Source: Terriglobia bacterium
GTDB lineage: Bacteria > Acidobacteriota > Vicinamibacteria > Vicinamibacterales > CAVVIG01
Direction: 5' to 3'
Assembly (NCBI GenBank): GCA_020073005.1
Contig: JAIQFX010000055.1
Span: 1 to 35,576, forward strand
Length of the DNA stretch: 35,576 bases
This document shows positions 1 to 35,576 of this stretch, one piece after another. The position numbers and the translations under genes were made by a program. A model generated the notes under the pieces. That model was not told the origin of the DNA, searched no databases, and was given only the letters and a program-made list of their open reading frames with translations. The first letter of the stretch is position 1, and every line of letters starts with the position of its first letter.

Positions 1-561
1 CAAACGTTCTGAGTTCGCAATCGATTCGCTTGGCTTGCTTCTACAGCGAGCAGAGTCGCTGGCCTGGCCGCGGTTGTCGTGCAGGCCGTCGCGGCGCGTT
101 CCACAGGTGGGCCTCAGTCGTCATCCCTCCATGCTGTCCACGTCCGTGACAGGCTATCCACCCTGGAGCGCACTCCAGAGTCAAGCGTCGGCCGTCGTTG
201 GATTCCGCCGCGCCGAAATCGTGCGCCCGGCCGCGCGGCCGTCACGTGGCCCGTCGATCCTCCGGCGAGTTCGACACGCGGGATATCCCGTTTGTCTGCA
301 TGCTCTCGGTTCTTAGCATCTCTAGTGCTCCTCGTCTTCGCCAGTCCCGCGGCCACTCAACTCCATCCTTCGGCCCAGCCCTCCGCGTCACGTCCAGGCC
401 ACGAACGCTGCGCTACGAACGCATGGCCTGTCCGCGCCAATGGCTCCGGGCTTTGGAGTCTCGCGGCCTTCGGTGTGACCCGTCGGCGGTTCCTCTGGGC
501 GTGAAGGAACCGCACAACGCGGGTCCAAGAAAATCGGCGAAGACGCCGAAGGAGCACGACG
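1..561. other. Leading region without a recognisable gene
   Basis: I see no coding sequence here that I would defend. Open frames exist on both strands, but they overlap one another, have no ribosome binding site, and translate to arginine/serine/proline-rich shadow protein with no family resemblance. The only structure noted is a hairpin at 486-513, with 9-bp arms GCGGTTCCT and AGGAACCGC and a 10-nt loop, which would lie in the 5' leader of the gene starting at 562. Confidence 0.5.
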
Positions 562-867
562 ATGACGATCAAGATCACCCCGAACGACAAAGGCAATCCC
601 GCCGGCAAGCTCGCCGAAGCCGAAGTCCAGTTCACCGACGGTCCGCTGGCCGGACTGAAGCTCATCGGATTCTCGGTGTGGGAGCGCCGCGGTGGCGCCG
701 GCCGCAACGTGACGTTTCCCGCGCGCAGCTACTCGGTCAACGGCGAGCGCCGCAGCTACGCGCTGCTGCGTCCGATCGGCGACGTGACCTCGCAGGACCA
801 CCTCCGTGAGCTGATCCTTGAGGCGTACGCGGAGTTCGAGGAGGTGGCGGAGAGGGCGACGGCCTGA
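562..867 (+). CDS. Small conserved protein, SpoVG-like
   Basis: This 101-residue protein has no signal peptide or membrane segment. The ATG start is supported by GAAGGAG at 548-554, seven bases upstream. The core (about residues 17-95) is a run of beta-strand-like stretches (LKLIGFSVWERRGG, NVTFPARSYSVNG, SYALLRPIGD) followed by a C-terminal helix with IL-EAYAEFEE. Order and length recall SpoVG, a small RNA/DNA-binding regulator in which a strand-rich core with a conserved FPS-like turn is followed by a helix. The similarity is weak and the function is not established. Alternatives are an uncharacterised small nucleic-acid-binding protein. The gene stands alone, is followed by a probable terminator at 880-915, and converges with the tRNA-Leu operon. 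Confidence 0.6.
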   Translation: MTIKITPNDKGNPAGKLAEAEVQFTDGPLAGLKLIGFSVWERRGGAGRNVTFPARSYSVNGERRSYALLRPIGDVTSQDHLRELILEAYAEFEEVAERATA

Positions 868-879
868 CGGCGGTCGTCC

Positions 880-915
880 AGCGACGGGGCGTCTCGGCGC
901 TCCGTCGCTTCTCTT
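880..915 (+). terminator. Probable terminator after the SpoVG-like gene
   Basis: The arms AGCGACGG (880-887) and CCGTCGCT (902-909) form an 8-bp stem, followed by the pyrimidine-rich stretch TCTCTTATC. It lies 13 bp after the stop codon. The U-tract is imperfect, so the efficiency is uncertain. Confidence 0.5.
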
Positions 916-1171
916 ATCGGGGTTGGCGTCGATCACGGCGCCGAAGCGGGGGCCGGCGCCGGCCGTCACACACGAAGTCTCACTGGTGCAGGTGCGGGAT
1001 TGGGTGAACCGGGGGTTCGACCAACCCCGGTAGACTCTCTCGCCGCAAACGCTATGGCAAATGCTTGAGAGCTGCCTGCCCTCAACGTCGGAGCGGCGAC
1101 CATGAATACTTGACCGGTTACTTGACCGGTTGACCGGCAATTAGGTGGCAAAATCGCCGTAAGTTGTTGGT
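916..1171. other. Convergent intergenic region with hairpin and short direct repeat
   Basis: No gene was recognised between two convergent transcription units. A GC-rich hairpin at 1009-1030 (CCGGGG / CCCCGG) contains a T-arm-like GGTTCGA, but there is no surrounding tRNA. A direct repeat of CTTGACCGGTT units occupies about 1109-1138. The hairpin could serve either flanking unit as a terminator. Confidence 0.4.
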
Positions 1172-1254
1172 GCGGAAGGGGGGATTCGAACCCCCACGAT
1201 CTTGCGATCGCCAGCCCCTCAAGCTGGTGCGTCTGCCAGTTCCGCCACTTCCGC
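1172..1254 (-). tRNA. tRNA-Leu(GAG)
   Basis: On the minus strand the 7-bp acceptor stem GCGGAAG/CTTCCGC closes an 83-nt class II tRNA. The anticodon loop TTGAGGG (anticodon GAG) is flanked by the CCAGC/GCTGG stem. A variable arm (CGATCGCAAGATCG) and the T arm GGGGGTTCGAATCCCCC follow. The genomic strand does not encode CCA. It lies 85 bp after secG in the same orientation, and the same secG to tRNA-Leu(GAG) order is known in Escherichia coli (leuU), so cotranscription is plausible. Confidence 0.95.
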
Positions 1255-1274
1255 GTACTGAGGGCTGTCGAAAT

Positions 1275-1341
1275 TTCAGATTGCAGAATTCAGATTTCAG
1301 ATTCTGAACGACGAACGACTCACGACCAACGACCAACGACT
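1275..1341. repeat. Heptamer-period tract A (secG/tRNA-Leu spacer)
   Basis: Read on the plus strand this splits into 7-nt units: TTCAGAT, TGCAGAA, TTCAGAT, TTCAGAT, TCTGAAC, GACGAAC, GACTCAC, GACCAAC, GACCAAC. Two different unit sequences follow each other with the period kept. The tract overlaps the secG stop codon (1340-1342). Confidence 0.85.
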
Positions 1342-1681
1342 ATTTGGGCGCCGCCGGTGCCTGCGCGGGCGTCGCCGGTGCCGGTGCCGGCGCGGCCTGC
1401 TTCGGCGCCGGGGGCGCGGACGTGCCGGTCATCAGCGATCCGGGTCCGCGCTGACCGATGATCGAGAGCGCCAGCGCGCCGAGCATGAACAGCACCGCGA
1501 GCACCGCGGTCGCCTTCGACAACACCGTCGCGCCGCCGCGCGCGCCGAACGCCGACTGGCTGCTGCCGCCGCCGCCGAACGCGGCCGCCACGTCGCCCTT
1601 GCCCTGCTGCAGCAGAATCACCAGCAGCAGCACGAGGCAGACGACCACGTAGAGCGCCGAGAACAAGTAGTAAACAACCAT
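1340..1681 (-). CDS. secG: Preprotein translocase subunit SecG
   Basis: SecG is the small auxiliary membrane subunit of the SecYEG translocon. The 113-residue protein has the two expected transmembrane helices, about residues 3-24 (YYLFSALYVVVCLVLLLVIL) and 56-75. Between them lies the diagnostic cytoplasmic loop LLQQGKGDVAAAFGGGGSSQSAFG. The tail after about residue 85 is a low-complexity alanine/proline stretch, common in SecG of this size class. It lies 34 bp downstream of tpiA in the same direction and is followed by tRNA-Leu. The linkage of tpiA and secG is widespread in bacteria and supports the call. The start ATG gives the normal N-terminus directly at the first helix. Confidence 0.95.
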   Translation of the reverse strand: MVVYYLFSALYVVVCLVLLLVILLQQGKGDVAAAFGGGGSSQSAFGARGGATVLSKATAVLAVLFMLGALALSIIGQRGPGSLMTGTSAPPAPKQAAPAPAPATPAQAPAAPK

Positions 1682-1715
1682 AAGTGACCTGAATTCCCCT
1701 TACAGCAAACCGTAA

Positions 1716-2483
1716 TTATACCGCAGCCTGCCGGCTCCTCGTCACGATGTCCGCGAAGCTCTTGACGTCCAGGCTGGCGCCGCCCACGAGGGCGCCGTCG
1801 ACGTCCGGCTCCGCGATCAGCTCGCGAATGTTGTCCGGCTTGACGCTGCCGCCGTAGAGAATCCGGCACGCGTCGGCCGCGTCCGCGCCGAACCACTGGC
1901 GCAGGCGCTTGCGGATGTGCGCATGCACCTCGCCGGCCTGGGCGGACGATGCGTTGCGGCCGGTGCCGATGGCCCAGACGGGCTCGTACGCGATCACGAT
2001 CTGCGCGACCTGCGCCGCCGTGAAGCCATCCAGGCCGTCCTTGATCTGGCGGTCCAGCACGTCGAGCGTCGCGTGCTTCTCGCGCTCCTCGAGCGTCTCG
2101 CCGACGCAGACGATCGGCGTCAGCCCCGCGCCACGCGCGGCCGCCGCCTTGCGATTGACGATCGTGTCCGTCTCGCCGAAGAGCCGCCGCCGCTCGGAGT
2201 GACCGACGATCGCGTAGCGCGCACCCGCTTCCTTCACCATCGCCGGAGAGATCTCGCCGGTGAACGCGCCCTCGCGCTCCCAGTAGAGATCCTGCGACGC
2301 GACGCCGACGTTCGAGCCGCGCGCGGCCGTGGCCGCGGCATTGATTGCCGTGAACGGCGGCGCGACGACGATTTCGACATCGGTGATGGTCTTCACCGCC
2401 GCGCGCAGGTCGGTCACGAACGCGACCGCGTCCTCGACGGTCTTGAACATTTTCCAATTGCCCGCGATCAGGGGAGTTCGCAT
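1716..2483 (-). CDS. tpiA: Triosephosphate isomerase
   Basis: The enzyme interconverts dihydroxyacetone phosphate and glyceraldehyde 3-phosphate in glycolysis. The 255-residue length is normal for the family. All catalytic elements are present: Lys11 in GNWKMF, His95 in IVGHSERR, Glu167 in [11 protein letters not shown], and the phosphate-gripping C-terminal segments YGGSVKPDN and GALVGGASL. The start ATG gives the standard [12 protein letters not shown] beginning. It is the third gene of gap-pgk-tpiA, 52 bp after pgk. That spacer is occupied by an interspersed palindromic element (2496-2522), and no good Shine-Dalgarno sequence is visible just upstream of the ATG. Confidence 0.98.
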
Positions 2484-2495
2484 GGTTTTTGTCTT

Positions 2496-2522
2496 CGCTC
2501 GCCTGAAAGGCTCGCGCTACAA
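2496..2522 (-). repeat. Interspersed palindromic element, family I (copy 1)
   Basis: On the minus strand this reads TTGTAGC followed by GCGAGCCTTTCAGGCGAGCG, with the imperfect inverted arms GAGCC/GGCGA. Related copies are at 9006-9030, 21306-21329 and, as an inverted pair, 27514-27567. Here it fills much of the pgk-tpiA spacer. Confidence 0.8.
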
Positions 2523-2535
2523 CACACGGCCCGCA

Positions 2536-3744
2536 CTACACCCGATCGGTCAAGGCTTCGACGCCGGGCAACGTCCGCCCACCCAGGAACTCCAGCGACG
2601 CGCCGCCGCCGGTGGAAATGTGCGTGATGCGATCGGCGATGCCGGCTTTCTTCACGGCCGCGATCGAATCGCCGCCGCCGACGATCGTCGTGCCTTTGAC
2701 AGCGGCGACCGCGCGCGCGACGGCGTTGGTGCCGGCCGCGAACGCGTCGATCTCGAACACGCCCATCGGTCCGTTCCAGACGACGGTCTTCGCATCAGCG
2801 ATCGACGCCGCGTACGCGGCGATCGTCTTCGGACCGATGTCGAGCCCGAGCCGCTCGCCGATCTTCGCGTCGCCGACGTCGAGCGTCTCGCGCGCCGCGG
2901 CCGCGTCGACGCGATCGGCGACGACGTGATCGGTCGGCAGCAGCAGCCGCACGCCTTTCGCCTTCGCGTCGGCTTCGATCTTTCGCGCCGCGTCGAGCTT
3001 GTCGTCCTCGACGAGCGACTTGCCGATCGGCAGGCCGCGCGACTTGAAGAACGTGTACGCCATCGCGCCGCCGATGATCAGGCGGTTCACCTTGCCGAGC
3101 ATGTTCTCGATGACTTCGATCTTGTCGGAGACTTTCGCGCCGCCGAGAATCGCGACGAACGGCCGCTCGGGCGCCGACAGCGCGAGCCCGAGGTACTTGA
3201 GCTCCTGCTCCATCAGCAGACCCGCGGCGGCATTCTTGATGTGATGTGTGATGCCTTCGACCGACGCGTGCGCCCGGTGCGCCGCGCCGAACGCATCGTC
3301 GACGTAGCGGTCCGCCAGCGAGGCGAGCGCCGCGGCGAATTGCGCGTCGTTCTTTTCTTCCTCCGGATGAAAGCGCAGGTTCTCGAGCAACACGACCTGG
3401 CCGCCGCCAGACGCGTGTGCGCGCGCGACGGCCTGGGTCGCCGCCTCGCCGATGCAATCGTCCGCGAACGCGACAGAGGTGCCGAGCAGCGCGGCGAGCC
3501 GGTCGGCGACGGGCCGCAGGCTCATCGCCGGATTCGGCTTGCCCTTCGGCCGGCCGAGATGGCTCGCCAGGATCACCGTCGCGCCGTGGTCGAGCGCGTA
3601 GCGGATCGTCGGCAGCGAGGCGCGGATGCGCGTGTCATCGCTGCCAGGGCCGATGACGCCGTCTTTGAGCGGGACGTTGAAGTCGACGCGGACGAAAACG
3701 CGTTGTCCCTTCAGATCGAGGTCTCTGATCGACAGTTTGGGCAT
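2536..3744 (-). CDS. pgk: Phosphoglycerate kinase
   Basis: Phosphoglycerate kinase transfers the acyl phosphate of 1,3-bisphosphoglycerate to ADP. The protein has 402 residues, typical of bacterial PGK. The N-terminal domain shows [30 protein letters not shown] and the HLGRPKGK loop, which bind 3-phosphoglycerate. The hinge and nucleotide domain show the conserved [27 protein letters not shown] and the C-terminal [13 protein letters not shown] plus [13 protein letters not shown] motifs. The start [25 protein letters not shown] is the usual one. It sits between gap and tpiA on the same strand. The 97-bp spacer before it carries octamer repeats that can fold into a long hairpin (3767-3833), which may modulate expression relative to gap. 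Confidence 0.98.
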
Positions 3745-3751
3745 GAGGCGC

Positions 3752-3847
3752 TGAAGATGAGATTTGAGGATGTGAGGATTTGGGGATTTGAGGAATGAGG
3801 AGCGTTCTCCAACTCCTCAAATCCTCACATCCTTAATTCCTCAAATT
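3752..3847. repeat. Octamer-period tract B with long inverted repeat (gap/pgk spacer)
   Basis: Units such as GATTTGAG, GATGTGAG, GATTTGGG and GATTTGAG follow at an 8-nt period. The right part carries the same unit family on the opposite strand. The 16-bp arm AGGATGTGAGGATTTG (3767-3782) pairs perfectly with 3818-3833 and extends to about 20 bp with one G-T pair. The tract runs over the gap stop codon (3841-3843). Confidence 0.85.
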
Positions 3848-4848
3848 CCTTGCTTGACTATCTTTCTGAGCAGATCGACGCAGCGATTCGAGTAGCCCCA
3901 CTCGTTGTCGTACCACGAGAGGACCTTCACGAAGTCGCCGTCCATCACCTTCGTGTACGGCGCGTCGACGATCGACGAATTCGCGTTGCCTTTGAAGTCG
4001 ATCGACACGAGCTCCTCGGTGGAATAGGCGAGGATGCCTTTCATCGGGCCGTCGGCCGCCGCCTTGATCGCGGCGTTCACGTCCTCCGCGGTCGCCTTCT
4101 TCGCGAGCGTCGCGACGAGATCGACGCACGATACGTTCGGCGTCGGCACGCGGACCGAGATGCCGTCGAGCTTGCCCTTCAGCTCCGGCAGCACTTCGCC
4201 CACGGCCGCGGCGGCGCCGGTCGTCGTCGGGATCATGGACAGCGCGGCCGCGCGCGCGCGGCGCAGATCCTTGTGCGGCAGGTCGAGCAGCTGCTGATCG
4301 TTCGTGTACGAATGGATCGTCGTCATCCAGCCGCGCGTGATCCCGAACGACTGGTGCAGCACCTTGGCGAGCGGCGCGAGACAGTTCGTCGTGCACGACG
4401 CGTTGGAGATGATCTGGTGCTTCGCCGGGTCGTACTGCGCGTCGTTGACGCCGAGGACGACCATCACGTCCGGCTTCTTCGCGGGCGCCGTGATGATGAC
4501 CTTCTTCGCGCCGGCGGTGATGTGCTTGGCCGCGCCGTCGCGATCGGTGAAGAGGCCGGTCGACTCGAAGACGACGTCGACGCCGAGATCCTTCCACGGC
4601 AGCTGCGCCGGGTCGCGCATCGACAGGACCTTGAACTCGGCGCCGTCGACGGCGATCGTGTCCGCCGTGTTTTCGACCTTCGCGTGCAGGTTGCCCAGCA
4701 CCGAGTCGTACTTCAGCAGGTGCGCCAGCGTGTGCGCGCTCGTGAGATCGTTGACGGCGACGAAGGTGATGTTCTTATCGCCCAGCGCGGCCCGCATGAT
4801 GTTCCGGCCGATGCGGCCGAAGCCGTTGATTCCCACTCTGACAGGCAT
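3841..4848 (-). CDS. gap: Glyceraldehyde-3-phosphate dehydrogenase, type I
   Basis: GAPDH oxidises glyceraldehyde 3-phosphate to 1,3-bisphosphoglycerate with NAD. The 335-residue protein begins with the Rossmann motif VGINGFGRIGRN. Asn33-Asp34 (VNDL) indicates NAD rather than NADP preference. The active-site Cys152 lies in SNASCTTNCLAP, and the partner His179 in MTTIHSYTNDQ. The S-loop and the closing SWYDNEWGYSNR motif are intact. It is the first gene of the gap-pgk-tpiA-secG operon, transcribed away from waaA, with 74 bp between the two start codons that must hold both promoters. Its stop lies inside repeat tract B. Confidence 0.98.
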   Translation of the reverse strand: MPVRVGINGFGRIGRNIMRAALGDKNITFVAVNDLTSAHTLAHLLKYDSVLGNLHAKVENTADTIAVDGAEFKVLSMRDPAQLPWKDLGVDVVFESTGLFTDRDGAAKHITAGAKKVIITAPAKKPDVMVVLGVNDAQYDPAKHQIISNASCTTNCLAPLAKVLHQSFGITRGWMTTIHSYTNDQQLLDLPHKDLRRARAAALSMIPTTTGAAAAVGEVLPELKGKLDGISVRVPTPNVSCVDLVATLAKKATAEDVNAAIKAAADGPMKGILAYSTEELVSIDFKGNANSSIVDAPYTKVMDGDFVKVLSWYDNEWGYSNRCVDLLRKIVKQGI

Positions 4849-4922
4849 CGATGCCTCCCTTTTCCCCTGGCGACGTCACTCGCGTCCTGGAGAAACGTTT
4901 CATTCTACAATAGCTGTCCGCG

Positions 4923-6257
4923 ATGTACCTCGCCTACAGCCTGCTCACGTTCGTCGTCTTCCTCGTCGTGTCGCCGTACTTCGTCTACCAGGCGATTCGC
5001 TACCAGAAGTACATCGGGAGCCTGCGGCAGCGCCTCGGCTTCCTGCCGATCACGTTCAACATCGACGGCGAGGAATCCATCTGGATCCACGCCGTTTCGG
5101 TGGGCGAGGCGCTCACGGCGCGGGCGCTGGCCGCCGATCTCAAGGCGCGCTACCCGCGCCTGCGCCTGTTTCTCTCGACGACGACGATCGCCGGGCAGCA
5201 GGTGGCGCGGCGCAGCCTGTCGGATCTCGACGCGGTGTTCTATTTCCCGTTCGACTGGACGTTCATCGTCCGACGCACGCTGAACCTGGTGAAGCCGCGG
5301 CTCTTCATCATGATGGAGACCGAGATCTGGCCGAACCTGCTGCGCGCGTGCCGCGCGCGCGGGGTGAAGACCGTCGTCATCAACGGCCGCATCTCCTCGC
5401 GCTCGTACCCGCGCTACCGGATGATTCGGCCCTTCTTCCGTCGCGTCCTCGACGATGTCGATCGCTTCTGCATGCAGAGCGACGAGTCGGCGCGCCGGCT
5501 GATCGATCTCGGCGCGGATCCCGCGCGCGTCACCGTGACGGGCAGCCTGAAGTTCGACGCGCTCGAGCTGCCGGCGGCGACCGTGCACGGCAAGCCGCGC
5601 GAGCGCGTGCTGCGCTTCTTCCGCATCTCAGTCAATCGCACCGTGCTCATCGCCGGCAGCACGATGAAGGGCGAGGAAGCCGCCGTGCTCCGCGCCTTCG
5701 CGCGCATCAAGGAAACGCAGCCGAACGCGCTCGCGATCCTGGCGCCGCGCCAGCCCGAGCGGTTCGGCGAAGTCGAGCGCCTCGCGCGCGACGCCGGCTT
5801 CGTGGCGATCCGCCGATCCGAGCTGCCGATCGACGCCGAGCCGCGCGCCGACGTCGTCGTCCTCGACACGATCGGCGAGCTGGCGCAGATCTACCAGCTC
5901 GCGACCGCGGTCTTCGTCGGCGGCAGCCTCGCCGATCACGGCGGCCACAATATCCTCGAGCCGGCGATGTTCGGCAAGCCGATCGTTTTCGGCCCGCACA
6001 TGCAGAATTTCAAGGAGATCGCCGACGCGTTCCGGCGTCAGGACGCGGCCGTGCAGGTGCCGTCGGAGCGCGAGCTCGCCGACACGCTGCTGGCGCTCGT
6101 CACCGATCCGGTGCGGCGCGCGAGCCTCGGCGCGGCGGCGCGCGCGCTCGTCGAAGCCAATCGCGGCGCCAAGACCAAGACCCTCGCAGTGATTGGCGAG
6201 TTGCTCCCCGCATCCGGCGGGGGCGCCGTGGTCCGTCCCTTCCGACTGGTGCATTGA
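4923..6257 (+). CDS. waaA: 3-deoxy-D-manno-octulosonic acid (Kdo) transferase
   Basis: WaaA (KdtA) transfers Kdo from CMP-Kdo to lipid IVA at the inner face of the cytoplasmic membrane. The 444-residue protein starts with a membrane anchor (about residues 3-24), followed by GSLRQRLGF and the HAVSVGEALTA motif whose Glu62 is the expected catalytic base. Also present are MMETEIWPN, the ISSRSYPRYR loop, GSLKFDA, and the nucleotide-binding GGSLADHGGHNILEPA segment. All are hallmarks of this family of GT-B enzymes. It heads the lipopolysaccharide operon and overlaps lpxK by 4 bp. The number of Kdo residues added cannot be told from the sequence. Confidence 0.97.
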   Translation: MYLAYSLLTFVVFLVVSPYFVYQAIRYQKYIGSLRQRLGFLPITFNIDGEESIWIHAVSVGEALTARALAADLKARYPRLRLFLSTTTIAGQQVARRSLSDLDAVFYFPFDWTFIVRRTLNLVKPRLFIMMETEIWPNLLRACRARGVKTVVINGRISSRSYPRYRMIRPFFRRVLDDVDRFCMQSDESARRLIDLGADPARVTVTGSLKFDALELPAATVHGKPRERVLRFFRISVNRTVLIAGSTMKGEEAAVLRAFARIKETQPNALAILAPRQPERFGEVERLARDAGFVAIRRSELPIDAEPRADVVVLDTIGELAQIYQLATAVFVGGSLADHGGHNILEPAMFGKPIVFGPHMQNFKEIADAFRRQDAAVQVPSERELADTLLALVTDPVRRASLGAAARALVEANRGAKTKTLAVIGELLPASGGGAVVRPFRLVH

Positions 6258-7321
6258 TCGACACATTGAGCGCGGTGTACAGCGCGGCCGCCGCCCGGCG
6301 GCGGCGGTGGTACGCGCGCGATCCCTCGCGGCAGCGCCGGCTGGCGCGTCCCGTCGTCAGCGTGGGCAACCTGCGCGTCGGCGGCAGCGGCAAGACGCCG
6401 ATGGTCGAATACATCGCGCGCGTGCTCCTCGAACACGGCGAGCGCCCGGCGATCCTCACGCGCGGGTACGCGCGGCGCGAGGCGAGCGACGGCGTGACCG
6501 TCGTGTCCGACGGGACGGCCGTGCGAGCCACGCTCGCCACGGCCGGCGACGAACCGCTGATGCTCGCGCGCGCGCTGCCCGGGGTCGTCGTGCTCGTCGG
6601 CGCGGATCGGCATCTGTCCGGCTGCCTCGCCGAGCGCCGGCTCGGCGCGACCGTTCACATCCTCGACGACGGCTTTCAGCATCTCGAGCTCGCGCGCGAC
6701 ATCGATCTGCTGCTCGCGTCGGAAGAGGACCTGGAGGATCGTCCGATGCCGGCCGGGCGGCTGCGCGAGGGAATCGCGGCCGCGGCCGTCGCGGACGCGG
6801 CGCTCGTCAACGCCGGGTACGACGCGGCCGCCGCGCGCATCGGCCGCGCGCTCGGCGTCCCGACGGTCTTTCGCGTGACGCGCGCGATTGGCGCGCCGCA
6901 CATGATCACCGGCGATCGCGATTCGGTCGTCGTCCCGCCGAACGCCCGCGTGTTCGTCGTCAGCGGGATCGCGCGGCCCGATCGGTTCACCGCCGACATC
7001 ATGTCGGCCGGATGGGATCTCGCCGGTGTGATGGAGTTCCGCGATCATCATCCCTTCAGCGACCGTGACGTGACGCGCATCAGAGCGGCCGCGCGGGCGG
7101 CCGCGTCGGCGATCGTGCTGACGACGGAAAAGGATGCCGTGCGGCTGATGGCGTGCGACCTTGGCGATCTTCCCATCGCGGCCGTGCCGCTCATCGTCGG
7201 CATCGAGCCCGCGGACGCGTTCCGGGACTGGCTGCTCGCGAAGCTTGCGGCGCACTCAGCACCCGGCACCCAGCACGGCACCCAGCACTCCGCACCCGGC
7301 ACCCAGCACCCGAATCAATGA
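6254..7321 (+). CDS. lpxK: Tetraacyldisaccharide 4'-kinase
   Basis: LpxK phosphorylates the 4' position of the lipid A disaccharide on the cytoplasmic side of the inner membrane. Motifs seen are the P-loop VGNLRVGGSGKTP (GSGKT about residues 44-48), ILTRGYAR, DEPLMLA, ILDDGFQHLELARD, RPMPAGRLREG, and the closing FRDHHPFSDRD and VLTTEKDAVR. I place the start at TTG 6254, whose bases overlap the waaA stop (TTGA). TTG 6266 and GTG 6275 are alternatives, and no start has a strong Shine-Dalgarno sequence. This gives 355 residues. The last 20 or so residues (SAPGTQH repeated) are written by the heptamer tract at 7256-7317 and are not expected in LpxK. Confidence 0.95.
   Translation: MIDTLSAVYSAAAARRRRWYARDPSRQRRLARPVVSVGNLRVGGSGKTPMVEYIARVLLEHGERPAILTRGYARREASDGVTVVSDGTAVRATLATAGDEPLMLARALPGVVVLVGADRHLSGCLAERRLGATVHILDDGFQHLELARDIDLLLASEEDLEDRPMPAGRLREGIAAAAVADAALVNAGYDAAAARIGRALGVPTVFRVTRAIGAPHMITGDRDSVVVPPNARVFVVSGIARPDRFTADIMSAGWDLAGVMEFRDHHPFSDRDVTRIRAAARAAASAIVLTTEKDAVRLMACDLGDLPIAAVPLIVGIEPADAFRDWLLAKLAAHSAPGTQHGTQHSAPGTQHPNQ
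7256..7317. repeat. Heptamer-period tract C (end of lpxK)
   Basis: The units CAGCACC, CGGCACC and variants follow at a 7-nt period, with one shortened unit. The tract is translated as the C-terminal tail of LpxK and ends one base before the ATGA junction with the acyltransferase gene. Confidence 0.85.
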
Positions 7322-8235
7322 GGCACCAGCTCGAGTACCTCGCCGTCCGCACGCTGATCGCGTTCGTGCGCGTGATGCCGGGCTGGCTCGTTCGCGGGTG
7401 CGGGACGCTGCTCGGCCTGACCTTCTACGCGGTCGACGGCGTCCATCGCCGCGTCGCGCACCGGAATCTCGCGCTCGCGTTTCCGGCCCGTCCGGAGGCC
7501 GAGCGCCGCGCGATCGCGCGCGCCGCGTTCGCGCACTTCGGCCGCCTGCTGTTCGAGCTGCTGGAATTCAGCACGCTCACCAACGAACAGATGCTGGCGC
7601 GCGTCGAGTTCGACGGCGAGGATCGCTGCCGCCAGGCGTACGCCCAGGGCAAGGGCGTCCTGTTCATCGCCGGCCACTTCGGCTTCTGGGAGCTGCAGGC
7701 GATGGTGGAAGCGATTCGCCGCGAGCCGGTCACCGTGCTGGCGCGCGCGCTCGACAATCCGAAGCTCCACGAACTGCTCGAGCAGATCCGCGAGCGGACC
7801 GGCAACACGATCGTCTACCGGCAGGACACGATCCGCCGCGTGATGCGCGCGCTGCAGGCGGGACACGGCGTGGCCGTGCTGATCGATCAGCACATCTCGA
7901 GCCACGACGCGATCTCCGTGGACTTCTTCGAGCGCCCGGCCGCGACGACGCCGGCGATCGCCGCGCTCGCGCTGCGCACCGGTGCGCCGATCGTCCCCGT
8001 GTTCGCGCTCCCGCTCGGCGGCGGGCGCTATCGTATGATCTACGAACACCCCGTCGAGCCGCCGCCTGCCGATTCGGAAAATGCCGTCCGCGAGCTGACG
8101 CAGCGCTGCACCGACGTGCTGGAGATGTACGTGCGGCGCCATCCCGAGCTCTGGCTGTGGATGCATCGCCGCTGGCGCGACGACGGCCCGGCGGATATGT
8201 TCCACGGAGTGGAAGAAGTTGAAACTGAAAACTGA
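7318..8235 (+). CDS. Lysophospholipid/lauroyl acyltransferase, LpxL/HtrB family
   Basis: The family transfers secondary acyl chains to Kdo-lipid A (or related lipids) at the inner membrane. The 305-residue protein has an N-terminal membrane helix (about 11-38) and the HX4E catalytic motif GHFGFWE (His120, Glu125). Further motifs are VLARALDNPKL, VAVLIDQH (the second conserved block), GAPIVPVFALP, and the C-terminal WLWMHRRW typical of LpxL/LpxM. The ATG overlaps the lpxK stop as ATGA, so translation is probably coupled; no separate ribosome binding site is seen. The place after lpxK favours a lipid A role, but lauroyl, myristoyl or other specificity cannot be read from sequence. Its last residues (VETEN) come from the start of repeat tract D. 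Confidence 0.93.
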   Translation: MRHQLEYLAVRTLIAFVRVMPGWLVRGCGTLLGLTFYAVDGVHRRVAHRNLALAFPARPEAERRAIARAAFAHFGRLLFELLEFSTLTNEQMLARVEFDGEDRCRQAYAQGKGVLFIAGHFGFWELQAMVEAIRREPVTVLARALDNPKLHELLEQIRERTGNTIVYRQDTIRRVMRALQAGHGVAVLIDQHISSHDAISVDFFERPAATTPAIAALALRTGAPIVPVFALPLGGGRYRMIYEHPVEPPPADSENAVRELTQRCTDVLEMYVRRHPELWLWMHRRWRDDGPADMFHGVEEVETEN

Positions 8236-8300
8236 AAACCGAAAACAGAAAAGTTGGGACTGAGCGCTGACAGCCGAGAGCTGACAGCTGAAAGCTGAGC
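8221..8300. repeat. Heptamer-period tract D (lpxL-like/waaF spacer)
   Basis: There are two blocks with the same period. The first is CTGAAAA, CTGAAAA, CCGAAAA, CAGAAAA at 8225-8253, and the second is GCTGACA, GCCGAGA, GCTGACA, GCTGAAA, GCTGAGC at about 8265-8300. The lpxL-like stop (8233-8235) lies in the first block. Most units contain TGA, so every frame is stopped within three units. Confidence 0.85.
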
Positions 8301-8306
8301 CCTGGA

Positions 8307-9341
8307 TTGAAACGACTGGTGGTTCTGGCTCCGAACTGGCTCGGCGACGCCGTCATGGCGCTGCCGGCGATCGCCGATCTCCGCCGCGCGCTGCCGCAGG
8401 CCTCGATCGCGGTCGGGGCGCGTCCGGCGATTGCGCCGCTGTTTCGTCTCGTGCCCGCCGTGAACGAGACGATCGTGCTGGACTCCGGCCGGCCCGAAGG
8501 CCTGCGCTACGGCCTCGGATGGCGATCGCTGGGCGTCGAGCTCGCGGATCGGCAATTCGAGGCGGCGCTGCTGTTGCCGAATTCCATGCACGCGGCGCTG
8601 GCGGCAAACCGCGCCGCGATTCCCGAGCGCTGGGGGTACGCGACCGACTGGCGCGGACGGTTGCTGACGCGCGCGATCGAACCGCCGGCCGGTCTGCATC
8701 AGGTGGATTACTACCAGCATCTCGTTCACGCGCTCGGCTTCCCGGATGGTTCCGTCGAGCCGCGCGTCACGGTGCCGGACGCGGCGCGCGAGGCGGGACG
8801 ACGGGCGTTGACGGAGGCGGGCTGGGACGGCCGGTCGCCGCTCGTCGCGCTCGCGCCCGGCGCGGCGTACGGCGGCGCGAAGAAGTGGTCGCCCGGGTCG
8901 TTCGCGGAACTCGCGGTCGCGCTCGCCGCCGACGGCGTGCGATGCGTGACGATCGGTGCCGCCGCGGACGCTGCGACGTGCGCGGAGGTGACGAGCGCTG
9001 CGGAGGTAGCGCGAGCCTTTCAGGCGAGCGGCCGCGGAATCATGAACCTCGCAGGCCGCACCGATCTCTCGACGCTGGCCGGCGTCCTCACACACTGCCG
9101 CGCGCTCGTGACGAACGATTCCGGCGCGATGCATTTCGGCGCGGCCGCCGGCGTCGCCGTCACCGCGGTCTTCGGCCCGACCAACGAGCACGCGACCCGC
9201 CCGATGGGCGACGCCCACGTCGTCGTCTCGCATTCCGTCTGGTGCCGGCCCTGCATGCTGCGCGAATGTCCGCTCGACCACCGCTGCATGCGCGGCGTCG
9301 GCGTCGCGCGCGTGCTCGACGCGGCGCGAAGGACCCTGTGA
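8307..9341 (+). CDS. waaF: ADP-heptose:LPS heptosyltransferase II
   Basis: WaaF adds the second heptose of the inner core from ADP-heptose. The TTG start gives MKRLVVLAPNWLGDAVMALPAI, the canonical GT9 N-terminus with the catalytic-region Asp14 in WLGD. The protein has 344 residues. Downstream are LLLPNS, APGAAYGGAKKWSP (nucleotide-sugar phosphate contact), NLAGRTDLSTLAGVL, TNDSGAMHFGAA and AVFGPTNE, all typical of WaaF. A C-terminal cysteine cluster (WCRPCMLRECPLDHRCM) is shared with many GT9 enzymes. An interspersed element (9006-9030) is translated in frame at about residues 234-241 (VARAFQAS), in a surface loop just before NLAGRTDL. The gene is followed by gmhB with a 4-bp overlap. Confidence 0.94.
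   Translation: MKRLVVLAPNWLGDAVMALPAIADLRRALPQASIAVGARPAIAPLFRLVPAVNETIVLDSGRPEGLRYGLGWRSLGVELADRQFEAALLLPNSMHAALAANRAAIPERWGYATDWRGRLLTRAIEPPAGLHQVDYYQHLVHALGFPDGSVEPRVTVPDAAREAGRRALTEAGWDGRSPLVALAPGAAYGGAKKWSPGSFAELAVALAADGVRCVTIGAAADAATCAEVTSAAEVARAFQASGRGIMNLAGRTDLSTLAGVLTHCRALVTNDSGAMHFGAAAGVAVTAVFGPTNEHATRPMGDAHVVVSHSVWCRPCMLRECPLDHRCMRGVGVARVLDAARRTL
9006..9030 (+). repeat. Interspersed palindromic element, family I (copy 2, inside waaF)
   Basis: The sequence is GTAGC followed by GCGAGCCTTTCAGGCGAGCG, the same as the minus-strand copy at 2496-2522. It is read in frame as VARAFQAS inside the heptosyltransferase and causes no frameshift. Confidence 0.8.
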
Positions 9342-9931
9342 CCCCTCGACCGGGCTCGGGGCAGGGCCGCCCGGCTGTCTTCCTCGATCGCGACGGCACG
9401 TTGCTCGAAGACGTCGGCTATCTCAAGAGCCTCGATGAGGTCTCGCTGTTTCCGTGGACGGTCGATACCATCCGCTCGCTGAATCGCGCGGGCCTGCCGG
9501 TCGTCGTCATCACCAATCAGGCGGGCATCGCCCGCGGCATGTTCGACGAAGCGTTCGTCAACGGGACGCATCGATATCTGTCGACGCTGCTGGAGAAGGG
9601 CGGCGCGCACATCGACGCGTATTACTATTGTCCGCATCATCCTGACGGCAAGGTCGCGCCCTACGCGCGCGCCTGCGAGTGCCGCAAGCCGGGGCGCGCC
9701 CTCGTCGATCGCGCGGCGCGGGATCTGGGACTCGATCCGGCGCGATCGTTCGTCGTCGGGGACACGTGGCTGGATATCGGACTCGGCCGCGCGGTCGGCG
9801 CGCGCAGCCTTCTCGTGCGCACCGGCGGCGGCGCCTGGTGGGCAGCGCGTCCGCACGCGACGCTCACGGCCGACGCCATCGTCGACAACCTCGCGGCCGC
9901 CGCGAGCTGGATTTTGGAAAAATGCTCATAG
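9338..9931 (+). CDS. gmhB: D-glycero-D-manno-heptose 1,7-bisphosphate 7-phosphatase
   Basis: GmhB removes the 7-phosphate from heptose bisphosphate in ADP-heptose synthesis. It is a HAD-family phosphatase of 197 residues from GTG 9338, which overlaps the waaF stop and has AAGGA at 9329-9333. Motif I is FLDRDGTL (nucleophile Asp17, acid/base Asp19), motif II VVITNQAGIARG, and motif III/IV CRKPG and VVGDTWLDIGLGR. The zinc-binding loop CPHHPDG through CECRKP is the mark of GmhB rather than of histidinol phosphatase alone. The first 10 codons (MTPRPGSGQG) lie on an interspersed element (9342-9368) and precede the conserved fold, so the native N-terminus may have been reshaped by the repeat. Confidence 0.95.
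   Translation: MTPRPGSGQGRPAVFLDRDGTLLEDVGYLKSLDEVSLFPWTVDTIRSLNRAGLPVVVITNQAGIARGMFDEAFVNGTHRYLSTLLEKGGAHIDAYYYCPHHPDGKVAPYARACECRKPGRALVDRAARDLGLDPARSFVVGDTWLDIGLGRAVGARSLLVRTGGGAWWAARPHATLTADAIVDNLAAAASWILEKCS
9342..9368 (+). repeat. Interspersed element, family II (copy 1, gmhB N-terminus)
   Basis: The sequence CCCCTCGAC then CGGGCTCGGGGCAGGGCC is a slightly diverged relative of the element inside the radical SAM gene (19377-19402, opposite strand), which reads CCCCTCGACAAGCTCGGGGC. Its translation here (PRPGSGQG) resembles PSTSSGQA there. Confidence 0.65.
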
Positions 9932-11031
9932 CCCGCTCAGTCCATCCGCTTCCCGGCGAATCCGAACGCAGGGACCGCCTCCTCGCGCTCGTCGACGGGT
10001 TTTCGAGCCGGCGCGTCCTCGTGCTCGGCGATCTGATCGCCGACGAGTTCATCTACGGCGAGGTGTCGCGCGTCTCGCGCGAGGCGCCGGTCCTGATCCT
10101 GAAGTACGACACGACGGAGATGGTGGCCGGCGGCGCGGGCAATGCGGCGAACAACGTCGCGGCCTACGGCGCGCAGGCGCGCCTGGTGGGTCTGGTCGGC
10201 ACGGATCCGGAAGGGCGCCGGCTGCTGTCGAGTTTCCATCGCGGCGTCGACAAGGCGCACGTCGTTCGCGCGCGCGGCTACCGGACGCCGGTGAAGACGC
10301 GTATTCTGGCCGGCGGCGTGCACGCCGCGCGGCAACAGGTGGTCCGGATCGATCGCGAGCCGGGCTGGCCGCTCGATGCGTCCGTCAGCGTCGCGCTGGC
10401 GAAGAAGATCGGCCCCGCGCTCGAGACGTGCGACGCCGTCCTGCTGTCGGACTACGGATCCGGCCTCGTGACGCCGGCGCTCGCGTCGGCGATTCGCCGG
10501 GCGGTGGCGCAGCGTGCGCGCCGCCGCCCGATTCCGGTCCTTCTCGATTCGCGGTACCGGCTGCTCGACTACCGCGGCCTGACGACGTGCACGCCCAACG
10601 AGTCGGAGGTGGAGCAGGTGCTGGGCGTGCGGATCAACGACGATGCGCGCGCGCTCGAACGCGCGGGACGCGCGCTGCTGAAACGCACGCGCACGCAGGC
10701 CGTGCTCGTGACGAGAGGCAGCCGCGGCATGGCGCTCTTCCAGCCCGGGCAGGCGACCATTCACGTGCCGATCTTCGGATCCGACGAAGTGACCGACGTC
10801 ACCGGCGCCGGCGACACCGTGATCGCGACCTTCGGTCTGGCGCTCGCGGCAGGTGCGTCGTTCTACGAAGCCGCGCGGCTCGCGAACTACGCCGGCGGCC
10901 TCGTCGTGATGAAGCGCGGCACGGCGACCGTGTCGGCGCGCGAGCTCGGCGACGCGATTGCGGGCGATCACGACACGTCGCTCGAGAATTGGTCTCAGGA
11001 AGGGCCGGCCCAGGGAAGACGGAGTAATTGA
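9922..11031 (+). CDS. rfaE1: D-glycero-beta-D-manno-heptose-7-phosphate kinase (HldE kinase domain as a separate protein)
   Basis: This is a PfkB-family sugar kinase that phosphorylates heptose 7-phosphate at C1, the first half of the bifunctional HldE of enterobacteria. The 369-residue protein shows VLVLGDLIADEFIYGEVSRVSREAPV, the GGAGNAANNVAAYG substrate loop, VLLSDYGSGLVTP, CTPNESEVEQVLG, VLVTRGSRGMALF, and the anion-hole and catalytic motif DVTGAGDTVIATF. The ATG lies inside the end of gmhB (10-bp overlap). The cytidylyltransferase half is encoded by the next gene, overlapping by 4 bp, so the two HldE activities are split but translationally linked. The C-terminal tail after AGDHDTS is not conserved-looking. 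Confidence 0.94.
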   Translation: MLIARSVHPLPGESERRDRLLALVDGFSSRRVLVLGDLIADEFIYGEVSRVSREAPVLILKYDTTEMVAGGAGNAANNVAAYGAQARLVGLVGTDPEGRRLLSSFHRGVDKAHVVRARGYRTPVKTRILAGGVHAARQQVVRIDREPGWPLDASVSVALAKKIGPALETCDAVLLSDYGSGLVTPALASAIRRAVAQRARRRPIPVLLDSRYRLLDYRGLTTCTPNESEVEQVLGVRINDDARALERAGRALLKRTRTQAVLVTRGSRGMALFQPGQATIHVPIFGSDEVTDVTGAGDTVIATFGLALAAGASFYEAARLANYAGGLVVMKRGTATVSARELGDAIAGDHDTSLENWSQEGPAQGRRSN

Positions 11032-11528
11032 GAATTCAGAATTCAGAATTCAGAATGGGAGTCGTTCTTTCGGAGCAGGAGCTCGTCGCCGCCGTCGCGC
11101 GTGAACGTGCGGCCGGGCGGACGATCGCGTTCGCCAACGGCTGTTTCGATCTGCTGCACGTCGGCCACGTCCGCTACCTGCAGGGCGCGGCCGCGGAAGC
11201 CGATCGCCTGATCGTCGCCGTGAACGACGATCGATCCGTGGCGGCGCTGAAGGGCGAGGGCCGGCCGATTCTCCCGGCGTCCGATCGCGCCGAGCTCGTC
11301 GCGGCGCTGCGCGGCGTGGACTTCGTCGTCGTGTTCGCCGATCCGAACGTCGAGCGGCTCCTGAATCTGCTCAAGCCCGACGTCCACTGCAAGGGCACGG
11401 ACTACACCGTCGACTCGGTGCCCGAGCGCGCCGTCGTCCAGGCGTACGGCGGCCGCACGGCGATCGTCGGCGATCCCAAGCACCACGCGACGCGCGAACT
11501 GTTGGCGCGCATCCGGACCAACGACTAA
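11028..11528 (+). CDS. rfaE2: D-glycero-beta-D-manno-heptose 1-phosphate adenylyltransferase (HldE second domain)
   Basis: The enzyme activates heptose 1-phosphate with ATP to give ADP-heptose. The 166-residue protein is a nucleotidyltransferase with the HIGH-type motif in FANGCFDLLHVGHVRYLQGA, then LIVAVNDDRSV, PILPASDRAELVAAL, DFVVVFAD, the CKGTDYT loop, and a KHHATRELLARI tail. I list TTG 11028, which overlaps the rfaE1 stop and has GGAG at 11021-11024. ATG 11055 is an alternative that would drop nine residues (MRIQNSEFR) written by a heptamer tract. The stop TAA (11526-11528) falls in another heptamer tract. Family members can use ATP or CTP, and the neighbours point to ADP-heptose. Confidence 0.93.
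   Translation: MRIQNSEFRMGVVLSEQELVAAVARERAAGRTIAFANGCFDLLHVGHVRYLQGAAAEADRLIVAVNDDRSVAALKGEGRPILPASDRAELVAALRGVDFVVVFADPNVERLLNLLKPDVHCKGTDYTVDSVPERAVVQAYGGRTAIVGDPKHHATRELLARIRTND
11030..11054. repeat. Heptamer-period tract E (rfaE1/rfaE2 junction)
   Basis: Three perfect GAATTCA units and a partial one lie between the rfaE1 stop and the ATG at 11055. The tract has no stop codon in any frame, so a TTG start at 11028 can read through it. Confidence 0.85.
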
Positions 11529-11571
11529 CGACCAACGACTAACGACCAACGACCAACGACCAACGACTATT
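11516..11571. repeat. Heptamer-period tract F (rfaE2/waaC junction)
   Basis: Eight units of CCAACGA or CTAACGA follow, ending in CTATTGA. The rfaE2 stop TAA is part of one unit, and the waaC TTG start (11570-11572) is in the last. The same unit and the same terminal ACTATT occur next to secG (1328-1345), 10 kb away. Confidence 0.9.
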
Positions 11572-12658
11572 GAATCGCATCCTTCTCGTCCGCCTCGGCG
11601 CCCTTGGCGACATCGTCCACGCGATTCCGGTCGCCGCGGCGCTGCGCCGCGCGTTTCCGGCGGCGCGGATCGACTGGCTGGTCAGCGCCAAGCATCGCGC
11701 GATCCTGGACCTTGTCCCGATCATCGATCGCCGGCTGGTTCTGGGGACGGGTGACCTGGGGACGGGTCTCGGGATTCTTCGGCGCCGAGACCCGTCCCCA
11801 GGTTACCGAGACCTGTCCCCAGGCTGGCTCGCGGCGATCCGCGAGCTGCGGCAGTCGCGGTACGACGTCGCGATCGATCTGCAGGGCTTGATCAAGTCCG
11901 CGGTGCTCGCGCGCAGCTCAGGCGCGGCGCGCGTCATCGGCTTTTCGTCGCGCTACGCGCGTGAAGGGCTCGCGCGCTGGTTCTACACCGAGGCGGTCGA
12001 TCCCGGCCGCGGCGGATTGTTCGACGCCGGCGAAACGCGGCACGTCGTCGAGCTGAACCTGCTGCTGCTCGGGCCGCTCGGCGTCACGGTGGGGAAGCCG
12101 GAGTTTCCGATCGAGCCCGTCGACTCCGACGTCGCGCGGTGGGCGAGCGAGCAGTCGAAAGGGCGGTACGCGCTCGTGAATCCAGGCGCCGCGTGGCCGA
12201 ACAAGCGCTGGCCGCCCGCGCGGCTGGCCGCCGTGGCGTCGGCGCTGCGCGATCGTCACGGGCTGACGTCGATCGTGCTGTGGGGACCGGGCGAGGAGTC
12301 GCTCGCGCAGGAAGTCGTCGCGGGGTCGCACGGCGCCGCCGTCCTCTCGCCAAAGACGACGATCGGCGATCTCGTCGCGCTTTCGCGCGGCGCGGCGCTC
12401 ATGATCTCCGGCGACACCGGCCCCACGCACATTGCCTCAGCGGTCGGCACGCCGCTCGTCGGCATCTTCGGTCCGACGCGGCCCGCGCGCAACGGTCCGC
12501 TGTCGCCGCTCGACGTCGCGGTCTCGCGCGACGACATCTGCAAGTGCCATCACCGGCGCCGCTGCACGCTGGATCGCATGTGCCTGCTCGACATCGAGGT
12601 GGACGAAGTGCTGTCGGCGGTCGAGCGGCGCCTCGCGGCCGGGCGGGACCGTGGCTGA
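11570..12658 (+). CDS. waaC: ADP-heptose:LPS heptosyltransferase I (GT9)
   Basis: The enzyme adds the first heptose to Kdo2-lipid A. The TTG start gives MNRILLVRLGALGDIVHAIPVAAALRRAFPAARIDWLV, with Asp14 in the GT9 GDIVHA motif typical of WaaC. Downstream are YDVAIDLQGLIKSA, RVIGFSSRYAREG, NPGAAWPNKRWPP, the acceptor/nucleotide segments ISGDTGPTHIASAVGTP and GIFGPTRPARNGP, and a cysteine-rich tail (CKCHHRRRCTLDRMC). The 362 residues include about 27 extra ones at 58-85 (LGTGDLGTGLGILRRRDPSP and on), encoded exactly by an inverted-repeat element at 11741-11822. The frame is kept and both flanks are conserved, so the enzyme may still work. There is no Shine-Dalgarno sequence because the upstream region is repeat tract F. 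Confidence 0.92.
   Translation: MNRILLVRLGALGDIVHAIPVAAALRRAFPAARIDWLVSAKHRAILDLVPIIDRRLVLGTGDLGTGLGILRRRDPSPGYRDLSPGWLAAIRELRQSRYDVAIDLQGLIKSAVLARSSGAARVIGFSSRYAREGLARWFYTEAVDPGRGGLFDAGETRHVVELNLLLLGPLGVTVGKPEFPIEPVDSDVARWASEQSKGRYALVNPGAAWPNKRWPPARLAAVASALRDRHGLTSIVLWGPGEESLAQEVVAGSHGAAVLSPKTTIGDLVALSRGAALMISGDTGPTHIASAVGTPLVGIFGPTRPARNGPLSPLDVAVSRDDICKCHHRRRCTLDRMCLLDIEVDEVLSAVERRLAAGRDRG
11741..11822. repeat. Interspersed inverted-repeat element, family III, inside waaC
   Basis: The outer and inner arms carry CTGGGGACGGGT and CTGGGGACGGGTCTCGG, answered on the right by CCGAGACCCGTCCCCAG and CCGAGACCTGTCCCCAG. The left outer copy lacks six bases present on the right. The element can fold into a long near-perfect hairpin with a loop around GATTCTTCGGCG. 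It lies in frame within the coding sequence. Confidence 0.85.
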
Positions 12659-13241
12659 TCCAGTCTCGCCGGTGAAGCCGATGAGCGCTCGCCTCGCCGA
12701 AGCGCTTGCGCGAAGGCGGGTGGGATCGGGCTTCGTCTTCGGCGCTCTCGTGCTCGTGCTGGCGCGGCCGACACTGGCATCGCTCGTTGCCGGATTGTCC
12801 ATCGCGGCGTGCGGGGAAGGGCTCCGTATCTGGGCGGCCGGGCATCTGAACAAAGCCCGCGAAGTGACCTCGTCCGGCCCCTACCGCTGGTTCGCGCATC
12901 CTTTATATATAGGGTCGTCGATCATGGGCGCCGGCCTCGCCGTCATGTCGGCGAACATCGTCGCAGCCGTGCTGATCGCGATCTATCTCGCGACGGCGCT
13001 GACGGCGGCGATCCGGATCGAGGAAGCGTTTCTCCGCGCGAAGTTCGGCGACGGATACGATCGCTACCGGCGCGGGACGAACGACCAACGACCGACGACT
13101 GACGACCACCGCCGCTTCAGCATCGCGCAAGCCATCGCGAACGGCGAGCACCGGACGGTGATGGGCGTCGCGGTCGCGGTATTGCTGCTCCTTCTGAAGG
13201 CAACGTATAATGGCTTGTTTGGGTGGACGGGCGGACCGTGA
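12651..13241 (+). CDS. Isoprenylcysteine carboxyl methyltransferase-like membrane protein
   Basis: This 196-residue membrane protein is from the ICMT/PEMT-like methyltransferase group. After hydrophobic helices at about 29-58 comes GEGLRIWAAGHLNKAREVTSSGPYRWFAHPLYIGSSIMG. It contains the SAM-binding GPYRWFAHPLYIG signature and the RIEEAFLRAKFGDGYDRYRR motif that closes the active site. In bacteria the substrate of such enzymes is usually unknown. GTG 12651 overlaps the waaC stop by 8 bp; ATG 12681 is an alternative. Residues about 142-153 (GTNDQRPTTDDH) come from a heptamer tract, and a C-terminal hydrophobic segment (about 172-190) follows it. It is the last gene of the LPS operon, and a role in envelope lipid modification is only inferred. 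Confidence 0.8.
   Translation: MADPVSPVKPMSARLAEALARRRVGSGFVFGALVLVLARPTLASLVAGLSIAACGEGLRIWAAGHLNKAREVTSSGPYRWFAHPLYIGSSIMGAGLAVMSANIVAAVLIAIYLATALTAAIRIEEAFLRAKFGDGYDRYRRGTNDQRPTTDDHRRFSIAQAIANGEHRTVMGVAVAVLLLLLKATYNGLFGWTGGP
13076..13110. repeat. Heptamer-period tract G, inside the methyltransferase-like gene
   Basis: The units GACGAAC, GACCAAC, GACCGAC, GACTGAC and GACCACC follow at a 7-nt period. It is the only such tract here that lies well inside a reading frame rather than over a stop codon. Confidence 0.8.
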
Positions 13242-13252
13242 CCGTGTGACTG

Positions 13253-13324
13253 GGGCGGTTAGCTCAGTGGTAGAGCACCGGCTTTACACGCCGGCTGCCA
13301 CAGGTTCGAATCCTGTACCGCCCA
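13253..13324 (+). tRNA. tRNA-Val(TAC)
   Basis: The acceptor arms GGGCGGT and ACCGCCC pair. The D arm is AGCTCAGTGGTAGAGC. The anticodon stem CCGGC/GCCGG encloses TTTACAC with anticodon TAC, and the T arm is ACAGGTTCGAATCCTGT. The discriminator is A, and CCA is not encoded. It lies 25 bp ahead of tRNA-Asp, probably in one transcript. Confidence 0.95.
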
Positions 13325-13349
13325 ATCCAGCAATTCCGCAATCGTTCTT

Positions 13350-13426
13350 GGGGTCGTAGTTCAGTTGGCTAGAACGCTGCCCTGTCACGGCAGAGGCCGC
13401 GGGTTCGAGTCCCGTCGACCCCGCCA
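13350..13426 (+). tRNA. tRNA-Asp(GTC)
   Basis: The acceptor arms GGGGTCG and CGACCCC pair. The anticodon loop CTGTCAC (anticodon GTC) is enclosed by CTGCC/GGCAG. The T arm is CGCGGGTTCGAGTCCCGTC with one irregular end pair, the discriminator is G, and CCA is encoded at 13424-13426, unlike the neighbouring tRNA-Val. Confidence 0.95.
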
Positions 13427-13445
13427 ACTTTCCCAGTGGTGACGA

Positions 13446-13483
13446 CAGCTCGAGAGGAGAGCACGTGCCCTCCTCTCGAGCTG
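13446..13483. terminator. Strong inverted repeat after the tRNA pair
   Basis: A perfect 14-bp stem, CAGCTCGAGAGGAG (13446-13459) with CTCCTCTCGAGCTG (13470-13483), has a 10-nt loop. It lies between the tRNA genes and the end of a convergent gene, where a bidirectional terminator is expected. There is no T-run on either side, so termination is inferred from position and stability. Confidence 0.6.
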
Positions 13484-13511
13484 CTGCGTCCAGGTCGCAC
13501 CAGGCGGCGGG

Positions 13512-13946
13512 TCAGCGGCCCGCGCGTCCCGACCACATCGGGAATCCCTTCGCGTCGCGGAACGTCATCGTCTCCGATCCCTTCTTGATCTCACGCACGA
13601 CCAGCACCTCGCCGCCGGCGACCGTGGCCTTCGCGCCGATGACCTCGATCTGATCCCCTTTCGCCAGCGCGAACTTCTTCTGCGTCATGTAGCGGGTCGG
13701 GCCGAGCGCGAGGTTGAGCGTCTCGCTCGACGTCTTGAGCGTGAGATGCGTGCCGGCCCCGGGCCCCGAGCCGGTGACGCTCCGCACGTCTTCGATGGTC
13801 CCCGTCACGGTCACTTCTTTGGCGATATCGTAGTGAACCGGTCCCTGGCCCCTTCCCGCGCCGCGCTGTGCCGCCGCGCGGTTGGCGCCCAGGAGCAGTA
13901 CCGCCGCGAACAATACGAACAACCGCGCCGATCTTCCGATGCTCAT
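13512..13946 (-). CDS. Secreted small protein with OB-fold-like core, function unknown
   Basis: This 144-residue protein has a Sec signal peptide (about residues 1-26, ending ANRAAAQ). A mature basic/glycine linker follows, then a strand-rich domain: EVTVTGTIEDVRSV, THLTLKTSSETLNLALGP, KGDQIEVIGAKAT, EVLVVREIKKG. The order of strands and the GTIEDV and KGDQIEVIG turns resemble bacterial periplasmic OB-fold proteins. I do not recognise a specific family. AGGGAG precedes the ATG. It lies downstream of the DUF302 gene on the same strand with a 40-bp gap, so the two are likely cotranscribed. Confidence 0.75.
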   Translation of the reverse strand: MSIGRSARLFVLFAAVLLLGANRAAAQRGAGRGQGPVHYDIAKEVTVTGTIEDVRSVTGSGPGAGTHLTLKTSSETLNLALGPTRYMTQKKFALAKGDQIEVIGAKATVAGGEVLVVREIKKGSETMTFRDAKGFPMWSGRAGR

Positions 13947-13986
13947 GTGAATCTCCCTGCTCCCTTTATTGCGCTTCCACGTTCGA

Positions 13987-14397
13987 TTAGACCCGGCGCT
14001 CGATCGAGCCGAGCGCGCGACGCAGTTTGGCGTCGGCTTCCGTCGCCACGGCGTTCAGAGCGGGATTGTCGCCGACGATTCCCAACGCGGCCAGCGGCGC
14101 CATCGCCGCGATGACGCTCTCGCCTGGCCGCGTCTCGTAGACGATCACGTTGCACGGCAGCAGCAGGCCGATGTCGATCTCCGCCTGCAGCGCGCGATCG
14201 GCCAGCGGCGGATTGCACGCGCCGAGAATGACGTACTTGCGGAAGTCGCGATCGAGCTTCGCGCGCAGCGTCTGCTTGACGTCGATCGTCGTCAACACGC
14301 CGAACCCTTCACCCTTGAGCGCCTCGGTCGCGCGTTCGACGGCCGCTTCATACGTGAGCGGCACGGTGATCCTCAACCCATAGGCCGTCTGTTCCAT
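13987..14397 (-). CDS. DUF302 family protein
   Basis: The 136-residue cytoplasmic-looking protein shows the DUF302 pattern. The N-terminal YEAAVERATEALKGEGFGVLTTIDVKQTL is followed by YVILGACNPPLADRALQAEIDIGLLLPCNVIVYE, with the two conserved cysteines in GACNPP and LLPCNV. The C-terminal helix has AMAPLAALGIVGDNPAL. Family members often sit with sulfur, redox or heavy-metal genes, but no biochemical role is settled. AACGAGGAGACACCAC precedes the ATG and gives a strong ribosome binding site. It is divergent from the DUF2892 gene across 158 bp. Confidence 0.9.
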   Translation of the reverse strand: MEQTAYGLRITVPLTYEAAVERATEALKGEGFGVLTTIDVKQTLRAKLDRDFRKYVILGACNPPLADRALQAEIDIGLLLPCNVIVYETRPGESVIAAMAPLAALGIVGDNPALNAVATEADAKLRRALGSIERRV

Positions 14398-14555
14398 GTG
14401 GTGTCTCCTCGTTCCCCAAGAAATCGGTCCCGGCGGGTCCCAATCCCATAGATGCAGGCGCGCCGGGTTTCGTCACACGCCAGGCGCGCCGCCGTCACCT
14501 TTTCGCGCTCTCGGCATCCTTCCAGCAGGAATCGATTTCACTGAGGAGAGGCCCG

Positions 14556-14804
14556 ATGATGCGTGTCAACGAAGCCAGCTGGGATCGCGCCGTGAGAATG
14601 CTTGCAGGAATCGTGCTGTTGTTCGTCGCGTGGGACGGCCTCGTGTCCGGCGTCCCCGGCATCGTGAGCGCCGTTGCCGGCGTCGTGGCGCTCTCGACGG
14701 GAATCGTCGGCTGGTGTCCCGCGTATACGGCCGCCGGCCTGTCGACGAGGCGAGCCGCGACTGCCGGGCACTGTCCGCACTGCGAATCTCTGAACGAGCG
14801 CTGA
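14556..14804 (+). CDS. DUF2892 (YgaP-like transmembrane) protein
   Basis: The 82-residue membrane protein begins with MMRVNEASWDRAVRMLAGIVLLFVAWDGL. Two hydrophobic helices (about 15-33 and 36-53) are followed by the typical GIVGWCPAYTAAGLST. This is the DUF2892 pattern, also found at the C-terminus of the rhodanese protein YgaP. A short C-terminal cysteine pair (GHCPHC) is additional and could bind metal. The ribosome binding site GAGGAGAGG is clear, and two adjacent ATG codons make the start uncertain by one residue. It is next to DUF302 and a cytochrome c, which suggests a small redox-related island. Confidence 0.85.
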   Translation: MMRVNEASWDRAVRMLAGIVLLFVAWDGLVSGVPGIVSAVAGVVALSTGIVGWCPAYTAAGLSTRRAATAGHCPHCESLNER

Positions 14805-14818
14805 AGGAATCCGCCGCC

Positions 14819-15122
14819 ATGACGGCACAGCACTACGATGTCGTCGCATTCGGCGCGCACCCCGATGACCTCGAGGTCGTCATGGCCGGGACCGCGGTGA
14901 AGCTGGTGTACCAGCAACTGTCGGTGCTGTTCGTGGATCTGTGCGACGGCGAGCCGGCCGCGGTTCGTCTTCGACGCGACGCCGCCGCACGAGATCGATC
15001 GGCTCTTCTTCGGGCATTGCCGCATGGAGCCCGCCTGGGATCGGTTCGACTTCGCGGTCGATGTGTCTGATGTCTACGAGACGAAGCTGGCGTCCGTGCA
15101 GGTCTACGACTCCATCTTCAGG
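14819..15122 (+). pseudogene. Decayed PIG-L family deacetylase
   Basis: The ATG at 14819 begins a normal PIG-L/LmbE N-terminus, YDVVAFGAHPDDLEVVMAGTAVKL, with the metal-binding AHPDD, continuing to FVDLCDGEPA. After about 14960 this frame turns into shadow sequence. The +1 frame then reads FVFDATPPHEIDRLFFGHCR and DFAVDVSDVYETKLASVQVY, which looks like the C-terminal end of the same family. The middle part, about 100 or more residues including the second metal-ligand region, is missing. This is best explained by an internal deletion with a frameshift. A sequencing or assembly error alone would not remove the middle. Function is presumably lost. Confidence 0.75.
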
Positions 15123-15215
15123 GTACACGTCTTTCCGGGCTCGGCTCGGCGCCGGTTTCGCGGCAGGAATCTGCCGGCTATCCGCGAACACGACCAAAAA
15201 CGTGCCAAAATCCAG

Positions 15216-15239
15216 CCGGCATCTGGCTTGCGATGCCGG
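15216..15239. other. Hairpin upstream of the cytochrome c gene
   Basis: Perfect 8-bp arms CCGGCATC and GATGCCGG enclose an 8-nt loop in the spacer between the PIG-L remnant and the cytochrome gene. No T-run follows. It may be a weak terminator or a leader structure. Confidence 0.4.
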
Positions 15240-15301
15240 AGAACTTCAGGGTGATTTGGCCGCTCTGGCGGCGTAAAGTAACAACACGCAGGAGGCTTCA
15301 G

Positions 15302-15709
15302 ATGTTGAAACGCATGCTCGTCGCAGTAATGATGCTGGCAGTGTCCGCAGGGGTGGCTCAGGCGCAAACCGTGAAGAAGGAACCCATCAAGCCAACGTCG
15401 GCCGCCGACGCCAAGAAGATGTTCGACTCCTACTGCGCCGTCTGTCACGGCAAGGACGGCAAGGGGGGCGGCCCCGCCGCCAAGGCGCTTGCGAAAGCGC
15501 CGGCGGACCTGACGAAGCTCAGCGCACGCAACAACGGCACGTTCCCCGACGTCCACGTGCGGCGCTACATCGAAGGGTTGGACGAAGTCGCGGCGCACGG
15601 CTCGCGCGACATGCCGATGTGGGGCGATCTCTTCCGTTCGCTGAACCGCGACACGGCGCAGATCCGCATCGCGGGGCTCGCGGAATACCTGAAGGCGATG
15701 CAGCAGTAA
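15302..15709 (+). CDS. Periplasmic monoheme class I cytochrome c
   Basis: This is a 135-residue secreted cytochrome. The signal peptide (residues 1-22, ending AQA) is followed by a single CAVCH heme site in AKKMFDSYCAVCHGKDGKGGGPAA, and MPMWGDLF provides the likely axial Met. The final helix is AGLAEYLKAM. AGGAGG at 15290-15295 fixes the start at ATG 15302. Such small cytochromes carry electrons to periplasmic oxidases or reductases. The convergent multicopper oxidase gene 27 bp away is a possible partner, but that is inference from position only. Confidence 0.93.
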   Translation: MLKRMLVAVMMLAVSAGVAQAQTVKKEPIKPTSAADAKKMFDSYCAVCHGKDGKGGGPAAKALAKAPADLTKLSARNNGTFPDVHVRRYIEGLDEVAAHGSRDMPMWGDLFRSLNRDTAQIRIAGLAEYLKAMQQ

Positions 15710-15736
15710 CCCGCGGTGGCCGCAGGGACGTGGTTC

Positions 15737-17086
15737 TCAGGGCGCGTACTGCATCATCGCCATGAAGCCCATGTCCATGTGGAACTGCTGGTGACAGTGA
15801 AAGAGCGTGGGGCCGGGGTGGATGGCGGGCACATCCACCTCGACCTGTTTCCAGGCCGGCACGACGACGACGTCCTTCATGATCCCGGACATCGGTGTGC
15901 CGTCGACGCGGACCACTTCGAACGTGTGCCGGTGCAAGTGGACCGGATGCCCGTCGGCGCTCTGATTGTCGAACGTCCAGCGATAGCGCTTGTTCGCGCG
16001 GACGACAATCGGTGGCGTTTGCGGAAATGATTTCCCGTTGATCGTCCAGTGGTGGCCGTCGCCCGTGGGCCGGATCACCAGCGTGAGCCGCTCGTCCGGC
16101 TCCGGCACCGCGTCAGCCCCTCCGAACAGACCGTAGTCCCACGCGAACGGCGCGATGCGATCCCACTGCGGCGCGCCCTGCTGGCCCGCGTACTCGATCG
16201 CGATGCCCATTCCGCCGGTGCGCCACTCCGTCTTCAGTTCTCCGAGGATCCAGACGCCGGGCCGGTTCATCTCGACGACCGCGTCCACGCGCTCGCCGGG
16301 TCCGAGCTCGAGGACCGGAACGTGTTTCGGCACGGGCACGGGATTTCCGTCGAGCGCGACGACCTGGAACAGATGTCCCGGCAGCGCGAGACGATGGTGC
16401 AGTGTCGCGCTCGCGTTCACGATGCGGAAGAGAACGCGCTGCGATGCGCGCACGCGGACGGGCTCGCCCGCGCCGAGCATCTTGCCGTTGATCGTGAAGT
16501 ACTTGAAGTCGACGTCCATCCCGCCCTGCTCGACGAACCGCGGCTCCCACTCGTGCAGCAGGATCGGGACTTCCTGATCGTACGCGCCTGGCTGGCCGTC
16601 GGCGTCGACGACGATCATGCCGAACTGGCCCGTGTACGTTCCTCTCTTGAGGTTCGTGCCCGCCATCGCGTGACTGTGATACCAGCGCGTGCCGGCCGGG
16701 TCCGGCGTGAACGTGTAGCGCCGGCGGCCGTTGCCGGGAACCGGCGGCGTGCCCTCTTCCATCGATCCGTCCACTTCCGACGGAATGTGGAACCCATGCC
16801 AATGGACGAGCTCGTCGTCTTTTGTGTCGTTGAACACGTCGACCGTCACCGGTTTGCCGAGCCGCGCGCGAAGCAGCGGCCCGGGCACCTGGCCGTTGTA
16901 GCCGATCGTCTTGATCGATCGCTTCGGCGCGATGTCCAGCGTGACGGGCGCGATTCGCAGCGTGATGTCCGCGTCGCCGGCCGGCGGCGTCGCGGGCGCG
17001 GAAGGAGGATGCTCGTGCTGCGCGAGCGCGACCGCGGTCGTGGAAATCCAGCCGGCCGATAGCGTCAGAAACCGCCGACGGTGCAT
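15737..17086 (-). CDS. Three-domain multicopper oxidase, Tat-exported
   Basis: This 449-residue periplasmic copper oxidase has the N-terminal HRRRFLTLSAG, a twin-arginine-type signal. The trinuclear-site motifs HWHGFH, WYHSHAM, HPVHLHRHTF and HCHQQFHMDMGFM are all present, and the last also supplies type 1 copper ligands (Cys, His and probably Met). Domain order is that of laccase/CueO-like enzymes, and the total length argues against a two-domain nitrite reductase (NirK). The protein has no methionine-rich insert of CueO type. It is the third gene of the operon headed by the radical SAM gene, 77 bp after the membrane protein. Its substrate is unknown; metal ion or phenol oxidation is possible, and the operator upstream of the operon suggests an N-oxide-linked role. 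Confidence 0.9.
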   Translation of the reverse strand: MHRRRFLTLSAGWISTTAVALAQHEHPPSAPATPPAGDADITLRIAPVTLDIAPKRSIKTIGYNGQVPGPLLRARLGKPVTVDVFNDTKDDELVHWHGFHIPSEVDGSMEEGTPPVPGNGRRRYTFTPDPAGTRWYHSHAMAGTNLKRGTYTGQFGMIVVDADGQPGAYDQEVPILLHEWEPRFVEQGGMDVDFKYFTINGKMLGAGEPVRVRASQRVLFRIVNASATLHHRLALPGHLFQVVALDGNPVPVPKHVPVLELGPGERVDAVVEMNRPGVWILGELKTEWRTGGMGIAIEYAGQQGAPQWDRIAPFAWDYGLFGGADAVPEPDERLTLVIRPTGDGHHWTINGKSFPQTPPIVVRANKRYRWTFDNQSADGHPVHLHRHTFEVVRVDGTPMSGIMKDVVVVPAWKQVEVDVPAIHPGPTLFHCHQQFHMDMGFMAMMQYAP

Positions 17087-17163
17087 TCACTCACCGTAAC
17101 ACGGACACTGGCGACCGGCAACGCGATCGAATCCGCTCTGACGTGAGTGATTCCGCGTCGGCG

Positions 17164-18453
17164 TCAGCGCGACGTCATGACGACCAGGATGTTGTCGATC
17201 GTCCCGATCGCCACGGCGGCGAACAGCGCCCAGGCACCGGACGCGACCAGCGCCGGCGATTCGAGATACAGCCCGGCCGCGAGCGACGGCACGCCGGCCG
17301 TCCATCCCGCGAACACGATCGCCTGCAGCGTGCGGTCGCGCGTCGTGAGCGGCGAGGGCGGCGGCGTCTTGAAGTGGCTGCGCACGTACGCCCAGTACCA
17401 CGACGCGAGCGGCAGCAGCCGCGCTTCCATCGCGACGACCATCTGCGACAGAAAACCCAGCAGGCCGAACACGCCGTACGCGGCGGCAAGGGGCAGCGTG
17501 CGCGACGACATCGGCATGACGAGCAGCGTGACGCCGATGGCGGCCGCCGTCAGCAGCGAGACGCCGGCGGCGGCGGCGTGCAGCACGCCGAAGTCGATCC
17601 GCGGCGCGGCCGGCGGTTTCGGCGCCGGCGATCGCACCATCCAGATCACGTGGCCGGCAAAGGCCGCGAGCCCGGCCACGATCAAGCCGCCGAACAACAA
17701 CGTCCAGGCGCTTCCAAAGAGCAACGACACGAACAGGCCGAGGACGCCGGTCTCGAGCAGCACCGCGCTCGCGAACGTCGATCGGCCGGCCGGCATCCTC
17801 GACGGCAGCGCCATCGGCAGCATCCGGTACCCGACGCCGACGACCATCATCGTCGCCCAGCCGAGCGCCGCGAGATGCGCGTGCGCGTAGACGTTCGACA
17901 GCACGTAGCCCGGCAGGAAGTGGTGCGTCTTGTCGAAGCCGATCAGCAGTCCCATCGACGCGGCGAGCATGAAGTTGACGCACGCGAACGTGATGTGGAG
18001 CTTGACCGGCGTGCCGGCGCCGGCCGACCTGATGTCGTGCGCGACGCGGCTCACGACGTAGAACGCGCCGGCCGCCACGGTCGCGGCGGACCACGCCATC
18101 CCGTCGTAGCGCTGCAGCCAGAAGTGGCTCACCATCCCGGCGAGGCCGACGACGGCAAAGCCGTACGCGACGTAATCGGCGCGGCGGGCGGGCATCGGCA
18201 TCTGCAGCGCCGCCGGCCCGACGATGTAGATCGCGCCGAGGATCGAGAAGGTGATCCAGCCGAGCGTGACGAGGTGCACGAGGCCGACCATCCAGGAGTG
18301 ATAGAAGAATCCGGCGACCGCGCGCGGCCACCATGCGGCGAGGAAGCACGCGAGCGCGAGCGAGACGTGGGCCGTGCCGAGGTAGAGCAGCGGGACCGCC
18401 TGCGCCGGGATCAGAAGACGCGGCGACGTGATCCGCAGCGCGCCGGCGTTCAT
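17164..18453 (-). CDS. Polytopic membrane protein, NnrS/heme-copper oxidase subunit I-like
   Basis: This is a 429-residue protein of about 12 hydrophobic helices. Histidines sit in patterns reminiscent of heme-copper oxidase subunit I and NnrS: YHSWMVGLVHLVTLGW (His52, His60), SHFWLQRY (His110), KLHITFACVNF (His153) and NVYAHAHLAALGW (His191, His193). YRMLPM follows shortly after. I could not identify a full CuB/heme triad set, so catalytic oxidase activity is not claimed. NnrS is a heme- and copper-containing membrane protein of denitrifiers linked to nitric oxide. The ATG overlaps the radical SAM stop (ATGA), so the two are translationally coupled. The function is best stated as a heme-binding candidate in an N-oxide context. 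Confidence 0.65.
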   Translation of the reverse strand: MNAGALRITSPRLLIPAQAVPLLYLGTAHVSLALACFLAAWWPRAVAGFFYHSWMVGLVHLVTLGWITFSILGAIYIVGPAALQMPMPARRADYVAYGFAVVGLAGMVSHFWLQRYDGMAWSAATVAAGAFYVVSRVAHDIRSAGAGTPVKLHITFACVNFMLAASMGLLIGFDKTHHFLPGYVLSNVYAHAHLAALGWATMMVVGVGYRMLPMALPSRMPAGRSTFASAVLLETGVLGLFVSLLFGSAWTLLFGGLIVAGLAAFAGHVIWMVRSPAPKPPAAPRIDFGVLHAAAAGVSLLTAAAIGVTLLVMPMSSRTLPLAAAYGVFGLLGFLSQMVVAMEARLLPLASWYWAYVRSHFKTPPPSPLTTRDRTLQAIVFAGWTAGVPSLAAGLYLESPALVASGAWALFAAVAIGTIDNILVVMTSR

Positions 18454-19601
18454 GCGTGATTCACGATCGGCTCGGTGACCTCGTTCGGCACGTAGGCGCA
18501 GAGCGGATCGGACGCCATCACGGCGCCGGTCGCGGCGAACGCGCGCGATCGCGAGCCGCCGCAGATCGCGCGGAAGCGGCAGCGCCCGCAGTTGCCCATC
18601 AGCGCGTTGGGATCCCGCAGACGCGTGAACACGTCGTCGGTCCGATACACGTCGGCCAGATTCATCGTCCGGACGTTGCCGCGCTGGACCGGCAGGAAGC
18701 CGCTCGGACAGATGTTGCCGACGTGATCGACGAAGACGAAGCCGTTGCCGTCGCCGACGCTTCGCGGCGCGCGCAGCTGGCGCTTGCGTTCGACCGAATG
18801 CGTCGGCAGGCCTTGCGCCAGCCGCGCGTGATCGCGCTCCCAGACGATGCGCTGGTAGTGCGGCGCTTCGGTGGTCTTGATGCCGAAGGGCGACGTCAGC
18901 GACAGGTCGTACAGGAAATTCAGGACGCGCTCGCACTCCTCGGCCGAGATCTGATCCAGGCTCGCGCCGCGGCCGGTCTGAATGAGGAAGAACAGCGCCC
19001 ACAGCGTCACCGGCAGATGCATCATGCGATCGGCCATCGCCTCGAGATACGGCAGCGTCAGCTTGCTGATCGTCGAGTTGATCTGGAGCGGCAGCCCGAG
19101 ATCGAGCGTGGACTCGATGATCCGCATCGTCCACGCGTGCGAGCCGCGCACGCGGCGGAAGGCGTCGTGCGCTTCCGGCGTCGGGCCGTCGAGGCTCACC
19201 GCCACGCGCGAGAGCCCGGCGTCCTTGAGCTCGGCGAGCCGCGCGCGCGTCGCGGCCGCCGTCCCGCTCGGCGTCAGCGCGACCGTGAGCCCGGCGCTCG
19301 ACGCGTAGCCGACGAGCTGCGCGAGATCCGGCCGCCGCATCGGATCGCCGCCGGTGAGGACGAACAGCGGCGGGGGGGCCTGCCCCGAGCTTGTCGAGGG
19401 GCCGCCGATGGCGCGCACCTGATCGATCAACCGGAATCCTTCCTCGGTGGTCAGCTCGTGCGTATCGCGACACGGGATCGCGTCCGCGCGGCAGTGGACG
19501 CACGCGAGCGCGCACGCCCGGGTCACTTCCCAAATCACGAGAAACGGCGCTCGGTCGAAATCGAACGCCGGACGCGCAGCGGGTTTCGGCAACGGGGTCA
19601 T
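18450..19601 (-). CDS. Radical SAM/SPASM protein, TIGR04053/heme-maturation-like
   Basis: This is a 383-residue radical SAM enzyme. The N-terminus FLVIWEVTRACALACVHCRAD carries the cluster cysteines C30, C34 and C37 (CxxxCxxC), followed by TGGDPMRRPDL and VSLDGPTPEAHD. The C-terminal SPASM-type region has CPSGFLPVQRGNV, NCGRCRFRAICGGSRSRAFA and a final CAY for auxiliary clusters. The shape is that of the AhbC/AhbD/NirJ relatives, which modify heme or its precursors, and of the TIGR04053 group; which one applies is not resolvable here. A 12-residue PSTSSGQ-containing insertion (about 67-78) comes from an interspersed element. AGAGGAGACTG precedes the ATG. It heads an operon divergent from the nos operon. 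Confidence 0.8.
   Translation of the reverse strand: MTPLPKPAARPAFDFDRAPFLVIWEVTRACALACVHCRADAIPCRDTHELTTEEGFRLIDQVRAIGGPSTSSGQAPPPLFVLTGGDPMRRPDLAQLVGYASSAGLTVALTPSGTAAATRARLAELKDAGLSRVAVSLDGPTPEAHDAFRRVRGSHAWTMRIIESTLDLGLPLQINSTISKLTLPYLEAMADRMMHLPVTLWALFFLIQTGRGASLDQISAEECERVLNFLYDLSLTSPFGIKTTEAPHYQRIVWERDHARLAQGLPTHSVERKRQLRAPRSVGDGNGFVFVDHVGNICPSGFLPVQRGNVRTMNLADVYRTDDVFTRLRDPNALMGNCGRCRFRAICGGSRSRAFAATGAVMASDPLCAYVPNEVTEPIVNHA
19377..19402 (-). repeat. Interspersed element, family II (copy 2, inside the radical SAM gene)
   Basis: The minus strand reads GGCCCCTCGACAAGCTCGGG then GCAGGCC. It is translated in frame as GPSTSSGQAP between two conserved blocks, RLIDQVRAIGG and LFVLTGGDP, so it appears to be an insertion tolerated in a loop. 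Confidence 0.75.
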
Positions 19602-19647
19602 CAGTCTCCTCTGGTCACCAGTCTCATGCGAACGGGTGGCTCGCCGG

Positions 19648-19663
19648 TATGACGGGCGTCACC
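19648..19663. promoter_or_regulatory. Candidate Crp/Fnr-type operator for the radical SAM operon
   Basis: TATGAC-GGGC-GTCACC keeps the TGAC-N4-GTCA core and one full half-site of the palindrome at 31836-31851. Its centre is about 54 bp before the radical SAM start codon (19601), the same range as for the nos and ric copies. The second half-site has two outer mismatches. Confidence 0.55.
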
Positions 19664-19806
19664 TAGCGAAAAACGGGCCACCTTTTCATGTGGCCCCGGA
19701 TTTGCGACTTGTCTGTCGTTGCGACGCTGTACGACGCGATCCCGGTCATCGAACGGGGGAATTTCCCCATCCGGCTGCGCATCTTTCCGGGAATCCGGCA
19801 ACAGCT

Positions 19807-19822
19807 TATGGCCCGGGTCATA
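19807..19822. promoter_or_regulatory. Candidate Crp/Fnr-type operator for the nos operon
   Basis: TATGGC-CCGG-GTCATA differs at one base from the perfect palindrome TATGAC-N4-GTCATA near the crp/fnr gene. Its centre lies about 50 bp before the ATG of the first nos-operon gene (19865). If it acts at -41.5, transcription would start about 9 bp upstream of the ATG, with CATGCT (19844-19849) as a weak -10. Confidence 0.65.
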
Positions 19823-19864
19823 GGGCCGTAACCGGCCCCGTTTCATGCTGCCAGTAGAGAGCCG

Positions 19865-21784
19865 ATGACGATTCCGATTCGCTTCCCCGACGTCGACCAC
19901 TGGAAGGCGCAGGTGAAGTGTCAGAGCGCGTGTCCGGTGAACACCGACGCGGGCCGCTACGTGCAGCTTATCGCGGACGGCCGGGACGAGGACGCCTTTC
20001 TGGTGGCGCGCGCGCCGAATCCGTTCGCGTCGATCTGCGGACGGGTCTGCGCCGCGCCGTGCGAGGACGCGTGCCGCCGGGGCGCGATCGACGGCGCGGT
20101 CGCGATTCGCGCGCTGAAGCGCTTCGTCACTGAGAAGTACGGCGCCGAGTCGACGCGCCCCGACACGCAGGATCGCCTGCGCGACGAGCCGATCGCGGAA
20201 GGCAATCGCTACGTCAATCAGACGCCGCTGAAGCTGTTCAGAAACGCGGGCGAGGCCTCCGCGAAGGGAAGCCGACGCAAGGTCGCGATTGTCGGCGCCG
20301 GACCGGCGGGTCTGTCGGCGGCGAACGATCTCGCGCTGCTCGGCTACGACGTGACCGTGTTCGAGGCCGCCGCGGAACCGGGCGGCATGGTCCGCTTCGG
20401 CATTCCCGAGTACCGGCTCCCGCGGACGCTGATTCGCTCCGAGATCGAAAAGATTCTCGGCCTCGGCGTCCAGCTCAAGCTGAACACGCCGCTCACGTCG
20501 TCGTTCGGCCTCGCGCAGCTCGAGGCGCAGGGGTTCGACGCGATCTTCCTCGGCGTCGGCGTCTCGAAAGGCCGCGACCTCGACGTGCCCGGCGTCGAGC
20601 TCGACGGCGTCGTCAAGGCCGTCGACTACCTGCTCAACGTCAACCGCGGCTATCGCATGGATCTCGGCCGGCGCATCGTCGTCATCGGCGGCGGGTTCGT
20701 TGCGTTCGATGCGGCGCGAACCGCGATGCGCGAAGGCGGGACGGCGGACGAAGGCGCGGCCGCGGCCGCCGAGGCGCGCGTGAAGGAAGCGCTGGACTCC
20801 GCCCGCGCGGCGATTCGCGGCGGGGCGCGCGACGTGACCGTCGTCTCGCTCGAGAACTTCGACGAGATGCCGGTCCTGCGCACGACGCAGGGCCACGAGG
20901 AGTTCGAAGAGGCGCGCAAGGAGGGCGTGAAGTTCGTCACGCGCCGCGGCGCGGCGAGGTTCGTCGGATCAGGACGCGTGCAGACGATCGATCTGCGGCG
21001 AGTCACCGCCGTGTTCGACGCCAACGGCCGCTTCGCCCCGCAGTACGACGACAGCGATCTGATCGCGATCGACGCGGACTCGTGCATCCTCGCGATCGGC
21101 CAGAAGCCGGACCTCTCGTTCCTCACGCCGGCCGACGGCATCACGCTGACGCCCGGCGGCACGATCCGCATCGACGCCGACACGCTCGCCACGTCCGCGC
21201 CCGGCGTGTTCGCCGGCGGCGACGTCGCGTTCGGTCCGCGCAATCTGATCGAAGCGGTTGCCAACGGCAAGCGCGCCGCGCGATCGATGCACGCGTACCT
21301 GTCGCGTAGCGCGAGGCTTCAGCCGAGCGAAACGATCGACATCGAGCATCTGCCGTCGCGCGCCTACCGGATGATCGCGGGCTTCGAAGCGCTCGACCGC
21401 GAGGCCGCGCCGACGCTCGACGTCGGACGCCGCACCGGCATCGCGGAAGTGGAAACCGGTTACGACGAGCGCGAGGCGCGGGAGCAGGCGGCGCGCTGCC
21501 TCGTCTGCCACGTGCAGACGATCTACGACCCCGAGAAGTGCGTCATCTGCAACCGCTGCGTCGACGTCTGCCCGGAGTACTGCCTCGCGTTCGTGCCGAT
21601 CGATCAGCTCGACCTGGACGCCGGCGCGCGCGCGTCGCTCGTCGCCCGCGCTGAAGGTGACGGGATGCCGCTCGCCGCGATGGTGAAAGACGACGAGCGG
21701 TGCATCCGGTGCGGGCTGTGCGCCATCCGGTGCCCGACCGACGCGATGACGATGGAGCGATTCACGATCACGGAGCAGCTATGA
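19865..21784 (+). CDS. FAD/NAD(P)-dependent oxidoreductase with N- and C-terminal iron-sulfur domains (GltD-like), first gene of the nos operon
   Basis: This 639-residue flavoprotein has three parts. Residues 1-75 form the GltD/DPD-type cluster domain, with C19, C23, C58, C62, C66 and C70 in CQSACPV and CGRVCAAPCEDACRRG. Residues about 138-500 form two Rossmann units, FAD in AIVGAGPAGLSAAN (GAGPAG 144-149) and NAD(P) in VVIGGGFVAFDAART near 276-290, with GVFAGGDVAFGPRNLIEAVANGK closing the FAD site. Residues about 545-630 are a two-cluster ferredoxin, CVICNRCVDVCP and CIRCGLCAIRCP, plus CLVCH. No glutamate synthase large subunit is nearby, so this is not GltD proper. It is coupled by ATGA to a Rieske gene. 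Similar NAD(P) oxidoreductase subunits are known in some Rieske/cytochrome b complexes, such as those of anammox bacteria. An interspersed element is read through at about residues 481-488. Confidence 0.88.
   Translation: MTIPIRFPDVDHWKAQVKCQSACPVNTDAGRYVQLIADGRDEDAFLVARAPNPFASICGRVCAAPCEDACRRGAIDGAVAIRALKRFVTEKYGAESTRPDTQDRLRDEPIAEGNRYVNQTPLKLFRNAGEASAKGSRRKVAIVGAGPAGLSAANDLALLGYDVTVFEAAAEPGGMVRFGIPEYRLPRTLIRSEIEKILGLGVQLKLNTPLTSSFGLAQLEAQGFDAIFLGVGVSKGRDLDVPGVELDGVVKAVDYLLNVNRGYRMDLGRRIVVIGGGFVAFDAARTAMREGGTADEGAAAAAEARVKEALDSARAAIRGGARDVTVVSLENFDEMPVLRTTQGHEEFEEARKEGVKFVTRRGAARFVGSGRVQTIDLRRVTAVFDANGRFAPQYDDSDLIAIDADSCILAIGQKPDLSFLTPADGITLTPGGTIRIDADTLATSAPGVFAGGDVAFGPRNLIEAVANGKRAARSMHAYLSRSARLQPSETIDIEHLPSRAYRMIAGFEALDREAAPTLDVGRRTGIAEVETGYDEREAREQAARCLVCHVQTIYDPEKCVICNRCVDVCPEYCLAFVPIDQLDLDAGARASLVARAEGDGMPLAAMVKDDERCIRCGLCAIRCPTDAMTMERFTITEQL
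21306..21329 (+). repeat. Interspersed palindromic element, family I (copy 3, inside the flavoprotein gene)
   Basis: GTAGC then GCGAGGCTTCAGCCGAGCG is a family I variant with the perfect arms GAGGCT/AGCC and one fewer T. It is read in frame as SARLQPSE between the FAD domain and the ferredoxin linker. Confidence 0.7.
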
Positions 21785-22287
21785 CCGAACACGCAGTCGA
21801 TCGGCGGGACTTCATCTTTCGCGTCGGCACCGGCGCCGGCATCGCGGCGATCGTGTATCAGGCGTCGGCGTCGCTGCGGTCGCTCGTGCCGAACGTCTCG
21901 TACGACGCGCCGACGACGGTCAAGCTGGGCCCCGTCGCTGAATTTCCGGACGGCCTGAAGTTCCTGCCCGACGAGCGGCTCTTCGTGTTCCGCGAGGGCA
22001 ACACGTTCCACGCGATCTCGGCGGTGTGCACGCACCTCGGCTGCACCGCGCGCGCCGAGGCGCTGCCGTCGCCGGAGGCCAAAGAGATCGGCGGGAAGTC
22101 GCTCCGGCTGACGCACCGGTTCCAGTGTCCGTGCCACGGATCGAAATACAACGGCGACGGCTCGAACGTGTCCGGTCCGGCGCCGAAGCCGCTGGCCTGG
22201 TACCACCTGTCCCTCGCTTCCGACGACGGGCAGCTCGTCGTCGATCTCGCGCACGAAGTCGAGCACGACTTCCGGCTCACGGTGTAA
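21781..22287 (+). CDS. Rieske iron-sulfur protein
   Basis: This 168-residue protein has an N-terminal segment VDRRDFIFRVGTGAGIAAIVYQ, a twin-arginine-like signal with an uncleaved membrane anchor as in bc-complex Rieske proteins. The [2Fe-2S] ligands are in CTHLGC and CPCHGSKYNGDGSNVSGPAP. The conserved SGPAPKPLAWYHL follows the second box, and the two cysteines beyond the histidines can form the stabilising disulfide. It overlaps the flavoprotein stop (ATGA) and is followed within 4 bp by cytochrome b. It belongs to the dedicated bc-type complex of this nos operon. Confidence 0.95.
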   Translation: MTEHAVDRRDFIFRVGTGAGIAAIVYQASASLRSLVPNVSYDAPTTVKLGPVAEFPDGLKFLPDERLFVFREGNTFHAISAVCTHLGCTARAEALPSPEAKEIGGKSLRLTHRFQCPCHGSKYNGDGSNVSGPAPKPLAWYHLSLASDDGQLVVDLAHEVEHDFRLTV

Positions 22288-22291
22288 GGCC

Positions 22292-23647
22292 ATGGCCAAG
22301 CCGACAACGTCTTCAGGCGTCCAGCGTTCGACCGCGACCGCGCCCGGCGTGCACCCGCGTCCGTTCTGGAGCGTGCGGCCGCAGACCGATCGCCAGTCGG
22401 GCGACGCGATCGTCTCCAACTTCCTGCTGCACTGGTTCCCGGCCAAGACCTGCAAGCCGTCGATGAACTGGACGTACTCGTTCTGGCTCGGGACCATGTC
22501 GGCCGCGCTCCTGCTGCTGCTCGTGCTGTCGGGCGGGCCGCTGCTGTTCCTCTACGTGCCGTCGGTCGAGCGCGCGTACGCGTCGATCAAGGACATCGAG
22601 TTCGCGGTGACGTTCGGATCGTGGATCCGGTCCGTGCACCGCATGGCCGCGCACCTCATGGTCGCCGCCGTGTTCCTGCACCTCGTCCGCGTCTTCCTGA
22701 CGGGCGCCTACAAGAACGGCATCGGTCAGGGACAGCGGCGCGAGTGGAACTGGCTCATCGGCGTGGCGATGCTGCTGCTCACGCTGCTGCTCTCGTTCAC
22801 CGGATATCTGCTGCCGTGGGATCAGCTGGCGTACTGGGCGGTGACGGTGGGCACGAACATCGCGTCATCGATTCCGGTAATCGGGCCCACGGTGCGCGAG
22901 CTGCTGCTCGGCGGCCGCGCCATCGATCAGCCGACGCTGATTCGCTTCTACGTGCTGCACGTGATCGTGCTGCCTGGCGCGCTCGGCGGGTTGTTCCTCT
23001 ATCACATGTGGCGCGTCCGCAAGGACGGCGGTCTCGCCAAGGCGGACTCGGTCGCGCTGCTCGGCGATCGGATCGAGACCGCGCCGGTCAAGACGAAGAC
23101 CTATACGCTGCTCGGCGTCGCGCGCGGGACTGCACCGACGGTGCGCGCGTCCACGATTGAAGCGCCGGACCTGACCGTGAACTCGGTTCCCGATCTGACG
23201 CGGCGCATCGCCATCGTCGTGCTGGGCACGATCGCCCTGCTCAGCCTGTTCGCCGTCTACGTGCGATCGCCGCTCGAGGAAGCGGCCAACGCGCTCGTCA
23301 CGCCGAATCCGGCGAAGGCGCCCTGGTACTTCCTCTGGCTGCAGGAAATCGTCACCGACACGACCGTCCGGATCGGCTCGTTCACGATCAACGGCGCGTT
23401 CATCGGCGGCGTCGTGCTGCCCGGACTGCTGGTCACGCTGCTCACGGTGTGGCCGTGGATCGACAAGAGTCCGCTGGCCGCCGCCGGCGTCTGGTTCCCG
23501 CGCACGCGTCGCGCGCAGAACACGGCGTTCCTCGCGATTGTCGGGATCGTGATCGTGTTCACGTTGATCGGCACCTTCTGCCGTGGACCGTACTGGAACC
23601 TCTACTGGCCGTGGCAGGCGTGGCCGGAGATACCGACACGGTTGTGA
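22292..23647 (+). CDS. Cytochrome b of a Rieske/cytochrome b complex (b6 and subunit IV in one chain)
   Basis: This is a 451-residue quinol-oxidising membrane subunit. The first half is b6-like: SWIRSVHRMAAHLMVAAVFLHLVRV and FYVLHVIVLPGALGGLFLYHM supply the two pairs of heme b histidines, and SFTGYLLPWDQLAYWAVTVGT is the Qo-proximal segment. After a soluble loop of about 60 residues the second half begins with TPNPAKAPWYFLWLQE, the subunit IV-like motif where PEWY normally stands, and has three more helices. The N-terminal 40 residues are an extra soluble stretch. It sits between the Rieske and multiheme cytochrome genes. The complex probably passes quinol electrons to the following cytochrome c. 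The stop codon lies at the start of repeat tract H. Confidence 0.95.
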   Translation: MAKPTTSSGVQRSTATAPGVHPRPFWSVRPQTDRQSGDAIVSNFLLHWFPAKTCKPSMNWTYSFWLGTMSAALLLLLVLSGGPLLFLYVPSVERAYASIKDIEFAVTFGSWIRSVHRMAAHLMVAAVFLHLVRVFLTGAYKNGIGQGQRREWNWLIGVAMLLLTLLLSFTGYLLPWDQLAYWAVTVGTNIASSIPVIGPTVRELLLGGRAIDQPTLIRFYVLHVIVLPGALGGLFLYHMWRVRKDGGLAKADSVALLGDRIETAPVKTKTYTLLGVARGTAPTVRASTIEAPDLTVNSVPDLTRRIAIVVLGTIALLSLFAVYVRSPLEEAANALVTPNPAKAPWYFLWLQEIVTDTTVRIGSFTINGAFIGGVVLPGLLVTLLTVWPWIDKSPLAAAGVWFPRTRRAQNTAFLAIVGIVIVFTLIGTFCRGPYWNLYWPWQAWPEIPTRL

Positions 23648-23684
23648 TTGGGTGATTGAGTGATTTGGTGATTGGGTGATTTGA
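23644..23684. repeat. Octamer-period tract H (cytochrome b/cytochrome c junction)
   Basis: The units TGATTGGG, TGATTGAG, TGATTTGG, TGATTGGG and TGATTTGA cover the cytochrome b stop codon and fill the whole 38-bp spacer up to the next ATG, so the next gene has no ordinary Shine-Dalgarno sequence. Confidence 0.9.
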
Positions 23685-23685
23685 C

Positions 23686-24915
23686 ATGGAGCAGCGCACC
23701 ACTTCCCCGTATCCGCGGCTCGACAAGCCCGTGCTGGCGGTTGTCGGGCTCGTGCTCGTCCTGGGCGCGGTGCTGTTCACGATCAACGACCGCGAGCACG
23801 AGTGGCGCTACTACCAGTACCAGTTCCGCCGCGTCGTCGCGGACAAGCTCGGCGCCGAGAAAGCGCGCACCGTGCCGTCGGGCCTGCAGCAGATCTGGGT
23901 GCCGTCGCTCGGCCACGCGGACCGCTGCGTCACGTGTCACCAGGCGGTGGCCTGGAACGGTTTCGAGGCCGCCGAGGAACCGTACCGCACGCACTCCGCG
24001 GAGCCGCTGAAGAACCATCCGATCGAGAAGTTCGGGTGCTCGTCCTGCCACGGCGGCCAGGGGTGGGCCGTGGACGTCGGGCCCGCGCACGGCCCGGTCG
24101 AGCATTGGGAAGAGCCGCTGCTCGGCCGCCAGCTGGGCACCGAGTACTCGCTCGTCGACAACAAAGCGGCGCTGATGCAGATGAACTGCAACACGTGTCA
24201 CCGCTACGACCGCGAGACCAAAAGCGCCGATTTCATCAACCTCGCGAAGGCGATCGTGAACGCGAGAGGCTGCCGCGCGTGCCACGTGATCAACAGCCGC
24301 GGCGGCACGATCGGTCCCGATCTCACCTTCGTCGGCGACAAGGCGCCGGAACAGTACGAGTACGGCCGGTTGTCGGGGCAGAAGACGGCGTTCGCGTGGC
24401 ACGTCGCGCACCTGAAGGATCCGCGCGCGCTCGTCGCCGACACCGTCATGCCGAACTTCAACCTGACGACGAAGGAAGCGCAGGCGCTCGCGATCCTGAT
24501 CCTGTCGTGGCGCAAGTCGCCGGTGCCGGCCGCGATGGTACCGGGCACGCCGCGCACGGATCCACAGACCGCCGACGAGCGCGCGGCGGAAGAGGCGATG
24601 AAAGCCGGGCCGGGCGCGTGGTTCGTCAAGACCGGCTGCTTCGTCTGCCACTCGATCGCCGCGCTCGGCGTGAAGAGCCCGGCGCAGATCGGTCCCGATC
24701 TCTCGACGGCCGTGGACGACGTGCAGAGCCGGTTCGGACGCACCGTCGACGACTTCCTCGCATCACCGACGGGCACGATGTCGGTCGTGCTGTCGCGCCA
24801 GATCGTCCTCACGCCGGCGGAAAAAGCGATCGCGGTGCAGAAACTGCGCGAAGCGTTCGCGGAATACCAGAAGCAGAAGGCCGCGGTGAAAACGGTCGCG
24901 GCCAGAAGTCATTGA
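23686..24915 (+). CDS. Membrane-anchored five-heme cytochrome c
   Basis: This 409-residue protein has an N-terminal uncleaved helix (about 16-33), so it is tethered with its bulk in the periplasm. Five CxxCH sites are seen: CVTCH (81-85), CSSCH (118-122), CNTCH (168-172), CRACH (196-200) and CFVCH (308-312). The first three sit in a multiheme-type module with few other motifs. The fourth and fifth begin ordinary cytochrome c domains, with IGPDLTFVGDK...VMPNF and IGPDLSTAVDD giving likely Met ligands. The place after cytochrome b and before nosZ makes it the natural electron link between the bc complex and NosZ, replacing a cytochrome c1. It has no good ribosome binding site because of tract H. 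Confidence 0.92.
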   Translation: MEQRTTSPYPRLDKPVLAVVGLVLVLGAVLFTINDREHEWRYYQYQFRRVVADKLGAEKARTVPSGLQQIWVPSLGHADRCVTCHQAVAWNGFEAAEEPYRTHSAEPLKNHPIEKFGCSSCHGGQGWAVDVGPAHGPVEHWEEPLLGRQLGTEYSLVDNKAALMQMNCNTCHRYDRETKSADFINLAKAIVNARGCRACHVINSRGGTIGPDLTFVGDKAPEQYEYGRLSGQKTAFAWHVAHLKDPRALVADTVMPNFNLTTKEAQALAILILSWRKSPVPAAMVPGTPRTDPQTADERAAEEAMKAGPGAWFVKTGCFVCHSIAALGVKSPAQIGPDLSTAVDDVQSRFGRTVDDFLASPTGTMSVVLSRQIVLTPAEKAIAVQKLREAFAEYQKQKAAVKTVAARSH

Positions 24916-24949
24916 GCACTCACAGACGCTGTTCATCCAAGGAGCGCAT

Positions 24950-26806
24950 ATGAAGTCGACGAAAGTCATCTGGGGAAGCGCGGCGCTGATGGTCCTGGCG
25001 CTGCCGGCCATCGGCTGCGCGCCGAGCGCGCCGGCCGGCGCGAAGAGAACCGCGGCGGGCGCGTCCGACATCGCCGTCGCCGCGCAGAAAACGTTCGTCG
25101 CGCCGGGCGACCTGGACGAGTACTACATGTTCGCGTCCGGCGGGCACTCCGGCAACGTGTACGTGTACGGCATCCCGTCGATGCGTCACCTCAGCACGAT
25201 TCCCGTCTACTCGCCGTACCCGGCCACCGGCTACGGCTTCGACGACGACAGCCGCAAGATGCTGGGCAATCTCACGTGGGGCGACGTGCACCATCCGTCG
25301 CTGTCGGAAACCAACGGCGACTACGACGGCCGCTGGCTCTTCGTCAACGACATGAACGGCCGCATCGCGCGCATCGATCTCCGCGACTTCAAGACGAAAC
25401 AGATTCTCGGGCCCGTCGCGAACATTTCCGGCAACCACTCGGGCGCGTTCGTCACGCCGAACACGGAATACGCGATGATGGGCACCCGCTTCTCGATTCC
25501 GATTCCGAAGGGCACCGTCGTGCCCATCGAAAAATACGCGACCGAATACAAGGGCGTCGTCGCCGGCGTGAAGATCGACAAGACCTCCGGCGAGATGTCG
25601 CTCGGCTGGGAAGTCATGCTGCCGCCGTTCGACTTCGACCTCGGCGACGCGGGCAAGAAAGTCTCGGACGGCTGGATGTTCTGGACGTCGTACAACGCCG
25701 AGCGCGCGACCGGCAAGCTCGAGGTGACGGCGTCGCAGCGCGACCGCGACTACATCGCCGCGGTCGACTGGCGCGCGGCCGAGAAGGCGATCGCCGACGG
25801 CAAGGGCGACATGATCGGCGGCGTCAAGGTCATCGATCCGAAGAAAGTGCCGGGCATCGTGTACCTGATGCCCTGCGGCAAATCGCCGCACGGCGTCGAC
25901 GTTGCGCCGAACGGCAAGTGGATCGTCGGATCGGGCAAGCTGCAGGGCGTCACGACGGTCTTCAACTTCGAGAAGATCCAGACCGCGATCCGCAACAAGG
26001 ACTTCACGGGCGAGGAAGACGGCATCCCGGTCCTGAAGTACGAATCGATCAAGGAAGCCGAAGTGACCGTCGGCCTCGGGCCGCTGCACACGCAGTTCGG
26101 CCCGGACGACTTCGCGTACACGTCGCTCTTCGTCGACAGCGCGATCGCGAAGTGGAAGCTCGGGACATGGGAAGTTGTTGATAAGGTCCCGATGTCGTAC
26201 TCGATCGGCCACCTCGCCGCGGCCGAGGGCGACACGGTGTCGCCGGACGGCAAGTACCTCGTCGGCCTGAACAAGCTGTCGCACGGCCGCCATCTCTCGG
26301 TCGGGCCGTCGCAGCCCGAGTCCTCGCAGCTGGTCGACATCAGCGAGGAGAAGATGAAGCTGCTGTACGACGCGTTCACGGAGCCCGAGCCGCACTACGC
26401 GCAGATCGTCAAAGCCGACAAGCTGCACCCGATCGAGGTGTACCCGAAAGAGGAGAACAAGCACCCGCTCGCCGTGTGGGACGTGAAGGACACGGGCGTC
26501 ACGCGCAACGGCACGAACGTCACCGTGAAGGCCGTGCTCGTGCGCTCGACGATCACGCCGACCTCGGTGACGGTGAACCAGGGCGACACGCTGACGGTCG
26601 CGATCACGAACATCGAGCAGACGACGGACGAGCTCCATGGCTTCGGGCTGCTCGACTACAACATGAACGTCGTCGTCGATCCGGGCGAGACCAAGACGTT
26701 CACGATCAAAGCCGACAAGCCGGGCGTGTTCCCGTACTACTGCACGAATTTCTGTTCGGCGCTGCATCAGGAGATGCAGGGGTACTTGATCGTCAACAAG
26801 AAGTGA
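24950..26806 (+). CDS. nosZ: Nitrous oxide reductase, clade II (Sec-exported)
   Basis: NosZ reduces N2O to N2 in the periplasm. AAGGAG at 24939-24944 fixes the ATG. Residues 1-23 are a Sec signal ending in PAIGC, a lipobox-like site (Cys23), not a Tat signal; Sec export is a mark of clade II. The seven-bladed propeller carries CuZ histidines, including GDVHHPSLSETNGDYDG (His114, His115), a clade II form of the motif, plus GNHSGAF, KSPHGVD, LGPLHTQFG and GHLAAAEGD. The C-terminal cupredoxin has the CuA site CTNFCSALHQEM (Cys598, Cys602, His606, Met609). The length of 618 residues is normal. It is followed by nosB across heptamer tract I. Confidence 0.98.
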   Translation: MKSTKVIWGSAALMVLALPAIGCAPSAPAGAKRTAAGASDIAVAAQKTFVAPGDLDEYYMFASGGHSGNVYVYGIPSMRHLSTIPVYSPYPATGYGFDDDSRKMLGNLTWGDVHHPSLSETNGDYDGRWLFVNDMNGRIARIDLRDFKTKQILGPVANISGNHSGAFVTPNTEYAMMGTRFSIPIPKGTVVPIEKYATEYKGVVAGVKIDKTSGEMSLGWEVMLPPFDFDLGDAGKKVSDGWMFWTSYNAERATGKLEVTASQRDRDYIAAVDWRAAEKAIADGKGDMIGGVKVIDPKKVPGIVYLMPCGKSPHGVDVAPNGKWIVGSGKLQGVTTVFNFEKIQTAIRNKDFTGEEDGIPVLKYESIKEAEVTVGLGPLHTQFGPDDFAYTSLFVDSAIAKWKLGTWEVVDKVPMSYSIGHLAAAEGDTVSPDGKYLVGLNKLSHGRHLSVGPSQPESSQLVDISEEKMKLLYDAFTEPEPHYAQIVKADKLHPIEVYPKEENKHPLAVWDVKDTGVTRNGTNVTVKAVLVRSTITPTSVTVNQGDTLTVAITNIEQTTDELHGFGLLDYNMNVVVDPGETKTFTIKADKPGVFPYYCTNFCSALHQEMQGYLIVNKK

Positions 26807-26865
26807 GAAGGCAGAAGGCAGAAGGCAGAAGGCAAAAGGCAAAAGGCAAAAGGCTGACGGAGACT
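26806..26865. repeat. Heptamer-period tract I (nosZ/nosB spacer)
   Basis: Four GAAGGCA units and then AAAGGCA units start at the nosZ stop codon and run for about 57 bp, ending with AAAGGCT. The nosB ribosome binding region (CAGGGAGCAGG) begins just after it. Confidence 0.9.
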
Positions 26866-26878
26866 CAGGGAGCAGGTT

Positions 26879-27517
26879 ATGACCATCGTTCAACGCACGA
26901 ATCGCTTCTTCGAGCTGTCGCTCAATCTGCGCGAGCGGGCGCTCGTGGTCGTGGCCGCGCTGTTGCTCGGCTCGGTCTACCTGCTTCCGCTCTGGAACCT
27001 GACGATGTTCGCGCCGCAGTACCCCGACGGGCTGCGCATGAACATCTACAGCTACAAGCTCGAGGGCGGGAACGCGGGGCAGGACGTCAAGGAAATCAAC
27101 GTGCTCAACCACTACATCGGCATGAAGGATCTCGCGGCGGAGGACTTCACCGAGTTCAAGTGGATGCCGTTCGTCGTCGGCGCCATCGGCCTGCTGTGTC
27201 TTCGCACGGCGGCGCATGGACGCATGATGGATCTCGTCGACGTCACCGTGCTCTACACGTACTTCGCGGCGTTTTCGTTATGGTCGTTCGGGTACAAGTT
27301 GTACAGCTACGGCCACAGCCTGGCGCCGACCGCCGCGGTGAAGGTCGCGCCGTTCATGCCGCCGATGTTCGGCCACAAGAAGCTCGCGAACTTCGATGTC
27401 TACTCGTATCCCGCGGCGGGCTCGTACCTGCTGACCCTGGTGGTCGTGTTGCTGGTCGCGGCGCTGTGGCTCGCGTGGCGCGACGATGCGCCGGCGGTGA
27501 TGACAGTGGACACGTAG
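26879..27517 (+). CDS. nosB: NosB, membrane protein of clade II nos clusters
   Basis: This 212-residue protein has about four hydrophobic helices (near 20-42, 97-112, 122-142 and 183-199). The segment LPLWNLTMFAPQYPDGLRMNIYSYKLEGGN...INVLNHYIGMKDL between helices 1 and 2 is the recognisable signature of NosB, which occurs with Sec-type NosZ and not in classical clade I clusters. Its biochemical role is unsettled; it is thought to matter for N2O reduction in Epsilonproteobacteria such as Wolinella. GGGAGCAGGTT precedes the ATG. The stop codon TAG is part of an interspersed element that fills the space to nosD. Confidence 0.9.
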   Translation: MTIVQRTNRFFELSLNLRERALVVVAALLLGSVYLLPLWNLTMFAPQYPDGLRMNIYSYKLEGGNAGQDVKEINVLNHYIGMKDLAAEDFTEFKWMPFVVGAIGLLCLRTAAHGRMMDLVDVTVLYTYFAAFSLWSFGYKLYSYGHSLAPTAAVKVAPFMPPMFGHKKLANFDVYSYPAAGSYLLTLVVVLLVAALWLAWRDDAPAVMTVDT

Positions 27518-27567
27518 CGCGAGGCTTTCAGCCGAGCGTGATGGCTCGCCTGAAAGGCTCGCCCTAC
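27514..27567. repeat. Interspersed palindromic element, family I, inverted pair (nosB/nosD spacer)
   Basis: A plus-strand copy (27514-27538, GTAGC then GCGAGGCTTTCAGCCGAGCG) is followed after 5 bp by a minus-strand copy (27544-27567, GCTCGCCTGAAAGGCTCGCC then CTAC). The two can pair with each other, like a REP doublet. The nosB stop codon is within the first copy. Confidence 0.8.
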
Positions 27568-27584
27568 ATCGGTGGGACAGACCG

Positions 27585-28937
27585 ATGCTGACGTTCGTGA
27601 TCGCGATCGCACTCGCCGGACAAGCCGACATGACCGCGCCGGCGGCGGCGATGATCGACGGACGGCCGTCCGCGCGCGAGGTGTCGCCGCTGCAGCCGCT
27701 CGTCGACGCGGCGCCGGCGGGATCGACGCTGGAGATTCCGCCCGGCCGGTACGTCGGTGACGTGTTCGTCGACAAGCCGCTGCGGCTCGTCGGCCGCGGC
27801 CGGCCCGTGCTCGTCGGCTCGACGGCCGGCAGCGTCATCCGCGTGCGCGCGGCCGGCGTCGTGATCGAGGGACTCGACATCGACGGCCTCGGCGGCGGCG
27901 ATCTCGGCCGCGACGCCTCGGGCATCCACATCGCCGCGCACGACGCGGTCGTCCGCGACTGCCGCATCGTCAACACGCTGTTCGGCGTGTACCTGCGCGA
28001 GGCGGACGGCACGCTCGTCGAGCGCACGACGATCCGCGGCATTCCTGGCAAGGACGCGGGCGAAAAGGGATCGGGCATCCACGTCTGGAACACGAACGGG
28101 TTCCGTCTGGTCGGCAACACGATCGCCGATGTCCGCGACGGCCTCTACATCCAGTCCTCGTCGGGCGGCTTCATCGCGAAGAACACGGCGCGCGATCTGC
28201 GGTACGGCATCCACTACATGTTCTCCGACGACAACGTCTTCGAGGACAACGTCTTCGAAAACGGCGCCGCCGGCTCGGCGCTGATGTACTCGCGACGGAT
28301 CGCGTTCCGGCGCAATCAGTTTCTCCACAATCGCGGCTTCGCGTCCGTCGGCCTGCTGCTGAAGGCGTGCGACGACGTCGTCGCCGAGGACAATTTGATC
28401 GCGGACAACGCGCGGGGCATCTTCCTCGAGGGGTCGTACCATAACCGCTTCCGCCGGAACATCATCGCGGAGTCGGACACGGCGATCGTGCTGTACGACT
28501 CGTCCGGCGACAATCGCTTCGAGCAGAATTCGTTCGTCGCCAACCTGACGCCGCTCTCGCTCGTCGGCAAACGGACGGACACCGCCTTCGACGGCAACTA
28601 CTGGTCGGATCACCACGAGCCCGATCTCGACGGCGACGGCCGCAGCGATCGTCCGTACCGCTTGTCGAGCGTGTTCGATCACCTGCGATCGAATCTCACG
28701 GCGGCCGATCTCTTCACGCAGTCGTTCGCGGCGGCGGCGCTCGGCGCCGCCGAGCGGACGTTCCCCGTGCTCGACGCCATTCCGGTCGAGGATCACGCGC
28801 CGCTGGCGCGTCCGCCGGCGCTGCCTGACGTGCCGCGCGGCACCGCAGGCGCGCGCGGACCGAACGCGGCCGGCCTCGCGGCGGCGGCGGCGATGCTCGT
28901 GTTCGGCCTTGGCGCGATTGCGCGCGTGCGATCATGA
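27585..28937 (+). CDS. nosD: NosD, copper-site maturation protein of NosZ
   Basis: NosD is a periplasmic right-handed beta-helix (CASH domain) protein needed with NosF and NosY to load the CuZ centre. The 450-residue protein has the repeated helix rungs: GVVIEGLDIDG, AVVRDCRIVNTLFGVYLREAD, GFRLVGNTIADVRDGLYIQSSS, RDLRYGIHYMFSDDNVFEDNVFENG, and FRRNIIAESDTAIVLYDSSGDNRFEQN. The conserved NYWSDHHEPDLDGDGRSDRPYR follows. A hydrophobic C-terminal helix (about 429-445) probably tethers it to the membrane. The signal sequence is short (MLTFVIAIALAGQA). nosF starts inside its stop (ATGA). Confidence 0.95.
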   Translation: MLTFVIAIALAGQADMTAPAAAMIDGRPSAREVSPLQPLVDAAPAGSTLEIPPGRYVGDVFVDKPLRLVGRGRPVLVGSTAGSVIRVRAAGVVIEGLDIDGLGGGDLGRDASGIHIAAHDAVVRDCRIVNTLFGVYLREADGTLVERTTIRGIPGKDAGEKGSGIHVWNTNGFRLVGNTIADVRDGLYIQSSSGGFIAKNTARDLRYGIHYMFSDDNVFEDNVFENGAAGSALMYSRRIAFRRNQFLHNRGFASVGLLLKACDDVVAEDNLIADNARGIFLEGSYHNRFRRNIIAESDTAIVLYDSSGDNRFEQNSFVANLTPLSLVGKRTDTAFDGNYWSDHHEPDLDGDGRSDRPYRLSSVFDHLRSNLTAADLFTQSFAAAALGAAERTFPVLDAIPVEDHAPLARPPALPDVPRGTAGARGPNAAGLAAAAAMLVFGLGAIARVRS

Positions 28938-29833
28938 TCACCTTCCGCCGGTTCACGAAGACGTTCGCGGCGCAACCCGCGGTCCGCGATCTGTCGCTCG
29001 AGATCGCCGGCGGCGAAGCCGTCGCGCTGCTGGGCCCGAACGGCTCGGGCAAGACGACGACGCTGAAGGCGGCCGCGGGGCTCATCCGCCCGACGTCGGG
29101 CGACGTGCTGATCGGCGAGCCGGGAGTGACGGCGCGCGATCCGCGCGCGCGCCGGGCGTTGTCGTTTCTCCCGCAGCGCGTCGCGTTTCCCGAGTCGCTG
29201 ACGGGGCGCGAAGTCATCGATTTCTACCGGCGGCTGCGCGGCGTGGAGCCGGCGGCCGCGGACGCGGCGCTCACGCTCGCGTCGCTGAACGGGTCGAGCA
29301 ACCGCGCGATCTCGACGTACTCCGGCGGGATGGTGCAGCGGCTGGGCCTCGCGGTCGCGCTCCTGCCGTCGTCGCCCGTGATGCTGCTCGACGAGCCGAC
29401 GGCCGCGCTCGATCCCGACGGCCTGTGCGCGTTCTACAGCGTCATCGAGCATCGCAAGGCCGCAGGGCAGACGATCCTCTTCACGTCGCATCAGCTCGGC
29501 GACGCCGAGCGGCTCGCCGATCGATTTGCGATCCTGGTCGAAGGCACGCTGGCCGCGCTCCTGACGGCGAGGGAGCTGGGCGATCGCCTGGCGTCGCGCG
29601 GCGTGCTGCGTCTGCGCATCGAGAACGCGCCGGCGGATCTGTTCGATCGTCTGCGGCGTCTGTCGCCCGGCGCGACGCGCGCCGGCGATCAGTGGATTGT
29701 GCCCGGCCCCGCCGGTTCACGACCGGCCGTCGTCGACCTCGTCCGCGAGAGCGGCGCGTCGATTCTCGGCCTGACCGCGGAAGAAGGACGGCTGGACGTC
29801 TTCTATCGCGATCTCGTCGGAGGCCGGTCATGA
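28934..29833 (+). CDS. nosF: NosF, ABC transporter ATPase
   Basis: NosF is the cytoplasmic ATPase that powers the NosDFY maturation complex. In 299 residues it shows Walker A GPNGSGKTTT, the Q-loop region LSFLPQRVAFPESLTG, the signature YSGGMVQRLGLA, Walker B VMLLDEPTAALDP, and the switch histidine in FTSHQLGD. The C-terminal 90 residues form the usual accessory domain. The start and stop codons overlap nosD and nosL by ATGA, giving a strictly coupled D-F-L-Y series. Confidence 0.95.
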   Translation: MITFRRFTKTFAAQPAVRDLSLEIAGGEAVALLGPNGSGKTTTLKAAAGLIRPTSGDVLIGEPGVTARDPRARRALSFLPQRVAFPESLTGREVIDFYRRLRGVEPAAADAALTLASLNGSSNRAISTYSGGMVQRLGLAVALLPSSPVMLLDEPTAALDPDGLCAFYSVIEHRKAAGQTILFTSHQLGDAERLADRFAILVEGTLAALLTARELGDRLASRGVLRLRIENAPADLFDRLRRLSPGATRAGDQWIVPGPAGSRPAVVDLVRESGASILGLTAEEGRLDVFYRDLVGGRS

Positions 29834-30285
29834 CGCGCGGGCCGGCAATCGCGGCCGTGTGTGTTGCGGCGGGGATCGCCTGCCGCAGCGGAGTGCCGCA
29901 GCCCGCCGCGCTCGACACGAAGAACGACACGTGCAGCTCCTGCCGCATGACCGTTTCGGATCAGCGCCTCGCGGCGCAGATCGTCGCGCCGGGCGAAGAG
30001 CCGCGCTTCTTCGACGATCTCGGCTGTCTCAGAAAATATCTCGACGAGCACGAGCAGCCCGACGCGGTCGTGTACGTCGCGGACCACCGGACCGGCGAGT
30101 GGATGCCCGCGACCAGCGCCGTCTACTCGCGGCTCGCGCGCGCGTCGACGCCGATGGCATCCGGACTCATCGCGCACGCGACCGTGGGCTCGCGATCCCA
30201 GGACACAGGCGCGGCCGGCACCGTGCCGGTCGGCGCGGATATCGTCCTCGGCAGCCGGATGCTCGCCGGGAGGCCGCAGCCATGA
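29830..30285 (+). CDS. nosL: NosL, copper chaperone lipoprotein
   Basis: NosL delivers Cu(I) for NosZ maturation at the outer face of the inner membrane. The 151-residue protein has a short signal with Cys18 (AAGIACRSG) as the probable lipidated residue, although the -3 position is not typical. The copper-binding core is DTCSSCRMTVSDQRLAAQIV, followed by PRFFDDLGCLRKYL, YVADHRTGEWMPATSAVYSRL and the conserved TPMASGLIAHAT. These are standard NosL blocks. It is coupled at both ends by ATGA overlaps. Confidence 0.93.
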   Translation: MTRGPAIAAVCVAAGIACRSGVPQPAALDTKNDTCSSCRMTVSDQRLAAQIVAPGEEPRFFDDLGCLRKYLDEHEQPDAVVYVADHRTGEWMPATSAVYSRLARASTPMASGLIAHATVGSRSQDTGAAGTVPVGADIVLGSRMLAGRPQP

Positions 30286-31121
30286 CCACGGCGTCGGTCC
30301 TGTGGCTGTGTGCGTCGCAGGAGCTCGTGCTGGCGATGCGCGCGCGCGCGACGCAGATCTTCGCGCTCGTCTTCGCGGCGCTCGCGCTGGCCGTGTCGGC
30401 GTCCGGCTACATCCTCTCCGGCGGCAGCGGCGTCCAGGACTTCGCGCGCACGGCGACGTCGCTCACGGAGCTCGTGCTGTTCGTCGTGCCGATGATGGCG
30501 CTGCTCGTCGGCACGACGGCGTTCTCGCCGGATCAGGGGGCGGCGGAGCTGCTGTTCTCGCAGCCGGTCGCGCGGCGGACGCTGATGTGGGGCAGGCTGC
30601 TCGGATTGTTCGCGGCGCTCGTCGCGGCGCAGGCGATCGGTTTCGGCGTCAGCGGCCTCGTGATCTTCTCGCAGTCGGGTCAGGACGGCCTGGCGTCGTT
30701 TCTGCTCCTCGGCGCCGCGTCCGTCGCGCTGACGGCCGTGTCGCTCAGCGCAGCGGCGCTGATCGCCGGCGGGTCGGCGGGCCGCCGCCGCGCGCGTGCG
30801 CTGGCGATTGCGCTGTGCGTCTGGTTCGTCGCGGTCGTGCTCTACGATCTCGTCGCGCTCGGCCTGGCGTCGCTGCTGCGATCGGGCCCCGCGTCGCGGC
30901 TCCTCATCACCGCCACGCTCGCCAATCCGGTCGACGCCGTCCGCACGGGCGTGCTGCTCGGCATCCAGGGCACGTCCGCGTTCGGATCGGCCTCGCTCGC
31001 GCTGCTGCGCTTCACCGGCGGGACCACGCGCGCGGCGCTCCTGATCGTCGCCGGCGTGATGGTCTGGATCGTCGTCCCGGCGCTGGCGGCCGCGCGCCGG
31101 CTCGAACGCGCCGACATCTGA
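30282..31121 (+). CDS. nosY: NosY, ABC transporter permease
   Basis: This is the membrane subunit of the NosDFY complex. The 279 residues contain about six transmembrane helices, with the ABC-2 type features TSLTELVLFVVPMMALLVGTTAFSPDQGAAELLFSQPVARRTLMWGRLLG. The cytoplasmic coupling segment is SAGRRRARALAIA, and the late GPASRLLITATLANPVDAVRTGVLLG is typical of NosY. It is the last gene of the nos operon and ends 5 bp from the convergent crp/fnr gene, so any terminator must overlap coding sequence. Confidence 0.94.
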   Translation: MTTASVLWLCASQELVLAMRARATQIFALVFAALALAVSASGYILSGGSGVQDFARTATSLTELVLFVVPMMALLVGTTAFSPDQGAAELLFSQPVARRTLMWGRLLGLFAALVAAQAIGFGVSGLVIFSQSGQDGLASFLLLGAASVALTAVSLSAAALIAGGSAGRRRARALAIALCVWFVAVVLYDLVALGLASLLRSGPASRLLITATLANPVDAVRTGVLLGIQGTSAFGSASLALLRFTGGTTRAALLIVAGVMVWIVVPALAAARRLERADI

Positions 31122-31126
31122 TCGGA

Positions 31127-31816
31127 CTATTCCTGCGCGACGGACTCGAGCGCGGCGCGATCGACGACGAGGAAGCCGTCTTTGTCGGTGCGGACGATGT
31201 CCTGCTTGCCCCAGCGGCTCATGATGCGGATCGAAGTCTCGATCGTCGTCCCGATCATGTCGGCGATTTCCTGGCGGGAGAGCACCAGCGGGATGAACAC
31301 GCCGTCGGGCCGCTGCTGGCCCATGTCCTTCGCGAGCTTGAGAAAGAACCGCGCGAGACGCGCTTCGACGCGGCCGCCCGACAGCTCCGTGAGCCGGTTC
31401 GTCAGCTCGACGAGCCGGTGGGTGAGCCCGACGAGCAGGCCGCGGACCATCGTCGGATGCGTTTCGAGCAGCGTGAAGAACGCCTGCCGCGGGATGAGGA
31501 AGCACGTGGTCGGCTCGAGCGCGACGGCCGTGGCCGGATACGCCCGCGATTCGTACACGGCGACCGCGCCGACGGGATCGCCGGGCCCGAAGAGCTCGAG
31601 GATGACGTCGGTGCCGCGCGCCGTCACCTTGAAGACCTTCACGCGCCCGGTGACGACGGTGTAGAGCGAGTCGGACGCGTCGCCTTCGCTGAAGAGCGTC
31701 GCGCCCTTGTCGAACTCGCGCACGTGGGCGACGGCCGCGAGCCGCTGGCGATCGTCGGGCGTCAAGCGCCGGAAGATCGTCGATCGGCGGAGGATTTCGT
31801 CGAGCGGCTCGGGCAT
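31127..31816 (-). CDS. Crp/Fnr family transcription regulator
   Basis: This 229-residue regulator has a cyclic-nucleotide-fold sensor domain (about 12-130: FSEGDASDSLYTVVTGRVKVFKV, LELFGPGDPVGAVAVYE), a dimer helix, and a C-terminal winged helix with VLSRQEIADMIGTTIETSIRIMSRW. Only one cysteine is present in the sensor domain and there is no N-terminal cysteine set, so it is not an oxygen-sensing [4Fe-4S] FNR; a DNR/NnrR-like heme or ligand sensor is possible. The recognition helix matches that of FNR at the Glu and Arg that read the TGA core (IET--R) but has Ile where FNR has Ser212. A perfect palindrome lies 20 bp before its start, and ric diverges from it. Confidence 0.93.
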   Translation of the reverse strand: MPEPLDEILRRSTIFRRLTPDDRQRLAAVAHVREFDKGATLFSEGDASDSLYTVVTGRVKVFKVTARGTDVILELFGPGDPVGAVAVYESRAYPATAVALEPTTCFLIPRQAFFTLLETHPTMVRGLLVGLTHRLVELTNRLTELSGGRVEARLARFFLKLAKDMGQQRPDGVFIPLVLSRQEIADMIGTTIETSIRIMSRWGKQDIVRTDKDGFLVVDRAALESVAQE

Positions 31817-31835
31817 CGCGGCCTATTGTGCCCGA

Positions 31836-31851
31836 TATGACGCCGGTCATA
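31836..31851. promoter_or_regulatory. Perfect palindromic operator between crp/fnr and ric
   Basis: TATGAC-GCCG-GTCATA is a perfect 6-bp inverted repeat with a 4-bp spacer, the geometry of Crp/Fnr sites (FNR: TTGAT-N4-ATCAA). Its centre is about 57 bp before the ric ATG, suited to activation, and about 27 bp before the crp/fnr ATG, suited to autorepression. Close relatives occur at 19807-19822 and 19648-19663. Confidence 0.75.
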
Positions 31852-31900
31852 CCGCCGAATCCGGCCGCCGCGTACGCTGGAGGCACATCAGGAGCCTGTC

Positions 31901-32629
31901 ATGAATGAACGATTCGAGCACGCGACCGTCGGGGACATCGTCGCCGCTGACTTTCGAACGGCTGGCGTGTTCGAAAGCTTCGGCATCGACTTCTGTTGCG
32001 GCGGCCGCCGATCGCTGGAGGACGCCTGTCGTGGCGCCGTCGCGAATCCCGAGGCCGTCATTCGCGCGCTCGAGGCGCTGCCGCCTGCGACCGCGACGGA
32101 CGATGACGCCACGCGCTGGCCCGTCGATCGCCTGATCGATCACATCCTCGCCCGGCATCATGCCTACGTGCGATCCGCGACGCCGACGATCGCGCGCTAT
32201 CTCGCGAAGCTCCACGAGGTGCACGGCGCCCGGCATCCGGAACTGGCGCGCATCGCGACGATCTTCGAGCAGGTGAGCGGCGATCTCGAGCAGCACATGT
32301 TCAAGGAGGAGCAGATCCTGTTCCCCTACATGCGCGACCTCGGCGAGCGCGCGGGGCAGGCGTGCGGCTTCGGCATGAGCCCGTTCGGCACGGTCGAGAA
32401 TCCGATCCGCATGATGGAGCGCGAGCATCGCGAGGCGGCCGACGAGCTGCGGCTGATTCGCGAGCTGACCAACGGCTACACGCCGCCCGCGGACGGCTGC
32501 ACGACGTATCAGGTCTGCATGGCCGAGCTCGCCCAGTTCGAGCGCGACCTGCATCGTCACGTGCATCTCGAGAACAACGTGCTCTTCCCGAAAGCCGTCG
32601 AGCTCGAGAAACAGTCCGTCGGCGCGTGA
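31901..32629 (+). CDS. ric: Iron-sulfur cluster repair di-iron protein (RIC/YtfE/ScdA)
   Basis: RIC proteins repair iron-sulfur clusters damaged by nitric oxide or peroxide. The 242-residue protein starts with the ScdA_N domain (TVGDIVAADFRTAGVFESFGIDFCCGGRRSLEDAC, with the conserved CCGG). A hemerythrin-like domain from about residue 75 follows, whose metal ligands are offered by DHILARHHAYVR, QHMFKEEQILFPYM, MEREHREAADEL and HRHVHLENNVLFP. AGGAG at 31890-31894 supports the ATG. It diverges from a Crp/Fnr gene, with the palindrome at 31836-31851 between them, an arrangement common for NO-responsive control. Confidence 0.96.
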   Translation: MNERFEHATVGDIVAADFRTAGVFESFGIDFCCGGRRSLEDACRGAVANPEAVIRALEALPPATATDDDATRWPVDRLIDHILARHHAYVRSATPTIARYLAKLHEVHGARHPELARIATIFEQVSGDLEQHMFKEEQILFPYMRDLGERAGQACGFGMSPFGTVENPIRMMEREHREAADELRLIRELTNGYTPPADGCTTYQVCMAELAQFERDLHRHVHLENNVLFPKAVELEKQSVGA

Positions 32630-32655
32630 ACTGAACGGCGCCGATCGCGTCGCGC

Positions 32656-32671
32656 TGCCGGAAAACCGGCA
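32656..32671. other. Small hairpin after ric
   Basis: TGCCGG-AAAA-CCGGCA forms a perfect 6-bp stem with a tetraloop, 27 bp after the ric stop, without a T-run. It is a possible weak terminator in the 134-bp gap before the exporter genes. Confidence 0.4.
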
Positions 32672-32763
32672 CGCGGCAACGCGAACGAACGAAATCGCCT
32701 CAGAGTCTCTGCGGCCCAAAGGGTACGGGGCTTGCGGTTGGATGATCGGAAAGGTCGATTGTC

Positions 32764-33954
32764 ATGCCGCTGACTTCGGAGCCCGTCGAGCGGACGGCGC
32801 CCGCACCGCCCGCCGTGCGGCCAGACGCGGGAGCGCCCGTGCCGCGACGCGCCTGGACGCGCCGGCTTCCGCTCGCGGTGCTTGCGGTCCTCGTGCTCGC
32901 GGCGGCCCTCGTCGTCGTGCGGCCGCAGCTGTTCCCGCCGCGAACGTCGCAAGCGGTTCTCGCCAGCGGCCGGATCGAAGGCCGCGAGGTGACGCTCGCG
33001 CCCAAGGACATTCAGGGGCGCGTCAAACGCCTCCTTGCGGACGAAGGAGATTCGGTCACGCGGGGGCAGCTTCTCGCGGAGCTCGACGCCGCGCAGCTCG
33101 ACGCGCGGGACCGGACGCTCGGCGCCGGCATCGCCGCCGTCGATGCGCAGGTCGCGCAGGCGACGCTTGACATCGACTACACCGCGAAGAACGCCGACGC
33201 GGGCATCGCCGCGGCCGAAGCCGTCCTCAGTGGAGCGCGCGCACGCTTGATCCGGGCCGCCGCCGTTCTGGCCAACGCTCAGGCCGACGACGACCGCGCG
33301 GCCGCGCTGTTTGCCGATCGCGTCATCTCGCGCCGCGAGCGCGATCAGTTCGAGACCGCGCTGCGGACCAGCGAGGCGGACCGCGAGGCCGCCGACAAGG
33401 AGGTCGTCCACGCGGGCGCGAACCTGACGCTGGCGCGCGCGGCGCTGGACACGATCGCGCTCAAGCGCCAGCAGCTGCGGGCGCTCCGGCAGAATCGCGA
33501 GGCGCTGCTCGGCCAGCGCGCCGAGCTGGCCGCCAGTCTCGCGGAACGCCGCATCGTCGCGCCGGCGGACGGCACGATTCTCTCGCGGCCGGTCGAAGTG
33601 GGGGACGTGGTCAGTCCTGGATCGGCGGTCTTCGTGATGGTCGATCTGAACCGCTTGTACGTGAAGGTGTACGTGCCCGAGCCGGACATCCCGAAGCTCA
33701 GGCTGGGCGACGAGGCCGACATCACCGTCGACGCGTTTCCCGGACGCCGCTTCGCCGCGCGCGTCTCGAAGATCTCGCAACAGGCGGAGTTCACGCCGAA
33801 GAACGTCGAGACGACCGAGGAGCGGCTGAAGCTCGTCTTCGGCGTCGAGCTCGCGTTCGTCAACCCGGACAGTCTGTTGAAACCGGGCATGCCGGCGGAC
33901 TGTGTCATTCACTGGCGCGCGAGCCGGCCTCCCGACGCCGGCCATGGCTTCTGA
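32764..33954 (+). CDS. HlyD-family periplasmic adaptor (membrane fusion protein)
   Basis: This 396-residue adaptor of a tripartite or ABC exporter has one N-terminal membrane helix (about 35-52). The first half of the lipoyl domain is ASGRIEGREVTLAPKDIQGRVKRLLADEGDSVTRGQLLAELD. A long alpha-hairpin rich in Ala, Glu and Arg (about 115-270) follows, then the second lipoyl half ERRIVAPADGTILSRPVEVGDVVSPGSAVFVMVDL. The beta-barrel segment LYVKVYVPEPDIPKLRLGDEADITVDAFPGRRF is conserved. It overlaps the following ATPase gene by 11 bp. The combination with a double-ATPase subunit is like the YbhG-YbhF system of Escherichia coli. The substrate is not known. Confidence 0.93.
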   Translation: MPLTSEPVERTAPAPPAVRPDAGAPVPRRAWTRRLPLAVLAVLVLAAALVVVRPQLFPPRTSQAVLASGRIEGREVTLAPKDIQGRVKRLLADEGDSVTRGQLLAELDAAQLDARDRTLGAGIAAVDAQVAQATLDIDYTAKNADAGIAAAEAVLSGARARLIRAAAVLANAQADDDRAAALFADRVISRRERDQFETALRTSEADREAADKEVVHAGANLTLARAALDTIALKRQQLRALRQNREALLGQRAELAASLAERRIVAPADGTILSRPVEVGDVVSPGSAVFVMVDLNRLYVKVYVPEPDIPKLRLGDEADITVDAFPGRRFAARVSKISQQAEFTPKNVETTEERLKLVFGVELAFVNPDSLLKPGMPADCVIHWRASRPPDAGHGF

Positions 33955-35576
33955 CGCGCCGGCCCTCTCGGTCCGCGATCTCCGCCGGACGTACGGCCGA
34001 TGGCGAAAGGTGGAAGCCGTCGGCGGCGTGTCGTTCGACGTCGCGCCCGGAGAGATCTTCGGGCTGATCGGTCCGGACGGCGCCGGCAAGACGAGCATCA
34101 TTCAAATCCTCGCGGGCGTGCTGAAGCTGCACGGCGGGTCCGCGTCGGTCGCGGGCCTGGACGTGCGCGCGAACGGCGAGGCGGTGCGGCGGATCGTCGG
34201 CTACATGCCGCAGGGGCTCGGCAGCAACCTCTACGAGAGCCTCACGGTGCACGAGAACATCGAGTTCTTCCGCGATCTGCGCCAGCTGCCGCGGGACGTC
34301 TACGCGCGCAACCGCGCCGAGCTGCTGGGCGCCACGCGACTGGAGCCGTTTCTCGATCGCCGCGTCGCGCAGCTGTCCGGCGGCATGCGCCAGAAGCTGG
34401 CGCTCATCTGCACGCTCATCCATCTCCCGACCGTCCTGCTGCTCGACGAGCCCACGACCGGCGTGGATCCCATTTCGCGCCGGGAGTTCTGGCAGATCAT
34501 CCGGCGCGTCGTCGCGGACGCGGGCACGACGGTGCTCCTGAGCACCTCGTACATGGACGAAGCCGAACGCTGCCACCGGATCGCGCTCATGCACGCGGGG
34601 CGCATCGTCGCGACGGGCGCGCCGGACCGCGTCCGGCGCGAGGCCCGCGGGCGCTTCGTGCACATCGCCGCCGCGCCGCAGACGCTCGCGGTCGCCTGCC
34701 TCCGCGCCCGGCCGGACGTGCAGTCGACGGAAGTCTTCGGCGACGAGCTGCACGTGCAGTTCGACGGCGAGCTGCGCGACATCGAGCGCGATCTCACCGC
34801 GCGCGGCGTCGCGATCGCGTCGGCGGTCATCCACGAGCCCGGACTCGAGGACGCGTTTCTGCAGGTGCTGGGCCTGCGGGAGCGGCTCGAGCGGACGTAT
34901 CAGTTCCCGCGCGTGCCGTCGATCGGCGCCGGTCCCTCCATTGAATGCCTCGACGTGACGCGCCGCTTCAACGCGTTCACCGCCGTGGACCGCGTGCGGC
35001 TCGAAGTGGCGCAGGGCGAGATCCTCGGCCTGCTCGGCCCGAACGGCGCGGGCAAGACGACGCTCATCAAGATGATGTGCGGCCTGCTGCCGCCCAGTGA
35101 CGGCCGTATTTCCGTCGCCGGCGTCGACGTCGCCACGGATCGCCAGCGCGTGTGGACGGCGATTGGCTACATGTCGCAGCGCTTCTCGCTCTACAGTGAC
35201 CTGAGCGTGCGCCAGAACCTGCGGCTCTACGCCGATCTCTACGGCGTGCCGCCGGGCGCGTACGACGAGCTGGTGCCCATGCTCGGCCTCGACCAGGCGA
35301 TGTCCCGCCTCACGAAAGATCTCCCCTCGGGCGTGCGGCAGCGGCTGTCGCTGCTGTGCGCGATTCTCCATCACCCGCCGATCGTGTTCCTCGACGAGCC
35401 GACGTCCGGCGTCGATCCGCTCGCCCGGCGCGTGTTCTGGGATCTCATCTACTCGCTGTCGCGCGAAGCCGGCGTGACGGTCGTGGTGTCGACGCACTAC
35501 ATGGACGAGGCCGCCCACTGCGATCGTCTCGGCCTCATGGATGCCGGCCGGCTGATCGCGATCGGCTCGCCGGCCA
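33944..35576 (+). CDS. Double ATP-binding subunit of an ABC-2 exporter (YbhF-like), cut by the window end
   Basis: One uninterrupted frame of at least 544 codons starts at ATG 33944, inside the end of the adaptor gene. The first ATPase (about residues 8-310) has Walker A GPDGAGKTS, signature LSGGMRQKLAL, Walker B VLLLDEPTTGVDP and the switch histidine position occupied by Ser (STSYMDEAE). The second (from about 330) has GPNGAGKTT, a degenerate signature LPSGVRQRLSL, Walker B IVFLDEPTSGVDP and STHYMDEAAH. A GPDGAGK/GPNGAGK pair with a weakened second signature is also seen in YbhF. The two partner permeases are expected just beyond the window. The exported substrate is unknown; drugs or cations are reported for YbhF systems. 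Confidence 0.93.
   Translation, partial: MASDAPALSVRDLRRTYGRWRKVEAVGGVSFDVAPGEIFGLIGPDGAGKTSIIQILAGVLKLHGGSASVAGLDVRANGEAVRRIVGYMPQGLGSNLYESLTVHENIEFFRDLRQLPRDVYARNRAELLGATRLEPFLDRRVAQLSGGMRQKLALICTLIHLPTVLLLDEPTTGVDPISRREFWQIIRRVVADAGTTVLLSTSYMDEAERCHRIALMHAGRIVATGAPDRVRREARGRFVHIAAAPQTLAVACLRARPDVQSTEVFGDELHVQFDGELRDIERDLTARGVAIASAVIHEPGLEDAFLQVLGLRERLERTYQFPRVPSIGAGPSIECLDVTRRFNAFTAVDRVRLEVAQGEILGLLGPNGAGKTTLIKMMCGLLPPSDGRISVAGVDVATDRQRVWTAIGYMSQRFSLYSDLSVRQNLRLYADLYGVPPGAYDELVPMLGLDQAMSRLTKDLPSGVRQRLSLLCAILHHPPIVFLDEPTSGVDPLARRVFWDLIYSLSREAGVTVVVSTHYMDEAAHCDRLGLMDAGRLIAIGSPA

Follow-up and report, generated by a model that had tools for sequence, protein, structure and literature searches.

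A probable Crp/Fnr-type regulon of N2O and NO genes with an ATGAC half-site in the Vicinamibacterales

The window analysed here is a stretch of 35,576 nucleotides from a bacterium of the order Vicinamibacterales (Acidobacteriota). It carries a nos operon, a radical SAM operon, the gene ric and a gene for a Crp/Fnr-type regulator (Table 1). A palindrome, TATGAC-N4-GTCATA, lies before these genes in three more or less exact copies. From the centre of the copy concerned to the start codon is 57.5 bp for ric, 50.5 bp for the nos operon, 54.5 bp for the radical SAM operon and 27.5 bp for the regulator gene (crp/fnr). A reading made earlier from the sequence alone (the sequence-only reading) had described the same three sites at about 57, 50, 54 and 27 bp, and recomputation gave the same result.

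Table 1. Genes, palindromes and promoter elements of the window
Feature	Position	Strand	Remarks
Radical SAM (TIGR04053) / 429-aa protein (weak COX1 match) / multicopper oxidase operon	15737..19601	-	
Radical SAM operon site TATGACGGGCGTCACC	19648..19663	.	2 mismatches
nos operon site TATGGCCCGGGTCATA	19807..19822	.	1 mismatch
CATGCT, weak -10-like hexamer	19844..19849	+	A and T kept; +32 from nos site centre
nos operon	19865..31121	+	FAD/Fe-S oxidoreductase, Rieske, cytochrome b, cytochrome c, NosZ, 212-aa protein, NosD, ABC ATPase (NosF-like), NosL-like, ABC-2 permease (NosY-like)
NosZ, Sec-dependent (clade II) type	24950-26806		within nos operon
Crp/Fnr-type regulator, 229 aa, proposed cognate factor	31127..31816	-	Pfam cNMP_binding (PF00027), HTH_Crp_2 (PF13545)
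Perfect palindrome TATGACGCCGGTCATA	31836..31851	.	gap between crp/fnr (-) and ric (+); 0 mismatches to TATGAC-N4-GTCATA
TACGCT, -10-like hexamer, proposed ric promoter	31873..31878	+	centred 32 bp downstream of palindrome centre
ric, iron-sulfur cluster repair di-iron protein	31901..32629	+	TIGR03652 244.8 bits, cut-off 204.7

The regulator has the cNMP-binding beta-roll and Crp-type helix-turn-helix of the Crp/Fnr superfamily (PF00027, PF13545), together with a candidate 16-bp palindromic operator with a TGA core before its putative targets. No NCBIfam model reaches its cut-off on this protein. Its predicted structure (pLDDT 88.8) gives GlxR and CRP as top fold matches, with a TM of about 0.8, and the fold search does not separate a CRP-like from a DNR-like protein. 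The recognition helix, GTTIETSIRIMSRW, is nearly invariant among 50 orthologs. Cysteine occurs once in the 229 residues, as C105, which is conserved in 43 of the 50. The histidines H31, H120 and H133 are kept in 8, 25 and 21 of them; the regulator may bind haem on which NO sensing by DNR depends, even though these residues are unconserved.

The sequence-only reading held the equal placement of the palindrome before three transcription units to be unlikely by chance. How far the pattern itself exceeds chance depends on how many mismatches are allowed. Six matches with up to three mismatches occur in the window where 2.78 are expected (3/100 shuffles reach six); the loose pattern is enriched only mildly, and the signal is carried by the low-mismatch sites. 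In the source genome of 5.86 Mb, a scan with up to two mismatches returned 20 sites against 19 for a reversed-pattern control, and was rejected as a criterion for sites. Sixteen of the 20 were inspected, those on contigs C133, C155, C165 and C168 being left out. Four are intergenic, before nos, ric/crp, the radical SAM operon and the second nos operon, and eight of the other 12 lie inside called genes. Perfect sites number two, the ric/crp site and one at C57:808-823, which lies outside the window ahead of a second nosZ operon. The sole site with one mismatch is the nos site at 19807.

Since two mismatches are at background level, TATGACGGGCGTCACC at 19648-19663 is not acceptable from its sequence alone. 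The case for this third site rests on conservation in G022, a genome of the same genus. Footprinting there finds the nos site with no mismatch and the radical SAM site as TATGACGGCCGTCATC, with one, both at homologous positions and both kept while much of the flanking sequence diverges.

Exact sites behave differently from loose ones. The pattern TATGAYNNNNRTCATA, with C or T permitted at the sixth base and otherwise exact, was scanned in 162 genomes of the order; the order's named members met in this analysis are metagenome-assembled genomes. It gave 208 sites in 65 of the genomes, against 4 for the reversed control. Among the 192 sites examined for position, none falls inside a called gene, 106 lie between divergent genes, 79 before one gene and 7 before none, as judged by a home-made codon-score gene caller that was trained on ten window genes, places starts approximately and may fail in lower-GC genomes (G121/G122, 54-56% GC). 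Random positions in the same loci fall inside called genes in 3050 of 3840 cases. A de novo search for inverted repeats, in loci fetched without the motif, ranks TATGAC-N4 top before the regulator (10/49) and before ric (7/28), with a shuffled maximum of 1.

One might suppose that the palindromes are products of chance or a mobile repeat. The parity of source genome and control at two mismatches would agree with this, as would the genomes of families f13 and f14, where most sites have no themed gene nearby (1/17 and 1/11 with one). For the exact sites such an origin is already contradicted by their excess over the control and their absence from called genes; moreover, spacer and flanks vary among sites while the -10 spacing described below is fixed. 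Its probability is negligible. Exact sites thus do not occur at background frequency without promoter preference, nor are they lost from orthologous operons, as the same operons in relatives carry them.

Evidence linking the sites to the regulator comes from their distribution. Regulator orthologs (E <= 1e-60) are present in 59 of the 162 genomes, and exact sites in 56 of these 59 against 9 of the 103 others. Both are thus found in 56 genomes, the regulator only in 3, the motif only in 9 and neither in 94 (Fisher 5e-30, a statistic that ignores genome relatedness). In 12 genera with both kinds of genome, 25/27 regulator genomes have sites against 1/23 of the others, a split matched by none of 200,000 within-genus permutations of a hand-compiled table. 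Outside the order, exact sites occur in 9 of the 22 genomes that have the regulator, and the 26 genomes scanned hold 17 such sites against 3 control matches. Of the nine motif genomes without a close ortholog, four lack any relative at E <= 1e-10; in G138, which is rich in the motif and likewise lacks a close ortholog, there is a 40% relative that carries the helix GTTIETCIRLMSRW. The gene ric is found in 52/59 regulator genomes against 12/80 in the comparison. Because gains and losses of the regulator coincide with those of its targets, the co-occurrence is in part a property of the module as a whole.

The operator might instead belong to another Crp/Fnr paralog, for instance an NnrR-like one, with the adjoining regulator merely a target. 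There is indeed more than one candidate reader: a second Crp/Fnr protein, 31-33% identical, occurs in the source genome and several relatives (L032, L034-L037). Its recognition helix is different (GTTLYTVSR or GTTLFTVSR, in one case GRTLYTVSR), and so is its palindrome. TTGCG-N4-CGCAA lies within about 110 bp upstream of the paralog gene in 4/5 loci (L034-L037) and over 1 kb upstream in L032. Within genera, site presence follows the present regulator. The paralog is a very improbable reader. The TTGCG palindrome also precedes other ric genes in the order, such that both palindromes occur before ric, and the ATGAC and TTGCG systems look orthogonal from their helices and sites.

The genes behind exact sites recur. 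They include ric, nos operons, the radical SAM operon, NorB-type NO reductase, NnrS, hemerythrin-PAS proteins and the regulator gene. Counted as distinct genes, there are 25 for ric, 20 each for the regulator and cytochrome c, 12 for FAD oxidoreductase and 8 for radical SAM, the last having an exact site at most 400 bp upstream (11 site-gene pairs). In 11 relatives the distance from the site before the FAD oxidoreductase to a NosZ downstream is 5.2-5.8 kb, as it is in the window. The largest cytochrome c cluster was considered as leading nosZ and rejected, NosZ being among the next three same-strand genes in 5 of the 20 distinct genes. A site with up to one mismatch to ATGAC-N4-GTCAT stands upstream of the regulator gene in 8/13 family loci, window included, and among 30 ric loci inspected in genomes with the regulator, 16 have no site at one mismatch or fewer. 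Adjoining gene runs contain a themed gene for 106 of the 192 sites under a generous rule (best BLAST match to a reference protein set at E <= 1e-6, weak matches counted). One of these references (149 aa, L133) was judged a truncated haemoglobin by eye and has no Pfam match. The earlier proposal that one Crp/Fnr regulon unites the radical SAM/multicopper oxidase operon with nos and ric gains support here, as relatives have sites in front of the same operons and site presence tracks the regulator.

In class II promoters the activator site, at the class II distance, stands where the -35 element would otherwise be. Among 227 oriented pairs, a TAnnnT hexamer is centred at +32 in 68 and at +33 in 16, other offsets having at most 4 each; on sides without a gene a -10-like hexamer occurs in 4/91. 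At +31 to +33 it is present in 22/26 oriented ric cases, 7/16 for cytochrome c and 2/11 for FAD oxidoreductase, and in none for radical SAM (0/10), hemerythrin-PAS (0/6) or NorB (0/2). The radical SAM promoter of the window has TGAGAC at the -10 position. A spacing of 32-33 bp would fit class II activation by Crp/Fnr proteins, and ric shows it best. The hexamer backs the activation predicted by the sequence-only reading well at ric, but little or not at all at the lead genes of the nos and radical SAM operons.

Alternatively, the regulator could be mainly a repressor at these sites. A site 27 bp ahead of the regulator's start codon suits this, as does the lack of a -10 hexamer at +31 to +33 on the regulator side (0/19) and before radical SAM. 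At ric, however, 12/14 site-bearing loci have the centre 53-58 bp ahead of the inferred start, with the hexamer at the class II distance, and a mainly repressing role is very unlikely.

The mechanism that very likely applies is that TATGAC-N4-GTCATA is the operator of the regulator and serves class II activation. The regulator dimer would read two ATGAC half-sites with its recognition helix. Positioned about 41-42 bp before the transcription start, it would act as a class II activator, the operator replacing the -35 element and a TAnnnT -10 hexamer lying 32 bp downstream of the operator centre. The units it would drive in the window are the nos operon, the radical SAM/COX1-like/multicopper oxidase operon and ric; the second nosZ operon would be a further one outside it. 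The ric operator would overlie the promoter of the regulator's own gene and probably represses it, in keeping with the autorepression predicted by the sequence-only reading and with the lack of the hexamer in all 19 regulator-gene cases. What the sequences themselves show is that the sites exist, lie at promoters, are conserved and co-occur with the regulator, and that many of them have the -10 spacing; from these we infer binding by the regulator and the direction of control. The inducing signal would be NO, N2O or a related redox state.

Several known regulators invite comparison. HcpR1, with the consensus wyTTGACnnnnGTCAArw (PMC1274295), is likewise a Crp/Fnr protein with an N4-spaced palindrome, a TGAC core and nitrogen-oxide genes, and both lack Arg at CRP position 180 and the FNR-type cysteine set. 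The half-site starts with A here (ATGAC) and with T in HcpR (TTGAC; also GTAAC), and the targets here are nos, ric and radical SAM operons. No hcp was seen among annotated targets (HMM scans covered 20 of the 93 target clusters, and BLAST against window genes named a few others), and the exact HcpR1 operator TTGACnnnnGTCAA is absent from the 21 loci examined (L085-L105), of which five hold close orthologs.

DNR, with operator TTGATnnnnATCAA (PMC1274295), and Anr, with the box TTGac-N4-gtCAA at katA (PMC4974557), share the role of Crp/Fnr activators of nitrogen-oxide or anaerobic genes. The FNR/DNR half-site is TTGAT. FNR would be expected to show an Fe-S cysteine set and TTGATnnnnATCAA, whereas here there are a single C105 and ATGAC, and in the 300 bp ahead of ric in the window no FNR-type sequence comes closer than 3 mismatches. 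CRP reads TGTGA-N6-TCACA against TATGA here; in alignment with M. tuberculosis CRP the cAMP-binding cassette has GA for GE and YPATA for RTSSA. NnrR, with operator ctTTGcgnnnncgCAAag (PMC1274295), shares the target classes, but its TTGCG palindrome goes with the separate paralog of helix TLYTVSR. The de novo motif, ATGAC, is not the operator of HcpR1, DNR or NnrR. NssA and NssB of Wolinella and Nitrosophilus are Crp/Fnr regulators linked to clade II nosZ, with the operator TTGA-N6-TCAA, and expression of one is negatively related to that of nosZ (PMC11539149); half-site and phylum differ.

A search of open-access papers found no publication describing TATGAC-N4-GTCATA. The palindrome's letters in the literature are chance matches, both of those in PMC5398030 being inside a primer table. 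The specificity other than FNR suggested by the sequence-only reading seems to hold, and more widely, as ATGAC differs from the half-sites of FNR/DNR, HcpR, NnrR and CRP. The system is very probably a Crp/Fnr regulon of N2O and NO genes with a new specificity.

A wider interpretation, possible but doubtful, is that a Crp/Fnr sensor lineage with its own ATGAC code governs the N2O and NO metabolism of Acidobacteriota alongside an orthogonal NnrR-type circuit. Sensing would need neither Fe-S cysteines nor conserved histidine haem ligands and might go through the largely conserved Cys105, and the recurrent radical SAM/COX1-like/multicopper oxidase operon would be an N-oxide enzyme system not yet described.

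Organisms with clade II nosZ consume N2O. To our knowledge, the control of nosZ outside Proteobacteria and Campylobacterota has been little described. The results yield a candidate operator, factor, promoter architecture and target list for a little-studied order. Two Crp/Fnr paralogs whose differing half-sites both occur ahead of ric would help in working out the recognition code, and the radical SAM/COX1-like/multicopper oxidase operon, so far uncharacterised, may now be linked to N-oxide metabolism.

Recomputing the three palindromes of the TATGAC-N4-GTCATA type in the window returned the positions, the mismatches and the distances to the starts of ric, the nos operon, the radical SAM operon and crp/fnr that the sequence-only reading had reported. 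The window NosZ lies above the TIGR04246 cut-off (Sec-dependent type). The Crp/Fnr-type regulator, the candidate reader of the palindrome, reaches the cut-off of no NCBIfam model, and the multicopper oxidase of the radical SAM operon scores far under the nitrite reductase cut-off. Genome G022, from the same genus, keeps the trio of radical SAM, 429-aa protein and multicopper oxidase genes, and other relatives keep the first two. Relatives of the 212-aa protein adjoin nosZ in other genomes.

Genes of the window and the profile matches of their products
Feature	Position	Strand	Remarks
429-aa protein	17164-18453	-	Weak COX1 match, under the Pfam cut-off; flanked by TIGR04053 radical SAM and multicopper oxidase
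Radical SAM gene	18450-19601	-	Protein above TIGR04053 cut-off
nos operon	starts 19865	+	Lead gene for FAD/Fe-S oxidoreductase, then Rieske, cytochrome b and cytochrome c genes
212-aa protein	26879-27517	+	Between nosZ and nosD; no Pfam or NCBIfam match
crp/fnr regulator gene	31127-31816	-	Crp/Fnr domains
ric	31901-32629	+	Product above TIGR03652 cut-off

The genome of the window (5,857,670 bases, 179 contigs) contains only two perfect palindromes, the ric/crp site and one at 808-823 of contig C57; the nos site is its only palindrome with one mismatch. Up to two mismatches give 20 sites versus 19 for a control scan with the reversed pattern, which is the background level. The C57 palindrome precedes a cytochrome c/cupredoxin gene, then a second nosZ (nos2; the window operon is nos1), then an ORF whose translation looks NosD-like by eye. 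This NosZ falls under both nosZ cut-offs of 625, with 595.7 bits for TIGR04244 and 534.6 for TIGR04246. The palindrome centre is about 155 bp upstream of the cytochrome gene when its longest reading frame is taken, so the nos2 leader would be long. The operon occupies 971-4047 of its locus (L016), and the C-terminus of its lead protein resembles the NosZ cupredoxin domain. In G022, the nos and radical SAM intergenic sites are both kept with a better match than in the window, and exact sites precede 8 distinct radical SAM genes in relatives; this conservation supports the two-mismatch radical SAM site of the window as a probable member of the set.

Enrichment across related genomes, proposed as a check by the sequence-only reading, is pronounced. 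In the 162 genomes of the order, 208 exact sites (TATGAYNNNNRTCATA) occur in 65 genomes, versus 4 control matches. Orthologs of the regulator (E <= 1e-60) are encoded in 59 of the 162, and exact sites are found in 56 of these versus 9 of the 103 others. Within the 12 genera that include both kinds of genome, sites occur in 25/27 with the regulator and in 1/23 without it. Three genomes (G034, G073, G078) have the regulator and no exact site; the same loci hold sites with one or two mismatches. Among the nine motif-only genomes, G138 encodes a 40% relative whose recognition helix is of the same type, four (G141, G040, G043, G121) encode only weak relatives, and four (G140, G038, G046, G150) have no relative at 1e-10. 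In the weak relatives inspected (the one encoded by G141 and one of those in G043), the helices differ. The sample of phylum genomes from beyond the order includes 22 that encode the regulator (41-63% identity, E <= 1e-45), and nine of these 22 have exact sites (17 sites versus 3 control matches, 26 genomes scanned).

Pairing the sites with genes up to 400 bp away gave 254 site-gene pairs in 93 clusters, 20 of which were covered by an HMM scan. The five largest, in distinct genes, are RIC (25), cytochrome c (20), the regulator (20), FAD oxidoreductase (12) and radical SAM (8). Of the 20 cytochrome c genes, 15 match the nos2 cytochrome and 5 have NosZ within the next three genes. Next come a further cytochrome c (7 pairs), hemerythrin-PAS (6), a NapH-like ferredoxin (6) and NosZ (4); a 753-aa NorB-type NO reductase and NnrS are also targets. 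In 11 relatives, NosZ lies 5.2-5.8 kb downstream of the site before the FAD oxidoreductase and is oriented alike, the arrangement seen in the window. Themed genes (best BLAST match to a reference protein set, E <= 1e-6) are present in adjoining runs at 106/192 sites, weak matches counted, and the remaining sites stand beside other or unannotated genes. In family f13 (G121, G122, G123; L238-L253), exact sites are many and a themed gene adjoins 1/17; there may be a different regulon there, or gene calls may fail.

Promoter anatomy was studied in 160/174 regions holding 192/208 exact sites, with genes called by a codon-score method. The promoter preference expected of the motif is evident: no exact site of the 192 lies inside a called gene, versus 3050/3840 random positions in the same loci. 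Divergent genes flank 106, one gene follows 79, and 7 precede none. Most centre-to-start distances fall between 30 and 90 bp, and the distribution trails off to 400. When 227 site/gene pairs are oriented to the gene, A is in excess at +30.5 and T at +34.5. TAnnnT is centred at +32 in 68 pairs and at +33 in 16, with at most 4 at any other offset on either side; gene-less sides have it in 4/91. In class II Crp/Fnr activation the site is centred at -41.5, and +32/+33 from the palindrome centre is the spacing of that class. At loci L254-L262 of G138 and G141, two genomes without a close ortholog of the regulator, a -10 hexamer lies at +31 to +33 in 8/11 sites, and a themed gene at 1/11.

The -10 hexamer varies by target. 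It accompanies ric in 22/26, NapH-like genes in 4/6, cytochrome c in 7/16, FAD oxidoreductase in 2/11 and NosZ in 1/4; at the class II offset it is missing from radical SAM (0/10), hemerythrin-PAS (0/6), NorB (0/2) and the regulator (0/19). The genome of the window has TACGCT at that offset for ric and nos2, CATGCT for nos1, TGAGAC for radical SAM and GCCCGA for the regulator. Graded by these hexamers, activation has its strongest support at ric and nos2 and is plausible at nos1; at radical SAM this measure gives it no support. For the regulator's own gene, repression is the likelier mode of control.

The ric gene serves as a test case. Ric (TIGR03652, E <= 1e-20) occurs in 52/59 regulator genomes versus 12 of the 80 searched among the 103 others. 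A site with at most one mismatch within 300 bp is found at 14/30 ric loci of regulator genomes (30 of 67 matches, the window's among them) and at 0/13 of regulator-less genomes, 3 of these 13 having unclear starts. In a de novo search before ric, with the motif not supplied, the leading 5-base arm was ATGAC, with TTGCG next. A perfect TTGCG-N4-CGCAA, the type of palindrome that PMC1274295 gives for NnrR, stands instead at eight ric loci (5 in genomes with the regulator, 3 in genomes lacking it). It also precedes the gene of an NnrR-like Crp/Fnr paralog in 4/5 loci. Palindromes at the locus of this paralog (helix TLYTVSR; L032, L034-L037) read TTGCGC-NN-GCGCAA, and perfect copies stand before another ric set (L341, L343, L349, L355, L358, L364-L366). 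Judged from sequence, the paralog and the TTGCG palindrome apparently form a second, orthogonal circuit on ric.

Across 50 orthologs of the regulator, the recognition helix GTTIET[SACT]IRxMSRW is almost invariant, Cys105 is kept in 43, and neither an Fe-S cysteine set nor a conserved histidine is present. The predicted structure matches those of GlxR and CRP at about 26% identity. The effector of the regulator, inferred from the targets, would be an NO-related signal. E193 aligns to the Glu and I192 to the Arg of SRET in M. tuberculosis CRP; in the numbering of E. coli CRP these residues are 181 and 180. PMC1274295 relates bases of the motif to CRP positions 180 and 181, and gives the motifs of HcpR1 (TTGACnnnnGTCAA), HcpR2 (GTAACnnnnGTTAC) and DNR (TTGATnnnnATCAA). 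Compared with the motifs given there, the half-site ATGAC is one base off the HcpR1 half-site and the same as none of HcpR1, HcpR2, DNR and NnrR. The palindrome and its regulator are filed as a putative Crp/Fnr system of new specificity, which would control an N2O/NO regulon.
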